A program made the position numbers and the translations under genes. Below, one piece after another: positions 1-64,000 of a stretch of DNA of 64,000 bases (positions are counted from its first letter, which is position 1; the number at the start of each line of letters is the position of its first letter). Source of the DNA: Bacteroidales bacterium (GTDB lineage: Bacteria; Bacteroidota; Bacteroidia; Bacteroidales; UBA1715); assembly GCA_017642535.1 (NCBI GenBank), contig JAGCOW010000048.1, positions 27,334 through 91,333 of the forward strand. The letters run 5' to 3'. The notes beneath the pieces were generated by a model. That model was not told the DNA's origin and made no database searches. It saw only the letters and a program-made list of their open reading frames with translations.

Positions 1-1
1 A

Positions 2-3000
2 GATGACTGGGATGAATGCGAAGATAGTCATGGAATAAATGTTTGCTACAAACAAAACAACCCTCTTTGTCCTGACCCACCTGACGGTAGTTATGTCGTA
101 AAAGTATCGGGAATACCTCCAACAGCAAACGATATCGTTGTCATTCTTTACAATTTTGACACAAAAGAATATGAGAAGAAGAACATTCCTACGGGAATGA
201 GCACATGCGTAGTAACATTTTCAAATCTTGCTTTCAATAATCTTTATCACCCATTGGTAAACATTGACGGTATCGCAAAATGGGAAGGCATGTCTTTTCA
301 ATTAAAAGTGCCTGAATACTCCGCAAAACTTACGAAAGAGCGAGAAGCTGGCTGTACTGGGCAACCTGTCGGTGTTGCTTCAGTAGAATTTAATGCAGGT
401 ATTGGGCCATATACTTGGGAATGGAATAAGAAAGATGACGCTTCTTTTGCAAAACATTCCAACCAAGCACAAATAACTGATATGACTCCAGGAGATTATT
501 TTGTGCGTGTAACCGATCAGAATGGGTGTACTATTAATTCCGATACACTCACAATTGCAACGCAAGATATTTCCATTTCTGTTACAAACACAAAAAACGT
601 TTCGTGTAAAGACACTACGGATGGTGTTATTGAAGTAGCTGTTTCGGGAGCATATGGTGATTACAATCTCTATTGGAACGGCGACAAAAATCATCTCATC
701 GACAAAAACGCATTAGGGAACAACAGTCTTGCAGCCGATACTTATATGATTCAAGTAGAAGACGAGATTGGCTGTACCGACGAAACTGGTCCCGTTGAGA
801 TTACAGAGCCAGCTAAAAAAATCGAGCTAAATCTTACCGATTTCAAAGATTTGGATTGCAAAGATATCCCGAACGGACAAGCTACATTTTCGGTTGAAAA
901 CGCCAACGGAGCGGTATCATATCTTTGGTCCGATGGTGCAGGAAGCGGTTCCTCAAGAAACGACCTTGCCGCCAATATTTCTTATTCTTTGACAGTGACC
1001 GACGCCAAAGGATGCAAAGCAACGAATTCTGTAAAACTTTCCCAACCCGATACCGAAGTTTCCGTATCAGTGCAAGATTTCAAAGAGCCAAGTTGTTATG
1101 GATATTCCGATGGAAGTATCACCGTAACAGCAATAGGCGGAAATTCTGGCGTTTTCGATTACAAATGGAATTCAACATTAGGAGAAGCCACAAAAAATAA
1201 TATATCTGCTGGCGATTATGAAATCATTGCCATTGACGGCCTTGGTTGCACCGACACGATACAGTTCAACTTAGAACAACCGAACCCATTGGATGCATTG
1301 TTTACCCTTACTGGTGGTACAGCAGCTAATCCCAATGTACTGCCTTGTAACGGCGAGACACTTTCCGTAGCAATCTCCGTAGAAGGTGGCATTCCCCCTA
1401 TTTCATATAAATGGTTCGACGAAGATTATGGTACGAAAACTTCAATGGAAGTGGGAGCCGGGAATGTGAATGTAATGATAAAAGATGGTAATGGATGTGA
1501 ACAACCTGCAACTACTACAATCATTGAACCAGAAAAAATCACAGCTACCATAAGCGAAAAAACGCCAATAAAATGTAACGGAGATTATGGAGAATTGATA
1601 GTTTCCGTTACCGGAGGTACAGGAAATTACTCGTACAACTGGTCAACTGATTCAAAAACGGAAACTTCTGGTCAAGTTGGAGAAGGAACGTATTCCATTG
1701 AAGTAACAGACGAATATGGCTGTTCCGATAACCAATCGTACAATCTAAAACAACCGGAAACTTTGAATGCTCACATCGTTGTTTCTGAAGAAGCTTGTAA
1801 AGACATTACACAAGGAAACATAACTGTTGAAGTAATAGGAGGTACAGAACCCTTTGAATACCAATGGAATACAGGTGCAACTTCCGCATCGATAGATAAT
1901 TTGACTGAAATAGTGTATAAGGTAACGGTAACCGATCAACATGGCTGTACCTCCATTGACTCGGTAAGTATGACAAATGAGAAAAAATTTACAATAAAAC
2001 CAAGTAAATCTAACGTGACATGCCCTGGTCGTGAAGATGGAACAGCAAGAATTCAAACTGTCTATGGAGAAACACCATATACCTTTAACTGGTCAAATGG
2101 GGAATCAATTCAAAACATTAAAAATCTTGCTGTTGGGACATATACAGTTCGCGTTACCGACTCTCGAGGTTGTGAAAAAAATGCAACAATTGAAATTGGA
2201 CTAATGCCACCAATGGTAGTTACTTCGTTAACTACTGAGCCAACTGCATGTTCGTTTCCAACAGGAACGGCGACCATTAAAGTAACTGGTGGACAATCAA
2301 AGCTTAAATACGCATGGACCAAAGGTTCGGAAACACTGAGCACCAAAAATAAAGTGGAAAAGATTTCTGAAGGAACATACAATATACAAGTCACTGATAG
2401 AAACGGTTGCGTGTTAGATACGAGTGCCACTATAGAAAAAGAAGCGAACATAAACATTGCCGTATTCAGCGAAGACACAATCATTCACTGCGTAAACGGA
2501 CAATCGGGAGTGGCAAAAGCCATAGCAAAAAATGGAGTTGAACCATATCAATTTCTGTGGTCTGATGGACAAACAACTGAAACAGCAACCAACTTGTCTG
2601 CCGGAACGTACAACGTTACCGCCACCGATGCCGATGGTTGCGATGTGACAACATCAATAAAGTTTTATGAAGATGATGTGTTAACCATCATTACTTTAGA
2701 GCATAAAGACGCATCTTGCTTTGGTGCCGCGGACGGATATTTAGCCATAGACATTGAAGGTGGTGTGGCTCCATACACTATTTCTTGGAGTAATGGACCA
2801 ACAACCTATACAAATCAAAAATTAGCAGCAGGAACATATACCGTAACTGTCGAAGATTCAAAAGGTTGTAGTGTAACTCAAGAATACACCATCACACAAC
2901 CCAATGCATTGACAATCGCAATTGAAAACCAAACGGGAATAACCTGCGAAGGCGATTGCGACGCATCTGCCGATGTTATTGTCACAGGTGGAACAATGCC

Positions 3001-6000
3001 TTACACAATACAATGGTCTTCGGGCGAAACAGGTTCTAACGCAACAGCATTATGCATAGGAACACAACAAGTGACCGTTGAAGACGCAAAAAAATGTATT
3101 GAGACCATTTCATTTGATGTGAATAGCACGCGAGATCGATTGATGGTAAATAATACGATAAAAAAATCCCCTATTTGTAGCGAAATTGTACCTTCGGGCG
3201 AAATAACAGTGTCCCCTTCGGGTTCTTCAACGGGAGATTATTTCTACGAATGGAAAAATGACGGAACTATTATCTCAACAGCAAATTCGGTTACCGGAGT
3301 GGAAGCTGGAGCTTATTCCTTACACCTTACCGACGGAACTTGTGCATTCGACACAACAATCACACTCAGCCATGTATTAGACGTAACTTCTGAATTTGAA
3401 TACATAGAATCAACTTGTGACGGAGAATCTTATAAACTGACAATCTCAAACGAAGACATTGCCAACTATTCATACGTATGGGATAATGGTAGCACCACCC
3501 AAACAGCAACAGGATTAGACAATGGATTACATAGTGTAAAAGCAACCGACAAAGATGGTTGCATACTAACAACGTCGCTTCAAGTTGAAGAAAAGTATTT
3601 AAACTCTCAAGTTTCCGTAACAGATGTAAATTGTTTTGGAAAATCGAATGGCTCAGCTACGGTAACGGCAGAAAACACCAAAGGAGAGGTTCATTATAAT
3701 TGGTACAAAAAATCATCAGACGAACTAATCGGTTCTGGAACATCGATTTCAGGATTATCAAAAGGCGATTACTACGTTGAAGTCTATGACGATAATCATG
3801 CTACATGTGCCGACATAGTTGACGTTACAATTAACGAGCCAGTTGAAATGCAATTGATTATTGCAGAAGAAATGCCCTCGTATTGCCAAATGCCTAACGG
3901 AAGAATTATCGTTGAAATCATAGGTGATCCTATTCTACCTGTAACGTATGAATGGAAAGACAATGAATCCAATATATTGGGAGACAAAGCTTCGTGTACC
4001 GTCGTTCCTGCTGGAGTTGACATCACTATTACTGCCACCGACGCTGTTGGTTGCTCCGCCACCAAACTGAAACAAATTTCCGACATATCAAACTTCTCAC
4101 TACAAATAATGCCAACCGCTGACATTAAATGTTTCGGGGGAAATGACGCAGCTTTAGAGGTGTTTACTATCAATGGAGAACCTCAATTCACATATGCGTG
4201 GGATGGGTATCCTGACGTTAATTCCAATACGCTTACAGGACTAGCTTCTGGAACATATAGCGTTACCGTTACTGACGCGAAAGGATGTAAAGCAACCGAA
4301 AGCTATTTCGTCCCCAATCCACAAGAACTACACGTTGAATTTGACGAAACACCACGTATAGAATGTAAAGGTGGCACTGGCACATTGACAGCCGTTGCTA
4401 CTGGTGGTTGGCCTTCTTACACGTACAATTGGTACGATACAAATGACAACATACTCCAATCTTCTTCGCAATCTGATCTAAATTGCAAAAAAGGATTGTA
4501 CAAAGTGAAAATCTCCGACAAATACGGGTGTGAAAGCGAAGTATTCTCCTATGAAATGACCGAACCCGACACATTAACAGCCATTTTCACTGTTGATGTT
4601 ACCGAATGTGGAAACAACTCAGAAACTGGAAAAATAACGATTGACAAGATTTCTGGTGGGTGGGAAAATTCTCCATATCGTTACAAATGGGGAAAACTCT
4701 CTGATGACAAGACATGGTTCGACTACGATTCATTAGAGACACAAGCATTGACGAACTTACCTGCAGGAACGTTTGTCTGTACCATAACATATACCAAAGA
4801 TTCCTCGGAATGCTACATTGAAAAGGAACTTTTCACAAACCCGCTTATGCCTGAATCTATAGAAACAGTATCTCAGCATACTCGTTGTAGTTACTATACT
4901 GATACGGAAATAGGAAATGGCGTAACCGACGGTAGCATTGAGGTTACAAAACTAATTGTATCAAAAGGGAATTATGACGATTCTATGCAAAGTATCGCCA
5001 ACATTGCAGATTACACCTTTACGTGGAATGATGCGAAACGACAGACTGGTCCTCTTGCAACTCATTTAAATACAGGTTCGTATGAGGTTACGGTAACTGG
5101 TGCGAACGAATGTTCTAAAACCTTCCAGACCGATACCATCGATTCCTATGTAAAATTGGACGCCGAGATTTATGCAACAGAAGACAATACGCTGATTCGA
5201 AAACAAATCTGCTTGGAAGACTCATTGAACGTATCGGCTACGTTACGCCCGACATACGACTATGGGTACACTCCTACCGACAATACAGTCTCGTATGCAT
5301 GGTCAATTCTCGAAACGAATAGTTCCGCAACCATTAATACACCCGACGAACCTTCTACGTGGGTTACCCCACAAGCACAATACTACGCCGATAGCAGTCA
5401 AGTCTTATTCTCTTACAGCATCGACGGATGTACTTCTAAACCCGTCAGTTACACCATCCTCCATTATGATTCCGTGAATTTTGCAATCGAGATGTACGAT
5501 ACATTGGGCGTTTACATTGGAATGGACTCCGTTTCGGGATTACAAGGACTGCGGTACCTCTTCATGCCTATTGATGATCCATGGTTTGTTGACAAAACAG
5601 GCGAAAATGGTGTTACATCCATTTTGTGGCGTTCATCCAAACCGAATAAAATGGAAAAAGGATTGTTGGCTGACACTGTCACGAACGAAAAGACCTATAC
5701 CCGTTCTGGCAACACTGGCTTACTGATTCGACTTGAAGAATCCGAATATTTGTATGCAACTGCTACAACAATACACGGCTGTAAAGAACACGCACAAATC
5801 TATGTTGACGTAATGTCAAGTAACTTTGTACCTTCTGGTTTTTCACCTAACGGAGACGGAATCAACGACGAGTGGGTCATCCCCTATTTAAATAATTGTC
5901 CAGAAGCCAAAATTCACATCTACAATCGTTGGGGCGTACTTGTATATGAAAATAACGTTGAATACAAGACGCAACCTTGGAACGGGACATCGATGAACGG

Positions 6001-6097
6001 AAGCAAATTGCCTATGGGTACATATTATTATGTAATAGAATACAACGATATAAAAAATACTCCAACAAAAACAGGATCGGTTTCAATTATACGATAA
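2..6097 (+). CDS. Giant SprB-repeat surface protein with gliding-motility-type C-terminal domain (5' end outside window)
   Basis: The frame is open to the left edge, so the ATG at 197 is internal and the real start lies outside the window. About twenty repeats of roughly 80 residues follow the SprB pattern: a Tyr-x-Trp core, then AGTY, then V-T-D and Gly-Cys. The end, from about SPNGDG onward with a later YNRWG, matches the gliding-motility-associated C-terminal domain, the type B sorting signal of the type IX secretion system. The protein is therefore expected to be exported by T9SS and held on the cell surface as an adhesin. Its stop codon overlaps the start of a PorP/SprF gene, the usual partner of type B cargo. 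The function in adhesion or gliding is inferred. Confidence 0.9.
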   Translation, partial: DDWDECEDSHGINVCYKQNNPLCPDPPDGSYVVKVSGIPPTANDIVVILYNFDTKEYEKKNIPTGMSTCVVTFSNLAFNNLYHPLVNIDGIAKWEGMSFQLKVPEYSAKLTKEREAGCTGQPVGVASVEFNAGIGPYTWEWNKKDDASFAKHSNQAQITDMTPGDYFVRVTDQNGCTINSDTLTIATQDISISVTNTKNVSCKDTTDGVIEVAVSGAYGDYNLYWNGDKNHLIDKNALGNNSLAADTYMIQVEDEIGCTDETGPVEITEPAKKIELNLTDFKDLDCKDIPNGQATFSVENANGAVSYLWSDGAGSGSSRNDLAANISYSLTVTDAKGCKATNSVKLSQPDTEVSVSVQDFKEPSCYGYSDGSITVTAIGGNSGVFDYKWNSTLGEATKNNISAGDYEIIAIDGLGCTDTIQFNLEQPNPLDALFTLTGGTAANPNVLPCNGETLSVAISVEGGIPPISYKWFDEDYGTKTSMEVGAGNVNVMIKDGNGCEQPATTTIIEPEKITATISEKTPIKCNGDYGELIVSVTGGTGNYSYNWSTDSKTETSGQVGEGTYSIEVTDEYGCSDNQSYNLKQPETLNAHIVVSEEACKDITQGNITVEVIGGTEPFEYQWNTGATSASIDNLTEIVYKVTVTDQHGCTSIDSVSMTNEKKFTIKPSKSNVTCPGREDGTARIQTVYGETPYTFNWSNGESIQNIKNLAVGTYTVRVTDSRGCEKNATIEIGLMPPMVVTSLTTEPTACSFPTGTATIKVTGGQSKLKYAWTKGSETLSTKNKVEKISEGTYNIQVTDRNGCVLDTSATIEKEANINIAVFSEDTIIHCVNGQSGVAKAIAKNGVEPYQFLWSDGQTTETATNLSAGTYNVTATDADGCDVTTSIKFYEDDVLTIITLEHKDASCFGAADGYLAIDIEGGVAPYTISWSNGPTTYTNQKLAAGTYTVTVEDSKGCSVTQEYTITQPNALTIAIENQTGITCEGDCDASADVIVTGGTMPYTIQWSSGETGSNATALCIGTQQVTVEDAKKCIETISFDVNSTRDRLMVNNTIKKSPICSEIVPSGEITVSPSGSSTGDYFYEWKNDGTIISTANSVTGVEAGAYSLHLTDGTCAFDTTITLSHVLDVTSEFEYIESTCDGESYKLTISNEDIANYSYVWDNGSTTQTATGLDNGLHSVKATDKDGCILTTSLQVEEKYLNSQVSVTDVNCFGKSNGSATVTAENTKGEVHYNWYKKSSDELIGSGTSISGLSKGDYYVEVYDDNHATCADIVDVTINEPVEMQLIIAEEMPSYCQMPNGRIIVEIIGDPILPVTYEWKDNESNILGDKASCTVVPAGVDITITATDAVGCSATKLKQISDISNFSLQIMPTADIKCFGGNDAALEVFTINGEPQFTYAWDGYPDVNSNTLTGLASGTYSVTVTDAKGCKATESYFVPNPQELHVEFDETPRIECKGGTGTLTAVATGGWPSYTYNWYDTNDNILQSSSQSDLNCKKGLYKVKISDKYGCESEVFSYEMTEPDTLTAIFTVDVTECGNNSETGKITIDKISGGWENSPYRYKWGKLSDDKTWFDYDSLETQALTNLPAGTFVCTITYTKDSSECYIEKELFTNPLMPESIETVSQHTRCSYYTDTEIGNGVTDGSIEVTKLIVSKGNYDDSMQSIANIADYTFTWNDAKRQTGPLATHLNTGSYEVTVTGANECSKTFQTDTIDSYVKLDAEIYATEDNTLIRKQICLEDSLNVSATLRPTYDYGYTPTDNTVSYAWSILETNSSATINTPDEPSTWVTPQAQYYADSSQVLFSYSIDGCTSKPVSYTILHYDSVNFAIEMYDTLGVYIGMDSVSGLQGLRYLFMPIDDPWFVDKTGENGVTSILWRSSKPNKMEKGLLADTVTNEKTYTRSGNTGLLIRLEESEYLYATATTIHGCKEHAQIYVDVMSSNFVPSGFSPNGDGINDEWVIPYLNNCPEAKIHIYNRWGVLVYENNVEYKTQPWNGTSMNGSKLPMGTYYYVIEYNDIKNTPTKTGSVSIIR

Positions 6098-7002
6098 TGA
6101 AGAAATGGTTACTTTACATAGTGTTTTCTCTTGCTGCAGCGATGTCGTATGCACAACAGACCCCGTTGTATTCCATGTACACCTTCAACGAATTTGCATA
6201 TAATCCAGCCGTTGCCGGTTTGAAAGATTATTATCAGGCACAAGTCAACAATCGCTATCAATTCGTCGGCATTGAAAACGCTCCCATTACAGCAACCATT
6301 TCGTTGACGGGAAAACTCAGCTCGCATCCTATGGGCTGGGGAGGAATGATTTATAACGATAGTCAGGGGGCCTTCAGCAAATTTGGAGTTTACGGTGCTT
6401 ATGCATACCATCTCAGAATAGGCACGTTCTCAAAATTGTCATTAGGATTGAATGTCGGCGTAATACGATATGCAATTGATATGACAAAAATTCAATTCTT
6501 AGACACAGAAACAAATCTTAACGAATCACTCTATCAAAGTACTCGTCCCGATGCATCGTTTGGTGTATACTATGATATGCGACACTATTTCATAGGCGTT
6601 TCGGTTGACCAATTGTTCAACAATAGAATTGAAATTTACAACGACACACTTGCATTGGACAACACATTGAATCGTTTCAAAAGTCATTTGAACATTATGG
6701 CAGGCGGGCGATACAAAATGATGCAACATCTTGAATTTGACCCAACCATCTTCGTTAGAAAAGTATATGCATCACCTTGGCAGATAGAATTATCGGGGCG
6801 CATTACGTATAGAGATGCCATTTGGGTAGGAGCTTCGTACCGAAGCCAAGATGCCGTTGTATTATTTCTTGGCTATACCTACCGTGATATGCTCTCATTT
6901 GGTTATTCCTACGACATAACGTATTCTAAACTACGAAACGGTTCACGAGGAGCTCACGAATTCTTCCTTGCAATTAAATTCAAACAAACGGAAAAAGAAT
7001 GA
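6097..7002 (+). CDS. PorP/SprF family type IX secretion outer-membrane protein
   Basis: This protein of about 300 residues starts with a signal peptide ending in SYAQQ, followed by the family hallmark PLYSMYTFNEFAYNPAVAG near the mature N-terminus. The rest alternates short beta strands and turns, as expected for an outer-membrane barrel. The start is taken at the ATG that overlaps the TAA of the SprB-repeat gene, because an upstream extension would run inside that gene and lacks a signal peptide. SprF-type proteins help secrete or attach the SprB-like protein encoded next to them, so this pair probably acts together. It is followed with a 4-bp overlap by a lipoprotein gene. Confidence 0.93.
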   Translation: MKKWLLYIVFSLAAAMSYAQQTPLYSMYTFNEFAYNPAVAGLKDYYQAQVNNRYQFVGIENAPITATISLTGKLSSHPMGWGGMIYNDSQGAFSKFGVYGAYAYHLRIGTFSKLSLGLNVGVIRYAIDMTKIQFLDTETNLNESLYQSTRPDASFGVYYDMRHYFIGVSVDQLFNNRIEIYNDTLALDNTLNRFKSHLNIMAGGRYKMMQHLEFDPTIFVRKVYASPWQIELSGRITYRDAIWVGASYRSQDAVVLFLGYTYRDMLSFGYSYDITYSKLRNGSRGAHEFFLAIKFKQTEKE

Positions 7003-7370
7003 AAATAACATCTGTTTACATACTATTTTTACTTGCTTTATCCCTGATTTCTTGTTCTTCGCGTAAACCAAAACTCACCGACGAGGGCATTTTAACAAAA
7101 GAATCAATGACCTCTGTTCTTGTAGATATGCATTTAACTGATGCTCTGATATTTACACACAATGCAAACACAAAGTCAGAACTGAAATTATCTCAAGAAT
7201 GTTATGATTCCGCACTTTTCGCAAAATATGACTGCAACGATTCCATCTTTAAGAATAGTTTGGAATACTACACGTTAAACGGCGAAATCAAGGACATTTA
7301 CGACAACGTGCTTGATTCATTGAACAAACAAAAGGTTTTGTTGGAGCGAGGCGAGAAAAAAAATCAATAA
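6999..7370 (+). CDS. Small lipoprotein, DUF4296-like
   Basis: The 123-residue protein has a lipoprotein signal peptide: a hydrophobic core followed by the lipobox ending in LISC at about residue 19. The remainder is helical and charged, with the arrangement of Bacteroidales DUF4296 proteins (a conserved VDMHLTDAL segment after the anchor). It overlaps the PorP/SprF gene by 4 bp and is followed 4 bp later by the next gene, so all are likely co-transcribed. Its biochemical role is unknown; an envelope position is inferred from the lipobox. Confidence 0.8.
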   Translation: MKITSVYILFLLALSLISCSSRKPKLTDEGILTKESMTSVLVDMHLTDALIFTHNANTKSELKLSQECYDSALFAKYDCNDSIFKNSLEYYTLNGEIKDIYDNVLDSLNKQKVLLERGEKKNQ

Positions 7371-7374
7371 CTCT

Positions 7375-7641
7375 ATGCGAAAATTATCGGCACACTATAT
7401 TTATGACGGTTCGCAATTCCATAAATTGGCTGTGTTGATTTTGAATGAGAAAAACGCTGTCATTGCTCTTGAAGAATCCCCCAAACCCTACGTGGAACAT
7501 TCGGGTGTAGAGTTTTACAACGGAGTGATTTGCTATGATCAGACGAAACAATCCAACATTATATTGCTTGAAAATTATGATTTAATCAATTTTCAGAAAA
7601 ACCAAAACACAAAAGAAACCATTTTGATTCATAGAGAATAA
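7375..7641 (+). CDS. Short protein resembling the N-terminal segment of an amidohydrolase
   Basis: The 88-residue protein begins MRKLSAHYIYDG and has the segment GVEFYNGVIC. From memory these match the first strand-rich region of Bacteroidales amidohydrolases, which often sit after a DUF4296 gene. In those enzymes the sequence continues into the metal-binding histidine motif. Here it switches to unrelated residues and stops, with no metal ligands. It could be a remnant after loss of the catalytic part, or a retained short form. It closes the operon. No enzyme activity is expected. Confidence 0.55.
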   Translation: MRKLSAHYIYDGSQFHKLAVLILNEKNAVIALEESPKPYVEHSGVEFYNGVICYDQTKQSNIILLENYDLINFQKNQNTKETILIHRE

Positions 7642-7680
7642 ATTTTCTCGAATATGAAGCTGATTATCTAAGAATTGTAA

Positions 7681-7688
7681 TACATTTG
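7681..7688 (+). promoter_or_regulatory. Possible -7 element of trpB promoter
   Basis: TACATTTG fits the Bacteroidetes -7 consensus TAnnTTTG and lies 27 bp before the trpB ATG. A clear -33 TTTG partner at the usual spacing was not seen, so this is a weak call. Confidence 0.4.
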
Positions 7689-7715
7689 TACAAAATAATT
7701 TAGAAATATAAGACA

Positions 7716-9080
7716 ATGGAACAACAAAAAAGATTTATTTTACCAGAAAACGAGATTCCTACTCAATGGTATAATATTGTTGCGGACATGAAGAATAAAC
7801 CGCTGCCAATGTTAAACCCACAGACAAAAAAACCAATCACGGTTGACGAAATGTCAGGTCTGTTCAATCGTGCGTGTTCAGAACAGGAGTTGAACCAAAC
7901 CGATGCTTGGTTCGATATTCCAGAGCAAGTGCGCGACTTATACAAATCGTATCGTTCAACGCCGTTGGTTCGTGCATACGGATTGGAAAAAGCACTCGAC
8001 ACACCAGCTCACATCTATTTCAAAAACGAAAGTGTGAGTCCTGTGGGTTCCCACAAATTGAATTCCGCTTTGGCACAAGCATATTATTGCAAACAAGAAG
8101 GTGTAACTAACATTACAACTGAAACAGGTGCTGGACAATGGGGAGCTGCACTTTCGTATGCGGCAAAAGCATTCGGATTGGAATTGGCTGTGTTTATGGT
8201 AAAAGTAAGCTATAACCAAAAACCATATCGTCGTTCGATTATGCAAACATTTGGCGCACAAGTGATTGCTTCGCCAAGTATGAGTACAAAAGCAGGACGA
8301 CAAATCATTACCGAAAATCCTAATTATCAAGGTAGTCTTGGTACTGCAATTTCCGAAGCCGTGGAATTGGCAATGCAGACACCAAACTGCAAATATGTGC
8401 TTGGAAGCGTGTTAAATCACGTTACGTTGCACCAAACCGTTATCGGTCTTGAAGCAGAGAAACAAATGGCTATGGCTGGCGAATATCCTGATATGGTGAT
8501 TGCTTGTTTCGGTGGCGGTTCGAACTTCGGTGGATTGTCATTCCCATTTATGCGCCACAACTTGGTTGACGGCAAAAAGACAGTGTTCCTTGCCGCTGAA
8601 CCAGCTTCGTGTCCGAAATTGACACGCGGTGTTTTCCAATATGATTTTGGTGATGAGGCAGGTTACACGCCAATGTTGCCTATGTTCACTTTGGGACACA
8701 ACTTTGCTCCTGCGCACATTCACGCTGGTGGTCTTCGTTACCATGGTGCGGGAACAATTGTGAGCCAATTGATTAAAGACGGAATGATGAAAGGTGTTGA
8801 CATTCCACAGTTGGAGTCGTTCCAAGCAGCTTCGTTGTTCGCACAAACTGAAGGAATCATCCCTGCTCCAGAATCGGCACACGCAATTGCCGCTACTATC
8901 CGCGAAGCAAACAAATGCAAGGAAGAAGGCGTTAAGAAAACAATCTTGTTCAACCTTTCAGGACACGGATTGATTGATATGACGGCTTACGACCAATACC
9001 TTGCGGGCGATTTAACCAACTACGAATTGCCAGACGATATCATCAAAGAAAATGTTTCAAAACTTGAAAAAATAGTATAG
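7716..9080 (+). CDS. trpB: Tryptophan synthase beta chain, TrpB2 type
   Basis: The 454-residue protein is a PLP-dependent tryptophan synthase beta subunit, which makes L-tryptophan from indole and serine. The PLP lysine lies in GSHKLNSA, the glycine-rich substrate segment is TETGAGQWG, and the phosphate-binding loop is CFGGGSNFGG. The length and the N-terminal extension (LPENEIPTQWYN) fit the longer TrpB2 subgroup rather than the roughly 400-residue TrpB1. No trpA or other trp gene is nearby, as is common for TrpB2 genes, which are often stand-alone and thought to salvage indole. A bidirectional terminator follows directly. Confidence 0.93.
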   Translation: MEQQKRFILPENEIPTQWYNIVADMKNKPLPMLNPQTKKPITVDEMSGLFNRACSEQELNQTDAWFDIPEQVRDLYKSYRSTPLVRAYGLEKALDTPAHIYFKNESVSPVGSHKLNSALAQAYYCKQEGVTNITTETGAGQWGAALSYAAKAFGLELAVFMVKVSYNQKPYRRSIMQTFGAQVIASPSMSTKAGRQIITENPNYQGSLGTAISEAVELAMQTPNCKYVLGSVLNHVTLHQTVIGLEAEKQMAMAGEYPDMVIACFGGGSNFGGLSFPFMRHNLVDGKKTVFLAAEPASCPKLTRGVFQYDFGDEAGYTPMLPMFTLGHNFAPAHIHAGGLRYHGAGTIVSQLIKDGMMKGVDIPQLESFQAASLFAQTEGIIPAPESAHAIAATIREANKCKEEGVKKTILFNLSGHGLIDMTAYDQYLAGDLTNYELPDDIIKENVSKLEKIV

Positions 9081-9106
9081 GAACAATTTTTAGTTTTCAA
9101 TTTTAT

Positions 9107-9148
9107 AAGAAAAGATGCCACTATTGTGACATCTTTTCTTTTTTTTCA
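9107..9148 (+). terminator. Rho-independent terminator after trpB
   Basis: An 11-bp perfect stem (9107-9117 with 9130-9140) closes a 12-base loop and runs into a T tract. The left arm is A-rich, so it may also stop leftward transcription. Confidence 0.85.
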
Positions 9149-9151
9149 TCA

Positions 9152-9515
9152 TTAAACGTAAACCCCGGCACAATATAATTCTTTAACTTCCCAATGCCCT
9201 TGTTTCTTACCACCGACACGGATTATTAGCCCTTCTTTTTCAGTTTTCGAATATTCCAATTCAGTCCGTCACGTGTAAGTCCGCATATTTCGCACAATTC
9301 TTCTATTGTAATAGACGGATTCTATTTCATTAAAGAAAGGATTTTACGTGTAGTTTTATGTGTAGTTTTATGTGTAGCCAAAAATTGTGGGTGGCAGGGA
9401 ATATCTATCAAGAAATACGTTCTATTCTCATCTGTTTCTATTGTGGCACGTGGAGAACCATTTTCTTGTAATTTCTGTTGTATGGTTGGAATACCTGTTG
9501 CCCAACCTTCCGACA
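9152..9515 (-). pseudogene. C-terminal remnant of an ATP-binding transcriptional regulator (AlbA_2/RecG-like family)
   Basis: Read leftward, the frame encodes a segment with ATGIPTIQQ, NGSP and TYFLIDIP, typical of the end of the AlbA_2/RecG-like regulator family. It then continues into a winged-helix segment containing ITIEELCE and LNWNIRKLKK. A TAG stop interrupts the frame at 9322-9324, and a one-base frameshift near 9232 is needed to reach the natural end at 9152. The N-terminal two thirds is missing. The first codons of the open frame (9516-9552) come from the neighbouring terminator hairpin. This is a dead fragment beside the left attachment site. Confidence 0.7.
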
Positions 9516-9517
9516 GG

Positions 9518-9561
9518 TAAAAAAGAAAGGCGTTTATGATTTTTAGTCTCATAAACGCCTT
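9518..9561 (-). terminator. Rho-independent terminator, probably the original tRNA-Lys terminator
   Basis: A 13-bp perfect stem (9527-9539 with 9549-9561) has a 9-base loop. On the minus strand it is followed by a T-rich tail. It lies just outside the left attachment repeat, where the tRNA-Lys transcript would have ended before the element inserted. Confidence 0.8.
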
Positions 9562-9577
9562 GAAATCAAGGTTTTAC

Positions 9578-9624
9578 CCTTGTGACCCCGGAGAGGCTCG
9601 AACTCTCGACCCATTGATTAAGAG
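9578..9624. repeat. Left attachment site (attL), 47-bp direct repeat of tRNA-Lys 3' end
   Basis: Identical to 50112-50158. It carries the T arm and the 3' half of the anticodon arm of tRNA-Lys. Sequence identity stops abruptly on both sides. The flank outside the repeat also carries a similar short inverted repeat (CAAGG..CCTTG) in both copies. Confidence 0.93.
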
Positions 9625-9689
9625 GAAATGTGTGTTATAATGTAACATACTAAAAATCAATTATTTAATAAATTATATATTATATCCTA

Positions 9690-9708
9690 CTCACGTTTGC
9701 TCACGTTT
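9690..9708. repeat. Candidate integrase arm-type sites, left end
   Basis: Two direct copies of CTCACGTTT, 10 bp apart (9690-9698 and 9700-9708), lie about 65 bp inside attL. The same motif recurs near the right end around 49909-49955, as expected for arm-type binding sites of a tyrosine integrase. Confidence 0.6.
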
Positions 9709-9711
9709 GAT

Positions 9712-9746
9712 AAAAAAAAGACCTAATAACTTTTGGTTATTAGGTC
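9712..9746 (-). terminator. Terminator of the late operon
   Basis: An 11-bp perfect stem (9720-9730 with 9736-9746) has a 5-base loop. On the minus strand a run of eight T residues follows. It sits 10 bp after the last gene of the leftward operon. Confidence 0.88.
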
Positions 9747-9756
9747 GCATTGAAAA

Positions 9757-11133
9757 CTATACATTGATTTCCTCATTGCCACCAAATCGGTTTTTGACCG
9801 TTTTTGCTTTGAATGATTCAACTTCGATTGTTGTATCGACATCGTGTTCAAATTCTTGCGAGCCACGGAAATTACCATCCTTTGTGCATTGAAATACATA
9901 TACGTATGATTTGCTGTTGTCGAGTTTCTTCAAATCTTCGGGTTCGTATTTTCCTGCTGTTACGGAATCAATAAAGATTACGTCATAATCCTTAAAACTC
10001 GTAGGAAGTGTATCAGTGACGAATAAATTTCGGTGTGCTATGTTATAACGACGCATTTTTTCCTGCAACGTATAACCAAACTTTTCCTCGTGTGCCACGT
10101 AAAGAACTTTTTTACCAAGTTCAGCTAAATGCTGTGCGAATTGAAGAGACAAAGAACTCTTACCGTTACCGCCCTTTCCGTAAATCATTATTTTGAATGG
10201 TTCCGATGGGTCGCCAATCAATTTTTTGAACTTTCCTTTCAAAGGCAAAATTTTGAACTTTGCTGCAAGAAATTCCGCACTACCAACGGCTGAACCACTT
10301 TTACAACCTTTTAATTCGATACCACACAATCCGTACAAACCAGCCAACGATTGTGCCGATATTTCGGGAGCGTTACTTTTACCGTCGATATATTTGTTAA
10401 GACTGCGTTTTATTTCTTCTATTTCAGATTTGAAATGGTCGTCTTTAGACGCTTCAATCTTCTTTAACAGGTCTTTCGCTTTCTCTTTTACGTTTTCTTT
10501 GCCTTGAATTGCAATAAACGACTTAACAAGACGAATGTTTGGCATTACGGCAAATCCCTTTACAAGAGTTTTTAGCTCTTCAGCATTTTGTATGTTAATT
10601 TCGCTATTGCCAGGAGCGTCAAGAATTTTTATGAGGTTTGACTGTAGTTTCATAACTTCGTCTGCATACGGCGATGTTTTCCGTATTTTCTTTTCGACTA
10701 TAGCTTTTTGAAGCGACGCAAGAATACGACGTGCTGTTTCACGTGCCTCGGAAACTTTTTTGCCGTTCAACGCACAATATCTCTTAATATGTGCAAGTTC
10801 GGGACAAAGTGCCTCTACATATTCTCCCGAAAATTCTTTTTTTACTTTCGGTTGTTTTGGAGCTTTTGACTTCGGCTGTTTCTGCGTTTTTTGCTTTGAT
10901 TCTTTTTTCTCCTTTGGTGTTGAATCTGTTTTTTTTGCTTCGAGTTCCTTGTTAACACGGTCGATAAACTTATTCAACAGGTCTTTTGCCTCGTCGTCGA
11001 AAAAGTCTTTCAAATCTTCCCAGTTCTGTGCGGATTCAAGAAAACCATTATCGGTTGCAATCTTGACCGTTTCGGGACTTAATATTAATTTAATCTCGTC
11101 CCATTTTTCGTTGATGTTAGTTATTGTAATCAT
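9757..11133 (-). CDS. P-loop ATPase with RecA/RadA-like core, C-terminal
   Basis: The 458-residue protein has a lysine-rich linker around residues 65-100, a helical middle, and a C-terminal nucleotide-binding domain. The Walker A motif is GKGGNGKSS at about residue 320. The Walker B strand is YDVIFIDS, and the fold order (HEEKFGYTLQEKMRRY after strand 2) resembles RadA/KaiC/DnaB-type RecA folds. It is the last gene of the late operon and the only small stand-alone P-loop ATPase in the element. It could act in recombination or repair, or be the genome-packaging motor of an unusual virion. The sequence alone does not decide; the second option is speculation. Confidence 0.6.
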   Translation of the reverse strand: MITITNINEKWDEIKLILSPETVKIATDNGFLESAQNWEDLKDFFDDEAKDLLNKFIDRVNKELEAKKTDSTPKEKKESKQKTQKQPKSKAPKQPKVKKEFSGEYVEALCPELAHIKRYCALNGKKVSEARETARRILASLQKAIVEKKIRKTSPYADEVMKLQSNLIKILDAPGNSEINIQNAEELKTLVKGFAVMPNIRLVKSFIAIQGKENVKEKAKDLLKKIEASKDDHFKSEIEEIKRSLNKYIDGKSNAPEISAQSLAGLYGLCGIELKGCKSGSAVGSAEFLAAKFKILPLKGKFKKLIGDPSEPFKIMIYGKGGNGKSSLSLQFAQHLAELGKKVLYVAHEEKFGYTLQEKMRRYNIAHRNLFVTDTLPTSFKDYDVIFIDSVTAGKYEPEDLKKLDNSKSYVYVFQCTKDGNFRGSQEFEHDVDTTIEVESFKAKTVKNRFGGNEEINV

Positions 11134-11162
11134 ATCTTAAAAATTTATGGTTAATACTTTTT

Positions 11163-14100
11163 TTAGATTTTTGCTTTTGCCATTTTCATCTTCAACATAA
11201 GTGCCAATGCACGCTTGCGTTTTGTGTCGGCAGAATCGCTACTGTTAGGTTGCTGTTTTCCTGTCGGAATTTTCGATTTATCTACTTTTAGCGGTTTCCA
11301 TTCCCCTTTGTTTGCTTTCGTGTCTTCATTGTCGAAATCATTAGGGAAATAGTGTGCTGCCTGTTGTGCGTCCAATTCCACGTAGATATTGTTATTTTCC
11401 AAATCCTGTAAGAAATCGTCAAGACTATCGTTAGGGAAACAACCAATAGCCAATACACGCTTGTAGCGATAATATGTTTGCTCAAATCCACGACCAGTAC
11501 CATATTTCAACCAAACAGAGTTTGTTGTTATTTGTTTGAGTTCCTTTTTCTTGGCAATATCGTTGTCTATGTAAACAATCAATTGTTCTCCTACGCATAT
11601 CAACTTAAATCCAAAGCTCAATCCAAGTGCAGGTTCTTTTATGCTCTCATTGCGGTATTCCTCAAAAATCTTTTTACATCTCGTTGGTTTGTATCTTTTG
11701 AATGCAACCACAACACCGCCACCGTTTTTGTTTTCCGTGTCTTTCGGCAACAAAACCCCCTTGCGGATAGAGCCGTCTTTCATTGTAAACGAAATCAGTC
11801 TCGATTTTTCGGGTGCTTTCCCAAAACCTTTTAGTATGTTGCCTGTGATAATGTCACGGAGTTCACGGTTTGCAGACGCTTCTTTGGTAATCTTGTCCCA
11901 ATCATCGAGAATACGTTTGTCGAGGTCTATGGAACTGCTATTGTTACGCCACAAATCTTCGGTGTAGTTTTGTATTGCCATAAGTTTTTCGTGTCCCTCG
12001 TTGGCAATATTGTAGTCGATTGAACGTGTAGAATTGGCAACGGCAAACGAAATGGTAATGTTGCTCGGAGCCATAGGGTTGTTTGCCTTTCGGTTCACGT
12101 CAGCACCAAGACATATCGCCTTTGTGTTCAAGTCAATCAAGCAACTGCGACCTGCATAGAAATACTCAATGATACGTGACTTATAGTTCTTTGTGTTCGT
12201 TTCGTTCTGCTTGCGTTCCGCCTGTTCCACGTACTTTTGCTCAACCTCACGTTGGATTTCGTCCCAAGTGCGTTCGCCAGATTCCACAAGTTTTTGGAAT
12301 TTTGGCGAGTTACGCATTGATTCAACAGCACGAACCTTTTGTTCCTCTATTTCGGCAAGTCGTTTGTCGCATTCCTTGCGTACTGCGTTTCTAAACTCGT
12401 CAGCAAGTTTCTTTGCCGTTTCCTTTGGCTCGTCCCCTGCTTTTGCAATAAGCGACAAAACAATCTCTTTTGTATATGGCTTGCGAAGTACATCGCATTC
12501 GTACACGCCCTTATATGCTGCATCGGCAAAAACTGACTGCCCACTCGTACGTGCAAGCAACGGAGTCTCACGGACAAACTCGGCATTGAGTTTCATCGCT
12601 TCCACTTCCAAATCGTATTCGCCACGATTCTTCAACTGATTGATTTTCTGTTTGTAGTTTCCAATCACGTTGTTGTAAAAGTCCTCTTGTTTGCTCGATT
12701 CAAGAATAGCCACACGTCCTGTAACTTTCTTTGCAATATCCTCGTCGGGGACTGATTTTGCAACGGGTTTCGGAGTAAACAAATAGCAAGGGTCGCCAAC
12801 TGCCATAGTAAATTCCTCGTTGTCACGCATATATGCTTTTACGACCTCGTCGCCATACTTGTTGATGAAATCGTCTGTGTCAATCACGCTCGTCGAGTTC
12901 TTTTGGTTTGAAGCCGTATTTGCGTCGAGCGAACGGAGTTTCTTCTGTAACATCATCATCATACGTCGTTCGGCAGGAATAGCCGAAATAAGGTAGTCGT
13001 ATGACGGTGGAATTTCGGGGAACTGACCTGTACGGTTGATTCGACCACGTTTTTGAACTTCCGTAGATACGTTCAGTTCATATTGTGCGATAACCATAAC
13101 ACGTGGCTTCACTTCCTCTCGTTTCAAGTTTGTCCCTTTATTGGTTGCGTGTGCCGACGCTCCTGTCGAGCCACTTGTGTTAATCAAAAGCACGTCGGAT
13201 TGAGTGTTTTGGAACTTGGCAAATGCCACGTTTGCCTTTTCACGCTTACGGTTTACGATTCTTCCCCTCGTTCCCTGTTCGTTGGTAAACTCAATTTTAC
13301 GTGAACGACCTGTAACTTCGGAACAAGTGAAGCCCTCACGTTCAATCTTACGGATTATTATGTCGATTGGAGAACAAGTGATTCCTGTCGTTGTGTTCTT
13401 TATCTTACGCTCAATGCGTAGATATTCCTCTTGTGCTTCGGGAATGAGTTCATCGAAATTCAAAATTTGCAGTTCCGATTTACCTTTTGCCACTTTCTTT
13501 TGATAGCGTAAAGTAGATTCAAGTCCACGCAACAAAGCAACAGAATAGTCGGTGTTGATTTCCTCGTTTTCAAGCGAATGGCGACCGTCATCAGCGTGTA
13601 AATCGCTAATCATTGATTCAAACGTGGAAGCGAACGCCACAACAACCTTTTTCCCTTCTTTCAATCTTCGTATAGTGTGGTCGGCAACGGCTTCCGCCTT
13701 GATAGCGAACAACACTTGGTTTACTATGTTGAACACTTTCGAGAAATACGAAGCACGGCTAACGCCCAAATCCTTGTTGGTGCTGTCGGCTTTTTCTCCC
13801 TCGTCGGCAAGTTCCTCGTTCATATCGTCCATTATCGGACTGATGTACGCTTTCTCAAAGCCGATGATTTCGCGAATTAGTTCCGTAATGTTGTCGCTCA
13901 TAATTCGGTGTTCTTTTTCGAGATTGGGAACGCCAAATTCCTTTTCTCCGTTCTCGTCGAGGTAAATGTAATTAACCTTGATACCGTCGTATGTGCGTTC
14001 CCGACGGAGCATTTGCCCCTCGTGTACCAATTCCGACGAAATGATTTCCTGTAACGCTTCGCCACCTTTTGAAATGGATTCAATCAGTTCAGCGTCGGGA

Positions 14101-15176
14101 AGTTCGGCTTCGGAAATACAGGTACGCAAAGCGAACAACGGCATATTGTCGGGGCGTTTTGCAAACGTAGCCGACAAGAAACACACGTTTTTAGCAAGTT
14201 TAACGGCTTGTGCGAACGCTTGGAACGTGTTAGAGCCGACAACCGTAGATTTTCCACCTCTGTCAGTCCCTTTGGAACTACCACCTGCGTTGTGTGCTTC
14301 GTCGAGTATCAACGTGTTCGGCTCACAAATGGCGTGCAAGAAATCAATCTTTGCACCGTCACGCTTTGGCGTTGTGAACTGCGAATATGTTGCAAGCACG
14401 TAGTCGTAGCCGTCGGGAACACGCTTTGAGTTGATGATTGAATCGAACTGCTTTTTGTCGGTCATATACTTGTAAACCGTTACAATTTCGTCGTTGTCGC
14501 CAACTTCTGTAATGTTCGCTTTCGGGTCGTTGTTGATGATGAACGGTTTTAACGAAGCACAGCCAATATCTTTCAAGTCACGGTAGATGTCGGTAAACAA
14601 GTTCGGTTTTTCCGTTACAAAAACGGCTTTCTGTCCCTGTACGTGTGCGTAGCGGATAAGACACGCCGCCATACGACCTTTACCAATACCTGTTTGGTCG
14701 CCAATGATGATTGCCTGTTTGCGTGCTTCCATATTGTAGATTGCGAGTGCAACCGAATCAACCTGTTCGGCAAACAGACGGTTTACAATATCTTCCTTTG
14801 ACCATTGCAGACGTTCACAAACAAAGTCGGTAACGTCGCCACCAACGGCAGTTTTCAGTTTAGCCAACGCTTCGTGTGTATCGTCGCCCATACTGTCGGG
14901 GACTTGCGTGTCGAGTTTCGTGATTTGTGACGCTGGTCGGTATGCCATACCAAGTCCTTCTTCAATTTTCTCTATCTTGTTGATTTCCTTGCCACGTAAT
15001 TCCTGCGTTTTGGTTGTTTGCCAATTTTCGGGCAATGTCATTGACTTGCTTGCACGGATATAACGGACAACCGTCACGTTCAGTTTCATATCTGTTTCGG
15101 CTTCGGTGCAGAACCAAACCTTGTTCGGTTCTCCTTTAAGACGGAAAAAATGTCTTTGTATTTCAATTAACTTCAT
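11163..15176 (-). CDS. Strawberry-notch-like superfamily 2 helicase, DarB-like
   Basis: The 1337-residue protein has a Walker A GDQTGIGKGR near residue 158, a DEAH box in LILDEAHNAGG, the motif III segment LSATFAK, and a strawberry-notch-type helicase C region with INTSGSTGASAH and EVQKRGRINRTGQ. Such helicases occur in large phages and plasmids next to N6-adenine methyltransferases. In phage P1 the DarB protein combines both activities, is packaged in the virion and protects the DNA from type I restriction. The next gene upstream is a methyltransferase, so this looks like a two-gene version of DarB, placed in the late operon. That role is inferred from family and context. Confidence 0.8.
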   Translation of the reverse strand: MKLIEIQRHFFRLKGEPNKVWFCTEAETDMKLNVTVVRYIRASKSMTLPENWQTTKTQELRGKEINKIEKIEEGLGMAYRPASQITKLDTQVPDSMGDDTHEALAKLKTAVGGDVTDFVCERLQWSKEDIVNRLFAEQVDSVALAIYNMEARKQAIIIGDQTGIGKGRMAACLIRYAHVQGQKAVFVTEKPNLFTDIYRDLKDIGCASLKPFIINNDPKANITEVGDNDEIVTVYKYMTDKKQFDSIINSKRVPDGYDYVLATYSQFTTPKRDGAKIDFLHAICEPNTLILDEAHNAGGSSKGTDRGGKSTVVGSNTFQAFAQAVKLAKNVCFLSATFAKRPDNMPLFALRTCISEAELPDAELIESISKGGEALQEIISSELVHEGQMLRRERTYDGIKVNYIYLDENGEKEFGVPNLEKEHRIMSDNITELIREIIGFEKAYISPIMDDMNEELADEGEKADSTNKDLGVSRASYFSKVFNIVNQVLFAIKAEAVADHTIRRLKEGKKVVVAFASTFESMISDLHADDGRHSLENEEINTDYSVALLRGLESTLRYQKKVAKGKSELQILNFDELIPEAQEEYLRIERKIKNTTTGITCSPIDIIIRKIEREGFTCSEVTGRSRKIEFTNEQGTRGRIVNRKREKANVAFAKFQNTQSDVLLINTSGSTGASAHATNKGTNLKREEVKPRVMVIAQYELNVSTEVQKRGRINRTGQFPEIPPSYDYLISAIPAERRMMMMLQKKLRSLDANTASNQKNSTSVIDTDDFINKYGDEVVKAYMRDNEEFTMAVGDPCYLFTPKPVAKSVPDEDIAKKVTGRVAILESSKQEDFYNNVIGNYKQKINQLKNRGEYDLEVEAMKLNAEFVRETPLLARTSGQSVFADAAYKGVYECDVLRKPYTKEIVLSLIAKAGDEPKETAKKLADEFRNAVRKECDKRLAEIEEQKVRAVESMRNSPKFQKLVESGERTWDEIQREVEQKYVEQAERKQNETNTKNYKSRIIEYFYAGRSCLIDLNTKAICLGADVNRKANNPMAPSNITISFAVANSTRSIDYNIANEGHEKLMAIQNYTEDLWRNNSSSIDLDKRILDDWDKITKEASANRELRDIITGNILKGFGKAPEKSRLISFTMKDGSIRKGVLLPKDTENKNGGGVVVAFKRYKPTRCKKIFEEYRNESIKEPALGLSFGFKLICVGEQLIVYIDNDIAKKKELKQITTNSVWLKYGTGRGFEQTYYRYKRVLAIGCFPNDSLDDFLQDLENNNIYVELDAQQAAHYFPNDFDNEDTKANKGEWKPLKVDKSKIPTGKQQPNSSDSADTKRKRALALMLKMKMAKAKI

Positions 15177-15187
15177 AGTTTTGAGAA

Positions 15188-17344
15188 TTAGAGTTTTATT
15201 TTAGTCATTTTCATTTTGAGCATTAGTGCTTTAGCCTTTTTGCGTTTATCGTCTGAATTGTCTTGTTTCGTTTCAATAAACGGATAAAGGCGGTCAAAAA
15301 GTTGGTCGAATGTCGTTAAAATAGTGTCTTGATATGGGTCGAAAACGTAGCGAGGTTTGTTTGATTCGTCGTATTCGTGCCTACCGTCAATCAAAATAAC
15401 GACTATTGGATAGGTAGTACCTTGCTTTTGATAGATGTGGTCGCCGTCGATATAAATAACGTCAACCACGTTGTATTGGGCATACAGATACCCAAGAAAT
15501 GTTTTCCATTGACCAAACAACACCTGTTTGCTTGACCTTTCATTAAGCGGTTTCCAATAGGCATTCCAAAGTTTACCGCCGACAATTACAGCCGCCTTTC
15601 CGTCGTTGTGCATTTTGTCGAGTGCGAGAACCGCCATTTTATAGTCAAGCGTGTTTATTTTCCAACCGTGACGCTCTATCTTGTCGTTTTCGTTTAGTTT
15701 TGCAAATGGTGGGTTTGTCATTATTCCCCGAAACGCCTTGTCGGGAAATATGGCTAACTCCAAATTGCTTGACGCATTTTGATTGGTCACGCTTGAGAAG
15801 CCAAGATTTTTTAGGTTTGCCACACGAATTTCGTCAAGTTCGTTCACACAAACCTGTTGTGGTGGAAATGCAATGGTAAGCAAGCCGTTTCCTGCCGACG
15901 GTTCCAAAATTTTGCCATTACAAAATTTGTCATTCTTACCGACAAAACGCCCAAGCAGATACGACAATGGGCAGGGCGTTGAGTATTGCTGAAGAACTTT
16001 GCTTTTTGTATCGAGTGGGCGAATTGTTACCTGTCGCTCGTACAGGTCTTTCATTTCCTCGTATTGCTGACGGAGAGAGTTACCGTTATTTGCTATACGA
16101 CGTGCTTCGAGAACAACGCCCAATTCGCACGCCTGCATTATTTCTGTCTCGGTTTCAATATCGAAATCCTTTGCTATCTTCTTTGCTTTGAGCCAATCAA
16201 GTTTTTCGCCTTTGCTGTAAAGTTCTGATAGGTGTTGTGCAAATTTGAATGTGCCAGTTTCTGTTAATTGTTTTGGTTCATTGTTATCTTTGTAAACTTT
16301 TTTGATAGTGTCAAGTAATTCATTTTCTATATCTAAAAGGTCTATGCCTTTTATGATTCTATATTTTTCAACAATTATGTGAAAATCATTACGTATATCA
16401 TCTTCGTTAAATGCTTTAGTTTTGCCTCCATAAACTGATTTGATTTTCGAAATGAGTCGAGATTCATTCTTTGCTATATAATTGAAAAAACTTTTTTCGT
16501 TAATCAATTTCAATCTCTCATTGTCGTTTTTATCGTATGAGCCTAAATTTTCTTGTGAATCTGTTTGATTTTCAGAATCTTTTTCTATATTTGCATTGTC
16601 AATCAATGACAAAAGGTATTCAGACTGCACGGAATTGAACCGAGAGCCCCTGAATACCTTTTTTGCTTTATCTTGATTTGCCATTAGCAAGAATCCATCT
16701 TCAACCCATTTAGTAATTTGATTTACTCTTCGTCCGTGAATACTTGCTATTTCGTTGATTAAAATTTTATTCGCTGATTTATTGGTATGTAAGGAAACAC
16801 ATAAAACACCCTCGTCATTTGATTTTTCAACAATAATGTTATATGCACCAGCAATTGTTTCTGACTTAAATACAAATATTGGCGAATTTATATCTGTATT
16901 AAGGTTTTTAAGATGTTCTTTTTTTAATGAATGTAATTCAATTTTCTCAAACAGAGTTCTTTTGTTTATCATTATTGGCAAATTTGGAATACCGCAATCA
17001 AGTAAAATCTTTTTGGGCATTGTTACTCCAATAAATCTTCCTACAAATGTATTTGCAAAGAACTGGTTTAATTGATTTCTAAAATTGAACTTTATCTTTT
17101 CATCAGTTTTCCCCAAATCGCGTGATAACAAGTAGTCATCGTACTTCATTCCGTGTTCTTTCAACGAACACTTGTCACGTTTTGCTTTTAATTTTTCTAA
17201 CCGATTGTACAGGTATAGTGGTCTTTTTTTATGCTGCCCATCGTACCTGTCGAAGGCTTCAAAAATTTCATCTATGCCATCATTACAGTCTGTAATATCG
17301 GTACAATTGGACGCTATGGTATATGGAGATAGTTTTCTTTTCAT
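15188..17344 (-). CDS. N6-adenine-type DNA methyltransferase with MuF-C/PBECR-like N-terminal region
   Basis: The 718-residue protein has two parts. The C-terminal part contains an SAM-binding motif (LEPSAGNGLL) at about residue 495 and a catalytic NPPF (TNPPFAKL) near 565, the order seen in gamma-type N6-adenine methyltransferases. The N-terminal part contains FIGVTMPKKILLDCGIPNLP and later HGRRVNQI. This pattern resembles the phage MuF C-terminal or PBECR nuclease-like domain that is often fused to virion-delivered proteins. It ends 12 bp before the helicase start. The pair is probably a DarB-like anti-restriction system. Whether the N-terminal domain is an active toxin cannot be judged. 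Confidence 0.72.
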   Translation of the reverse strand: MKRKLSPYTIASNCTDITDCNDGIDEIFEAFDRYDGQHKKRPLYLYNRLEKLKAKRDKCSLKEHGMKYDDYLLSRDLGKTDEKIKFNFRNQLNQFFANTFVGRFIGVTMPKKILLDCGIPNLPIMINKRTLFEKIELHSLKKEHLKNLNTDINSPIFVFKSETIAGAYNIIVEKSNDEGVLCVSLHTNKSANKILINEIASIHGRRVNQITKWVEDGFLLMANQDKAKKVFRGSRFNSVQSEYLLSLIDNANIEKDSENQTDSQENLGSYDKNDNERLKLINEKSFFNYIAKNESRLISKIKSVYGGKTKAFNEDDIRNDFHIIVEKYRIIKGIDLLDIENELLDTIKKVYKDNNEPKQLTETGTFKFAQHLSELYSKGEKLDWLKAKKIAKDFDIETETEIMQACELGVVLEARRIANNGNSLRQQYEEMKDLYERQVTIRPLDTKSKVLQQYSTPCPLSYLLGRFVGKNDKFCNGKILEPSAGNGLLTIAFPPQQVCVNELDEIRVANLKNLGFSSVTNQNASSNLELAIFPDKAFRGIMTNPPFAKLNENDKIERHGWKINTLDYKMAVLALDKMHNDGKAAVIVGGKLWNAYWKPLNERSSKQVLFGQWKTFLGYLYAQYNVVDVIYIDGDHIYQKQGTTYPIVVILIDGRHEYDESNKPRYVFDPYQDTILTTFDQLFDRLYPFIETKQDNSDDKRKKAKALMLKMKMTKIKL

Positions 17345-17356
17345 ATCTTTGTATTA

Positions 17357-17899
17357 TTACAACCACCCATCTTGTTTCAGTTCGTCATAGGACACTTCCG
17401 ACATAATAGTTTCTATTATCCATATACGAGCATTAGGCTTTTTGCTACTATGTAAACACTCATATAGATAATTTGCACATACTGATTTTTCAAAATACCT
17501 AAATAGTATATCCAACAATTTCGCAACATCAAGTCTGCTCAATGCTTTTTTTAATGTTGTCGAATTAGTTCCCGCCAGCCCTTTCTTTGCCAACGTCTTT
17601 TTAGTAGCGTCAAGTGCCTTTTTGGTTGTTTTATTCGCTTTTTTCTTTGCGTCGTTGAAAATCTTTGTGGTTGCCTTGCGAACTTTCTTTTTTGTTTCGC
17701 TTAATTGCTTGCGTACGGCTTTCTTGGCCGTGGCAGTTGCTTTTGACGATTTTTTAACGGTTTTCTTAACCGTCTTTTTTGCTTCTGTCGGTTTGTCTTT
17801 CTTGCTTTTGAACAAATCTTTCAATCCGTTCAACTTACGTGATTTTGCAAGTTTTTCACGTCCCTTTGCCAATGCAGCTAATTGTTTTTTTGTTGTCAT
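17357..17899 (-). CDS. Lysine/alanine-rich histone-like basic protein
   Basis: The 180-residue protein has about 120 residues of Lys-Ala-Thr repeats (KKTVKK, ATTKIFNDAKKKANK, KKALDATKK) like histone H1 tails. A short hydrophobic and acidic C-terminal domain (VAKLLDILFRYFE onward) follows. A DNA-binding or DNA-condensing role inside a virion is plausible but unproven. It lies 12 bp upstream of the methyltransferase gene and downstream of the endolysin. Confidence 0.6.
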   Translation of the reverse strand: MTTKKQLAALAKGREKLAKSRKLNGLKDLFKSKKDKPTEAKKTVKKTVKKSSKATATAKKAVRKQLSETKKKVRKATTKIFNDAKKKANKTTKKALDATKKTLAKKGLAGTNSTTLKKALSRLDVAKLLDILFRYFEKSVCANYLYECLHSSKKPNARIWIIETIMSEVSYDELKQDGWL

Positions 17900-17931
17900 A
17901 GTTGTTAATTTTTAGTTAGTATTGTGTTTAA

Positions 17932-18465
17932 TTATGCAAAATAGTAGTTTGCCTCTGCTGTTCTACGACGTGTCAATCCGGCAATTACTTGTCCGCCCGA
18001 TTTGTTCCATTTTGCACATTCAGAACGTATTGACGTGTCGTTAGGGTTTGCGAGAACCTTTCTCAACAAAGTTGATTTTAGAAATGCCCCTTGACCAATG
18101 TTGTAACAAAAACATACAAGTGCGTCGAATTGGTTTTGTTTCAAGTCTTTTGTTATAGTTGCAGTTGCAACCGTTGCCTCATATTTTGCCAAATCGTTTC
18201 TGAACATATTTTCTGCCTGTTCTTTGGTTATCTGCATACCAGCCTTTACGTCGGAGCCATAGTGCCCATAACCGATTGTGTAATATTGCTCTGTCGGTAA
18301 TGCTTTGTATGCCGTAAGTTTCAACGCCTCGAATGATTTAATCAAATTCGCCCCTGCCTCTGAAACTTTCTTGCTGCTAATTGTATTTGCTACTTTCATT
18401 GTTAAACCTATTAGTGTTAAAGAAAAAGAACATAATAAAAGCCCTATTGTCGTTGATTTGTCCAT
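17932..18465 (-). CDS. GH24 lysozyme, probable signal-anchor-release endolysin
   Basis: The 177-residue protein starts with a weakly hydrophobic segment rich in Gly, Leu and Ser (residues 7-25) that could serve as a signal anchor. The GH24 catalytic region follows, with the glutamate in IKSFEALKLTAYK and the segment TIGYGHYGSD. A later NQFDALVCFCYNIG is the usual family helix. It cleaves the glycan chains of peptidoglycan. The absence of a cleavable signal and the flexible N-terminal anchor suggest the SAR type, which can reach the periplasm without a holin. Membrane proteins next door could supply holin or spanin functions. Confidence 0.85.
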   Translation of the reverse strand: MDKSTTIGLLLCSFSLTLIGLTMKVANTISSKKVSEAGANLIKSFEALKLTAYKALPTEQYYTIGYGHYGSDVKAGMQITKEQAENMFRNDLAKYEATVATATITKDLKQNQFDALVCFCYNIGQGAFLKSTLLRKVLANPNDTSIRSECAKWNKSGGQVIAGLTRRRTAEANYYFA

Positions 18466-18467
18466 AA

Positions 18468-18755
18468 CTAAAATTGTTCGTTGAATTTATAGTTTTGGCT
18501 TGTGTCGTGTCCTGTCCACGCTTGGTCGAACTTGCGGCTACCTGCCAAATACTTGATTGTTTGTACTGTGCCAGTTGTCCCGGATACGGTTTCTGTTTTT
18601 ATGCGTTTCACAAGCCATTTCTTGTCGTCGAATGACTGTGTGTCGGGCAAACAATAACCAACGTACATTGTGTTATCATCTACCTCGTGAATGATTGACG
18701 GTGCAACACCTTCGTCGTGCATCGCCGTGATTAGTTGATTTACTGCTGGGTTCAT
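18468..18755 (-). CDS. Small protein of unknown function in lysis region
   Basis: The start is placed at MNPAVNQ (18755), because the upstream ATG lies within a hairpin and gives an unlikely leader. The protein of 95 residues is soluble, with mixed alpha and beta character and no recognisable motif. It starts 3 bp before the endolysin gene and should be co-expressed with it. Confidence 0.55.
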   Translation of the reverse strand: MNPAVNQLITAMHDEGVAPSIIHEVDDNTMYVGYCLPDTQSFDDKKWLVKRIKTETVSGTTGTVQTIKYLAGSRKFDQAWTGHDTSQNYKFNEQF

Positions 18756-18772
18756 AATCGTAAATTTTATTA

Positions 18773-18838
18773 AAATAAACCGCAAGACACTGTTAGAGAA
18801 GAATTAAGCAAGCACCCTGTAAGGCTCACGGTTTATTT
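18773..18838 (-). ncRNA. Intergenic hairpin with 10-bp closing stem and large loop
   Basis: AAATAAACCG (18773-18782) pairs with CGGTTTATTT (18829-18838). On the minus strand the right-hand end runs into a T-rich tail. It overlaps the start region of the downstream gene. It could be a terminator or attenuator, or a member of the stem-closed intergenic class at 43940, 44781 and 46631. Confidence 0.4.
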
Positions 18839-18842
18839 AGGG

Positions 18843-19373
18843 TTAAAACAATTTTTTAATTCCTTTTTGTCGCAATATTGAGTTAATGTAGGTCTCTCGG
18901 TCGCTCGCCGATTTAACGTCGTTTTGAATCCACTCGGAAAGCGTTTGTCCGTCGCCGAAAAACGACCACGATGATTTTCTCTTGCCGAATTTAAGTATGA
19001 TTAGATTCAAATCATCTTCGTTAACGACAAGTTGCATAACTTCCTTTATTTTTGTTAAGTTAGTACCTGCACCGTCCATTGCTGCAAATAATTTGTCGGC
19101 AGCGGCTAACGCTTGGTCGCCGCTCATAGTAGCATATTTTGTACTGCCTGCTATTTTTTGCACGTCGTTATTGTCTTTCCAACGCTTATATATCTTTCGC
19201 CCGAAAATAATTCCTACTACGACACCGCCTGTAATAAGCAAGTTACGGAATGTTTTATCCACACGGCGTTCGGCACGGTCGAGCAATTCGGGATTTTTAA
19301 GTACCTCGATGGCTACAACTGCTGCTGCTGGGTTGCCAAGACCTTTTTTAGTAGTTTTTTTTCTTGTTGCCAT
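18843..19373 (-). CDS. Basic single-span membrane protein of unknown function
   Basis: The 176-residue protein begins with a basic patch (MATRKKTTKKG). A transmembrane segment lies near residues 48-62 (LLITGGVVVGIIFG), followed by a basic stop-transfer run. The C-terminal domain contains AMDGAGTNLTKIKEVM and ends with a helical stretch. The GAGTN segment is reminiscent of annexin-type helices, but I do not assign that family. Its layout, basic tail plus one membrane span, matches several other late proteins of this element and could suit an inner virion membrane protein. Confidence 0.55.
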   Translation of the reverse strand: MATRKKTTKKGLGNPAAAVVAIEVLKNPELLDRAERRVDKTFRNLLITGGVVVGIIFGRKIYKRWKDNNDVQKIAGSTKYATMSGDQALAAADKLFAAMDGAGTNLTKIKEVMQLVVNEDDLNLIILKFGKRKSSWSFFGDGQTLSEWIQNDVKSASDRETYINSILRQKGIKKLF

Positions 19374-19385
19374 AGCTCCTCCTTT

Positions 19386-19562
19386 TTATAAGAAATTCAA
19401 TGCCGTTTTTATGAGTGACGGTTTTTTGATTGCAGCGTTAACCAACTTAACCAAATCGTCGTGATTGATACAATTTGCCGCATTTTGCAAGGCACATCCT
19501 ACTGTTTTAACCTCTTCTGTCGTTTCTGCCTCGATTTTGATTTTTACCTCGTATTTAGCCAT
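19386..19562 (-). CDS. Small protein, 58 residues
   Basis: An ATG at 19562 opens a short frame, MAKYEVKIKIEAETTEEV and onward, ending at 19386. It fits tightly between two genes (12 bp to each neighbour), with the same strand and spacing as the operon. It has a beta-strand start followed by two helices. No family is recognised. Confidence 0.55.
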   Translation of the reverse strand: MAKYEVKIKIEAETTEEVKTVGCALQNAANCINHDDLVKLVNAAIKKPSLIKTALNFL

Positions 19563-19574
19563 AGTGATAAAGTT

Positions 19575-19922
19575 TTATTTGTTATTATTTTTTTCTGCCG
19601 ACGCTTTACGTGTTGCACGTGGAGAAGTTGTTTTGAATTTGATAGAAGAAAGACGACGCATCAATTCTTCCTGTCCTTTCTTCAGTTCTGCATTTTCGTT
19701 TCTTACGGCCACAAGTTCCGTTTTGAGTTGCGAGTTTTCAGAACGGAGTTCTGTGACTTGGTTGATTAGGTCGCTGTTTTTGGCAACAAGCATATCAATT
19801 GTTTCCTGCAATTTGTTAAGTGTTTCGTTGTTGCGTACTCTTTTGGCGGCAAGCCACGATACCACACCTGTAACTGGTGTGAGCAAATAACCGCCGATTG
19901 TTAGTAATGTTTCAATTTCCAT
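19575..19922 (-). CDS. Membrane-anchored coiled-coil protein, possible holin or spanin-like
   Basis: The 115-residue protein has one hydrophobic segment at residues 5-26 (LLTIGGYLLTPVTGVVSWLAA), then a long heptad coiled coil (LNKLQETIDMLVAKN to about residue 90), and a basic tail. One N-terminal anchor plus a periplasmic-length coiled coil next to an endolysin is the layout of inner-membrane spanins and of some phage holin-associated proteins. The function is inferred from context. It starts 12 bp after the reverse transcriptase gene. Confidence 0.55.
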   Translation of the reverse strand: MEIETLLTIGGYLLTPVTGVVSWLAAKRVRNNETLNKLQETIDMLVAKNSDLINQVTELRSENSQLKTELVAVRNENAELKKGQEELMRRLSSIKFKTTSPRATRKASAEKNNNK

Positions 19923-19934
19923 ATCTTTATTATT

Positions 19935-21230
19935 TTATTCGTAACACATATAATTTTTCTTTTTAATGATTCGTGCCGAAAATGGCATCAGTTCTTTGTC
20001 GTTACTCAATCTGTCCATAATCACTGCAGATTTCGTAATGAATGTATGGAACGTCGGATTATCACAGTTTTCGTCGGCATATATGTATTTTACAACAACC
20101 TTTTTCTCTTTTTTAATCTCAACTTCCATATAGTCAATAAAAACTATCTCACGTCCCGATTCGCAAAGTGCCATTATACTTTCTCTTTGCTCCTTGGGTA
20201 CATCAAACCACGATGGGCGTGGTCTCTTTTCTGATAATTTTTTATATTCTATCATTCTGTCACCTTTTATGGTTTTCAATAAATTTTTACCGTCGCAGTG
20301 CTTCAACCAACCGTAGTAACTCGCCATTTGCATTTTCCACGTATCATCGTCGGCGTTTTTAAGGCGGTTCGACTTCTTCTTGATGTTCATTTTGATACGC
20401 TTACGCAACAAAGTATGCGTAGGATAGAACTTGTAACCTATGAAATCTAAACCACATCTGAACGGAACTATTCTCGCATTTTCCTTTACCGTCAATCCAA
20501 GTGATTCAATCTTATTCGATAGTGTTTCCAATACACTATGTGCCGACTGCTTATCTTTGGCAAAACACACTATGTCGTCCATATAACGATAATACCATTT
20601 CAAATGAATCTGCTCCTTTGCGAAATGGTCAAGCTCCGACAAAAACAGGTTGCTCAAATATTGACTTGGGAAAACTCCGATTGCAAGTCCACGACCTTTG
20701 GAATCTTCGTGGCGGTCAATGATTTTATCGAGATGTTTCAGAAGCGTTTTATCTTTGAACACACGCCGTATTGTCTGTTTCAGCTTGTCGTGCGGTATAG
20801 ACTGGTAAAACTTTTTGCAGTCTATCTGAATATAATACCAATCGGCGAACTTGTGGCGGTTTGTCTTGATTCTATTCGCACACATCTGCAATCCACGCCC
20901 CTTGATGCTCCCGTATGTGTCGTTAGTCATTTTGGAAATTATGTACGGTTTGCAAACGTCCATAATTGCGTGGTGTGCAACCTTGTCGTACAACGTAGGA
21001 CAGTGGATAATTCTTTCTTTTGGCTCGTACACCTTGAACTCATACAATTCAGAAAAATCGAACGTGCCTTCCTGCAGCTTCCTGCAAATTTCGTCAGTAT
21101 AAAACTCACGATTTTCAATAAACTCACGTTTCTGTGCATTGTTACGCTGGTGTGCGAGTGCGGCACACACCGCTTTCTCTACATTTCCTCGTGACGCTAT
21201 TTCGCTCCAAAGATTTCCAAACCGCTTCAT
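19935..21230 (-). CDS. DGR reverse transcriptase
   Basis: The 431-residue protein has the reverse transcriptase palm motifs in order: the first catalytic aspartate in IQIDCKKFYQSIPH (about D137), RGLAIGVFPSQ at 180-190, and YMDD at 216-219. A DGR/group II-like thumb start GYKFYPTH follows. The position between a template repeat and downstream genes, and the adenine-specific TR/VR pair next door, identify it as the mutagenic enzyme of a diversity-generating retroelement. It copies template RNA with errors at adenines. The motif usually reading LPIGNLTSQ is divergent here. A C-terminal extension of about 110 residues with beta-strand character follows the thumb. Confidence 0.93.
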   Translation of the reverse strand: MKRFGNLWSEIASRGNVEKAVCAALAHQRNNAQKREFIENREFYTDEICRKLQEGTFDFSELYEFKVYEPKERIIHCPTLYDKVAHHAIMDVCKPYIISKMTNDTYGSIKGRGLQMCANRIKTNRHKFADWYYIQIDCKKFYQSIPHDKLKQTIRRVFKDKTLLKHLDKIIDRHEDSKGRGLAIGVFPSQYLSNLFLSELDHFAKEQIHLKWYYRYMDDIVCFAKDKQSAHSVLETLSNKIESLGLTVKENARIVPFRCGLDFIGYKFYPTHTLLRKRIKMNIKKKSNRLKNADDDTWKMQMASYYGWLKHCDGKNLLKTIKGDRMIEYKKLSEKRPRPSWFDVPKEQRESIMALCESGREIVFIDYMEVEIKKEKKVVVKYIYADENCDNPTFHTFITKSAVIMDRLSNDKELMPFSARIIKKKNYMCYE

Positions 21231-21333
21231 AACCTAACTAATTCAACCAATTTTCACTATTACGTTACTCACAAGTCCTGTCATATCGTGATGTTCTGCC
21301 TTTCGGCAAAGTCACGGCAACAATTTATACTTC

Positions 21334-21424
21334 GTTATTTGCGGACGCCACGCCGTACACGTTGTTAGCATTGCTGACGTTGTTGTTGTTGGCACGCCCG
21401 ACCCCATCGAGACCACCCCCAGCG
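21334..21424 (-). repeat. DGR template repeat (TR)
   Basis: The 91-bp segment lies about 100 bp upstream of the reverse transcriptase start and outside any likely gene. It matches 23292-23385 at all aligned non-adenine positions of the coding (minus) strand. It is rich in AAC codons (four in a row, then two more), the usual design of a DGR template, because AAC can be changed to many amino acids. It has one AAC-type codon less than the variable copy. The end shared with VR is GC-rich (GGCGTGGCGTCCGCA). Confidence 0.95.
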
Positions 21425-21477
21425 TGGCATTCTGTCGCCGTAACTTTCAAGTTACTACTATGTCAAAGAACTCTCTA

Positions 21478-21819
21478 TTACTCAATTCCGTGGAACAGAC
21501 TTGCCGAACCTTTGGAATCTGATGCTTTTGTACCTGCACTTGTCGAATGCAACAATACGTTTGATTCGTCAAGCACCTCACTTTCTGCTATTCTCGCACT
21601 CGTTGAGTGAACAAGAACATTTGCCTCGTCCAAAACTTCCGAATCCGCAACCCGAATACTCGATGAGTGAACGGCTATCGTATATGTTGCGTTCCAATTC
21701 GTTCCGTCGTACTCATAGTATGATTCGCCACAAACAACACGTGCCGTTTCGTTCGCCGTAGGTATAAGTAACAGCAAATCATCGTATGTGTTAACCGTAT
21801 ATGTCGGATTCAATACCAT
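21478..21819 (-). CDS. Short repeat protein between DGR target and template
   Basis: The 113-residue protein has an N-terminal segment (TYTVNTYDDLLLLIP) and three imperfect repeats with the pattern SEVLDE-NVLVHSTSARIA. It starts 2 bp after the end of the DGR target, so the two are co-translated. In many DGRs this position is occupied by avd, but the protein is not basic or a helical bundle, so I do not call it Avd. It resembles a short virion or fibre accessory protein. Confidence 0.6.
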   Translation of the reverse strand: MVLNPTYTVNTYDDLLLLIPTANETARVVCGESYYEYDGTNWNATYTIAVHSSSIRVADSEVLDEANVLVHSTSARIAESEVLDESNVLLHSTSAGTKASDSKGSASLFHGIE

Positions 21820-21821
21820 TT

Positions 21822-23708
21822 CTACTCGTTATAATATTCAACAAACACCGCAAACTGAACGAACGGCATATCAATTATAGACTTGCGTAGTCTATCGGAA
21901 TAACCGCCCTGCGAAACTGGCTGCCAAGCCAAGTAGTTACCGCTTGAAATTGGCACGTTATAGTCGTCGTGTGCTATTGCACCGTTCGTCTTGCCGACAA
22001 AGTACTCTCCGAACTGCTGTGCTGGAATCCATTCGGCGTTCTGCACACGTGTATCGTCGAACATCACGCCAATCTCATAATCGGGATCCGAATGACTGAA
22101 ATCGTCTGTGCTGTTCATTGCGACAAAACTTTCGCCTGGCACTATCGTGCGTGAACGATACGTTATGTTTTCATTGCCGACGTTCAAATATGTAGCACCA
22201 GCTTGCAAGCCGTCTCCTTGCTTGATTTTAACCGTTACGGAACGACGGCAGCGGCAATATATCACATCGTTAGTGTTCGATTCGACAACAGGTACAAGAT
22301 ATGAACCAGCGTCAATGTCGGTGAACTGCGTTCCTGTTGCCGTAACCATTATGTTTTCGTCTCCGTAATACGTTACGTTGTTGTATTTGATTGTTCCGTG
22401 AACCTTGTACCAGCTAACTGGAATGTCGGTATTTTGGCTGATATATTCAGAGCTGTCACGAGAAAACATTGTTGTAAGTCCAGTAAGGTGGATTCTTTTT
22501 CGGTTCATCGGTTGTGTAGGCAGTGCGAATATGCCGTTCAACTGAACCTGTGACGGATTTATGCGTACAATCTTCGAATAGATTGCACCGCCATTTTCTA
22601 TGTTCGCTTCGTTCAAACAAATCTTGCCGTTCACAACCTCGATACAGCCCTCTATGCTTCGTTCGTCCCACGTTCCTGCCACACCAGTTGAATCGTCCAT
22701 AATCGGAATCGACAGAGCTGGCGGCAAAGCACCCAAATAGAAACAACCCGAACCAGTCGCCGTGTCACGAATAGCGTCACAATCGGGTTTCAACGTGAAA
22801 TCCAACTTTTCTGCGTCGTTGAAAATTTCGTCGCTTGTATGCGTAGAAAATATGCAGCCAAAGAACTTGACGCTCAATGTGCCACCAAGAGCGGCGACAC
22901 GTTCTACAAGACTTGCATAGCGTTCCTCGCTCGTGCTGCCTGTTATACCTGTAACTTCCGTATATGTGCTGTCGGCGTTGCCGTTGGCAAAAATGTACCA
23001 TTTCGTGTCGGCAGTGAATAAACATTCTGTAAATTCATTCGTGTCGTTCACAATCATAGCCGTTTTTGCAAAAATCGTCGTGTGGATTTTCGGCGTTCCG
23101 TAGCGAACTTTCATTATGTTCGTCACATCAATGTCGTACACGGTGGATTGTCGCAACGTAGGATTGTAGTTGCCGTTTCCATACCAAATCTTATATGCCG
23201 CCGAGTTTGGTATGATTTTGCTGTACACGATTTTTTCGACGGTGGTAAAGCCACCTAAGCATCCAAAATGCAAACAGCAGTTGTGAATGAAGTTAGGTGC
23301 GGACGCCACGCCGGACACGCTGGCAGCATTGCCGACGAAGTTGCCGCTGATGGCACGCCCGACCCCAACGAGACCACCCCCAGCGAGAGCCGTGACGTTA
23401 ATGATTATCATATCGGTCATAGTAACGCCCCAAGTGGTGTATTTGAACTGTCCGTCGAAAACCGAAGCTCCGTAAAAATCGCCGATGATTTCTGAACCGT
23501 TAGAACCATAATATCCTTGGCCGTTCATATCTTCTGCAAAATAACCGATGCAAACCGCTTTCTTTTTGTTAGTCAATACGCCTGCCTTTGTAAGCGTCTT
23601 GAAAGGTTTTGCCTGTGAACCGTCGCCAAGCGTGTCGGAACCAAGCACGCTGTGAACGTACATAGCACCCGAAATCGTCTTTCTCCATTTAATTGGTCTT
23701 GTAGCCAT
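21822..23708 (-). CDS. DGR target protein, predicted beta-helix surface or receptor-binding protein
   Basis: The 628-residue protein opens with YVHSVLGSDTLGDGSQAKPF and KTLTKAG, the pattern of DUF1565-type right-handed beta-helix proteins. It continues with many short strand-turn segments. The DGR variable repeat covers residues 108-139 (GGGLVGVGRA to ASAPN) and is followed by a cysteine-rich patch (CCLHFGC). The C-terminal part contains ordinary beta-rich segments. It lies between the 909-residue surface protein and the DGR template. A receptor-binding role is inferred, since most DGR targets bind ligands. Unlike the common case, the variable region is not at the C-terminus. Confidence 0.8.
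   Translation of the reverse strand: MATRPIKWRKTISGAMYVHSVLGSDTLGDGSQAKPFKTLTKAGVLTNKKKAVCIGYFAEDMNGQGYYGSNGSEIIGDFYGASVFDGQFKYTTWGVTMTDMIIINVTALAGGGLVGVGRAISGNFVGNAASVSGVASAPNFIHNCCLHFGCLGGFTTVEKIVYSKIIPNSAAYKIWYGNGNYNPTLRQSTVYDIDVTNIMKVRYGTPKIHTTIFAKTAMIVNDTNEFTECLFTADTKWYIFANGNADSTYTEVTGITGSTSEERYASLVERVAALGGTLSVKFFGCIFSTHTSDEIFNDAEKLDFTLKPDCDAIRDTATGSGCFYLGALPPALSIPIMDDSTGVAGTWDERSIEGCIEVVNGKICLNEANIENGGAIYSKIVRINPSQVQLNGIFALPTQPMNRKRIHLTGLTTMFSRDSSEYISQNTDIPVSWYKVHGTIKYNNVTYYGDENIMVTATGTQFTDIDAGSYLVPVVESNTNDVIYCRCRRSVTVKIKQGDGLQAGATYLNVGNENITYRSRTIVPGESFVAMNSTDDFSHSDPDYEIGVMFDDTRVQNAEWIPAQQFGEYFVGKTNGAIAHDDYNVPISSGNYLAWQPVSQGGYSDRLRKSIIDMPFVQFAVFVEYYNE
23292..23385 (-). repeat. DGR variable repeat (VR)
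   Basis: The 94-bp segment aligns with the template 21334-21424. Outside a 3-bp length difference in the AAC run, I count eight substitutions, all at template adenines on the coding strand: GAT to GTT, AGC to GGC, AAC to GCC, AAC to AGC, TAC to TCC and AAT to CCT. The AAC run reads ATC AGC GGC AAC TTC here, also explained by adenine changes. Confidence 0.95.
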
Positions 23709-23723
23709 ATCTTTTGTTTTTTA

Positions 23724-26453
23724 TTATTCTACGTATCTTGTTGATTCTAACCACCACGTTCCGTCACCGTCGTACAGCAACGTCGCAACACACGACTGGT
23801 TAGCCTCTCCTGTCGAAAAATCAAACTCGCTTGGATTCTTAACGGCAACGGTAGAACCGTTTCCGTCGTCCATAACGATGTAGAGATTTCTTCCGCCTGT
23901 GGAATCCTGCACGATTTTGAGTTGACAAGAAAATGCGTTGCTTTTCAATGTTTGTATGTTTGGCAATACGATTGTATTGTTGCTGCCTGTGAGCGTAAAT
24001 TTCATCATCTTCTTTATGTCGCTCAATACAAGTGTGCCGCTCACATTCACATTGCTGACGTCTGAACTTTTGAATACGCCACCTGTAGTTATTCCCGTAG
24101 GGTCGAATGTCGCACCGCTCTTTGCTATCCAACGCAAAACGTCACGTAAGTTTACCGAATAGAGGAATGTTACTGAATAAGGCGGTATATGCTGTGCCAA
24201 ACCTGTATAAGGATTTTCACTGTATATGGTTGTTCCGAATATGTGCATATCTCCGAAATCCCATACGTTCAACAATCCGTTGAAAGCAACGTCGCTCGTC
24301 TCATATTGAGCAAGCTCGTACATCAGATTCACACCGTCGGTCAGTTGTGCGAGAACTTCGGGGTCTTCATAATCTGCCGTGAAGTACAACACGCCATTTT
24401 CGTCGGTCTGTGCGTTACGCAAGTGTGATAGAGTGTCGTGTGTGATTGTCGTCGTGCTGCGTTTTATCACGCTTGAAAGCGACGATGTTTTATAACCCAT
24501 AAACTGTTCTTCGTCAGTTTGGGTAGAAGGGTTATACACCGTTTGTGTCCAACGTGACCATTGCAAATCAGCCGTATTCGCAACGCCTATGCGTTTAATA
24601 TACTTGCCGTCGCTATTGATTTCATCACAAGCAGAGCCAATGCCATACAATCCATATTCGGAGCATACGGCAGGAAGATTCAACACGCTTTCCTCATAAT
24701 CCACGAAAGAGAATTGGCTCTCTCCATACGACCACGCAAACTGAATAGACAAACAATCTTGTTTTGCGGTAAGTAGTGAAAATACAATCCAACCGTTATC
24801 GGGAGCGATGTATGTAGAAGCGTTTCCGTGCGTTCCACGTGTAAGAATTGTAACTTCGTCGGTCTCGTCAGTCGGTTGCGGTATCTGAAATCCAAGATAC
24901 TCGAATCCTATTCCCGACAATGTTTCGCCACTTTTTACGACTGGTACATATCCATTGTTACCGCCGTCCACGCCTTGCAACACATTTACAAAAAACAACG
25001 TGTACGACGAATCGCTTGTTATTGTTCCGTCGCTATTGAGTTTCTTTCCGACAATGCGTTTTGCTTCGTCTTGGTAATTGAATAGATTTGTTCCACGGCT
25101 CACAATGTGAGTTGCTGTAAACGGCTTTAATTTGCCGTCGTCTTCGCCAATTAGCGACAAAATAAGATTACCTGTAATCTTTTTCAGAATGCCTGTTGAA
25201 GATTCTGCAATACTGACTTCGCCACCGCTCGTTTGCCAAACAAATGCTGTGTTGTCAATAACAGCGTCGTCCTCGTTTGGCGTTATGTCACGTGCAAATC
25301 CAACGGACAATGCCGAAAAATAGCCTGCAAGTTCTCCTATAAGCGGTTGCCATTTTTCGCCATCGAAATAATAATGTGTACCAGCAGGAATGTTGCCGTG
25401 TCTGTCCGTAACCTTATATGTTCCGTATGTCGTTTCATTTTCGGGCAATTCTGCGTATTCACATTCCCCTTTGTAACTAAACAAGTTTGCGATTGCACGG
25501 CTTATTTCGCCGCCTATCATCGAATATACGTAGTCTTTATGTATTGTAACATATCCTGTCGTGCTTGAAATCAACGTCTCTGAAACGTATGTAGTCACAA
25601 AACGACCGTGTATGTGCAATGTAGGCGACGCTAAATTCGTGATTGTGCCTACTGGCACGTGCGAATAGTAGTTATAAATGTTGCAAGCCTTATCAACGTT
25701 TGTTGTAAGAGGGTTTGCTATTGTCGTTCCACCATACGGATTGAATGTAACGACAAAAGACACTTCGTTGTCGAAACGTATGTTCAACTCTTTTGAACGA
25801 TTAAGACTTGTGATTTTCAACTGCCAAATATCCTTAATCGGTTGCCCCGAAATGATTATATCCTTTACATTGGGATTTATATTCCATTCCGTATAAGTTT
25901 CGGCAGTATGTTCTACGGTCGGTGCGACAATAGGAGTGGAGCAAAATATCTTTATGCTGTCGTCTGCTACTGACAACGCCTGTATAAGTTCCTCCCACGA
26001 TTCAACACACACTTGCATACGACCAATGTCATATTTGTATTTTTGCTCTCCATACGCCTGTCTTGCAACTGCAATTTCGTCGCCGTGTTTTGTGACCGTA
26101 GGTAATGGAGACAAACCACTAATTGAATCGTTATACGCTGACACATCGAGAATTTCCTCGTAGCTCCATTCTTCCTCGTTCCACATCAACGCACAGAGCG
26201 AAGTTGTCGGGAAATTCAACTCGTCGAAATTCACATACACGCCACGCTCCAAGCCCCAAGCAAGATAATACACTTTGCCCTGTGTCGTGTCGGGAACGGT
26301 GTTTTGTTCTGCCATACCCATATACGTATAGCCGTCAAGTATTTCGCTCTTCGCTTCAATCGCCTCTTCAATGTCGGATTCGCTTACAGTTGATTCGACA
26401 GTTATAATGTCGAATTTTCCCGTAAATGGATTGTATGTGACTTTCTTTTTCAT
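23724..26453 (-). CDS. Large surface or fibre-like protein
   Basis: The 909-residue protein opens with TYNPFTGKFDI, a start I associate with Bacteroidetes phage fibre proteins. A helical stretch (SESDIEEAIEAKSEIL) follows and then long beta-rich regions. Segments such as YYFDGEKWQPL and a C-terminal beta sandwich (KFTLTGSNNTIVLPNIQ to TLLYDGDGTWWLES) are typical of phage receptor-binding or tail-fibre tip proteins. It sits directly upstream of the DGR target, with 15 bp between. The exact fold is not recognised. Confidence 0.6.
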   Translation of the reverse strand: MKKKVTYNPFTGKFDIITVESTVSESDIEEAIEAKSEILDGYTYMGMAEQNTVPDTTQGKVYYLAWGLERGVYVNFDELNFPTTSLCALMWNEEEWSYEEILDVSAYNDSISGLSPLPTVTKHGDEIAVARQAYGEQKYKYDIGRMQVCVESWEELIQALSVADDSIKIFCSTPIVAPTVEHTAETYTEWNINPNVKDIIISGQPIKDIWQLKITSLNRSKELNIRFDNEVSFVVTFNPYGGTTIANPLTTNVDKACNIYNYYSHVPVGTITNLASPTLHIHGRFVTTYVSETLISSTTGYVTIHKDYVYSMIGGEISRAIANLFSYKGECEYAELPENETTYGTYKVTDRHGNIPAGTHYYFDGEKWQPLIGELAGYFSALSVGFARDITPNEDDAVIDNTAFVWQTSGGEVSIAESSTGILKKITGNLILSLIGEDDGKLKPFTATHIVSRGTNLFNYQDEAKRIVGKKLNSDGTITSDSSYTLFFVNVLQGVDGGNNGYVPVVKSGETLSGIGFEYLGFQIPQPTDETDEVTILTRGTHGNASTYIAPDNGWIVFSLLTAKQDCLSIQFAWSYGESQFSFVDYEESVLNLPAVCSEYGLYGIGSACDEINSDGKYIKRIGVANTADLQWSRWTQTVYNPSTQTDEEQFMGYKTSSLSSVIKRSTTTITHDTLSHLRNAQTDENGVLYFTADYEDPEVLAQLTDGVNLMYELAQYETSDVAFNGLLNVWDFGDMHIFGTTIYSENPYTGLAQHIPPYSVTFLYSVNLRDVLRWIAKSGATFDPTGITTGGVFKSSDVSNVNVSGTLVLSDIKKMMKFTLTGSNNTIVLPNIQTLKSNAFSCQLKIVQDSTGGRNLYIVMDDGNGSTVAVKNPSEFDFSTGEANQSCVATLLYDGDGTWWLESTRYVE

Positions 26454-26457
26454 AGTT

Positions 26458-27573
26458 TTATTGTTGTAAGAGTTCTATCTTCTGAATGAGACTGTTGTCG
26501 TTGTGGAACGCACCCATAAGTTGCCAAATACGTTCAAAATCTTCGTCGGAAAGTGTTTTTAGGAATTTACCGATTTCAGCAATCTTTTGTGAACGCTCAT
26601 CGTCGGCTACTGGTTCTACTTCAACGTCTGTCACGGGTGCTGCAACTGTTTGTTGAGCAACTTCGTTGTCATCGTTATCAAGCATTTTCTTGAAATCCTC
26701 GCCGTTCATACCTGCAAGACTTCCGACAAACGATGCGTGTTTGCGTGCAAGATTCTCGACGATTTTTGTACCAACTCCTATTAGAGAAACACCTGCGAAT
26801 GAATGTTCTGGTTTTAGTTTCTCCAATTCCTCTATTTGCTCGTTGAGTTCGTCAATTTCATCTTCAAGTTTTTCAGAATATGCCTGTTCGTCGGCAAGCT
26901 CTTTCTTTACACCCTCAAGTTCAGATTCGAGTTTGGTTTTCTCTATTAGAAGATTGTCGTATCTTTCTTTTTCTTTCTCTCGTTTGAACTCTTCCCGGAT
27001 ATTATTTTCACGCACAGCCATAATAGTTCCGAAAAGCCCCATATTTTTGTTCTCAAAACCTTCAAGCGACGTATTGACGTCGAATCCCATTAGTTTGAAC
27101 ACGTCGTTCATTCCTGCCATACTCATACCGTTCTGCGGTTGCTCTTGTTGTGGTTGCGGTTGGGGTTGTGGCTGAACTGGATGTTCTGTCGTTTCCTCAT
27201 ACCGTTCCTGTTGAATGATTATATTAGTCGGCGTAGTGGCACGTTTGGTTATAATCATCCATTTGCTGTTTTTTAACGGCTGGCCAGTGGTTTTTTTAAT
27301 GAGTACTTGTATTGCTATGTTATTGGGATTGCTTAATATAGTCGAAATTGTATTGTCGTAAGACGACATAATTTCGGATTCTTTCGCTCCTTTTGTCACC
27401 ATAATGGTGTCCCTCGATTGGAATCCACTACCAATCGTCTCGTTCAAAAATTCAATGTCGATTCTGATTTCTTTTCCTGTCGAAATTGCATTCGACACAC
27501 GTTGTGAGATAACCGAACGTACTTCATTTTTTCGGTTCTCAATTTCTGTAATGCTTAATTCTTCTTGTGCCAT
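26458..27573 (-). CDS. Coiled-coil structural protein
   Basis: The 371-residue protein has an N-terminal beta-rich domain of about 130 residues, a proline/glutamine linker (PVQPQPQPQPQQEQPQ), and a long coiled coil at about residues 195-255 (KLESELEGVKKELADEQAY). A small helical end domain follows. It is encoded 4 bp before the 909-residue surface protein, so a bridge between virion shell and fibre is plausible. No family is recognised. Confidence 0.55.
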   Translation of the reverse strand: MAQEELSITEIENRKNEVRSVISQRVSNAISTGKEIRIDIEFLNETIGSGFQSRDTIMVTKGAKESEIMSSYDNTISTILSNPNNIAIQVLIKKTTGQPLKNSKWMIITKRATTPTNIIIQQERYEETTEHPVQPQPQPQPQQEQPQNGMSMAGMNDVFKLMGFDVNTSLEGFENKNMGLFGTIMAVRENNIREEFKREKEKERYDNLLIEKTKLESELEGVKKELADEQAYSEKLEDEIDELNEQIEELEKLKPEHSFAGVSLIGVGTKIVENLARKHASFVGSLAGMNGEDFKKMLDNDDNEVAQQTVAAPVTDVEVEPVADDERSQKIAEIGKFLKTLSDEDFERIWQLMGAFHNDNSLIQKIELLQQ

Positions 27574-27595
27574 AATTCTAATTATTTAGATCTGT

Positions 27596-27958
27596 TTATG
27601 TTTTCAGTACCGGGGAGACACGAATAAAATCGAGCCGAAAGTCGGGAACATTCTCATATTTAGTTTTTACTTTAATTATGAGAAATGTTTTGAACAGCTT
27701 ATTGATAGACGTGCCCATTTGCGAAAGTTCCCTTTGTGTACATTCAATAGATTCAGTAGGCGATATGAGTTGCACCGTTGTAGTGTCTGCTACAAGGTCG
27801 TTGTTGCCAATACGGATTCCTGTCATTATAAGGCTTTCGTTAGCAAGTGACAAAACTTTTTCTTTCTCGTCAACTACTATGCTTGACGGAGTTACAACAG
27901 TGTCATATCCAAGCGAATGCAAACGCTCCTGTTCTATCTGTACAAGTCTATCTATCAT
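27596..27958 (-). CDS. Small beta-rich late protein
   Basis: The 120-residue protein has a short helical start and then alternating strands, ending FRLDFIRVSPV. It overlaps the upstream gene by 11 bp. It is the last of four consecutive beta-rich proteins that may share a common sandwich fold. No motif is recognised; a virion role is inferred from context. Confidence 0.55.
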   Translation of the reverse strand: MIDRLVQIEQERLHSLGYDTVVTPSSIVVDEKEKVLSLANESLIMTGIRIGNNDLVADTTTVQLISPTESIECTQRELSQMGTSINKLFKTFLIIKVKTKYENVPDFRLDFIRVSPVLKT

Positions 27959-28493
27959 ATTCTATGTATATTTTTACTTTGTAGTTGTTGCTAACATAGC
28001 CCGATTCCATTGGGTGATAGGCACTACGTTTCAAGTTTGGTTCAGAATCACGCTCTTCAACAATAATCGTTAGCGTGCTTCCACCTTTGAGTTCAATAGA
28101 TTCAGACAACTCTATTTTGTTGTTGGCGAACGTGCTGTCGTATCGTAGGTTGTTCGCTCCAAGTGTTGTCGATGAGTTCATATTCAATGCGACAAGCGGT
28201 GTTCCTGCGAGAATTGTCTTTGTGTTGTTTACAGAAATCGATACGTTTCCAATCTGTATGCTGTAGAAATCGTTCCACTCAATAGTAGTTCCTCCTTGAC
28301 CGCTCTCCACTTTTTTTCTGTTTCTGTCGGGAAGCATTCTTTTATCGTGCCCCTTTGCCGTTAGACCATTGAGAACGGCGAAACAGCAAATCGACTTGAT
28401 ATTGCGTACTTTCGACGGAATATTCACAGTGCGTTGGAACACGTTGCCCCACTCACTTCTATTAGGAACTTCTATTTCTGCTATGTACAACAT
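27948..28493 (-). CDS. Beta-rich late protein, candidate virion protein
   Basis: The 181-residue protein is strand-rich throughout (for example IQIGNVSISVNNTKTILAG and STLTIIVEE) and ends VKIYIEYDR. The end resembles those of the two genes upstream (VNIYVVLENE and VDLYLCFIYKK), which suggests related beta-sandwich folds. No cysteine or catalytic motif stands out. It may be a capsid, vertex or spike component. Confidence 0.55.
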   Translation of the reverse strand: MLYIAEIEVPNRSEWGNVFQRTVNIPSKVRNIKSICCFAVLNGLTAKGHDKRMLPDRNRKKVESGQGGTTIEWNDFYSIQIGNVSISVNNTKTILAGTPLVALNMNSSTTLGANNLRYDSTFANNKIELSESIELKGGSTLTIIVEERDSEPNLKRSAYHPMESGYVSNNYKVKIYIEYDR

Positions 28494-28498
28494 ACTTT

Positions 28499-28879
28499 TT
28501 ATTCGTTTTCAAGCACAACGTATATATTTACTTTTATAGCTTCCGAAGAGCTGTTTGACAACACCAGTTCAAATTCGCTTGAACGTGCTGGAATGTTATC
28601 TTTTGAGAAATCGTACACTACTTTGTCACGTTCCACGTTGCCGTTGAATGTTACAATTGATGCGTCAGTTCCTTTTGGCAATATCTCGTTTCCTGCAATT
28701 TTTAGAAACAAACTGATTGGCGACAAGTCCTTTTTGTTTGCAGCAAAAGGCACGATGAAGAATCCTGTTGCTTTTGCATATTGTTCTTTCAATTGGTCAG
28801 AAATCACAAGTTCGCCGTCGTTGCCGTCGGCACGTGCTGGAACTTCTTGTCCACGCCATATTTGGTAACTCTTTTTCAT
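28499..28879 (-). CDS. Beta-rich late protein sharing the EILP-x2-TD motif with its neighbour
   Basis: The 126-residue protein contains NEILPKGTDASI, a YDF segment, and the end KVNIYVVLENE. The 417-residue protein just upstream has GEILPPNTDVCL, LLDF and VDLYLCFIYKK in the same order, so the two look like paralogous domains. It begins 1 bp after the end of that gene. A jelly-roll or similar sandwich fold is possible but needs structure prediction. Confidence 0.58.
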   Translation of the reverse strand: MKKSYQIWRGQEVPARADGNDGELVISDQLKEQYAKATGFFIVPFAANKKDLSPISLFLKIAGNEILPKGTDASIVTFNGNVERDKVVYDFSKDNIPARSSEFELVLSNSSSEAIKVNIYVVLENE

Positions 28880-28880
28880 A

Positions 28881-30134
28881 TCAACTTAATTTTTTATAGA
28901 TGAAACACAGGTATAAATCCACGTTTGCGTATTCCAAATCTTTTTCGGTTGCAAGTTCGTCGTCGTTTTTGTTAAGAGTGATGAGCAATGATTTCTTAAC
29001 ATTACCCTCGAAGTCAAGCAATGCTTTACGCCACGATATTTTTTCGGTAGCTGCATACAGGCATACGTCGGTATTTGGTGGTAGTATTTCGCCCTCGGTT
29101 CCCGAAAGCGACATATTATAATGTATATCGCTATTGACTACACGTTCAAATTGTTCCAACCAACTGTCGTTGTATTTAGGAGCTACGGAGTAAATCGGGA
29201 AAGCGAACATTTTTTCCACTATTCCGTCGAATTGCAATGCCTGCTCTACGCCGAACGCAACCTGTGAATTGTCCATTTGTTCGTATAAAAGACGATAATC
29301 GCTATCTTTATACATATTCCCGCTACCTACTGGTATTTCCAACTCGTAACCGTCGGTGTATGGGTCAACTGGTTCGTCGTATGGTTCTACGGCTGGTGCA
29401 GTTGGTTCTTCGGGTTCTGTTGGTTCTTCGTAGCGTGGAGTTTCGGGTGGTTGCGGCTCTTCGCCCTGTTCTCCTCCTTCTTCCCACTCTTGGTGTGCAG
29501 TTTCGTAGTCAGCCCACGCTTGTTCGTTGTCAGCCCACGCTTGGTGGTCTATTTCCCATTGTGCGTGTGCAGTTTCCCATTGTGCGTGTGCAGTGTTGTA
29601 ATCTTCCCACGCCTGTTGGTTTTCTTCCCACGCTTGGTGGTCAACAACCCATTGTGCGTGTGCTTCACGAAATTTATTTTGTAGATACGTTAGTGCCTCA
29701 CGTGCCGTATCGAAATATTTTCCTTTAAGTTTGATTTTTCGGGTTTCTACAAATTCGTAACCCGTAGCTTCGTCTATTGTTTTGTCGGAACAAACGAAAA
29801 CAATGTTGAAATCGTTTGCGTTTACTTTCGACAGACTATTCTTGACGAAATCTATTTTTATTTCCGAAAAGTTCACATTCAAATTAACTTCGAGTGCTAC
29901 ATCTTCCCAACGATGCTTGTGTGTGCCGTATGGCTGGCTCGTCATAAACGGGAGAATCGGAAGATTGCGGCAAATCTGCTTGCCGTCTATAAGTATTGAT
30001 ACCATATCGATTATTTTCTTGTATTCAAACACAGAATCATTTTTACTCTCGAAAAACACGTGAGTTATTGACTTTGCACCTGCTGGTGTCTGCGTCAGAA
30101 TTGTGTCGGTATCGCTTGGTATCGTATAGAACAT
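28881..30134 (-). CDS. Two-domain beta-rich protein with tryptophan-rich repeat insert
   Basis: The 417-residue protein has an N-terminal strand-rich domain (to about residue 120), a helical repeat region around residues 153-215, a proline/glutamate linker (about 220-265), and a C-terminal strand-rich domain similar to the next gene. The repeats have the pattern AHAQWE and DHQAWADNEQAW at roughly 7-residue steps, which should form a tryptophan-lined helix bundle. It is preceded by a strong terminator. It may be a spike or penton-like virion protein. Confidence 0.6.
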   Translation of the reverse strand: MFYTIPSDTDTILTQTPAGAKSITHVFFESKNDSVFEYKKIIDMVSILIDGKQICRNLPILPFMTSQPYGTHKHRWEDVALEVNLNVNFSEIKIDFVKNSLSKVNANDFNIVFVCSDKTIDEATGYEFVETRKIKLKGKYFDTAREALTYLQNKFREAHAQWVVDHQAWEENQQAWEDYNTAHAQWETAHAQWEIDHQAWADNEQAWADYETAHQEWEEGGEQGEEPQPPETPRYEEPTEPEEPTAPAVEPYDEPVDPYTDGYELEIPVGSGNMYKDSDYRLLYEQMDNSQVAFGVEQALQFDGIVEKMFAFPIYSVAPKYNDSWLEQFERVVNSDIHYNMSLSGTEGEILPPNTDVCLYAATEKISWRKALLDFEGNVKKSLLITLNKNDDELATEKDLEYANVDLYLCFIYKKLS

Positions 30135-30164
30135 TTTTTCAGTCGGTTTGTTGAATTGATAAAT

Positions 30165-30200
30165 AAAAAAGGGCGTGCGGCGTAATCCTCACGCCCTTTT
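30165..30200 (-). terminator. Internal terminator after the 196-residue late gene
   Basis: The stem GGGCGTG/CACGCCC is extended by A/T pairs (left arm to 30177, right arm 30189-30200), with an 11-base loop. On the minus strand a run of T residues follows. It separates the 196-residue gene from the next late gene, as often seen after abundant capsid genes. Confidence 0.8.
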
Positions 30201-30234
30201 CGTAAAAACCTAAATTTATTATTATGACGGAAAA

Positions 30235-30825
30235 TTAGGCTTTGTTGGTTTTAACACCGTAGAATACACATTTGATGAATGTGTTATTCGTTGTTTCGTC
30301 GCAAGGTGCGGCTAAATACAATGTAGGAATAATATCCGACAACGGAGTTACCATTTTTGGAGAATCGAATGCTACATATCCAACCAACTTGTCAGAATAC
30401 TGACTTGTGCGGAATGCTTCGCAAGACGAACGAGGCATTAAAATGCGGTCGCCTTGTTTCAGTTCGATTTCACCATTTGCAATCGTTTGGTCGATTTTAC
30501 CGTAATCAGCTGCGGCAACAGCTTCGTCAGTTGTTCCACGTGTTTTTGCAGCTGAAGATTGAAGCAACTGCATACCTGTGAACAAGGCATATTCGTTAGC
30601 TTCCAATTTACGGCTGTTTACGTTAGTTACACCTACTTTCTTTTTGTCGGCGGACTGCATCAACTCGATAGTTGTGTTAGTGCCGATGTAACGTGCAGCA
30701 TACATAGAGTAATCTACGAGTTGCACAACCTTGTTTTTCAATGCCGATTGCATTTCGACCGAAACTTGACCGATACGTGCTGCGAATTCTTCTTTTGCAG
30801 CTGCTATTTTTACTACGTTTTCCAT
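30235..30825 (-). CDS. Candidate major virion protein of unknown fold
   Basis: The 196-residue protein has a helical N-terminal third (AAAKEEFAARIGQVSVEM) and a mixed, strand-rich remainder with EIELKQGDRILMPRS. It has no signal peptide, membrane span or catalytic motif. It is the only late gene here followed directly by a strong internal terminator, and its composition is like that of an abundant structural protein. I suggest it as a capsid candidate, with low certainty. No family is recognised. Confidence 0.5.
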   Translation of the reverse strand: MENVVKIAAAKEEFAARIGQVSVEMQSALKNKVVQLVDYSMYAARYIGTNTTIELMQSADKKKVGVTNVNSRKLEANEYALFTGMQLLQSSAAKTRGTTDEAVAAADYGKIDQTIANGEIELKQGDRILMPRSSCEAFRTSQYSDKLVGYVAFDSPKMVTPLSDIIPTLYLAAPCDETTNNTFIKCVFYGVKTNKA

Positions 30826-30861
30826 TGTTTTCTTATTTTTTTGTTTATACTTTTTTTTCTT

Positions 30862-31401
30862 TTACACGAAGTCAAATCCATTAACCAATGAATAGTCAGC
30901 ATCACCGACCACGCCCATCATATTGCTTGGGTCGGGATGAACGACCTGCAACTCGTTGTTGTCAGGTAATTGGTCGTAGTTTGTGATTTCCACAGTTTCG
31001 CCAACACCCGGCATAATCGGAGTTAATGGTTTATCATCATCATTACCGCTCAAAGCGATTTTAGTTTCACCAGCGATTGCGTTTACAAGGTTTACACCAC
31101 CTGCTGCGCCAATGCCAAGAGCAACCGTTTTCAAAGTGTCGTTCTTAACTGCTGCGTGAGTAACCAAGCCAACACCAATCATTGCTGCTGGAACCACAAA
31201 CTTCGATGATGTTCCGTCCAAGCCCAAAAGGTCAGTTCCCGAAACAGCATCTTTCTTTTGCACGAATTTTTGTACCATAGTACCGACTGCGATACCTGCT
31301 ACAAGTGCAGCACCTTTTTTAGCATAGTTTGCTACGCCACCCATAGAGAAAGTCTTCGGGCTTTTAGTGCTGCGTCTTTTACGTTTTTTAGACTCTGCCA
31401 T
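30862..31401 (-). CDS. Glycine-rich membrane protein with basic N-terminus
   Basis: The 179-residue protein starts with a very basic segment (KKRKRRSTKSPK), then has two or three glycine/alanine-rich hydrophobic segments (AALVAGIAVGTMV, VVPAAMIGVGLVTHAAV, VALGIGAAGGVNLV). The C-terminal tail is acidic and polar. The layout suits a small integral membrane protein with a DNA-facing basic end. Together with its neighbours it suggests an internal virion membrane, which is inference. Confidence 0.58.
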   Translation of the reverse strand: MAESKKRKRRSTKSPKTFSMGGVANYAKKGAALVAGIAVGTMVQKFVQKKDAVSGTDLLGLDGTSSKFVVPAAMIGVGLVTHAAVKNDTLKTVALGIGAAGGVNLVNAIAGETKIALSGNDDDKPLTPIMPGVGETVEITNYDQLPDNNELQVVHPDPSNMMGVVGDADYSLVNGFDFV

Positions 31402-31426
31402 TTTTGTAAAAATTTTATGTTAATAA

Positions 31427-31888
31427 CTATTGTAATGCGAGCACTTTCTTGCCCGATTTCTTACTTTTCTTACTTGTTTTTTTAGATTTTTTTGGCTTCT
31501 TCGTACCGTTCAATGCAGCCGTTGCTGTTTTGCCCGATGCAGATGAAACACTTTTCTTCTTGTTGCCGTCAATTAACGAGTAAATGAGACAACCGCCAGC
31601 AACAACACCCAAGCAAATTGCTCCGATTTTGATGCCTCTCTTTGCCTTTTCTGATAGATTGATGTTCATAAATCCTTTCTTTTTAGTTTGACCTGTTATT
31701 TGTTTGAATAATTCTTCCGAACAAGTTGTTACATTGTACAGATTCTTCAACGCTGTTTCGGTTGCATTCCAAAACTTTCCGTCTGCCTCAACGCCTAATG
31801 CGGTCTGCAAGACCTTGATGTTTTCGCCCTGCATTCCCTTTGCAAGTGGAAAACTTTCTGCCGTGTACGATGTTGGTGTATTTGCCAT
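31427..31888 (-). CDS. Membrane protein with peptidoglycan-binding domain
   Basis: The 153-residue protein has an N-terminal peptidoglycan-binding type 1 pattern (LAKGMQGENIKVLQTALG, then DGKFWNATETALK), one membrane span near residues 85-103 (IGAICLGVVAGGCLIYSL), and a lysine-rich C-terminus (KKPKKSKKTSKKSKKSGKK). A cell-wall-binding head, a membrane anchor and a basic DNA-side tail suggest a virion membrane protein used during entry. The domain call rests on motif memory. Confidence 0.6.
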   Translation of the reverse strand: MANTPTSYTAESFPLAKGMQGENIKVLQTALGVEADGKFWNATETALKNLYNVTTCSEELFKQITGQTKKKGFMNINLSEKAKRGIKIGAICLGVVAGGCLIYSLIDGNKKKSVSSASGKTATAALNGTKKPKKSKKTSKKSKKSGKKVLALQ

Positions 31889-31900
31889 AGTTATAATGTA

Positions 31901-34717
31901 TTAGTTATCTTTATTTCGAGTTAGTAAAATCGCACCACCAATCAGAACCGCAGCACCTATACCTATTCCTAAAATAAGTTTTGTATTGTCTTTCGTTGCC
32001 GAGTTGTCGGTTTGCTCATTGTTGCCCTGCGTAGCGTCGCCGCCCGAATATCGTTGCGACATATTAGCAACCGCCGTCGTGACGAGTGCCTTTCCTGTCT
32101 CCTTGATGTTCTGAGCCGCTTGGCTGCTTGCTATATTCTTGACTGTATCTTTTGCGTTCGATGTAAAGTTCTTAACACGTTCCTTCAACGGAGTTTTTTC
32201 TCCACTGGCAATCTTCGCTTGTCGGTTTTCCTTGAAATTCTGTATTCTGTTTTTCAAAGGAACTTTCTCGCCACTTGCTATTTTTGCCTGTCGGTTATCT
32301 TTTATTTTTTGTACGGTGTTCTTAACGGCGTTCTTAATCTTGCCGCTTGCAAACACTTTTTTCAAACCACCGAGGATTTTTGCCAAAATTCCACCTGCCG
32401 AAGCTGCACCGCTCGCTACCGTAGCTTCGGTTACAACTCCAAGACCATTTACAATGTAACCGTTCTCGATTAGTCCGAGGATTCCCTCTACTGCAACTTC
32501 AACCTCTTCACGTGTTTCGCTGTACGTAACATTCGGGTCGTTGCTCGATGTTGCACCTGCCTTTTTCAATTCGGCTTCGTCTTGGTCGTATTCAGAATCA
32601 ATTGATTTTTTGTTTTTAAGAGCGGCTGCGGTAAGTTCCTTTACAGACAATTCGTCGCTTCCTTTCCAAACTTTTTTAGAACCTTTTTCGAGATTTTTTT
32701 TCAGCTTCGATTCCTTACCGCCTATTTTGGTAAAACTCTTTACAAGTTTATCGTAAGCATCTTTCGACGCTTTATATTGTTCAGAGGAAAGACCGAGTTT
32801 CGCCGCATCCGATTCACTCATAGTTCCCGGATACATACGTTCCGCCATTTTGAACATATTGAGCGAACAAGCCATAAGGATTATGGCACGTGCCACAAGT
32901 GTAACGGGATTGTACTTAACAACAAATTTCACTATCTTCTTTACGGCTTTCTTAACTGCTTGTGCAGTTTTCTTTGCCGCAGTTGCGACTGCCTTTCCTG
33001 TTTTCTTTGCAGCTGTCTTTACAGCATTTCCAGTTTTTTTAGCGGCCGTCTTTATGGCACTGCCTGTCTTTTTTGCTGCTTTCTTTACTGCATTTCCAAC
33101 CTTTTTGAAAAATTTCTTTCCAAGAGAATGTTTTTCCGCTTCGGCAATACGTTGTGCAAGTTTCGCCTTGAGCGTAGTATTTTTAGCAGCTTTCTGCAAA
33201 GATGCTTTCATAGCCGAAAGTTTCTTCGTCTTTTTAATACTTGCCTTACGTGCTTTCTTTACTGGCAATGATATTTTTGCAACGGCAGCACCAAGACTGT
33301 CGGCAAAATTCTCGTATTGCTCGTAATTCATTCCTGTACCGCATAACTTTTCAACGGCATCTGCGTTGTCCCAGTTGTTGATTGCGTAGCCAAGCAAACC
33401 ACGAACATTCTCCAATTCGTCGGTGTCTTCAACATACAGTGCTGGATTTTCGTTAACTATTGCAAGCGTGTTTGCAAGAAGCTGTTTTGTGTCGTCGGTA
33501 GAACCGAGACCAACGCCGTTGAGCGTGCGTTTGATTACAGCTTTCTTTACCGCCGCATTGTTATTTACAGGTTTTACCATCGGATTGATTTTAGCAGCCG
33601 TTGGCAACGATTTTCCACCGTCTTTCTTCGATTTCTTCAATGCTTTGAAAAACGAGCGGATGCGACCTTGACGCTTCATAGCTCCAAGTCCCTGCATAAA
33701 ATCATAGTATTCGTCATCGTTCATTCCGTCGCCCGAAAGTTGTGAAATCACAACGTCGAACGCTGGAGTTCCGAGATTCAACAACGCATATTCCAACGCA
33801 CCAACCGTAACATCTTCGTTGTTGCGTGTCGCAAACAATTCATCGGAATGACGTTCAACGGCACGTGTTGTAGATTGTAGGTAGTTTTTAATCGAATCTC
33901 CGTCAACTCCGTTCAAGTTTTCGTAGAAATCGAGACCAAGCAAAACCGACTGAACATCGTCGTCGAAACCGTTGAGACCGCTCACGGCAGTTGCTACGTT
34001 TTGCGTAATAACCTTTGATTGTTTTGTAGCCTTGTCGGTTACAAGCGATTTCTTTGCTTTGCGGCTTTCCGCAATTTTTTTACGGAGATTGTTTTTTATC
34101 TTGTTAAGATACGGATTCGAGTTTACCACCTCGTTGGCATCTTTCGATATGTTTGCGTTGTTGTTAAGTTTCTTGATATTACGGAAGAAACCTGTCTTGC
34201 CTTTCTTTACCTTAATTGCTTTCTTTATTCCTTCTGTGGTTGCAACCGTACCAATTTCCTCGTATTCATCATTGTCGATAGGTTCATCAACGCCAACCAA
34301 ATCAACATCGTCGGCATCGTCGGCAAGATTTACCTTGATTGCACCAAGTCCAATCAATCTTTCTTCCTCTGCAACCATAGCGTCTAATGCAGCCTCACGG
34401 TTTGCCGTGTCCCAATGTTGAAGCACGTAGCCCAACATTTTAGAGAAATCCTGCGGATTTTGGTAGTCGCGAATCGACTGCGGGTATTTGTCGGCAACAA
34501 TTTTTGTACGCACCAAATATGAACGGAGTTTTTCGGAATCTTCAACACTTCCGTCGCCTTGGAAACCTGCAAGGTCGTAGCCGTTAACCAACGTGTCGAT
34601 ATTCTCTATCGTGTCGTTGTCGTATCCACGCAACACATCGGCAACAAGTTGAACCGTGTTGTCGTCATTATCAACGCCGTGAAGAAATTCCAATGGTATG
34701 CCGTTTAATTCTTTCAT
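31901..34717 (-). CDS. Large repeat-containing membrane-anchored late protein
   Basis: The 938-residue protein carries three copies of a helical domain of about 100 residues in its first half. Copies end in GLGAIKV, GLGAMKR and SLGAAVA and contain LGYVLQHWD or LGYAINNWD. A basic middle follows with repeats of KKTGSAIKTAAKKTG, then a hydrophobic segment (VARAIILMACSLNMF). Two copies of KENRQAKIASGEK come later, and a C-terminal membrane span (LILGIGIGAAVLIGGAILL) closes the protein. It could be a multi-contact scaffold or entry protein of the virion. Its start overlaps the upstream gene by 4 bp. Confidence 0.6.
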   Translation of the reverse strand: MKELNGIPLEFLHGVDNDDNTVQLVADVLRGYDNDTIENIDTLVNGYDLAGFQGDGSVEDSEKLRSYLVRTKIVADKYPQSIRDYQNPQDFSKMLGYVLQHWDTANREAALDAMVAEEERLIGLGAIKVNLADDADDVDLVGVDEPIDNDEYEEIGTVATTEGIKKAIKVKKGKTGFFRNIKKLNNNANISKDANEVVNSNPYLNKIKNNLRKKIAESRKAKKSLVTDKATKQSKVITQNVATAVSGLNGFDDDVQSVLLGLDFYENLNGVDGDSIKNYLQSTTRAVERHSDELFATRNNEDVTVGALEYALLNLGTPAFDVVISQLSGDGMNDDEYYDFMQGLGAMKRQGRIRSFFKALKKSKKDGGKSLPTAAKINPMVKPVNNNAAVKKAVIKRTLNGVGLGSTDDTKQLLANTLAIVNENPALYVEDTDELENVRGLLGYAINNWDNADAVEKLCGTGMNYEQYENFADSLGAAVAKISLPVKKARKASIKKTKKLSAMKASLQKAAKNTTLKAKLAQRIAEAEKHSLGKKFFKKVGNAVKKAAKKTGSAIKTAAKKTGNAVKTAAKKTGKAVATAAKKTAQAVKKAVKKIVKFVVKYNPVTLVARAIILMACSLNMFKMAERMYPGTMSESDAAKLGLSSEQYKASKDAYDKLVKSFTKIGGKESKLKKNLEKGSKKVWKGSDELSVKELTAAALKNKKSIDSEYDQDEAELKKAGATSSNDPNVTYSETREEVEVAVEGILGLIENGYIVNGLGVVTEATVASGAASAGGILAKILGGLKKVFASGKIKNAVKNTVQKIKDNRQAKIASGEKVPLKNRIQNFKENRQAKIASGEKTPLKERVKNFTSNAKDTVKNIASSQAAQNIKETGKALVTTAVANMSQRYSGGDATQGNNEQTDNSATKDNTKLILGIGIGAAVLIGGAILLTRNKDN

Positions 34718-35781
34718 AAATCAAGATATTTTGATGTTGTTTTTTCGGTGAAACAAGTGTCGAGAACAGGGTCGCACACGTAGTAACCGCCAGTGTATGG
34801 GACAATCACATACACGTGCTGGTAGTATGGCTTACCGTTGTATGCCGCAATACGGAACTTGAACGGTATGTTAAGATTCGTTAGTATAGACCCAATAAGC
34901 GTAGCGTAGCAGTCGCAATCGCCTTTTTGGTCGTAGAGAGTACGCAACGGACGGCGGACTTGTTCTTTCAGTTTGTTATCGGGAACATATTGGATATGCT
35001 CGTACACAAAATCGAAAATCGCCTGTATTGTATCTTTCAGATTGTCACGTTTCAAAGTCTTTGCCAATTCCGCTGTGTCGGATGCGTAGTTTGTTGCTAC
35101 CTTGTGCATAAGTGCCACGGTGTCGTTCACGGTTGCATCGGGAATAACAATCAGACCTTGCTGTTTAAGTTCCGACTGCGGCGGAATAAGGTGCTGGTAC
35201 TCTTTGAGTGATTTAAGCGTACGCACCTTGTTCGCCACCAATCCCAAACCCGAAACTGTTTTACCGTTATTAGGATTTACCTTGTTGGTTTCTCCAAATT
35301 TCTCTGTAAATTCATACACAAGTGTATTGTTGATTATGCAAGTAACATCAGCGGTTATTTTCTTTACTATCTCGTTGTAGTTTTGAGTAGTAATGAGCGA
35401 TTGAACCATTGCACCTGCGACTTGGACAAGATTCGAAAGTGGAATAGACACAACAATGTTCGACAACGTGCTTTTTGCGTTCTTCTTAATAAGAACCTTT
35501 TGCGTATTTGGTTTAAGAGAGCCAACTACTACATTGTTGTACTTTAATATTACATTGGATATTGATATTGTTACTTCCTGTTCGGTATTATTCTCGAAAT
35601 CGAGAGCTACAGGAATATTGAGTGCGGAATTTTTGAAGTTGATTCGTTTTACACCTCCGTCAATACGTGGAGTAATCATCAATTGCTCTACAAAAGAAAC
35701 AAGAGACTTGCCTTTGAGTAGCAACCAACCGCCAGCTAATCCAGCTGCCAAAAACAATATTGTTTTAATTCCTTTCCCCAT
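34714..35781 (-). CDS. Membrane-anchored LEA14-like and transglutaminase-like protein
   Basis: The 355-residue protein has an N-terminal membrane segment (TILFLAAGLAGGWLLL). A beta domain containing NIPVALDFENNTEQEVTISI and LSNIVVSIP resembles LEA14/water-stress domains. The C-terminal papain-like transglutaminase fold has Cys in KGDCDCYATLIGSIL, His in YYQHVYVIV and Asp in YVCDPVLD. This triad can act as a protease, amidase or cross-linker. It is the first gene of the late operon, read from a leader with phased 10-bp repeats. A role in virion maturation or wall processing is inferred. Confidence 0.65.
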   Translation of the reverse strand: MGKGIKTILFLAAGLAGGWLLLKGKSLVSFVEQLMITPRIDGGVKRINFKNSALNIPVALDFENNTEQEVTISISNVILKYNNVVVGSLKPNTQKVLIKKNAKSTLSNIVVSIPLSNLVQVAGAMVQSLITTQNYNEIVKKITADVTCIINNTLVYEFTEKFGETNKVNPNNGKTVSGLGLVANKVRTLKSLKEYQHLIPPQSELKQQGLIVIPDATVNDTVALMHKVATNYASDTAELAKTLKRDNLKDTIQAIFDFVYEHIQYVPDNKLKEQVRRPLRTLYDQKGDCDCYATLIGSILTNLNIPFKFRIAAYNGKPYYQHVYVIVPYTGGYYVCDPVLDTCFTEKTTSKYLDL

Positions 35782-35808
35782 ATCGGGGGCAATGTTACAA
35801 CTCCCGAT
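35782..35808 (-). promoter_or_regulatory. Short inverted repeat directly before the late operon start
   Basis: ATCGGG (35782-35787) pairs with CCCGAT (35803-35808). It abuts the start codon at 35781 and could form a leader hairpin or bind a regulator. Confidence 0.4.
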
Positions 35809-35820
35809 TTTGGCGATTTA

Positions 35821-35890
35821 CCTTTTTTTACCTTTTCTTACCTCTTTTTACCTTTTCTTACCTTTTTGGAACTTTTTTTACCTTTTACAA
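35821..35890 (-). repeat. Seven tandem 10-bp repeats upstream of the late operon
   Basis: Seven decamers lie end to end with consensus CCTTTTYTTA on the plus strand (TAAGAAAAGG on the minus strand). The A-tracts recur every 10 bp, one helical turn, which should bend the DNA. The array sits 40-110 bp upstream of the first late gene. It could be a regulator-binding array, a curved promoter element or replication iterons. Confidence 0.85.
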
Positions 35891-35891
35891 A

Positions 35892-36239
35892 CTAAAGTTT
35901 CTCAAAGTAAAATTTTCCACACCATTCATTATGTTTTATTATTCCATATTTCATTGCAAGCCGAGATTGAAATGAATCTACGCACGTTCTTTGTAATTGA
36001 TTGAAAATTCGTTTTCTGAAACCTGCAATATCGTTTGTCCCTTTGTAAAAATTACATTGTCGGCAGGAAGGATTTAAGTTTTCAACTGAATTATCTATCG
36101 GCTTGCCATTTATCATACTTCGGTATTTGGGATTTATGTGGTCTATCTGCATATCCTCAATACGCAACTCGCAACCACAATACGCACAATGTCCGTTGTA
36201 TTTGTCAAATATGGTTTGTCTAACATTCTTGTTTGCCAT
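35892..36239 (-). CDS. HNH endonuclease
   Basis: The 115-residue protein has the HNH pattern: a zinc pair in HCAYCGC, then MQIDHINPK, then ENLNPSCRQCN with the second zinc pair and the asparagine. HNH nucleases cleave DNA and in tailed phages often assist packaging next to terminase. Here there is no terminase, and the gene is the last of the early group, just before the 10-bp repeat array. Confidence 0.88.
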   Translation of the reverse strand: MANKNVRQTIFDKYNGHCAYCGCELRIEDMQIDHINPKYRSMINGKPIDNSVENLNPSCRQCNFYKGTNDIAGFRKRIFNQLQRTCVDSFQSRLAMKYGIIKHNEWCGKFYFEKL

Positions 36240-36300
36240 TGTTCAAATCTTTCGTTCAACAATTCTTCAATCATTGTGCCTTATGTACCTTCATAACCAA

Positions 36301-36672
36301 TCAAATCAATTTTTCCTCAAAAAGATAACAAATCACATTATATACAGAATCAATAAGTTTTTGTTCACAATATCCAATACCATTTTCGTTTTTATCTAAA
36401 TACCGAACATACCAATAACTTTCATATTTATCTATTTTTAGGCATAGTTTATCAACACCCACTTCGATTTCATTTGGTAATAAATCCATCAATGCTGACA
36501 AACTCCACGAAGGAATTGATTTTTCTTGCAATTTGGAATCGGTTGGTATAACTGACGGATATTTGGCAAAACCAAATTTATGCCCAAAGTGTTGGTATTG
36601 CATATCTGCCGTATCGGCACTCAATCCAAATTCTAACAACCTATAACTTTGTTCTATAGTTGTACTTTCCAT
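36301..36672 (-). CDS. Hypothetical early protein
   Basis: The 123-residue protein has mixed character and contains WSLSALMDLLPNEIEV and a C-terminal helix. No motif is recognised. It lies 10 bp before the next coding region in the leftward early group. Confidence 0.5.
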   Translation of the reverse strand: MESTTIEQSYRLLEFGLSADTADMQYQHFGHKFGFAKYPSVIPTDSKLQEKSIPSWSLSALMDLLPNEIEVGVDKLCLKIDKYESYWYVRYLDKNENGIGYCEQKLIDSVYNVICYLFEEKLI

Positions 36673-36682
36673 ATTCGTTATT

Positions 36683-37141
36683 TTAGAATTTATACGAAGT
36701 TCCTTTTAGTTCAACCTTTTCTATTCCTGCACGTTCAATAAGTATGACAAGATAGTCTTTCATAGCACGGATTTGTCTGTCATAAATTTCTCTCGGACAA
36801 GTTGGTGTAAATTCTAATTCACCCTTGTCCCATTTTTCAACCATTCTATTTAAGGAACAAAGTCGTTCCAATAGTTGTTCATACTCGGCTTCAAATCTTT
36901 CTTTATAATCGCTTGAAACCATACGTTCAATCGTATTCGCTAACGGTGTTAGTTTATATAAGGGCATTTCTTTTTCAAATTCACTTTTTGTACACCACGA
37001 TTTGCAGCCTTCGTAGGTCAATTCGTAACCCTCACCGTGATAATCTTGCACTAAATCTGCGTAACCCTCTTTCTTTGCCGTTTCCGAATCCATTGGCTTT
37101 GCCGAAACGGGATAAATGCTTATGTATTCCATATATTTCAT
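36683..37141 (-). CDS. crAss001_48-related phage protein
   Basis: The 152-residue protein has an N-terminal region with AKPMDSETAKKEGY and YELTYEGCKSW, and a C-terminal helical region (DYKERFEAEYEQLLERL, then WDKGELEFTPTCPREIYD). From memory both match the small crAss001_48-like proteins that are widespread in Bacteroidetes phages. The function is unknown. It overlaps the upstream gene by 4 bp. It supports a phage origin. Confidence 0.65.
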   Translation of the reverse strand: MKYMEYISIYPVSAKPMDSETAKKEGYADLVQDYHGEGYELTYEGCKSWCTKSEFEKEMPLYKLTPLANTIERMVSSDYKERFEAEYEQLLERLCSLNRMVEKWDKGELEFTPTCPREIYDRQIRAMKDYLVILIERAGIEKVELKGTSYKF

Positions 37142-37524
37142 ATTATTTTGTCTTTTTTAAGTTTGTTGTTAAGTTCTTTTATTTTAATTTCTCTGTATGC
37201 TTCAACCTCTTTCAAAGTAATACACCCAAGTTCACTATATAATTGTTCTGGTGTACTGCCTTTGTATCTTTTTAACATACATTGCATCATATAGGCATAA
37301 ATATATTTACGTGCCTTTGAATTTTCGTTTACCGTGAATATAGTAGTAGTATAATGTTTTTTTAATTTTCTCGGCAATTTCACTAAACATTTTGGCAATC
37401 TTCTTCCTTTCTGTTTTAGTTCAAGTTCTTTTGCACGTCGAATATCATATGGTGTATACTCCATTAGTTGAATTTTATTACAGAGTTCTTTATATTCATT
37501 ACTCTCATTTATTGTTAATTTCAT
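37138..37524 (-). CDS. Hypothetical early protein
   Basis: The 128-residue protein is basic and helical (YDIRRAKELELKQKGRRLPK, then SEQLYSELGCITLKEVEAYR in similar form). It could bind nucleic acid, but no family is recognised. It overlaps the next gene by 4 bp. Confidence 0.5.
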   Translation of the reverse strand: MKLTINESNEYKELCNKIQLMEYTPYDIRRAKELELKQKGRRLPKCLVKLPRKLKKHYTTTIFTVNENSKARKYIYAYMMQCMLKRYKGSTPEQLYSELGCITLKEVEAYREIKIKELNNKLKKDKII

Positions 37525-37598
37525 AGTTCTATCATTTTAGTTTTTATCTTATTGTCTTAAACAGTGGTTTATCCGTTTCTCCAAGATAAAATACTGAC

Positions 37599-38588
37599 TT
37601 AACTGTTTTTACATTTTTCCCTATACAATGTGCCGCAAGTATTCTTGCTATTGTTGTCTCCGCTGAATTGCTTTGACAGGAATTGCACTTTTGTTAAAGC
37701 AAAACGATTGAACGTGGTAAGAACTCCACAAGGTTTGTATATTGAAAGTGCAGTATCTTTAGGTGCTACGTCGTTGTATCGTGAAAGAAACGCTTTTTGT
37801 CCACCTGCAACGAACTTAATCAGTCCTGCATAGATTCGTGCAAGCGTTTTTTCCGACAGTGGTTTTTCACGAAAAATTGTATTTCCCTCGTTATCGAGTT
37901 CCAGTACTTGATAAACGCCTTCCCACTTTTTTAGAGCGAACATTCCTTTTGTAGGATTCTTTTCGTGTGTTGGTTCTGGAAATACGATTGGTAAATCTCC
38001 TTTTGCAAATATTCCAAAAAATCGAGTGCGACTGGTATAAGCACCGAAATCTGCCGAATTGAGCATACGATACGAGAAATCATACCCACGGCTGCGGACG
38101 TTTGAAACCCATCTGATGAACTTCGTCCCTTTGTCTCTACTCAACGGTTTTCCGTTTGCATCCAAATCGCCCCAACACATAAACTCTTTCACATTCTCAA
38201 TCTGTATGTAGTCGGGATCAAGAGCGTCTATGTAACGAAACAGATGTTCTGCGAGTGTGCGGCTGTCTGCATCACGGGGTAAACCTCCCTTTGCATTGCT
38301 GAAATTAGTACATTCAAGAGAAGCCCACAGCACTATGAATGCGTTTGGATTTTCTGCACGCTTTTTTGCAACGTGCTTTGTTAATTCAGTAAGGTCAAGT
38401 GTGCGTATATCCTCTGTGTAATGCACGGCATTGGGATGGTTTGCCGCGTGACTTGCGATGGCATTCTTATCGTGGTTGACGCACGCTATTACTTCGGCAC
38501 ACTTTTCACCGTCGAATATTGCACGTTCAACGCCAGTGCTTGTGCCGCCAGCACCACAAAAAAGGTCGATGTAAAGAAGTTGTTTCAT
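37599..38588 (-). CDS. DNA cytosine-5 methyltransferase, short C-terminus
   Basis: The 329-residue protein has motif I DLFCGAGGTSTG, motif IV as SLECTNFS with the catalytic cysteine, motif VI IENVKEF, and motif VIII GAYTSRTRFFG. It transfers a methyl group to cytosine C5. The catalytic motif reads ECT instead of the common PCQ, a form I associate with phage enzymes. The C-terminus ends soon after VQFLSKQFSGD, where relatives usually have further conserved segments, so the last part may be lost or frameshifted. No cognate restriction enzyme is nearby, which suggests self-protection of the element. Confidence 0.85.
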   Translation of the reverse strand: MKQLLYIDLFCGAGGTSTGVERAIFDGEKCAEVIACVNHDKNAIASHAANHPNAVHYTEDIRTLDLTELTKHVAKKRAENPNAFIVLWASLECTNFSNAKGGLPRDADSRTLAEHLFRYIDALDPDYIQIENVKEFMCWGDLDANGKPLSRDKGTKFIRWVSNVRSRGYDFSYRMLNSADFGAYTSRTRFFGIFAKGDLPIVFPEPTHEKNPTKGMFALKKWEGVYQVLELDNEGNTIFREKPLSEKTLARIYAGLIKFVAGGQKAFLSRYNDVAPKDTALSIYKPCGVLTTFNRFALTKVQFLSKQFSGDNNSKNTCGTLYREKCKNS

Positions 38589-38611
38589 TTTTTATCACTC
38601 ATTAAAAAATT

Positions 38612-39166
38612 TTAAAACTTGTAATTCATTCCTATCATTACTCCAACGCCAGTTCCAAACTGACGGTGTGAAAGGTCGTAGCCAGCATATAAGCCGCACG
38701 ATGTTCCAAAACCGAAACGCCGCCGCCGTTCTTGTTTCGTAATAGTTTGCACAACGGTGGTATTTCTCCGTGCAACCGAAACAAACATACTGTCCAACGA
38801 CTGACGGTAACCGCTCACGTATGCCGTGTAGCTCAACGTGTCGGAATCGGTACGGAGCGTATCGACAAACATTTTTTGCGAAATAGGAATTTCGGCAACA
38901 ACAGGTAAACTGTCGGCTGACGTGAAAACCGTGTCGGTAACATAACGGACAATATAGCGGTATTTCTCAATCTCTACTGGCTCGCTGTATAACGTGTCGT
39001 GGTGAATTTCGATTATAGTGTCGGTTTCGGTGCGTACTTCAACACGCTCATTGACCATTTCACGCAAAATCAAATATCCGAACGACGCAAGCGGAATAAG
39101 CATTATTAGCAACAAAAACGCATTCACGCAAAATCTTTTTACCGATTCACTTATTTTTCTTTTCAT
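38612..39166 (-). CDS. Membrane-anchored protein, DUF6808-like
   Basis: The 184-residue protein has a basic start, one membrane span at residues 14-34 (AFLLLIMLIPLASFGYLIL), a strand-rich stalk with repeated VRTETDTIIEI and DTLYSEPVEI, and a glycine/aromatic C-terminus (GVGVMIGMNYKF) like the last strand of an outer-membrane barrel. Similar proteins occur in Bacteroidetes prophages. The function is unknown; envelope spanning is possible. Confidence 0.55.
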   Translation of the reverse strand: MKRKISESVKRFCVNAFLLLIMLIPLASFGYLILREMVNERVEVRTETDTIIEIHHDTLYSEPVEIEKYRYIVRYVTDTVFTSADSLPVVAEIPISQKMFVDTLRTDSDTLSYTAYVSGYRQSLDSMFVSVARRNTTVVQTITKQERRRRFGFGTSCGLYAGYDLSHRQFGTGVGVMIGMNYKF

Positions 39167-39341
39167 TTGCTTGTGTTTTATTGATTTTACTTGGATAGAT
39201 ACGCTGTGTTAGTTCATATCCTTGGCCACGGTCGCAAAACACGTGCTCGCAATTCGTAGCGTCGGTTATACGAACCATATTGCCGTCGGACAAAACCGAC
39301 AGGAAAGGCATCTTCAATATCACATCAGTTCTCAGTATCAT
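39147..39341 (-). CDS. Small hypothetical protein
   Basis: The 64-residue protein has a strand-rich start and a basic tail (TQANEKKNK). It overlaps the start of the next gene by 20 bp and the end of the previous one by 4 bp, consistent with translational coupling. No motif is recognised. Confidence 0.45.
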   Translation of the reverse strand: MILRTDVILKMPFLSVLSDGNMVRITDATNCEHVFCDRGQGYELTQRIYPSKINKTQANEKKNK

Positions 39342-40438
39342 TCGTCCTTTGATTTTGTGATTTTGTATTTCAAATTGAATTTTTTACCGAATGTATCTTT
39401 AGCTATTTCAACAGCAACATCAATGTGTGTTTCAATGAAATCGTATATTGGTTTCTTGCACTGAAGAATGTATGATGATTGTGAGTCGTCAAATTTGAAG
39501 TCTTCAATCATAGACACAAACGCCGTACGTTGTTTCATTCCTGTCTTCTCAATGAGTTTTGCAATGAAATCGACAAATTTCTTCGGGAACCTCGCATCCA
39601 TATCGTCGCATTTCCAAAGCCGAACCGCAGCCGCAACATTTGTAATCTTTTGCCCGTTGCTCTTTCTCCAGTCCTGCGACGAATAGTGGTCAATGAACCT
39701 GCCTGTTTCCTTGTCGGGGTTTTTCCTGTTGAGTAGGAAAAATTGATAATAAATATTCAAATAACCTCTCTCTTTCTCTGTGGCTTCGCCACCATTTCCC
39801 GACGAAAGAGAGGGAGATAAAGAGAGAGAGTTATTATTTAATTTAATATTATCTGATTTAATATTATCTAATATAATTGGTGGTTCATTTGATGAACTTG
39901 TAGATGTGTTTTTATTATCAAGTGATTTATCATTTGATATATCGCTTGATGAATTATTTTCATCATTTGATATATCATTTGATATTTTATTACTATCATT
40001 TGATGTATCATTTGGTAAATTATTCTTATTATTTTGTTCATCACTTGGTGGTAAATTCATTTCCATCTGTCCGTCGTTCTGCTGTCTGCGTCGTGCTTCG
40101 GCGGCTGCACGGCTCGCCTTTTTGCGTTGCTCTACAAGATTGTTATATTCCTGTATTTCACGGGAAACACGGTTGCTCGAAAGTTGTCCGTCTTTAATGA
40201 CGAATAATCCAAAATCCTCGCATACTTTTTTGATTGTGTTTTCATCGACACGGATATTGTACGACAACCTTTTTAGGTTGTATTCCACAGTTCCGTTTTG
40301 ACGGTACAGGCGTTCTACTATTCGCCAGTAGATTCCGTAGCCTTCGTTGCCGAGTTCATAGAGCAAATCCTGTAGTTTGCTGTCCTCGTCGGCAAGAAAA
40401 TCGTGTTTGAAATAATGTTTTTCCATATTGAGAGCCAT
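39338..40438 (-). CDS. DUF4373/Lin1244-type phage replication protein
   Basis: The 366-residue protein begins EKHYFKHDFLADEDSKLQ and contains GYGIYWRIVERLY, the typical start of DUF4373 replication proteins (DnaD/replisome organiser-like) in Bacteroidetes phages. A low-complexity Asn/Asp/Ser linker with repeated NDISND units follows (about residues 140-215). The C-terminal domain contains YYSSQDWRKSNGQKI, as seen in DnaT-like phage replication initiators. It probably loads the host helicase at an origin. Confidence 0.75.
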   Translation of the reverse strand: MALNMEKHYFKHDFLADEDSKLQDLLYELGNEGYGIYWRIVERLYRQNGTVEYNLKRLSYNIRVDENTIKKVCEDFGLFVIKDGQLSSNRVSREIQEYNNLVEQRKKASRAAAEARRRQQNDGQMEMNLPPSDEQNNKNNLPNDTSNDSNKISNDISNDENNSSSDISNDKSLDNKNTSTSSSNEPPIILDNIKSDNIKLNNNSLSLSPSLSSGNGGEATEKERGYLNIYYQFFLLNRKNPDKETGRFIDHYSSQDWRKSNGQKITNVAAAVRLWKCDDMDARFPKKFVDFIAKLIEKTGMKQRTAFVSMIEDFKFDDSQSSYILQCKKPIYDFIETHIDVAVEIAKDTFGKKFNLKYKITKSKDE

Positions 40439-40445
40439 AAATAGT

Positions 40446-40646
40446 TTACAATGATTCGTAGTATGTAATTATTCTATCGAGAGAGTTTACAAGAACGCCC
40501 ATATACACTGCTTCGTCGCTTCGTTCAACGTCGATTCCCTCGGTGGTTATCCGTTCTATAATCTTGTCGTTCATTTGCTACACCACGTTCCGCATATCAC
40601 GGAGCGACTGGATGTCTTTGTCTTGCAATACTCTTACGTGTTCCAT
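40446..40646 (-). pseudogene. Small protein gene with an in-frame TAG
   Basis: From the ATG at 40646 a frame of 22 codons ends at TAG (40578-40580). The same frame then continues to 40446 (QMNDKIIERITTEGIDVE and onward). Without the TAG the product would be 65 residues, and CAG to TAG is a single change. It may be a nonsense mutant, or two short genes, the second starting at 40574 (42 residues). Confidence 0.5.
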
Positions 40647-40786
40647 ATTTCTATTTTTTTATGTTAAAATGACACATCTTGAAGAAGCTTCGGTGCGTGG
40701 ATACTCAATGTGTCGCAACTACTTCGCTACTCGTGCTTTTAGACGTCGTATTACACACTTCCGCTTTTCGTTGTCAGTTCAACTAT

Positions 40787-40853
40787 TGACACAAGGCAGG
40801 GATTCGAACCCTGCAACCCTAACCGCTACTACAATGCATTATTACAGTTGTCA
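40787..40853 (-). other. tRNA-like fragment with intact T arm
   Basis: A GCAGGG/CCCTGC stem closes a TTCGAAT loop (40796-40814), a perfect T arm. TTGACA and TGTCAA flank it as a partial acceptor stem. The D and anticodon arms cannot be folded, and the length is too short for a normal tRNA, so this is a decayed tRNA or a mimic. Confidence 0.4.
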
Positions 40854-40906
40854 AAGCCAGTAATCGTTACATTTTTGACAGTAGCAGCAATTATACACGA
40901 TACCCC

Positions 40907-41710
40907 CTACGTGCTTACTTGTGATGAAAGCGTTCCGCCCGAATTATTATTATGGATATTCAGAATTTCACTCGACAGTAACTTTTCTTTGCCGGGCGAA
41001 ACGCTTTTTTTTATGTATTCATTAAATCTTTCCTCCTGTCGTTGATAATAGAAATCGTCAATTTCGCAACCGACGAAATCGTAGCCAAGTTTCCAAGCCG
41101 CAATACGTGAGGAACCGCTTCCCAAATGTGAATCAAACACTCTGAATCCACGTGGGTTTTCGGGTCTGCCGTAATTGTTCAGTAACCATTCGTACAGTTC
41201 AATTGGTTTCTGATGCGGGTGTATCTTCTTTTTACCACGCTCTCTGCCCATACGGTATCCGTCCCATTCTATGCTTACGAAATTGCACGGAATGTGGATG
41301 TCGGTGTAGGCGATTTCGCATTTTGAGTAGTGGAATACCTTATTACTACTTGATTGTTTGTCCCAAACAATCAAGTAGTTGGTATTTCCGAGGTATTGTG
41401 TGATATAATTGTAGCCCCATATTATCTGGTGCTTCGACACACGTTTGAGTTCGTCGAAGTATTCCTGTGTCGGCGTTTGTTCGTTTTGGTACGATGTTTC
41501 TTGGAAAACAGCACCCTTATTGCGTTTTTTCCAGTCTTTGCCGATTCCGTATGGTGGGTCGCATATAGCCAAATCAAACTCGTTGTCGGCACAGTTACGC
41601 ATAAAATCAACGCAGTCGCCCCAGTACACATTGCTAATCTGACCTTGTTCATCCAATGGCTGAACCAATGTGGAGAATATCGTTTCTTGTTTTATATCAC
41701 TTACTACCAT
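40907..41710 (-). CDS. DNA N6-adenine/N4-cytosine methyltransferase, beta class
   Basis: The 267-residue protein has the catalytic motif CDPPYGIG near residue 50 and a later SAM-binding segment FDSHLGSGSS, with HPHQKPIELYEW between. That order (DPPY first) defines the beta class, which methylates the exocyclic amino group of adenine or cytosine. DPPY is more common in adenine enzymes. There is no restriction partner. Together with the C5 methyltransferase it may shield the element DNA or mark its origin. Confidence 0.88.
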   Translation of the reverse strand: MVVSDIKQETIFSTLVQPLDEQGQISNVYWGDCVDFMRNCADNEFDLAICDPPYGIGKDWKKRNKGAVFQETSYQNEQTPTQEYFDELKRVSKHQIIWGYNYITQYLGNTNYLIVWDKQSSSNKVFHYSKCEIAYTDIHIPCNFVSIEWDGYRMGRERGKKKIHPHQKPIELYEWLLNNYGRPENPRGFRVFDSHLGSGSSRIAAWKLGYDFVGCEIDDFYYQRQEERFNEYIKKSVSPGKEKLLSSEILNIHNNNSGGTLSSQVST

Positions 41711-41712
41711 AA

Positions 41713-42069
41713 CTACACCGTTAATTTTTTTATAGTTTCAACAATTGATACTGGAAGCACATTTACCGAAAGCATTACTTTCGTCACGGGACTTTCAAGC
41801 ATGTCGCTGAATTGTCGGTACAGCTGCGGTCGGTACTCCTTCATCCAATCAAAGAGCATTTGTATCAACGCCGACAGTTCGCCGTTGGATATTTGCTCGT
41901 CGGTGCGACCGCTCTCGATTATGAGTTTCCGAAGCCGTTGCTGGTATTCCTGCATCATAGACTTGAACTCACGGTCGTCGCCGTTGTTGTGGTCGGGGTG
42001 CAATTTGAACGATAGCCGCCTGTACTCCTTTTTAAGTTCCTGTGCCGTTGTAATGTTGTCGAAATACAT
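41713..42069 (-). CDS. J-domain protein
   Basis: The start is placed at MYFDNITTA (42069), because longer starts would overlap the previous gene. The J domain follows at once: LKKEYRRLSFKLHPDHNNGD, with the HPD tripeptide that stimulates DnaK. The C-terminal half is helical. A phage J-domain protein could recruit host DnaK for replication-complex remodelling. Confidence 0.75.
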   Translation of the reverse strand: MYFDNITTAQELKKEYRRLSFKLHPDHNNGDDREFKSMMQEYQQRLRKLIIESGRTDEQISNGELSALIQMLFDWMKEYRPQLYRQFSDMLESPVTKVMLSVNVLPVSIVETIKKLTV

Positions 42070-42076
42070 AATCAAG

Positions 42077-42304
42077 TTATTTTTTGAGCGGATAGCCGCA
42101 TATTTCACAAATTATCTGCACCTGCCGTTGCGTGAGGGTTTGGTCGGTTGTTTTGTATCCAGTAGCTTCAAGCTGTTTCATAACAACTCTATTGCGGTGC
42201 ACACGTGTACGGAACATATACTTGCTCCATTTCATCTTGTCGCAGAACTGCTGCTTGCCTATTGTGCCGAGTTTCTCGAATTCCCAAACTTCCTCTGTGT
42301 CCAT
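42077..42304 (-). CDS. Small DNA-binding-like protein
   Basis: The 75-residue protein is basic and helical (QFCDKMKWSKYMFRTRVHRN). It ends with a segment that could form a helix-turn-helix (TLTQRQVQIICEICG). It lies between the J-domain and zinc-ribbon genes. No family is assigned. Confidence 0.5.
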   Translation of the reverse strand: MDTEEVWEFEKLGTIGKQQFCDKMKWSKYMFRTRVHRNRVVMKQLEATGYKTTDQTLTQRQVQIICEICGYPLKK

Positions 42305-42316
42305 AGTGCTTTGTTT

Positions 42317-42709
42317 TTATTGGTTATTGTCCTGTGCCTGTGGTTCCTCGAACTGAATCGTGAACGTATATCCGCATTCAGTGCAGTAAAAAGTGTTTTC
42401 ACGGTCAACTACGGAAGCCAGTCGGCTTTGGTGCGTGCGAGGATAGTGGCGTTTTACCTGCTGTGCTATAATTTCACGATCCTTATCGTTGAGAACACAC
42501 TTGTCAATATTGTGTTCTATATAGTATTTCAAATGAGGGCGTGGTTTTTTCACATACTTGTACAGCTCTTTGAGCTTGTCCTGTTTCATTTTTTGCTCGT
42601 ATATGAACTGGAAGCTCATTCCTTTGAGCGAACAACCGCACTTTGGGCAGTCGCCGTAAAAAAGGTTGTTGATTGCCCTGTCGAGCGATTTTGTAGATTT
42701 CTTTGCCAT
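42317..42709 (-). CDS. Zinc-ribbon protein
   Basis: The start is placed at MAKKSTKS (42709), just after the previous gene ends. Two CxxC pairs (DCPKCGC and YCTECGY) about 70 residues apart should bind one zinc ion. The helical segment between them is basic. A nucleic-acid-binding regulatory role is likely but not specific. Confidence 0.6.
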   Translation of the reverse strand: MAKKSTKSLDRAINNLFYGDCPKCGCSLKGMSFQFIYEQKMKQDKLKELYKYVKKPRPHLKYYIEHNIDKCVLNDKDREIIAQQVKRHYPRTHQSRLASVVDRENTFYCTECGYTFTIQFEEPQAQDNNQ

Positions 42710-42713
42710 ACTA

Positions 42714-43079
42714 TTACAGTGTTTTAGTTTTATAAATTTTTGCATTCTTTGTGCTTACGTATTTATAACCTTCGTTAGGCGATTCCGACACTGCGACCTG
42801 CTTACTCGGTTCTTCGTCGTCAACTTCTACGGAAGGTTGGTCTTGTTCGTCACAAAGCGTTCCGAAGCGTTTAGCGTTTTGGAACATCCAACGCTCAACC
42901 TCGTCTTTCACGTAGAATGTGGTTCCGAAAACCACAATACTGGGCAGACCTTTGCGTATCAACTTGTTGATTATGTTGTCGCCCACGCCGCCCAAGAACG
43001 ATGACAAACCAGCCTTTCCGTTGATGAATCGTGATTCAACGTTTCGTTTGTTAGCTATTCCTGTAATTGAATTTGCCAT
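42714..43079 (-). CDS. Helix-turn-helix protein, possibly excisionase-like
   Basis: The 121-residue protein contains LSSFLGGVGDNIINKLIRKG, LPSIVVFGTTFYVKDEVERW in a helix-turn-helix plus wing order like MerR/excisionase-type proteins. The tail is acidic. A role in directing integrase or in early regulation is possible. The family assignment is tentative. Confidence 0.5.
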   Translation of the reverse strand: MANSITGIANKRNVESRFINGKAGLSSFLGGVGDNIINKLIRKGLPSIVVFGTTFYVKDEVERWMFQNAKRFGTLCDEQDQPSVEVDDEEPSKQVAVSESPNEGYKYVSTKNAKIYKTKTL

Positions 43080-43090
43080 ATTGTGAGAAT

Positions 43091-43507
43091 TTAGTTGTTA
43101 CTGTTGTCTGTTAGTTTTATATACACGTTGCCGAAGACTGTTTCGGTGTCGTAGTAGCCGTAGTGTTGGTATATGTATTGCTGCAGTTCGCTCATCTGCC
43201 TTGCGTCGATGTCGAGTAGGGTTAATTTTATACCACCGTCGTCCTCGATTTCGGCACCGCCAGCAATACGGTTGATATTGAAGTAGAGAATAAGGTCACG
43301 CACGGTGTTTTCGGGTGTCTTTGGCGTGTGTACGCTGTACATAGTCTTTACGAGCGAAAAATCAACCACACATCCGCACTTTTCGGCGAGATACTCGTTG
43401 ATTTGGTCGGTGGCTTGGTCGTACTCAACACGTCCGGGCATTGTAATATTGTACACCGCTCCTGTGAGCCTGTTTGCAACCGTGAATGTCGTTCTCAATG
43501 TTTCCAT
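43091..43507 (-). CDS. Hypothetical early protein
   Basis: The 138-residue protein has mixed alpha/beta structure (NRLTGAVYNITMPGRVEY at the start; MSELQQYIYQHYGYYDTETV near the end). It lies 11 bp before the helix-turn-helix gene. No family is recognised. Confidence 0.5.
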   Translation of the reverse strand: METLRTTFTVANRLTGAVYNITMPGRVEYDQATDQINEYLAEKCGCVVDFSLVKTMYSVHTPKTPENTVRDLILYFNINRIAGGAEIEDDGGIKLTLLDIDARQMSELQQYIYQHYGYYDTETVFGNVYIKLTDNSNN

Positions 43508-43687
43508 TTTTATCTAATTTTCAGTCAAAAATTTAGTTTTTACAAATTTAATTTTATGCAAATATAGTTATTACTAAATATAAGTCAATAGTTTTTTGAA
43601 AAATTATTTACATATACCTTAATTTTGCCTGTAATTATTTTGTATCTACAATATATTTTTGTACATTTACGGCAAATATTATAGAGA

Positions 43688-43939
43688 ATGTTACGTGTAA
43701 AAGAGATATTGAAAGCACGAGGTATGACCGCAAAACAACTTGCTCCACTAATTGGGATCACAGAGGGTGCTTTGTCATTGCAAATAAAAGATGGTGCGAA
43801 TCCACGTCTCGATAGTCTTGAAAAGATTGCCAATGCGTTAGGTGTCCGTACATCTGAACTGCTTGACGAACCACAGGCACTCAACGGCACGGTTACCTGT
43901 CCGCATTGCGGAAAGCCAATCGAGTTGTGCGTTAAGTAA
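43688..43939 (+). CDS. XRE-family regulator with C-terminal zinc ribbon
   Basis: The 83-residue protein has an XRE helix-turn-helix (MTAKQLAPLIGITEGALSLQ) at residues 13-40, followed by a CPHCGKPIELC zinc pair at the end. It is read rightward, alone among leftward early genes. A TATTTTTG box at 43654-43661 fits a Bacteroidetes -7 element. It may be a second switch for early genes, Cro-like in position. It converges on the genes to its right. Confidence 0.75.
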   Translation: MLRVKEILKARGMTAKQLAPLIGITEGALSLQIKDGANPRLDSLEKIANALGVRTSELLDEPQALNGTVTCPHCGKPIELCVK

Positions 43940-44055
43940 AAAGTTCTACCACTCGCATCCCACAATCTTGTTGGACGATTATATGCAGTTAGGAAGCCGT
44001 CGGCTCCTGCAACTTTAACCGTCCTCATATTCCAAAGCCTTGTCCGTAGAACTTT
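43940..44055 (-). ncRNA. Structured intergenic element with nested hairpins
   Basis: AAAGTTCTAC (43940-43949) pairs with GTAGAACTTT (44046-44055). Inside, GGACG pairs with CGTCC, and a bulged hairpin is built on GGAAGCCG/CGGCTCC. On the minus strand a T run follows the outer stem. It lies between convergent genes and may be a bidirectional terminator or a structured small RNA. Confidence 0.5.
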
Positions 44056-44057
44056 AT

Positions 44058-44225
44058 TCATTTTCCCTGTTTTTCTAATAATTCAATAATCTTGTCGAGC
44101 TTCTTAATAAGCAAGCTGTATTCCAAACTGCTTTTGGCGTTGTATGAATCGAACGCCTTTGTCACAACCGCTCCCACGATTGCCGCCGCTGCAAATATGG
44201 CTATTGTTATAGTTAACACTTTCAT
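44058..44225 (-). CDS. Small membrane protein
   Basis: The start is placed at MKVLTITI (44225). The protein of 55 residues has one N-terminal membrane span (TITIAIFAAAAIVGAVV) and a short helical cytoplasmic tail (LIKKLDKIIELLEKQ). Function unknown. Confidence 0.5.
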   Translation of the reverse strand: MKVLTITIAIFAAAAIVGAVVTKAFDSYNAKSSLEYSLLIKKLDKIIELLEKQGK

Positions 44226-44287
44226 ATCCGTATGTCTATCATAGTTATTAGTCTTTAATTTATAGTGGCGGAGCCACCGCACGGCTC

Positions 44288-44755
44288 TCAAACAATGCGG
44301 TGTACTCTACGCTCTCCGTCACATATTTTGTTATTAGTTACAGTTTCAAGGAATTGTTTATGTTCGTCGCATAGTTCCTTGTCCTTTGCAACGAATTGCA
44401 CTATTGCGTTCCATTGTTCGTCGGAAAGGATTACTATATTTTTCATCTCGCCAATGTACTTGTGATTAAGACCTTTTGAGTAATATTCAATATAACCCTG
44501 TGGCGTGATTGAGTAGCAAACTCCTTTGAATGCTATGTGGTTGTCGTTTCCCCAATTTGATTTCTTGATGTCGATAACGTCAATAAAATCGTAAGAATTG
44601 TAACGGTCACGTGGAAGTATGCAAATTTTCTTGCCTACAAACTCTTTGCGTGACGTCTTTAATAAGTCTTTTATGAGTTCGATTTCTTTTTTTGAATTCT
44701 GATGCTGGATTTTAAGCAACTCTTTTGTCTTTTTTGTTAATTCTTGTAATTCCAT
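44288..44755 (-). CDS. Hypothetical early protein
   Basis: The start is taken at MELQELTKK (44755); an ATG at 44767 is possible. The N-terminal 50 residues form a basic coiled coil, and the remainder is mixed with a C-terminal QWNAIVQFVAKDKEL helix. No family is recognised. Confidence 0.5.
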   Translation of the reverse strand: MELQELTKKTKELLKIQHQNSKKEIELIKDLLKTSRKEFVGKKICILPRDRYNSYDFIDVIDIKKSNWGNDNHIAFKGVCYSITPQGYIEYYSKGLNHKYIGEMKNIVILSDEQWNAIVQFVAKDKELCDEHKQFLETVTNNKICDGERRVHRIV

Positions 44756-44780
44756 ATTGTTAATCATTTTTATTAAAAAC

Positions 44781-44866
44781 GAGAGAGCACGCTGTTGCGA
44801 ATATGCTTACTTGGTTCGGAGGTGGTGTGAACCAATCCACTTATCATCTTTCTGCCGTGCTCTCTC
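44781..44866 (-). ncRNA. Structured intergenic element with 11-bp closing stem
   Basis: GAGAGAGCACG (44781-44791) pairs with CGTGCTCTCTC (44856-44866), enclosing TTGGTTC/GAACCAA (44811-44817 with 44829-44835). On the minus strand the stem is followed by a short T tail. It could be a terminator, an RNA switch or a small RNA. Confidence 0.5.
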
Positions 44867-44872
44867 ATAGGT

Positions 44873-45088
44873 TTATTCATTTTCTTGTTGTTCGTTTTCG
44901 GTATGTTCGCCGTCGGTCTGAACTTCGTGCTCCAAATGCGTCATAGCATCTTTTATAGTGTTGAACATTTGATATGCCTCCTGTTCTTTTTTCGCTTTCA
45001 ATGAAAGTAAATACGAATCCAAAACCGATTTTACTATGTAAATCGTCAGTGCGATTCCTGCGAGTGATTGTAATAGTTCCGTTGTCAT
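44873..45088 (-). CDS. Small membrane protein
   Basis: The 71-residue protein has one hydrophobic span in its first half (LLQSLAGIALTIYIV and onward) and a charged helical C-terminus rich in Glu and Gln. It starts 4 bp after the previous gene. Function unknown. Confidence 0.5.
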   Translation of the reverse strand: MTTELLQSLAGIALTIYIVKSVLDSYLLSLKAKKEQEAYQMFNTIKDAMTHLEHEVQTDGEHTENEQQENE

Positions 45089-45092
45089 AGGT

Positions 45093-45641
45093 TTATATTT
45101 TTGCTAATTGAAGTCCGTATAGTAGAGTTTTGAATGTGTATGATTCTTCAACAGGTTTAGAAAGATAAATCTCGCAATCAATTTCGACGTAAGGATGAAG
45201 AAGACGAGGTATTGCAAAGTGGTATATCTCCATTGCATTTCGGAATATCTCGAATGGAACTCTTTGCAAGACGATTAAGTCGCCAAATTTTATAGATAGT
45301 TCTCCTTCGAACGGGCAGTTACTCGTTACATTGCGATAAGTGTAATAACTGTTTCTTTTACTTTCACGACATAGAAGAGATACTCCAGTTAAAAGAAAGT
45401 GGCTATTTATTTCTACGGTTGCAAAATTCAAATTCGATTCTCCAACTTTTTTTACGATATTGGTGTCGCATACTTTTAATGTCGTGCGGAAAGTACTTGT
45501 TCCTTTTGGAGTCTCAATTGACGAATACTTACAGGTGTCAATCAAACCCAATTGCCCATCATCAATGTATTTTTTTACTTCATCGGGAAGTTGTTTGAGG
45601 AAAAATTCCTCTAATTCTTTTTGTGAATATGGTATAATCAT
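45093..45641 (-). CDS. Hypothetical early protein
   Basis: The 182-residue protein has a short helical start (SQKELEEFFLKQLPDE) and a strand-rich body. No motif is recognised. It lies 4 bp after its upstream neighbour in a group of tightly spaced unknown genes. Confidence 0.5.
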   Translation of the reverse strand: MIIPYSQKELEEFFLKQLPDEVKKYIDDGQLGLIDTCKYSSIETPKGTSTFRTTLKVCDTNIVKKVGESNLNFATVEINSHFLLTGVSLLCRESKRNSYYTYRNVTSNCPFEGELSIKFGDLIVLQRVPFEIFRNAMEIYHFAIPRLLHPYVEIDCEIYLSKPVEESYTFKTLLYGLQLAKI

Positions 45642-45645
45642 ATCT

Positions 45646-46179
45646 CTATTTTTTTATTTTAATTTGATTTGATAATTTCTTGATTATTGTGTTAATACCC
45701 TTTTTACACTCTGATTTATATTGCTCCTCAATTTTAGTTCGTGAAAGCTCAATTTCTTTGTTCAGTTTCGTTCTCGTATTGACCAAATTTTTCATTATGC
45801 TTCTAATTGCTTCGAAATCTGGTTTATCTAAAACGACATATAGTTTACTCTTAAAATCAATATCAACATAAGTAGCGGTATGTTCGTAATCTTCCACCAT
45901 ATTGTCGGATAAACGATATATTTCTCCAATTTTTGAGGATGGCAAAGTCTGTTTCTTACCGTTAAAAGATTTCGGGCAGAAAAATATTTCAACACGAACG
46001 TGTATTCTGTTGTCGTTTAAAACATACTGATCATAGGATAATACATACTTACCTGCCAAATCCTTACATTGTTCAGCGTAAATTTGTTTCTCTATCTCAG
46101 ATATTTCCCTCCGTATTTTCTGGGCGGTCTTTTCTAAAGAGAGTTTTTGCTCACATAGTTGTTTTATTAACTTTTTCAT
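45646..46179 (-). CDS. Coiled-coil early protein
   Basis: The 177-residue protein has coiled-coil segments at both ends (QKLSLEKTAQKIRREISEIE near the start; LNKEIELSRTKIEEQYK near the end) around a strand-rich centre. No family is recognised. Confidence 0.5.
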   Translation of the reverse strand: MKKLIKQLCEQKLSLEKTAQKIRREISEIEKQIYAEQCKDLAGKYVLSYDQYVLNDNRIHVRVEIFFCPKSFNGKKQTLPSSKIGEIYRLSDNMVEDYEHTATYVDIDFKSKLYVVLDKPDFEAIRSIMKNLVNTRTKLNKEIELSRTKIEEQYKSECKKGINTIIKKLSNQIKIKK

Positions 46180-46184
46180 ATCAA

Positions 46185-46610
46185 TTACATTTCTTTTATT
46201 CTGTCAATTTCTAATTGTTTGAGTTCTTCAATACTTGGGGCTACAAGTGTTGCGTAGGATATTATGTTTTTACCTCCAACTGCTTCTACGATAACGTAAC
46301 ATGAAGATGATTTTCCGATTAAAATACCGTCTATTATGGTATTTTTGTCGATTCCGAAACAATGCCTGTAGGCATTCTTAGTAAACATAGGGTCGTTGTA
46401 GTAGCCTATCAGTTGATTTATGACGGCATAATATTCATCTCTTTTCTTTTCGTCGTATTCTTTCGGTGGAATTGTATCTATCGATTCTTGCAACTGAATG
46501 ATGCAATCATCTGATTGCATTGAATCAAGGCATCTGCGACTTTTTAGAAATTTAGAGAATAGTACTTCCGTAGCCGTTTTACTTTGAATTTTAGGTATTA
46601 GTCCTTCCAT
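46185..46610 (-). CDS. First leftward early gene, unknown
   Basis: The start is placed at MEGLIPKIQ (46610), because the longer frame runs through a hairpin region. The protein of 141 residues is mixed alpha/beta. It is the first gene leftward from the repressor/operator region, so it should be under repressor control. Function unknown. Confidence 0.5.
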   Translation of the reverse strand: MEGLIPKIQSKTATEVLFSKFLKSRRCLDSMQSDDCIIQLQESIDTIPPKEYDEKKRDEYYAVINQLIGYYNDPMFTKNAYRHCFGIDKNTIIDGILIGKSSSCYVIVEAVGGKNIISYATLVAPSIEELKQLEIDRIKEM

Positions 46611-46630
46611 AACCGTTTTACAATAAAAAA

Positions 46631-46707
46631 GACAAAGGGACGTTGCAGAATGAATGAAAAGAAACATCTGCCCGGAGTTGTGCAAACGATTCCACGCCCC
46701 TTTTGTC
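46631..46707 (-). ncRNA. Structured leader of the leftward early transcript
   Basis: GACAAAGGG (46631-46639) pairs with CCC(C)TTTTGTC ending at 46707, with an inner GTTGCA/TGCAAAC pairing. On the minus strand a T run follows. Lying between the operator and the first early gene, it may act as an attenuator. Confidence 0.4.
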
Positions 46708-46776
46708 GTTGTTAGTACTTGTTGTTTCTATAGGATAATTCGTTTTCATTTTTTGAATCATTTGCGAGGGTAAAAT

Positions 46777-46794
46777 TATCACAATTCTGTGATA
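46777..46794. promoter_or_regulatory. Probable repressor operator
   Basis: TATCACA-ATTC-TGTGATA is a perfect 18-bp palindrome in the intergenic region between the divergent repressor and early genes. A half-site TTGTGATA follows at 46808-46815. Confidence 0.7.
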
Positions 46795-46869
46795 TATCAA
46801 ACGCAAATTGTGATATTTTTCTAAAAAAAAACACAACTTAATGAATATCAACAACTTAAATTTATTATT

Positions 46870-47187
46870 ATGATGGACATTCAAAAAAACATTGAGGAAA
46901 TTCGCAAAAACAAAGGAATCAAGCAATCCGTTGTAGCGGACAAATTAGGAATAAGCCAGTCGGCATATTCAAATTACATATCACGTAACAGTGATATGAA
47001 ATTTAGTTTATTGGAAAAAATCGCCGATGCAATAGGCGAGCCAGTCGTGAACATTGTGACATACCCCGACGTGTACATAAAGAACACGGAACGCAAAACG
47101 GTCTGTCTCGAATGTATAGAGAAAGATAAGACAATTCAGCATCTTAACCAATATATTGAGATACTGGAGAAAAAGATAAAAAAGTGA
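46870..47187 (+). CDS. XRE-family repressor with C-terminal coiled coil
   Basis: The 105-residue protein has an XRE helix-turn-helix (IKQSVVADKLGISQSAYSNY) at residues 18-40, followed by a short coiled coil (IQHLNQYIEILEKKIKK) for pairing. It is divergent from the leftward early genes, with palindromic operators in between, and starts a rightward lysogeny cluster ending near integrase. A repressor role is inferred. A 22-bp palindrome inside this gene matches the operator core, which suggests autoregulation. Confidence 0.8.
   Translation: MMDIQKNIEEIRKNKGIKQSVVADKLGISQSAYSNYISRNSDMKFSLLEKIADAIGEPVVNIVTYPDVYIKNTERKTVCLECIEKDKTIQHLNQYIEILEKKIKK
46977..46998. promoter_or_regulatory. Operator-like palindrome inside the repressor gene
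   Basis: CATATCAC-GTAACA-GTGATATG is a perfect 22-bp interrupted palindrome sharing the TATCAC/GTGATA core with the operator at 46777. Confidence 0.5.
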
Positions 47188-47191
47188 AACA

Positions 47192-47671
47192 ATGAAGATT
47201 TGGAAACAGATAGTTATATCAATTGCAGTACCGCTTGTTGTTGCACTGCTGATACTTCTAACACAACAGTTTTTTGATACAAAATTGGAAATTAACGACA
47301 CGGTTCTGCTGTTTGTCGGTATTCTTGCTACATTCATTGTTGTTGGGAATTATGCACAGGTTGTAAAAATAAAGGATGAGATGCAAGAGGAATTGCAAAG
47401 AGTTACTACAGAAAGAACTGATAAATTTTTTGAGAAGTCACTAAAAACAAAAATAACAGGGACAGAAAGTATTGCACAGTCATATTATATAATGGCAATG
47501 TCAACCAATGATTTGTTTACTAAACTAAAATTTTTTGAGAAGGCGTCCTCAAGTTGTTTGGATTCCGAGAAAGAACTAAAAGCAAAGACAGATGAATTCA
47601 TATCAACAATCAAACAACTAATAAAAGAGAAAGAATTTGCAGAGCCAAATATGTGGACTATAGGTTCTTAA
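47192..47671 (+). CDS. Two-span membrane protein
   Basis: The 159-residue protein has two membrane segments (about residues 7-24 and 37-53) and a helical cytoplasmic domain. It starts 4 bp after the repressor gene, so the two share an operon. Small membrane proteins next to repressors often serve superinfection exclusion, but nothing here proves it. Confidence 0.6.
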   Translation: MKIWKQIVISIAVPLVVALLILLTQQFFDTKLEINDTVLLFVGILATFIVVGNYAQVVKIKDEMQEELQRVTTERTDKFFEKSLKTKITGTESIAQSYYIMAMSTNDLFTKLKFFEKASSSCLDSEKELKAKTDEFISTIKQLIKEKEFAEPNMWTIGS

Positions 47672-47688
47672 TAAAAAATATGTAAGTT

Positions 47689-47763
47689 ATGAGCGACCAC
47701 AGTAAAGAAGAAATAAAGAAATCGAAAGAGGGGTTTGAAGAACTTGCAATTTCTATAAAATGA
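47689..47763 (+). pseudogene. Truncated duplicate of the start of the gene at 48234
   Basis: The first 60 bp (47689-47748) are 57/60 identical to 48234-48293 and encode the same 20 residues (MSDHSKEEIKKSKEGFEELA). The three differences are synonymous. The frame then runs out (ISIK, stop at 47763). The hicBA cassette starts right after. Confidence 0.85.
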
Positions 47764-47774
47764 ATGTATATTTG
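47744..47774 (+). promoter_or_regulatory. Probable hicBA promoter
   Basis: TATATTTG (47767-47774) matches the Bacteroidetes -7 element TAnnTTTG. A TTG at 47744-47746 lies about 20 bp upstream. It straddles the junction between the truncated duplicate and the cassette. Confidence 0.6.
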
Positions 47775-47796
47775 TACACCTAAATATTCAAAAAAT

Positions 47797-48015
47797 ATGG
47801 CTATGAAATACACTGCTACAATAGTAAAAACACCCGAAGGCGTTTACGTAGGTCAATGCGAGCAGGTTCCCGAAGCTATAACAGAGGGTTACACTATAGA
47901 CGAAACATTGAGCAACCTACGTGAGGCTATAGAACTTGTGCTTGACTGCAAAAGACAGTTGACTGTTCAGCAGATTAAAGCCAAAAAGAAATATCACAGA
48001 GTTGTAATGGTCTGA
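47797..48015 (+). CDS. hicB: HicB antitoxin
   Basis: The start is placed at MAMKYTATIV (47797); the upstream ATG at 47764 lies before the promoter's likely start of transcription. The 72-residue protein has the HicB pattern YTATIVKTPEGVYVG, QCEQVPEAITEGYT and a following helix. It neutralises HicA. It ends with the TGA sharing one base with the hicA start. The HicB C-terminus is short, without a visible DNA-binding domain. Confidence 0.82.
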   Translation: MAMKYTATIVKTPEGVYVGQCEQVPEAITEGYTIDETLSNLREAIELVLDCKRQLTVQQIKAKKKYHRVVMV

Positions 48016-48209
48016 TGAAACGCAGGGATTTGATAAAACATCTTAACGCAAATTGTTGCGTGTTGTTCCGTGAAGGAGCAAACCATTCCATTTTCATAAA
48101 TACAATCACCCAAAAACTTACTGCTATTCCACGCCACGCAGAAATCAACGACTATACAATAAAAGAGATTTGCAAGCAGCTTGGAATACCAAAAGCAGGG
48201 AAGAACTAA
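48015..48209 (+). CDS. hicA: HicA mRNA interferase toxin
   Basis: The 64-residue protein has the HicA double-stranded RNA-binding-like fold, with KRRDLIKHLNANCCVLFREG, then ANHSIFINT carrying the catalytic histidine, and an IPRHAEINDYTIKEICKQLG end. It cleaves mRNA when free of HicB. The order here is antitoxin first, the reverse of the common hicA-hicB order. The pair could stabilise the element or block other phages. Confidence 0.85.
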   Translation: MKRRDLIKHLNANCCVLFREGANHSIFINTITQKLTAIPRHAEINDYTIKEICKQLGIPKAGKN

Positions 48210-48233
48210 ATAATCAGATATATCCGATATTTT

Positions 48234-48554
48234 ATGAGCGACCACAGTAAAGAAGAAATAAAGAAATCGAAAGAGGGATTTGAAGAGCTTGCGAAAAGTG
48301 GCATAGAAGCGGCTGATTTGGCAATGTTCCTGTATGGCGACGAGGTTGCACGAGATTTACTCTATGATTCATACCCCGAAGAGATTGCGTTCATAGAAGA
48401 AAGCGACGGAAACGCAGAAACGTTGTCGGCTGCAATTCACGGAGACGGTTGTTTTCAAGGTCGAGAGGAAAGACCTCTCTACGTTCTTTCCGAGGAGCAA
48501 AGTGAATTTGTTGATACGCTCCGTACGGCATATCAAAACGCCATAAAACCGTAA
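48234..48554 (+). CDS. Hypothetical lysogeny-cluster protein
   Basis: The 106-residue protein is acidic and helical (MSDHSKEEIKKSKEGFEELA at the start; YVLSEEQSEFVDTLRTAYQN at the end). Its first 60 bp are duplicated upstream at 47689. Before that duplication it would have followed the membrane protein gene at 47192 directly. Function unknown. Confidence 0.6.
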   Translation: MSDHSKEEIKKSKEGFEELAKSGIEAADLAMFLYGDEVARDLLYDSYPEEIAFIEESDGNAETLSAAIHGDGCFQGREERPLYVLSEEQSEFVDTLRTAYQNAIKP

Positions 48555-48640
48555 CAAAACACGTAAAAAAACGGTATAAAACGCCATAGTTCCGTAAGAT
48601 TTTCGCCCAAAACCGTGTCGAAATCCTATTTGTCTTGGTT

Positions 48641-48676
48641 AAATCGGGTAAAGTTGCAAAGAAATCGGGTACAGTT
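48641..48676. repeat. Two 15-bp near-direct repeats before integrase
   Basis: AAATCGGGTAAAGTT (48641-48655) and AAATCGGGTACAGTT (48662-48676) are 21 bp apart, two helical turns. They lie between the convergent lysogeny and integrase genes. Confidence 0.55.
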
Positions 48677-48691
48677 CGGTTTGTGTTGAAT

Positions 48692-48707
48692 TACATTATA
48701 TAATGTA
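48692..48707. other. Perfect 16-bp AT-rich palindrome next to integrase stop
   Basis: TACATTATATAATGTA is a perfect palindrome abutting the integrase stop codon. It may be part of a bidirectional terminator or a binding site. Confidence 0.4.
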
Positions 48708-49913
48708 TCACTTAAAAACGTAGTCAATCACACGGCGATTTGCGTTGTCGGTGAGCGACCAGTCGTATAGTATGTAGAATTTTCCTGCCACGGTGGTGTC
48801 TTGGTGGCCAAGCGATTTTGATATGGTCTTTTCATCAACGCCACATTTGTAGGCGATTGTAGCCCACGAGTACCGTGCATAATATAATGTAAGCTCGTCG
48901 AAGTCTATATCCTTGCGTAACAGCCGTATCCGCTTGTCAACGTTGCCTATGAATGTGTCGTAATTAGGGTATGTCTCGGCGAACGAAAACAGGTATTCCT
49001 TACCGCAGTATTTGTCGAGCAACGCCTGTGCTTCGGGTTGCAGTGTGATTTCGACAGTTTCGGGTTCAAAGCGTCGGATTTTGTACCGCACAAAGCATAT
49101 TTTCCCGTTTTTAAGCTTGTTTTTCTTCCAATTATAAATATCCTTTAGGTTCACGCCGCACAGGTAGAACGAGAGCATAAACAAGTCACGTGCGAGTTCT
49201 TTGAGGTTTTCCGATGGTGTGAATGTCAATTGAGCGAGTTTCCGCAAGCATTCAACTGGCAGCTCGTGTTTTTTCTTGGCCGTCGATTTTATCTTGAACT
49301 TGCGGAACGGGTAGTTTGTTGTGATTTCGTCGTCTATGGCACGGTTGAATATCGCCCTAATATTTCGGAAATAAATACCACGTGTGTTGATTGTCATAGT
49401 TTCCGCCCATTTCTCGTCAATTTTTCGTAGCACGCCAGCCGTTATGTCTTCAAAATACATTGGCCTTGTGAAAAAGTCTTCCAAATGGTTAATGGTATGA
49501 TACATCAGCTTTTGCGAATTACCTCTGTACGTTTCTGCCTGTCGTCGAGCATATTCCAAAAACGTAAGTTCATCATCGGGAACTGTAGTGTCTGTAAGCA
49601 GGAACTCCTTGATTTCGTCACACGTCATATTATCGGCGTTCCGTACGCTGTCTATTTTCTTTATATACCTGTAGAGCAAATTTTGCAGTTCGGCGTTGAT
49701 TTCATTGGAATTTTGTACGGTTTTAGCAACGATTATACCGTCTTTCCCCACAAAGTCTTTTGTGTCATTCAGATATATTCCTGTTGAGATATACGCCCCC
49801 TTTCCGTCTTTTGATATTTTAATACAGACAGGAAGTCGCTTCTTGTTTTTTACATTATTTAACAATTTAACCGTTATTTTCATTTCATTTATACTTTTAT
49901 TTACATTACTCAC
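48708..49913 (-). CDS. Tyrosine recombinase (phage integrase)
   Basis: The 401-residue protein has an N-terminal arm-binding and SAM-like domain and a C-terminal catalytic domain. The second box reads YYARYSWATIA, then LGHQ, and the nucleophile tyrosine lies in KFYILYDW. The first catalytic arginine position appears as LCGVNLKD, so the usual arginine is replaced; a subfamily of Bacteroidetes integrases has this look. The start is GTG at 49913, with ATG at 49883 as an alternative. It adjoins attR and should catalyse integration at tRNA-Lys. Confidence 0.88.
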   Translation of the reverse strand: MSNVNKSINEMKITVKLLNNVKNKKRLPVCIKISKDGKGAYISTGIYLNDTKDFVGKDGIIVAKTVQNSNEINAELQNLLYRYIKKIDSVRNADNMTCDEIKEFLLTDTTVPDDELTFLEYARRQAETYRGNSQKLMYHTINHLEDFFTRPMYFEDITAGVLRKIDEKWAETMTINTRGIYFRNIRAIFNRAIDDEITTNYPFRKFKIKSTAKKKHELPVECLRKLAQLTFTPSENLKELARDLFMLSFYLCGVNLKDIYNWKKNKLKNGKICFVRYKIRRFEPETVEITLQPEAQALLDKYCGKEYLFSFAETYPNYDTFIGNVDKRIRLLRKDIDFDELTLYYARYSWATIAYKCGVDEKTISKSLGHQDTTVAGKFYILYDWSLTDNANRRVIDYVFK

Positions 49914-49955
49914 GTTTTAACGTGAGCAAATCTGCTCACGTCTCTGCTCACGTTT
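49909..49955. repeat. Candidate integrase arm-type sites, right end
   Basis: CTCACGTTT occurs at 49909-49917 and 49947-49955, with a variant at 49935-49943 (CTCACGTCT) and an inverted copy at 49919-49926. The cluster overlaps the integrase start, suggesting autoregulation. The same motif occurs near attL. Confidence 0.6.
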
Positions 49956-50060
49956 TTGCATTTGCAAATATATGAAAAAATAAGAAAAACAACGAAAAGC
50001 ACTGAAAAACAACCATTTACGATTTTTACCTAAAAAACGAAAAAAAATGTCTAACGGCAT

Positions 50061-50091
50061 AAAAAAGGCACTTGCGAAAATTTGCAAGTGC
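50061..50091 (-). terminator. Element-borne terminator for tRNA-Lys
   Basis: GCACTTGC/GCAAGTGC (50068-50075 with 50084-50091) is followed on the minus strand by six T residues. It lies inside the element, replacing the host terminator displaced to 9518-9561. Confidence 0.75.
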
Positions 50092-50111
50092 TTTATTTTC
50101 AAGGGTTTCAA

Positions 50112-50158
50112 CCTTGTGACCCCGGAGAGGCTCGAACTCTCGACCCATTGATTAAGAG
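50112..50158. repeat. Right attachment site (attR), 47-bp direct repeat
   Basis: Identical to 9578-9624 and lying within tRNA-Lys, from its 3' end to the anticodon loop. Confidence 0.93.
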
Positions 50159-50189
50159 TCAATTGCTCTACCAACTGAGCTACGGAGTC
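50117..50189 (-). tRNA. tRNA-Lys (anticodon CTT)
   Basis: All arms fold: acceptor GACTCCG/CGGGGTC with one T-G pair, D arm GCTC/GAGC, anticodon stem ATTGA/TCAAT with loop CTCTTAA giving anticodon CTT, and T arm GAGAG/CTCTC with TTCGAGC. CCA is not encoded. The 3' half is supplied by the inserted element. Confidence 0.95.
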
Positions 50190-50200
50190 AAAATTTTCGG

Positions 50201-50208
50201 CAAAAATA
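50201..50208 (-). promoter_or_regulatory. tRNA-Lys promoter -7 element
   Basis: Read leftward, TATTTTTG matches TAnnTTTG, 11 bp before the tRNA 5' end. A TTG lies about 18 bp further upstream. Confidence 0.6.
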
Positions 50209-50299
50209 CCACTTTTGTAATTTTATGCAAGAAGAATACAAGAAAAACTTTATTTATTATGTTTTTTTTTTTTGAAGCGAAGAAAAAATCACGTTTGAG

Positions 50300-50329
50300 T
50301 TTGTAAAATCAAAATTATTATTATTTTTG
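50300..50329 (+). promoter_or_regulatory. rplM promoter
   Basis: TTTG (50300-50303), an 18-bp spacer and TATTTTTG (50322-50329) fit the Bacteroidetes -33/-7 consensus, about 45 bp before the rplM start. Confidence 0.65.
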
Positions 50330-50374
50330 CGTCCCGATTAATGGGAAAAGTATATATAATAAAAACTAACTCAA

Positions 50375-50818
50375 GTGGATACTTTAAGTTACAAGACGAA
50401 ATCAGCCAATGTGGCTACTGTTCAAAAGGAATGGTTCGTTGTTGATGCAACCGACCAAGTAGTAGGTAGAATGTGTTCCCAGATTGCGAAAATCATCAGA
50501 GGAAAACACAAACCGTCATTTACTCCCAATGTGAATTGTGGAGACGGAGTAATCGTAATTAACGCTGAAAAAGTGAAATTTACGGGAAAGAAAATGACCG
50601 ACAAAGTTTACATTCATCACACAATGTATCCTGGTGGTCAAAGAAAACAAACTCCAGAAGATTTAATGGCAAAAGATCCTACAAAGATTATTAAAAATGC
50701 CGTAGCAGGAATGCTTCCAAAAAATTCTTTGGGAAGAGACTGCTTGAAAAATTTGTTTGTATATGTAGGTCCTAACCACAAACAAGAAGCACAACAACCA
50801 AAAGAATTAAAGTTTTAA
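50375..50818 (+). CDS. rplM: 50S ribosomal protein L13
   Basis: The 147-residue protein matches L13 throughout: WFVVDATDQVVGRMCSQIAK near the start, GDGVIVINAEKVKFTGKK in the middle, and AVAGMLPKNSLGRDCLKNL near the end. It binds 23S rRNA early in 50S assembly. It is followed after 10 bp by rpsI, the universal L13-S9 pair. It has its own Bacteroidetes promoter and lies just right of the tRNA carrying attR. Confidence 0.97.
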   Translation: MDTLSYKTKSANVATVQKEWFVVDATDQVVGRMCSQIAKIIRGKHKPSFTPNVNCGDGVIVINAEKVKFTGKKMTDKVYIHHTMYPGGQRKQTPEDLMAKDPTKIIKNAVAGMLPKNSLGRDCLKNLFVYVGPNHKQEAQQPKELKF

Positions 50819-50828
50819 GATTTAGTAT

Positions 50829-51215
50829 ATGGAAGTAATTAATGCTTTAGGAAGAAGAAAATCGGCAATCGCCCGAATTTACGTCAAGGAAGGAAAAGGT
50901 CAAATCACTGTTAATGACCGTGAATTGGATAACTACTTCGCAGAAGAACGTCTTCGTTACATCGTAAAACAACCATTGACTCTTCTTGACAAAGAAGGTA
51001 ATTTCGATATCAAAATCAACCTTGTAGGTGGTGGTATCAAAGGTCAAGCTGAAGCAGTAAGATTGGCTATCGCCAGAGCTTTGGTAAAAATGGACGAAGA
51101 AAACAAAACTCCTCTTAAGAAACAAGGATTCTTAACGCGTGACCCACGTGAGGTTGAACGTAAGAAACCTGGTCAGAAGAAGGCACGTAAAAGATTTCAA
51201 TTTAGTAAACGTTAA
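50829..51215 (+). CDS. rpsI: 30S ribosomal protein S9
   Basis: The 128-residue protein has the S9 start [19 protein letters not shown], the middle [19 protein letters not shown], and the conserved C-terminal tail ending RKRFQFSKR, whose last residues contact P-site tRNA. It forms an operon with rplM. Full length. Confidence 0.97.
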
Positions 51216-51323
51216 TATTAACCTATTCGAATTAGAGCGTTGTTTAGACTCAAAATCCGCAAGACCACATTTTATTGTGCTACTTGTGAATTGCTTTAAT
51301 ATTGAATGCAAACAACAAAAAAA

Positions 51324-52130
51324 ATGGCAAGAGCAAATTTTGAAGAATTGCTAGAAGCAGGTGTTCACTTCGGACACTTAAAAAGAAAATGGCATCCAGC
51401 TATGGCTCCATACATCTTTATGGAGAAAAACGGTATCCACATTATTGATCTTCACAAAACTGTAGCAAAGATTGATGAGTCGGCTGAGGCCTTGAAAAAA
51501 ATCGCAAAATCTGGTCGCAAAATCCTTTTCGTTGCAACCAAAAAACAAGCAAAAGACATCGTTGCTGAAAAAGTACAATCAGTAGGTATGCCTTACATTA
51601 CTGAACGTTGGAGCGGCGGTATGTTGACAAACTTCCCAACTATCCGTAAAGCCGTTAAGAAAATGTCGGCTATCGACAAAATGGAACAAGATGGTACTTT
51701 TGCATCTCTTTCAAAACGTGAAATTTTACAAATCAACCGTCAACGTGAAAAACTACAAAAGAACCTTGGTAGCATCGTGAGCTTGACTCGTCTTCCAGCT
51801 GCTTTGTTCGTAGTTGACGTTGTTCGTGAGCATATCGCTATCAAAGAAGCGACTCGTTTGGGCATTCCTGTGTTCGCTATCGTTGATACAAACGCAGATC
51901 CAAATCTTGTAGATTTCGCAATTCCTGGAAACGACGACGCTTCTAAATCAGTTGAAATCATTCTTTCAAAGGTTTGTGACGCAATCCAAGAAGGTTTGTC
52001 TGAAAGAAAAGCTGAAAAAGATAAAGAAGCTGAAGTTGCCACTAAAACAGAGCCAACTGAAGCTCCAGCAGATGAAAAACCTGCTAAACCAGCAAGAAAG
52101 ACTGCTGCTAGAAAAACAACTAAAAAATAA
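51324..52130 (+). CDS. rpsB: 30S ribosomal protein S2
   Basis: The start is placed at MARANFEELLEAGVHFGH (51324), the conserved S2 N-terminus; an in-frame ATG at 51306 adds an unlikely leader. The 268-residue protein carries the S2 motifs HFGHLKRKWHPAM, KKQAKDIV and PNFPTIRK-like segments, and ends with a lysine/alanine/proline-rich tail. It is followed 9 bp later by tsf, the conserved S2-EF-Ts order. Confidence 0.97.
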   Translation: MARANFEELLEAGVHFGHLKRKWHPAMAPYIFMEKNGIHIIDLHKTVAKIDESAEALKKIAKSGRKILFVATKKQAKDIVAEKVQSVGMPYITERWSGGMLTNFPTIRKAVKKMSAIDKMEQDGTFASLSKREILQINRQREKLQKNLGSIVSLTRLPAALFVVDVVREHIAIKEATRLGIPVFAIVDTNADPNLVDFAIPGNDDASKSVEIILSKVCDAIQEGLSERKAEKDKEAEVATKTEPTEAPADEKPAKPARKTAARKTTKK

Positions 52131-52139
52131 TTGACAACT

Positions 52140-53138
52140 ATGGCAAACATTACCGCTGCTGATATCGCTAAACTTCGTGCAATCACTGCTGCTGGTCTTA
52201 TGGACTGCAAACAGGCATTGACAGAATCGGAAGGCGATTTCGACAAAGCAATAGAATTTTTAAGAAAAAAAGGTCAGAAAATTGCAAGCAAACGTCAAGA
52301 CCGTGACGCAAAAGAAGGTTGTGTATTGAGTGGCGTTACCGCTGACGGAAAAACAGCCGCTATCGTAGTTGTAAACTGCGAAACTGACTTCGTTGCAAAG
52401 AATGCAGATTTCATCGCATTCACAAAATCAATTCTTGACAAAGCATTGGAAGTTCTTCCTGCAAATGCCGACGAATTGAAACAACTAGAAATAAACGGCA
52501 GAAAAATCGCTGACCAATTAACCGACCAAATGGGTAAAATCGGTGAAAAAATTGACTTGGGTTACTATGAAAAAGTAACATCTGCAAATTCTTTCGCTTA
52601 CACCCATATGGGTAATAGACTTGCGACTATCGTTGGATTCTCAGAAAAAGTAAACGATGCACAACTTGGAAAAGACGTTGCTATGCAAGTAGCAGCAATG
52701 AATCCAGTTGCTGTTGACCAAGACGCAGTTCCTCAATCAGTTATTGATTCTGAAATTGAAATCGCAAAAGAAAAGACAGTTCAAGAACAAATTCAAAAAG
52801 CTGTTGAAGTTGCTCTTAAAAAAGCTGGCATCAATCCTAATCTTGTTGATTCAGAAGATCATATGTCTTCAAACATCGCAAAAGGTTGGTTGACTGAAGA
52901 CGAAGCTGCAAAAGCTCGCGAAATCAAGGAACAAGTTTCTGCTGAAAAGAAAAACAACATTCCTGCCGCTATGGTTGAAAACATTGCGAAAGGTCGTTTG
53001 AACAAATTCTTCAAAGAATCAACTCTTATCAACCAAGAATTTGTAAAAGACGGAAAAATTTCAGTGGGACAACACATTGAAGCTACACAAAAGGGCTTGA
53101 AAGTAACTGAATTCAAACGTTACGGACTTTCAAACTAA
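52140..53138 (+). CDS. tsf: Elongation factor Ts
   Basis: The start is placed at MANITAADIAKLR (52140). The N-terminal UBA-like domain contains TAAGLMDCKQALTE, and the core has VNCETDFVAKN, the EF-Tu-binding signature. At 332 residues it is longer than the E. coli protein, which is normal for Bacteroidetes. It recharges EF-Tu by nucleotide exchange. A terminator follows. Confidence 0.97.
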   Translation: MANITAADIAKLRAITAAGLMDCKQALTESEGDFDKAIEFLRKKGQKIASKRQDRDAKEGCVLSGVTADGKTAAIVVVNCETDFVAKNADFIAFTKSILDKALEVLPANADELKQLEINGRKIADQLTDQMGKIGEKIDLGYYEKVTSANSFAYTHMGNRLATIVGFSEKVNDAQLGKDVAMQVAAMNPVAVDQDAVPQSVIDSEIEIAKEKTVQEQIQKAVEVALKKAGINPNLVDSEDHMSSNIAKGWLTEDEAAKAREIKEQVSAEKKNNIPAAMVENIAKGRLNKFFKESTLINQEFVKDGKISVGQHIEATQKGLKVTEFKRYGLSN

Positions 53139-53160
53139 AATTTAGTGTTTAATATATCAA

Positions 53161-53197
53161 AAAGGAGAGTTATTTTTCGTAACTCTCCTTTTTTTTA
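53161..53197 (+). terminator. Rho-independent terminator after tsf
   Basis: A 12-bp perfect stem (53161-53172 with 53180-53191) with a 7-base loop and a T run. Confidence 0.9.
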
Positions 53198-53225
53198 TCT
53201 ATCTTGCTCGCATAATTGATGAACT

Positions 53226-53936
53226 ATGTTACAATACAAAAAAATACTATTAAAATTCAGCGGTGAATCGCTTCAGGCAGCCGACGGTTTCAGCATCGAC
53301 CCCGATAAATTATTGAAATATGCTCACCAAGTAAAAGAAGTTGTTGAGTTGGGAGTGAACGTATCTGTCGTGATTGGCGGAGGAAATATCTATCGTGGAT
53401 TGAATAGTAAAACAACTGGATTCGACAGAATCAAAGGCGACTATATGGGAATGATGGCAACGGTGATTAACGCCGTAGCACTTCAATCAGCCCTCGAAAC
53501 GCTCCAAATCAAGTCTCGCGTTCTTACAAGTTTTTCTATGGAACCAATTGGTCAACCATATTCTCAACGTCTTGTGAAAAAAGCTTTTGAGAACAACGAA
53601 GTGGTTATTTTCGGAGGAGGAACAGGAAATCCGTTCTTCACAACCGATACTGCAGCCGCTCTCCGTGCCGTTGAAATAGGAGCCGATGTGTTATTGAAAG
53701 GAACTCGTGTTGACGGCGTATATGACTCCGACCCAGAAAAAAATCCGAATGCAAAAAAATTCGATGAAATCACATTCACTGAGGCATATTCCAAAGGATT
53801 GAAAATTATGGACTTGACTGCATTCACCATGTGCAAGGAGAACAATCTACCAATCATCGTTTTTAACGTAGGTGATGTAACATCTTTGAAAAAAATCGTG
53901 TCTGGTGATAAAATAGGAACCATCATTAAAAATTAA
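53226..53936 (+). CDS. pyrH: UMP kinase
   Basis: The 236-residue protein has the amino-acid-kinase fold: KILLKFSGESL at the start, VVIGGGNIYRG for phosphate binding, GDYMGMMATVINA for UMP, and FGGGTGNPFFTTDTAAALRA, the bacterial UMP kinase signature. It phosphorylates UMP to UDP. It lies after tsf, as in many bacteria, but past a terminator, so it is probably transcribed separately with the next gene. Confidence 0.97.
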   Translation: MLQYKKILLKFSGESLQAADGFSIDPDKLLKYAHQVKEVVELGVNVSVVIGGGNIYRGLNSKTTGFDRIKGDYMGMMATVINAVALQSALETLQIKSRVLTSFSMEPIGQPYSQRLVKKAFENNEVVIFGGGTGNPFFTTDTAAALRAVEIGADVLLKGTRVDGVYDSDPEKNPNAKKFDEITFTEAYSKGLKIMDLTAFTMCKENNLPIIVFNVGDVTSLKKIVSGDKIGTIIKN

Positions 53937-53944
53937 GAATTGCT

Positions 53945-55222
53945 ATGAGAAAAAATAGTTTCATTATTCTTGGTCTGATTCTCTTGGCTATTACGGCCTG
54001 CAAAAGAAATAAAAACACGGATGTTCCCGAAGGATACATTGAATATCAAGGAGAAATTCTGAAAGAAAATGATCCTATTCGCTACGATTCCAACGGTGAC
54101 GGCGTAATTGACGAAAAGGACAAGACAATTGGCGTGTTGGGTACCAACCTTAACATTACTCAAAATCCAGACGGATCGCCCTTCTATTCTGGTAGTGGAG
54201 ATTCTGGAGAAGGTGGAGATGACGGTTCAGAAAATCCAAACCCAAATCCAGCAAAAGAGTCAAAAGTCCCAGTCGGAACAAAACTTTGTTATATGGATTT
54301 GGAAAAATATTGTTCACAAGATGGTGGTTTGTACGCATACGAGACAACAGTCAATGCTGCTCAATCATCTTCGCAAAACGAAATTACCAACGCAGATGCA
54401 AATACTAATGGAATTCCAGACTATATAGAAAATATTCGTAGCACATCAAACATTTCCTCTATTGCGACTCAATATGCAGGTCAATATGCAGTAGAAACGG
54501 AAAAGAAAATTGAAAAAGGCACGAATGGGAAACAAATCGGTGCTGCATTTGTAAAAACTTGTCTTACCGAAGCAATTGAAAAAGCTCTTACCGAAGCATT
54601 ATATGAATCTAACGAGAGCATTGACATTTCCAATCTTCAAACCATCATCAACACACGCATTATTATTGCTATTGGTGATGCCGTTACCGAAGCAGGGTTA
54701 CTCGATTATATCGATAATGCAACATTAGCGAGCATTGCAACCGAAATGGCAGGAAAAATTTCAGCCAATGTTGCCAATGCTATCGCATCAACGATTTCCA
54801 AAGAAATTCTTTCGCAATATGAAAAACAAATTGCAAATGGTTCTATCAAAAATGTTCAAGGAATCTGTCCGAATGGATACCACATTCCATCGGATATAGA
54901 ATGGATGATTTTTGAACAAGCACTTGGAATGTCTGCCTCCGACCTTACAAAAAGTGGTGAGACAGAAATTACACGTGGAGCAGACGTAAACATTGTTAAA
55001 AAACTTGTAAATGATTACGGATTCAATTTCGGAGGATATGCAAGCATAAACGGAACATTCGCACAACGTGGCGAAGCTGGCGTGTACTGGTCGTCAACAA
55101 CGGGGAAAGACGAAAATGGCGATTTTGTTTGGGTACGACAAATTGACACAAGCTACACAGGCGTTGTCCGCTTTAAGATGTATGAAAAATCTGGATTAAG
55201 CATCCGTTGTTTCAAAGACTAA
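53945..55222 (+). CDS. Lipoprotein with C-terminal FISUMP domain
   Basis: The 425-residue protein has a lipoprotein signal ending in LLAITAC. A calcium-loop-like segment (RYDSNGDGVIDEKDKT) and an acidic Ser/Gly linker (about residues 75-105) follow, then a helical middle. The C-terminal domain (GICPNGYHIPSDIEWM, GVYWSSTTG, LSIRCFKD) is the Fibrobacter succinogenes major paralogous (FISUMP) domain, a C-type-lectin-like surface fold. It is probably displayed on the cell surface. Confidence 0.82.
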   Translation: MRKNSFIILGLILLAITACKRNKNTDVPEGYIEYQGEILKENDPIRYDSNGDGVIDEKDKTIGVLGTNLNITQNPDGSPFYSGSGDSGEGGDDGSENPNPNPAKESKVPVGTKLCYMDLEKYCSQDGGLYAYETTVNAAQSSSQNEITNADANTNGIPDYIENIRSTSNISSIATQYAGQYAVETEKKIEKGTNGKQIGAAFVKTCLTEAIEKALTEALYESNESIDISNLQTIINTRIIIAIGDAVTEAGLLDYIDNATLASIATEMAGKISANVANAIASTISKEILSQYEKQIANGSIKNVQGICPNGYHIPSDIEWMIFEQALGMSASDLTKSGETEITRGADVNIVKKLVNDYGFNFGGYASINGTFAQRGEAGVYWSSTTGKDENGDFVWVRQIDTSYTGVVRFKMYEKSGLSIRCFKD

Positions 55223-55225
55223 CAG

Positions 55226-55254
55226 AGAACTGCATTCGTGCAGTTCTTTGTTTT
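55226..55254 (+). terminator. Terminator with TTCG tetraloop
   Basis: AGAACTGCA/TGCAGTTCT (55226-55234 with 55239-55247) encloses a TTCG tetraloop, followed by a T-rich tail. Confidence 0.85.
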
Positions 55255-55291
55255 AACCGAGAGTGCCACAGCTCTCTTTATTAACCGCAAC

Positions 55292-55975
55292 ATGAAAAAT
55301 ACCATTAAGCATTGGGCAGAAGAAGACCGCCCACGAGAAAAAATGCTCCAAAAGGGCTGTTCTGCACTTACCGAAACGGAATTGCTCGCTATCATCATCG
55401 GTAGCGGGACAAAAAACGAATCTGCCGTTGATTTGGCAAAGAAAGTATTGGCTTCGGCCAACAACAATCTCAACGAATTGGGGAAATTCACCATCAATGA
55501 TTTTAAAAAAATCAAGGGCATCGGACAAGTAAAAGCAATTACCCTACAAGCTATGTTTGAACTTGGGAAACGGAGAAACGTAGCTGAAGTACGTATAAAC
55601 AACAGCATCAGTTCAAGCAAGGAAATCTTTGTATATATGCAACCAAAGATTGGCGATTTGCAACACGAAGAATTCTGGGTAATATACCTCAACCACAAAC
55701 ACGCTATTCTCGGAGCGAGAATGATTAGTTCTGGAAGTGTTACAAACACCTTGGTTGACACAAAAATCATTGCCTCGCACGCAATTTCATTTATGGCGAC
55801 AGGCATTATCTTGTGCCACAATCATCCCTCGGGAAACTGCCGACCAAGCCAAGAAGACAAAAAAATCACACTAAAAGTGATTGAAGCCATGAAATTACTT
55901 GATTGTGAACTAATTGACCACGTGATAGTCTCAGGCAACAATTATTATAGTTTTATTGATGACGGTCTGTTGTGA
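55292..55975 (+). CDS. radC: RadC family JAB domain protein
   Basis: The start is placed at MKNTIKHWAEEDRPREKM (55292); an upstream ATG would start within the preceding terminator. The 227-residue protein has a helix-hairpin-helix (IKGIGQVKAITLQAM) and a JAMM metal site HNHPSGNCRPSQED. RadC proteins are widespread and once linked to repair; their exact activity is uncertain. It converges with, and overlaps by about 30 bp, the next gene on the other strand. Confidence 0.92.
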   Translation: MKNTIKHWAEEDRPREKMLQKGCSALTETELLAIIIGSGTKNESAVDLAKKVLASANNNLNELGKFTINDFKKIKGIGQVKAITLQAMFELGKRRNVAEVRINNSISSSKEIFVYMQPKIGDLQHEEFWVIYLNHKHAILGARMISSGSVTNTLVDTKIIASHAISFMATGIILCHNHPSGNCRPSQEDKKITLKVIEAMKLLDCELIDHVIVSGNNYYSFIDDGLL

Positions 55976-57063
55976 AACCGAAGAAACAACGCTTCGCCTT
56001 TCGTTGTAGCACAAAAAATGGTGCCGTCGTCGAGAATTATAGGAGATGAAAATATCTTCCCTCCTACATAGATTTTTTCAATGACTTGCCCAATACTATT
56101 AATGACATACAAATACTTGTCGTACGACCCCACTACAGCATAATCATCGAATATTGCAGCCGAAGAAACAACTCGCTTTTCGGTAGGAATTGCTGCAATT
56201 TGCTCTCCTTTTTCCGAAAGGACATAGATATGCTTATCGAACGAGCCACATACTATGTTTCCATTTGCAAACTGTTGCGGCGAAGCGTGAATATGCCCAT
56301 CTGTGCTGAATTTCCACATAAGTTTTCCCGAAGATGTTACTGAATACAAATTTTTATCGTACGAACCAAAAACAACGACAGAATCATTCTGTACCATCGC
56401 TTTAGAATGCATAATCCAACCGTCGGTCTTGAACTTTGACACTTCATTCCCGTTTTTGTCGAAAAAATGCATCGTCTTATCGTTTCCGCCAATGCACAAC
56501 AAACCATCGTTCATGACTGTCGGGCTACCATGGGTAAGATGTTTTATTCGTACAAATAAAACACTATCAATCTGCATATTATAATACTTCAATCCTTTCC
56601 CAAGACCGAATGCAATCCAATCGGGATTAAGTTGCACGGGATTGGTATAGATTCGTCCGCCCTGACGTTTTTTCATATATAACTCACCATCGGGTTTAAA
56701 AAAATACATATTCCCGTCATACGAGCCAATAGAAACCAAGGAATCGAAAACGACTTCGGGGGTTGCATGAATCCATGCTTTTGCCCGATATACATTAAGA
56801 ATTGTTTCATCTGTATGAACAGATAACTTTTGGCGATGTTCGGTCTGAATAGTGTCGTTCGTCGTCAGAAAATAAATGGATTTCTTGTGTGTCCCCACCA
56901 CCAAAGTATTTTCCGAAATTCTGACTGGTGTAGAATATACAGCACCTTTCAATTGAATTGACGAAAGCTTGTAATGATCGGTAACGCAGACTGAAACAGC
57001 ACCTTCGTGAGTAGCACACGAAGCAAAAAGCCACAAACAAATAATGAATATCGTTTTCTTCAT
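55945..57063 (-). CDS. PQQ-type beta-propeller lipoprotein
   Basis: The 372-residue protein has a lipoprotein signal (IICLWLFASC). Repeated blades of about 40 residues follow, with the pattern VVFGSYDKNLYSV, GSFDKHIYVL and VGSYDKYLYVIN, each blade ending in a strand with an aromatic residue. This is a BamB/PQQ-like propeller, an envelope binding scaffold. It starts 5 bp after the DUF1573 gene, so the two share an operon. Confidence 0.82.
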   Translation of the reverse strand: MKKTIFIICLWLFASCATHEGAVSVCVTDHYKLSSIQLKGAVYSTPVRISENTLVVGTHKKSIYFLTTNDTIQTEHRQKLSVHTDETILNVYRAKAWIHATPEVVFDSLVSIGSYDGNMYFFKPDGELYMKKRQGGRIYTNPVQLNPDWIAFGLGKGLKYYNMQIDSVLFVRIKHLTHGSPTVMNDGLLCIGGNDKTMHFFDKNGNEVSKFKTDGWIMHSKAMVQNDSVVVFGSYDKNLYSVTSSGKLMWKFSTDGHIHASPQQFANGNIVCGSFDKHIYVLSEKGEQIAAIPTEKRVVSSAAIFDDYAVVGSYDKYLYVINSIGQVIEKIYVGGKIFSSPIILDDGTIFCATTKGEALFLRFHNRPSSIKL

Positions 57064-57068
57064 TGCAG

Positions 57069-58160
57069 TTAATCAACTACAACCCCATGGATAACAACTC
57101 TGGATTCCGTATTCTTCGGATCGTTAGAAATAATTGTCACCGTTTGACGAACATTTCCGTGCTTATTTCTTGTGTTTAATGTTACAGTAACATCACCCTC
57201 CTCGCCTTTCGCATACGATAATTTCTCCATTGAACCAGCGGTGCATCCACACGAAGTTTTTATATGACGAATCTCCAACGTAGATTCTCCCTCATTCTTG
57301 AAATGGAACTTACATTCTACCGGATCGCCTTTTTTAACCGTATCAAAACAAAATTCTGATGTTTCAAATTTAATTTTGGGGGCATTTTTTAATTGTTCTT
57401 CCGTCAAATGTGAGAAATCCTCTGTTATCGTTCCAGAAATGGAGATTCGCATCTTATAATCAACCTTCTTTCCTTGAAAGCCAAGATACAATTTGTCATA
57501 AATATTACCCCAGCTCTTGCGAAGTGCAGAGTTGTAAGAAACCACCATCAACGATGAAGAATTAGGCTGGATAACTTCGGGAAACATCTGCACAGTCAAA
57601 AAGTTCGGCACACTGGGAAACAACATTGTAACAGCCGTATCTTGAGGATTATAAACAACTATGGTGTCAACCACAGTCGCAGGATAAAAAATCGTTCCTA
57701 AATTGATATTCAACGAAGTCATTCTAACCACATCGTAAACACTGGGATACAATTGTTCGATAGTAGGGTCAAGATTTTTCGCAGTCCCTTTCAATGTCAA
57801 TACAATCTGCCCCAACATTGCATCTGTGGTATATACGTATATATACTCCTTAAAAATGGATTTAAGATTTTTGGGGTCAAGCGTAACAATAATTGAAGAA
57901 CGAGTCCCCGGTTCTATAGATTCTCTTGACAATTCACACTGGATATTGGGATTTGATGTTTTAATTTTGGTAATTTTGATAGGTTCACTACCTGTAGCAG
58001 CACGATTCGTACAAGAGAAGACGGCTTGAGAATTTTTCATTGTCGTAGGAATTATGCCATAATTGTACTCTACTTTATCAAATGACAAAAATTGTGCATG
58101 CAGTTGCAACGAAAAGAGCAATACGCAACTAAAACCTATAATTTTTTGTAATGTTGTCAT
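57069..58160 (-). CDS. Exported DUF1573 protein
   Basis: The start is placed at MTTLQKIIGFS (58160), giving a clean signal peptide cleaved after LHAQ. The 363-residue protein has Ig-like DUF1573 segments: an N-terminal one (FDKVEYNYGIIP) and a C-terminal one (FETSEFCFDTVKKGDPVECK, then SCGCTAGSM), with the CGCT cysteines typical of the family. A surface or periplasmic role is likely; the precise function is unknown. Confidence 0.8.
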   Translation of the reverse strand: MTTLQKIIGFSCVLLFSLQLHAQFLSFDKVEYNYGIIPTTMKNSQAVFSCTNRAATGSEPIKITKIKTSNPNIQCELSRESIEPGTRSSIIVTLDPKNLKSIFKEYIYVYTTDAMLGQIVLTLKGTAKNLDPTIEQLYPSVYDVVRMTSLNINLGTIFYPATVVDTIVVYNPQDTAVTMLFPSVPNFLTVQMFPEVIQPNSSSLMVVSYNSALRKSWGNIYDKLYLGFQGKKVDYKMRISISGTITEDFSHLTEEQLKNAPKIKFETSEFCFDTVKKGDPVECKFHFKNEGESTLEIRHIKTSCGCTAGSMEKLSYAKGEEGDVTVTLNTRNKHGNVRQTVTIISNDPKNTESRVVIHGVVVD

Positions 58161-58218
58161 AATCATCTTTTTTAATTCTTGCAAAAATATAAGATTATTT
58201 GTTTAGATGTACCAAAAA

Positions 58219-59367
58219 TTATTCCAAATACCACTTTTTTATACAATTCAGAATTTTTGTCTGCTTTCCTACGAATGCCAACACATCCAATAACCACGTA
58301 TGATTCGTGATTTTTTGTTGTATGCTATAACGTGTTTTCATCTCTGACTGCACTCGTTTACGCAACATTTCGGCATATTCTTTTGTGACATTCTTACTAC
58401 AATCCCCTGTCATTATCGCTTTTTCGGCTATTTGAGCGGCAAAATGTCCACTCAACATTGCCGACCCGATTCCGCCACCAGAAATCGGGTCGATTAAGTT
58501 TGCCGAATCCCCACAAATACAATAATTATCGCCATAGCAATTAAAGTCAGTAGTATTGTAGGGAATCAAGCCGCCTTGCAATAAACTGATTTGCTGGGCA
58601 TCGGAAAATCGTTGACGCAATGTCTCGTCCTGTTGTATCCAATTGTACATCGCATCTTGTATTTTCTCCTGAGATGGCTGTCCTAAATGCCATCCAAAAC
58701 CAACATTTGCGATGCCATCCGCCAAGGGGAAAATCCATAAATAGCCCGGGAAATACTGTTTTTTGTAGTGCAATTCAATCGTTCCCTCCTGCAAATCTTT
58801 CACTCCCCGATAATAAGCACGAATGGCTACACCCATTTTATTTCGGTCAAATGATGCTCCAGATGCAGAACGAGCCAATGACGAAGCAGCTCCCGAACAT
58901 ATCAGCACAATTTTAGCGTGATATAACGCATTATTTTGTGCCGTAAGAACAAAGCCATCCGAATCTCGTTGCAACGAAGTGACAGCTGTATTTTGAGGAA
59001 TAGACATATTCTGACAATCTCGTTTCACCAACGAAAACAAAAAATTGTCAAACTCATATCGCTTACATGCATATCCAAAATTCTTAAAGTCAACAACATA
59101 CGACTTATTCTTATAAACAATTCTTGTATTTCTAATTTTTTGATATGTCTGCGTTGACAAAAATTCTTCAAGATACTGTGGATTTATCGCACGTAACGTG
59201 TTGATACTGCGGTCGCAAATTCCGTCGCCACAAATCTTTTGCCGAGGAAACTCGTTTTTTTCGAACAACGCCACCTTGAGACGAGAGTCTTGTAACGTCA
59301 ATGCAGCAGAACATCCCGCAGGACCGGCTCCTATTATAGCAATATCATACTGTTGTTTCGTTTCCAT
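58219..59367 (-). CDS. Geranylgeranyl-reductase-family FAD oxidoreductase
   Basis: The start is placed at METKQQYDIAIIGAGPAG (59367), right at the FAD-binding glycine motif GAGPAG. Later motifs GDSANLIDPISGGGIGSAM (FAD second site) and GDGICDRS fit the geranylgeranyl reductase family of flavoproteins. Such enzymes reduce isoprenoid double bonds or act on related lipids. The exact substrate cannot be told. The length, 382 residues, is normal. Confidence 0.85.
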   Translation of the reverse strand: METKQQYDIAIIGAGPAGCSAALTLQDSRLKVALFEKNEFPRQKICGDGICDRSINTLRAINPQYLEEFLSTQTYQKIRNTRIVYKNKSYVVDFKNFGYACKRYEFDNFLFSLVKRDCQNMSIPQNTAVTSLQRDSDGFVLTAQNNALYHAKIVLICSGAASSLARSASGASFDRNKMGVAIRAYYRGVKDLQEGTIELHYKKQYFPGYLWIFPLADGIANVGFGWHLGQPSQEKIQDAMYNWIQQDETLRQRFSDAQQISLLQGGLIPYNTTDFNCYGDNYCICGDSANLIDPISGGGIGSAMLSGHFAAQIAEKAIMTGDCSKNVTKEYAEMLRKRVQSEMKTRYSIQQKITNHTWLLDVLAFVGKQTKILNCIKKWYLE

Positions 59368-59416
59368 CAAGACAAATGTAATAATAAAATTTTGAGGAAC
59401 GAGTTCTAACGAAAGC

Positions 59417-59450
59417 AAAAAAGAAAGGGAGTCGTCTTTCGGCAACTCCC
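59417..59450 (-). terminator. Terminator after the giant Ig-like protein
   Basis: GGGAGT/ACTCCC (59427-59432 with 59445-59450) forms a short stem. On the minus strand a T-rich run follows. Confidence 0.65.
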
Positions 59451-59473
59451 TCTCCTTTTATTGTAATCAAATG

Positions 59474-62400
59474 TTACTTGACAACTTTGATTGTCTTCGT
59501 TTGTTGACCATCGGAAATCTTCACGGTGTAAACACCTTGTTTGAAGTTATCCGTTGGTATTTGAAGCAATGTCTTGTTAATGTCACCAGTTTGAGTGCGT
59601 GCCATTACTTGACCATTTGCATTCAAAATCTCAACCTTGAAGTTCGTTTCAATAGAAGCCGCAATTGCAACATTGATGTAAGAATTAAATGTTGTCGGAT
59701 ATACTATCACGTCAGCAAACGGAACATCATCAACATCCAAATCATTTTCTGCCTCAGCAATGTTAGACAATGCCAATGAGAATGGTCCAGATTCAGCTTT
59801 TGTGTAGTAACCTTCAACTGGTTGTCCATCAAGTTTGTTCACCGCATTTTCGTTAACTTCGCTCTTTAAGCGGAATACAACACGATATTTGATGTCTTTG
59901 TCGTTAACGAATTTAGAATCTGTTTCATTCCAAATTTCAAACAAGTTACTTGCTGGAACTTGGTCAACAGTATCCATCCGAGTAGCATCGTAACCTCTCA
60001 ATACCAAGTATTGTGTTACATTGCTCATAGGTTCATAAGCACACCATTGTAATGTCTTCGTTCCATCATCATTTCTTGTAGTAGTTGAAATCATTGAACG
60101 GTGAACTTCGCTTACTGCCTCGTTTCCACAACCATCGGTTGTTACCAAACGATATTTGTAAGCACGTTGTTTGTAGTTCACGTCTTCGTCAACAACCAAA
60201 CCAGCTTCTGCAAACATCACATCGTCGCCAACTTGTTCCCAGTTGTCGGTTACATTCGTTTCACGTTCTATTCTATATTTAACCGTATTCACGCCATCTG
60301 TCTTTTCCCAGGCAAGAATAATATGGTCAGTCGTTTCACTGAATGTAGCTACACCGATTTGTTCTGGATATGGATATGTAAATGCTACAACTACTGTATC
60401 GTAATTAATACACTTGTTAGCATCGATTATGCGAGCCCATACAGTTTCCGTATTAGCCGTCAAATCAATTGTTTGTTCTGTAGAACCGTTGCTCCACAAG
60501 TATTCGTAGCCTGCACCAGCGTCAAGAGTCACTGTTGTGCCATCGCAAGGAGTTTGGTCTTTGCCAAGGTCGATAGCTGGCAATTCGTTAACCTTCGTCA
60601 AGTTGAATGTATCAACGCTGACGCATTGCATATCATCAACAGCAGTTACTGTATAAGAAGCGACTTCTGAAGGAATTGTGATTGCTTTTTCTACATCACC
60701 AGTATTCCAAGCATACGATACATAGTCACCAATAGCTTCAAGGTCGAATGTTGTTCCGACACACATTACAGAGTCTTCCATCAATGCTACAGGAACAGAA
60801 ACTTTCACTGTCACAGTATCAACCAACGTGAACATTCCTTTCTTCATCGTCAACTTGTACAACATCGTTGCTTCTGGACGAGCTGTCGTCGTGTTCTTTA
60901 CATCACCCGTTGTCCAGTAGTAAGAATCCAAGCCTTCAGTTGCAGTCAATGTAACAGCGTCACCCTTACAGATAGCAGGAGTTCTTTCGTTGATACCCAC
61001 AACAGTCAATAAGTTTTCTTTAACAACTTCGATTGAATGTTGACCATCGGCAGATTGAACTGTCAATTTCACGGTGTATGTTCCTGGATTGTCGAACGAT
61101 ACCATCTGCATCAACGAAGTTTGGTCGATACCGTTGGCACCTTCGATTTCCCAAGCCCATGTACAATCGTAACCCGACATACTTGCCATTATAATGAATT
61201 GTTCGCCTGGTACGCCGATGAACTTCATTGCCATGATGTTCACAACTGGAGCACCTTCCCATACGACAGGTGTCAATTCATCATCGGAACCTGAGCTGAC
61301 AGTTTCTTCATTGATTGTTACTTTTCTTGAGTAGTAAACACTCGTTGAATCTTTCAATCCTTCTTCGTCAGCAGCATAGAATGTGATTGCTTCGGCACCG
61401 TTCCAAAACGCGTTCAGAACTTCTACAGAAGCAACACCTCCGTCAATTGAGATAGACAAGTTGTCAGAACCTGAAGTTGTCCACTTGATTGATGAAGCAG
61501 CCGTGTAGTCATCTTTCACGTAATTTGCCAATTCAATTGTTCCGAATGCTGCGTCGTCTGTTTCCGTCTGTACAGGAATTTCAGAAATCTTCGGAGCCTT
61601 GTTTGGTAACGAATTCACATACATAAGGATCTTAGCTGTTGTTTCAAGTCCTTCAGCATCTTTAACCGTCACATACAATGTATCATATTCAAGTTCTGGA
61701 TCTTTTGATATCATACTCAATTGAGTTTTCATACATACCTTTACTGATACCACATTCGCAGAGAATGAATACTTCAATTTATTATTTGGTGTACGATCAT
61801 CTGAGAATATGTCGCTCAATTTCAAATATGTACAAGCATTGTATTTAATCTGTACATCTTCGATTAAGACAACTGGAGCTTGGTTAGCTATTTCGGTAAC
61901 TTCAACAGGGACATCGGCAGAAGTTGTCAAACCATCTCCGTCGGTTACAGAAAGCGTGAAGTTCGTTGTTCCCACATAGCTGTCAGATTTAGCAGTTACC
62001 GTTGCAACTGTTCCGTCAATAGAAACATTCAAATCCTCAGAAGCAGCTTCGAAAGTCAGATTAGCAAGTTCAGTTTCGTCGTCAGAAACAAAGTCTGCAA
62101 AGTCAACCGTGATATTCTTGCCTTGTTCGAACGCGAGTTTCGGAGCAGTACCGATTACAGGAGCAGACGATGTCGTTACCGTAATCTTGATTGTCTTCGA
62201 AATGTTTCCGATAGAAACTGTCAAGTTCGTTTCACCAGCAGAAACTGCCTTTACAACACCATTAGAATATGTTGCAATATCACCATCCTCAATTGCCCAT
62301 TCCAACAATTTTGCAGCCAACGTAACCGGAGTTACCTTGTAAGAAACCACAACAGAATCGCGGAGTTTCAACTCAATTTCGTCAGGAACGGCAATATCAG

Positions 62401-64000
62401 TAATTGCTGTTTGTGCAGCAGTTACATATACAACTGCTGTTGCTTGCAAACCACCATTTGAGTATGCAACGATTGTTGAAGTACCTTCGCCCAAAGCCTT
62501 GATATTACCTTCGGCGTCAATACTGATTACATTATCGGTCTTTTCTTTGAATGCAACTTTATTGTATGAGGCCTCAGCTGGGATTACCGAAGCGGCAACC
62601 TTAGTTTCTTCGTTAAGAGCCAATGTAATAATGTTCGGCATTGAAATTTCTTTAGCCTTAATCAACTTATTGACAACAATGTTGAATTCTGCCTTAACAT
62701 CAGGATTTTCAACACTTGTAATCGTTGCCTTTGTAGTACCCTCTGCTACCGCCCAAACTGTCAAACCAACAACATCGGCAACTTCTGTATCTTCAACTTC
62801 GATTGTGTAAGCCATGTTCGAAGCATAGCTTGGTTCGAATGCCAACGATACGTAACCTTGTTCGCCTTCGTACAATGTTACAGTTTCTGGTTCTACAACA
62901 ATTGTTTGAAGTGGAATAACTTTTTCTTCAACAGTTATTACTTTCGAAGCACTATCGGCACAACCTGTATTAGTTTCTACAACCTTACAAGTTACTGTAT
63001 ATGTACCAACTTCCTCGAATTTCGTCGTGAATTCAGTTCCGTGAACATATTCGTTATCGCCAAGCGACCAAACAACTGAGTACTCATCGCTCATCTGGTT
63101 GCTTGTACCAAGCGTTACCGGCTCGCCAACAACGAATGATTCTGCTTGGGTAGCAACGAAGATTTCTGGTTTAACCGCATTACCCACCGTATAGGTTACC
63201 GTCAAAGGATTGCTTACACAACCCATTGTGTTTTTAGCAGTTACCTTGTAAGTATAGTAACCCGAAGTTGGAACTTGCGGCAAGAATTCCGTACCTTGAG
63301 CAACAACAGCACCTGTAACATCGGTCCATTCAACTACGTTTTCGGTATTTGTTGTCGCAACGAATGGAACTGCCGTAGCACCTTGACACGTTGACTGGTC
63401 GGCTACATTCAACTTAGGTTCTGCCACGTAAACTATTTCAACCGTATATGGTACTTTTTCACTTTCGCGATAGTTTGCCAATTCTCCCATACCAATTTGA
63501 GATACGTAGTAAACGGCCTTACCTGCCTGTGCAGCACTCACAACAGGTGCGGCACTCAATTCGTTACCCGAAGCGTCGTACCATTTCAATTTTCCAAAGT
63601 CTGACGTAGGATAAACCATTCTTTCTAACGACGTTCCACCGTTAGTAGTTGCAGATTTATCAAAACACATGGTAAGAACATTCGTGTTGTAACCAGGTGT
63701 TGGCATTTGAGGAGCAACATCGACAGCTACACCAACTTTACCAACAAGCGAACCTTCAAAGAGTACCGAAACTTCGGCATTTCCTACCGCAATCGCTGTC
63801 ACAACACCATCACGACCAACAGTAGCGACAGTCGCATCGGAAGTTTCGAACGTGAACAAACTTGCCTGTGCTGGACCGCCATCTTGACTCATCACAACAA
63901 CTTGGTCAGATTCGCCAACTTTCAAATCCATAGATTGTTGTACGAAGTATGGAAGCGGTTTTGCAGTTACAACCACGTGTGTCTTAGCAGTGTAATGAAC
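59474..64000 (-). CDS. Giant Ig-like repeat protein with T9SS type A sorting domain (5' end outside window)
   Basis: The frame is open to the right edge (the GTG at 63976 is internal). More than 1500 residues hold bacterial Ig-like group 2 domains (e.g. TVATVGRDGVVTAIAVGNAE), PKD-type domains (VGTYTVTCKV and PGTYTVKLTV), cadherin-like segments (NFTLSVTDGDGL) and fibronectin-like parts. The last 80 residues, from about YPTTFNSYINV to GVYTVKISDGQQT and KTIKVVK, form the type A C-terminal sorting domain, so it should be exported by T9SS and attached to the surface. The role is probably adhesion. Confidence 0.9.
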   Translation of the reverse strand, partial: VHYTAKTHVVVTAKPLPYFVQQSMDLKVGESDQVVVMSQDGGPAQASLFTFETSDATVATVGRDGVVTAIAVGNAEVSVLFEGSLVGKVGVAVDVAPQMPTPGYNTNVLTMCFDKSATTNGGTSLERMVYPTSDFGKLKWYDASGNELSAAPVVSAAQAGKAVYYVSQIGMGELANYRESEKVPYTVEIVYVAEPKLNVADQSTCQGATAVPFVATTNTENVVEWTDVTGAVVAQGTEFLPQVPTSGYYTYKVTAKNTMGCVSNPLTVTYTVGNAVKPEIFVATQAESFVVGEPVTLGTSNQMSDEYSVVWSLGDNEYVHGTEFTTKFEEVGTYTVTCKVVETNTGCADSASKVITVEEKVIPLQTIVVEPETVTLYEGEQGYVSLAFEPSYASNMAYTIEVEDTEVADVVGLTVWAVAEGTTKATITSVENPDVKAEFNIVVNKLIKAKEISMPNIITLALNEETKVAASVIPAEASYNKVAFKEKTDNVISIDAEGNIKALGEGTSTIVAYSNGGLQATAVVYVTAAQTAITDIAVPDEIELKLRDSVVVSYKVTPVTLAAKLLEWAIEDGDIATYSNGVVKAVSAGETNLTVSIGNISKTIKITVTTSSAPVIGTAPKLAFEQGKNITVDFADFVSDDETELANLTFEAASEDLNVSIDGTVATVTAKSDSYVGTTNFTLSVTDGDGLTTSADVPVEVTEIANQAPVVLIEDVQIKYNACTYLKLSDIFSDDRTPNNKLKYSFSANVVSVKVCMKTQLSMISKDPELEYDTLYVTVKDAEGLETTAKILMYVNSLPNKAPKISEIPVQTETDDAAFGTIELANYVKDDYTAASSIKWTTSGSDNLSISIDGGVASVEVLNAFWNGAEAITFYAADEEGLKDSTSVYYSRKVTINEETVSSGSDDELTPVVWEGAPVVNIMAMKFIGVPGEQFIIMASMSGYDCTWAWEIEGANGIDQTSLMQMVSFDNPGTYTVKLTVQSADGQHSIEVVKENLLTVVGINERTPAICKGDAVTLTATEGLDSYYWTTGDVKNTTTARPEATMLYKLTMKKGMFTLVDTVTVKVSVPVALMEDSVMCVGTTFDLEAIGDYVSYAWNTGDVEKAITIPSEVASYTVTAVDDMQCVSVDTFNLTKVNELPAIDLGKDQTPCDGTTVTLDAGAGYEYLWSNGSTEQTIDLTANTETVWARIIDANKCINYDTVVVAFTYPYPEQIGVATFSETTDHIILAWEKTDGVNTVKYRIERETNVTDNWEQVGDDVMFAEAGLVVDEDVNYKQRAYKYRLVTTDGCGNEAVSEVHRSMISTTTRNDDGTKTLQWCAYEPMSNVTQYLVLRGYDATRMDTVDQVPASNLFEIWNETDSKFVNDKDIKYRVVFRLKSEVNENAVNKLDGQPVEGYYTKAESGPFSLALSNIAEAENDLDVDDVPFADVIVYPTTFNSYINVAIAASIETNFKVEILNANGQVMARTQTGDINKTLLQIPTDNFKQGVYTVKISDGQQTKTIKVVK

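What the first reader, a model, noticed from the sequence alone, without database searches (positions are those of the whole stretch)
19935..23708. Complete diversity-generating retroelement with adenine-specific TR/VR divergence
The 91-bp template (21334-21424) and the 94-bp copy in the target gene (23292-23385) agree at every aligned non-adenine position. Eight substitutions outside a short AAC run are all at template adenines on the coding strand, and the run itself is also explained by adenine changes. A reverse transcriptase with YMDD lies next to the template. This is the defining pattern of a DGR and shows it has been active.
Basis: partly seen in the sequence, partly recalled or inferred. 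Interest (0 to 1): 0.95.

Follow-up and report, generated by a model that had tools for sequence, protein, structure and literature searches.

The report
Self-diversifying spike in tailless provirus
An element inserted in a bacterial chromosome, predicted to be a dormant tailless virus, carries a mutating retroelement whose template and target copies differ only at template adenines and which likely rewrites one loop of the virus's predicted spike protein, so a host-recognition trick known from tailed phages would also serve a very different group of viruses.

Summary
The DGR is real. TR (21334-21424) and VR (23292-23385) differ at 12 positions, all template adenines, plus one 3-nt insertion. 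The RT's best solved match is the BPP-1 DGR RT. Over 15 TR/VR pairs (window and 14 relatives), 166 of 273 adenines but 3 of 1,032 other bases differ; two contigs with identical TRs have VRs differing only at TR adenines.

(2) The cassette sits in a 40.5-kb tRNA-Lys provirus (47-bp att repeats) whose 417-aa ORF is predicted to be a double-jelly-roll (tailless-virus) capsid protein; collinear relatives without it carry another fibre-type protein in that slot, and the nearest outside cassettes are in tailed phages. (3) A hairpin inside the coding sequence, 36-42 nt past VR, occurs in 11 of 14 loci (1.4 expected under synonymous shuffling): a likely target-recognition element.

Activity now, spike role, virion type and the hairpin's function are inferred. 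A new variant of a known system.

The parts
21334..21424 (-). Template repeat (TR), 91 bp, intergenic between the 113-aa ORF and the RT
23292..23385 (-). Variable repeat (VR), 94 bp, codes for residues 109-139 of the target; 12 substitutions against TR, all at TR adenines, plus one 3-nt insertion
23241..23255 (-). Hairpin embedded in coding sequence, 5-bp stem, 5-nt loop, 36 nt 3' of VR; likely target-recognition element (function inferred)
19935..21230 (-). DGR-type reverse transcriptase, 431 aa, YMDD, C-terminal extension of about 100 aa
21822..23708 (-). DGR target, 628 aa; residues ~2-330 predicted right-handed parallel beta-helix; predicted receptor-binding spike
21478..21819 (-). 113-aa ORF between target and TR, no Pfam match; not recognisable as Avd
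23724..26453 (-). 909-aa predicted fibre/spike protein with N-terminal NPFTGKFD motif; first gene of the variable slot
28881..30134 (-). [quoted passage not shown]
26458..27573 (-). 371-aa coiled-coil protein bordering the slot, homologue in all four double-jelly-roll relatives
19575..19922 (-). 115-aa coiled-coil protein bordering the slot on the other side, tblastn homologue in three of the four relatives
27596..28879 (-). Three small proteins (120, 181, 126 aa) next to the capsid gene, found in the same order in all four relatives
30235..35781 (-). Predicted virion genes: 196 aa, 179 aa (hydrophobic segment), 153 aa, 938 aa (hydrophobic segments), 355 aa transglutaminase-like; each with homologues in at least one relative
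17932..18465 (-). Phage lysozyme with N-terminal hydrophobic segment
9757..17344 (-). 458-aa P-loop ATPase, 1337-aa strawberry-notch-type helicase, 718-aa MuF_C protein (methyltransferase-like only by weak match); homologues in three of the four relatives
9578..9624 (+). attachment repeat, left (47 bp, exact copy of 50112-50158)
50112..50158 (+). attachment repeat, right, 43 of 47 bp inside the 3' part of tRNA-Lys (50116-50189)
48708..49913 (-). Tyrosine integrase

Best explanation
This is a diversity-generating retroelement, carried by a provirus predicted to be a tailless double-jelly-roll virus, that likely keeps randomising one surface loop of a predicted beta-helix spike so that the virus would bind changing receptors. 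Shown by sequence: TR, VR, RT, adenine-only divergence, variation in relatives with a constant TR, att repeats, and the hairpin. Predicted: the beta-helix fold, the loop position of VR, the capsid fold. Inferred from known DGRs: TR is transcribed, the RT copies it with errors at adenines, and the cDNA replaces VR, guided by the shared GC-rich 3' end of TR/VR and by the hairpin that lies inside the target's coding sequence 36 nt further on. Twelve VR codons can change their amino acid (22 adenines, 4^22 = 1.8e13 DNA variants), while the other positions of VR stay fixed. The whole cassette sits in the slot where related double-jelly-roll proviruses carry another fibre-type protein, and its nearest relatives outside this element family lie in tailed phages, so it was likely acquired as a ready-made host-recognition module.
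Confidence: 0.8

Rival explanations
1. An ordinary tailed-phage DGR: the 417-aa protein is not the capsid protein, and the element is a tailed prophage or tailed-phage satellite whose terminase and tail genes were missed.
For: The closest cassettes outside this element family are in tailed phages; MuF_C and crAss001_48-type domains are present; a weak PHROG tail-protein match of the target.
Against: First 19 fold matches of the 417-aa model are all double-jelly-roll viral capsid proteins; no terminase, portal or HK97 capsid family among the families shown for 40 ORFs at E <= 0.001; the gene block around the 417-aa ORF recurs in four further elements.
Confidence: 0.13
2. A DGR fossil: the cassette was active in the past but this copy no longer works.
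For: No Avd recognised; no reads available.
Against: RT and target are open frames; TR and VR still agree at every non-adenine site; the 97%-identical P0001 already carries a different VR (8 of 17 differences in residues 108-139).
Confidence: 0.15
3. [quoted passage not shown] 2021 proposed for uncharacterised VR domains.
For: They report annotated VR regions as systematically C-type lectin (PMC8144416, one section and passages read).
Against: Beta-helix model and fold matches over residues ~2-330, which contain VR; VR is followed by 489 further residues.
Confidence: 0.05
4. The hairpin 3' of VR is a by-product of the conserved GGxTAV-type protein motif and codon bias, not a DGR signal.
For: Most hairpins encode that motif; stems are mostly 5 bp, shorter than the 7-10 bp reported for phage DGRs; some loci also have a hairpin 3' of TR.
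Against: 11 of 14 against 1.36 expected with the protein held constant; L024 and L030 form hairpins at the same place from different sequences, and the window swaps GGC..GCC for GGT..ACC, keeping the pair.
Confidence: 0.15

Closest known systems
Bordetella phage BPP-1 DGR (mtd/avd/TR/brt)
   Same: Same order target-TR-RT on one strand; RT alignable; hairpin 3' of VR. Adenine-specific TR/VR divergence (as described in the papers read).
   Different: BPP-1: tailed phage, C-type lectin Mtd, VR at the 3' end of the gene, 8-bp hairpin at and past the stop codon, Avd present. Here: predicted tailless virus, predicted beta-helix, internal VR, 5-bp coding hairpin, no Avd recognised.
crAss-like phage DGRs (e.g. 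CrAssphage LMMB)
   Same: Closest RTs in 50,697 phage records, about 40% identity over 336 aa.
   Different: Gene upstream of the LMMB RT is annotated tail-collar fibre; zeta-crAss targets are C-terminal C-type lectins (PMC12386605, passages); the target here has no match in those records.
Tentaclins (DGR targets with N-terminal VR)
   Different: Their VR domain is C-type lectin followed by Ig domains; here predicted beta-helix.
phiCjT23/FLiP and other double-jelly-roll phages
   Same: Predicted capsid fold; spike swapping proposed for this group (PMC9719478, passages).
   Different: phiCjT23 has a 7.6-kb ssDNA genome against 40.5 kb here; no DGR in the passages read.
Beta-helix tailspikes (Fri1 gp49, K2-2 TSP)
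   Same: Predicted same fold class.
   Different: No DGR known to me for these (recalled); here the loop is diversified; a catalytic site was not looked for.

Membership tests
Diversity-generating retroelement | RT of DGR type next to TR | tested here: met
   PHROG RT family 2e-96; best PDB match BPP-1 brt 7.7e-29, ahead of group II intron RT 1.2e-15. NCBIfam's best, group II intron RT, is far below its cut-off
Diversity-generating retroelement | Non-coding TR and a VR in a target gene that differ at TR adenines | tested here: met
   12 of 12 mismatches at A, 0 elsewhere
Diversity-generating retroelement | VR varies at TR adenines between close relatives while TR is constant | tested here: met
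   In relatives L025/L026; for the window itself only at protein level against P0001
Diversity-generating retroelement | Hairpin-type target element 3' of VR | tested here: met
   As a sequence feature only: coding hairpin in 11 of 14 loci; shorter stem and 5-nt loop than the known ones
Diversity-generating retroelement | Avd accessory protein (common, not universal) | tested here: inconclusive
   No ORF of the cassette recognised as Avd
Diversity-generating retroelement | Mutagenic retrohoming in cells | not testable with these tools
   needs culture or reads
Canonical DGR target (C-terminal VR in a C-type lectin domain) | VR at the C-terminus | tested here: not met
   residues 109-139 of 628
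Canonical DGR target (C-terminal VR in a C-type lectin domain) | C-type lectin fold around VR | tested here: inconclusive
   Positive match of residues ~2-330 to beta-helices argues against it; absence from a list does not exclude it
Right-handed parallel beta-helix spike | Beta-helix fold | tested here: met
Right-handed parallel beta-helix spike | Part of the virion, binds receptor | not testable with these tools
   inferred from gene position
[quoted passage not shown]
   Predicted fold only; no credible sequence match among PDB chains
Double-jelly-roll (Bamfordvirae-type) virus | FtsK/HerA packaging ATPase (absent in the FLiP and Odin groups, PMC5894146) | tested here: inconclusive
   458-aa P-loop protein matches AAA_24/KaiC-type families; homologues in three of four relatives
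Double-jelly-roll (Bamfordvirae-type) virus | Tailless particle, often with internal membrane | not testable with these tools
   Hydrophobic segments in several structural ORFs by a simple hydropathy scan are only suggestive
Tailed phage (Caudoviricetes) | Terminase, portal, HK97 capsid | tested here: inconclusive
   None among the families shown for 40 ORFs, lists truncated at 25

The most novel reading that the evidence does not exclude
The parallel beta-helix is a second natural scaffold for massive DGR variation besides the C-type lectin fold; a recognition hairpin written into the coding sequence frees VR from the gene's 3' end; and this module has crossed between tailed phages and a tailless double-jelly-roll virus, giving that virus realm a targeted spike-mutating system.
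Probability: 0.7. Interest if true: 0.9.

Novelty: new variant of a known kind. Interest (0 to 1): 0.82.

Why it matters
[quoted passage not shown] This family would be a counter-example to the fold rule, and it suggests how the cis-element problem is solved, by a hairpin written into the codons, which synonymous mutation can test. It would also be a targeted-diversification system in a tailless double-jelly-roll virus, which bears on the spike-swapping idea for that group (PMC9719478). A beta-helix loop region with 12 variable codons is also a possible natural library scaffold.

Tried and rejected
C-type lectin target: none among the 50 listed fold rows for the target, which is not proof; kept as a rival at low confidence. 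Foldseek alone gave poor whole-chain TM-scores (mostly 0.05-0.25) for the target; I rely on VIA-align. Sequence routes to the fold gave little: Pfam none for the window's target, PHROG 'tail protein' 1.5e-4 over residues 16-42, NCBIfam LIC10774 surface protein 4.5e-4, far below its cut-off, weak DUF1565 for homologue P0044, PDB only asparaginyl-tRNA synthetase N-domain at E 0.05.

Avd: the 113-aa and 115-aa neighbours were considered; no match supports it. The RT's C-terminal extension was considered as a special feature of this family, but an alignable extension occurs in Bacteroides phage p00, so I dropped it.

An inverted repeat CACCTAA/TTAGGTG around VR's end was seen by eye and not pursued. 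Hairpins 3' of TR: 7 of 14 loci have one of 5 bp or more within 70 nt, and in 5 of them (L018, L019, L021, L022, L029) it starts at TR+33 to +36; the window has none. This was not tested against chance and may mean that structure near that distance is not special to VR. A second hairpin at VR+58-69 occurs in 6 of 14 loci but not in the window.

Searches that found nothing: close relatives of the target by protein in viral contigs; capsid alignment in viral contigs; target and capsid in 50,697 phage records. The target alignment in 393 genomes of the order gave 26 genomes with a match, only 2 of them full-length (own and G093, which is L015's genome by coordinates); the other 24 are partial, most over 40-90 N-terminal residues. 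Capsid: 4 of 393 genomes. Two flanking stretches of the own contig were fetched and not analysed.

Literature: (open-licence PMC only, no bioRxiv library). The listings and the passages I read show no DGR with a beta-helix target and none in a double-jelly-roll virus. One search listed 3 papers with DGR and beta-helix: passages read in 2 (neither describes such a target in the passages shown), the third, on Bordetella pertussis, not opened. One search listed 5 papers with 'jelly-roll' and DGR: passages read in 4. Absence from print elsewhere cannot be claimed.

Rows dropped: L031 (identical to L030); L026 from the hairpin tests only (near-copy of L025); L020, L028, L032 had the target but no TR/VR pair in the fetched DNA. 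So 15 of 18 target loci had TR/VR, and all 15 had an RT.
Full report
Observation. With neutral scoring they align over 91 columns with 12 mismatches and one 3-nt gap in the AAC run. All 12 mismatches are at template adenines (22 adenines in TR; hypergeometric P 2e-9) and there is no other mismatch. TR lies in an intergenic stretch between a 113-aa ORF and the RT; gene order on the minus strand is target, 113-aa ORF, TR, RT, the order of target, TR and RT in Bordetella phage BPP-1. TR and VR are the only two copies found in the 2.78-Mb genome at the settings used.

The enzyme. The 431-aa RT matches RVT_1 (2.5e-20) and the PHROG RT family (2e-96). Among solved structures its best sequence match is 8ub7_A (7.7e-29), ahead of a group II intron RT (1.2e-15); the BPP-1 brt gene matches that same chain over its full length. 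NCBIfam's best model is group II intron RT at 101 bits against a cut-off of 300 and PADLOC lists a general RT and UG17 first. Among 50,697 phage records 152 match, the nearest being crAss-like phage RTs at about 40% identity over 336 residues.

Adenine specificity across relatives. Target-alignment searches gave 18 loci (4 in bacterial genomes; 14 in viral contigs). Fifteen of the 18 have a TR/VR pair, found by a scan that tolerates changes at A, and all 15 carry an RT relative; L030 and L031 are identical. Over the window and 14 of these loci, 166 of 273 TR adenines differ in VR against 3 of 1,032 other bases (neutral alignment). Because the scan favours A, the control treats each base in turn as the free one: pairs appear for A in 15 of 15 stretches, C 0, G 1, T 0. 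Two contigs, L025 and L026, 96.4% identical over 3.5 kb, have identical TRs and VRs that differ at 11 of 85 positions, all at TR adenines, against 80 of 1,771 in the rest of the target gene. The 97%-identical protein P0001 differs from the window's target at 17 residues, 8 of them in residues 108-139 (Fisher P 3e-7). The lineage is therefore diversified by the system; whether this copy is active now is untested.

The slot. Capsid relatives occur in 4 of 393 genomes of the order, including the own one. In four relative elements (G005 C41, G009 C67, G324 C16 and C21) the capsid, 126-, 181-, 120- and 371-aa genes are in the same order; the 196-aa to 355-aa genes follow in part where the contig reaches, and the 458-, 1337- and 718-aa genes are found in three of the four. 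Beside the 371-aa gene the window has the 909-aa protein, target, TR and RT, while G005 and G009 each have a single protein (347 and 258 aa) between the 371-aa and 115-aa homologues that starts, like the window's 909-aa one, with an NPFTGKFD-type motif; the two G324 elements have several genes there. No homologue of RT, target or 909-aa protein was found in those stretches; the RT relatives in G009 and G005 lie on other contigs, and G324 has none. The nearest cassette relative, L015 (RT 56%, target 51% identical), lies beside a terminase and a major head protein; L016 and L017 have tape-measure proteins and L016 a baseplate hub; L031 has a terminase; the two L018 proteins scanned gave no such match. 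The cassette therefore looks like a module shared between tailed and double-jelly-roll viruses. Direction of transfer was not tested.

The hairpin. Phage DGRs have a hairpin or cruciform 3' of VR: 7-10-bp stems, 4-nt loops, 4-34 bp from VR, required for efficient homing in BPP-1 (PMC3240598, passages), and such cis-acting elements have been given as a likely reason why VRs sit at gene ends. Here VR is internal, yet 36 nt past it the window has GGTGG-5 nt-CCACC in the reading frame (only match to that pattern in the window). At VR+32 to +46, 11 of 14 loci have a stem of at least 5 bp; with the protein fixed and codons drawn from each gene's own usage, 1.36 are expected, and 0 of 200,000 draws reach 11. 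Over offsets from -320 to +1,388 no other 14-nt window exceeds 6 of 14. L024 and L030 make their hairpins from other sequences, and the window changes both sides of a pair (GGC..GCC to GGT..ACC). Independently, the folding excess over synonymous shuffles is strongest at VR+30 (mean z -2.15) and VR+0 (-1.64), -1.02 at most in windows over VR itself, and not below -0.88 elsewhere. Against it: L015, L018 and L027 lack it there (L018 has a 10-bp hairpin at +68 and L027 a 7-bp one at +75), the window's own stem is short, the region was noticed before the test was fixed, and five loci also have a hairpin at TR+33 to +36. Its role in homing is inferred.

Mechanism. The TR transcript would be copied by the RT with errors at adenines, and the cDNA would replace VR, entering at the shared GC-rich 3' end and guided by the hairpin. 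The 3-nt longer VR suggests that a codon can be gained in the AAC run, and loop length also varies among homologues. The predicted outcome is a beta-helix spike with one constantly renewed loop.

Novelty. It meets the DGR criteria that could be tested. What differs from the described kind is the predicted target fold, a coding hairpin with an internal VR, and the predicted virus type. In the open-licence papers searched the listings and passages read show no report of the first or the third; the survey of gut varidnaviruses has no occurrence of 'reverse transcriptase' or 'retroelement' in its main text (PMC9502842, term counts).

Noticed in passing
L016:14199-16200: Downstream of the prophage RT in L016 lie two ORFs that look like Cas1 and Cas2 (by eye) and an array of repeats with a unit of about 45 nt, i.e. 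a likely CRISPR array next to a DGR prophage.
   Followed up: no
L023:12096-13631 and L025:12090-13406: In these relatives TR lies inside the open frame that continues into the RT, so the template would be translated as an N-terminal RT extension.
   Followed up: no
L025:12309-13640, L027:12452-13700: RT frames of these relatives contain in-frame stops under table 11, which may mean stop-codon reassignment, frameshift or decay.
   Followed up: no
L005, L008, L009, L010: RT relatives with adenine-specific TR/VR pairs in a target repeat that looks (by eye) unlike both the beta-helix loop and the C-type lectin motif.
   Followed up: no
   Followed up: partly
L016, L018, L021, L023, L024, L030 at VR+58 to +69: A second hairpin in 6 of 14 loci, up to 10 bp, of differing sequence.
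   Followed up: partly
L018, L019, L021, L022, L029 at TR+33 to +36: A hairpin 3' of the template repeat in 5 of 14 loci, not in the window; could be part of the template RNA.
   Followed up: no
window:11163-17344: A 1337-aa strawberry-notch-type helicase and a 718-aa MuF_C protein, both ending in nearly the same basic tail with ALMLKMKM; homologues in a double-jelly-roll relative (G005) reach 91% identity although its capsid is only 35% identical.
   Followed up: partly
window:37599-41710: Two DNA methyltransferases (C5-cytosine and N6/N4 type) in the element.
   Followed up: no
window:197-6097 and 59474-63976: Large surface proteins with SprB, PKD and type IX secretion sorting domains on either side of the provirus.
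   Followed up: no
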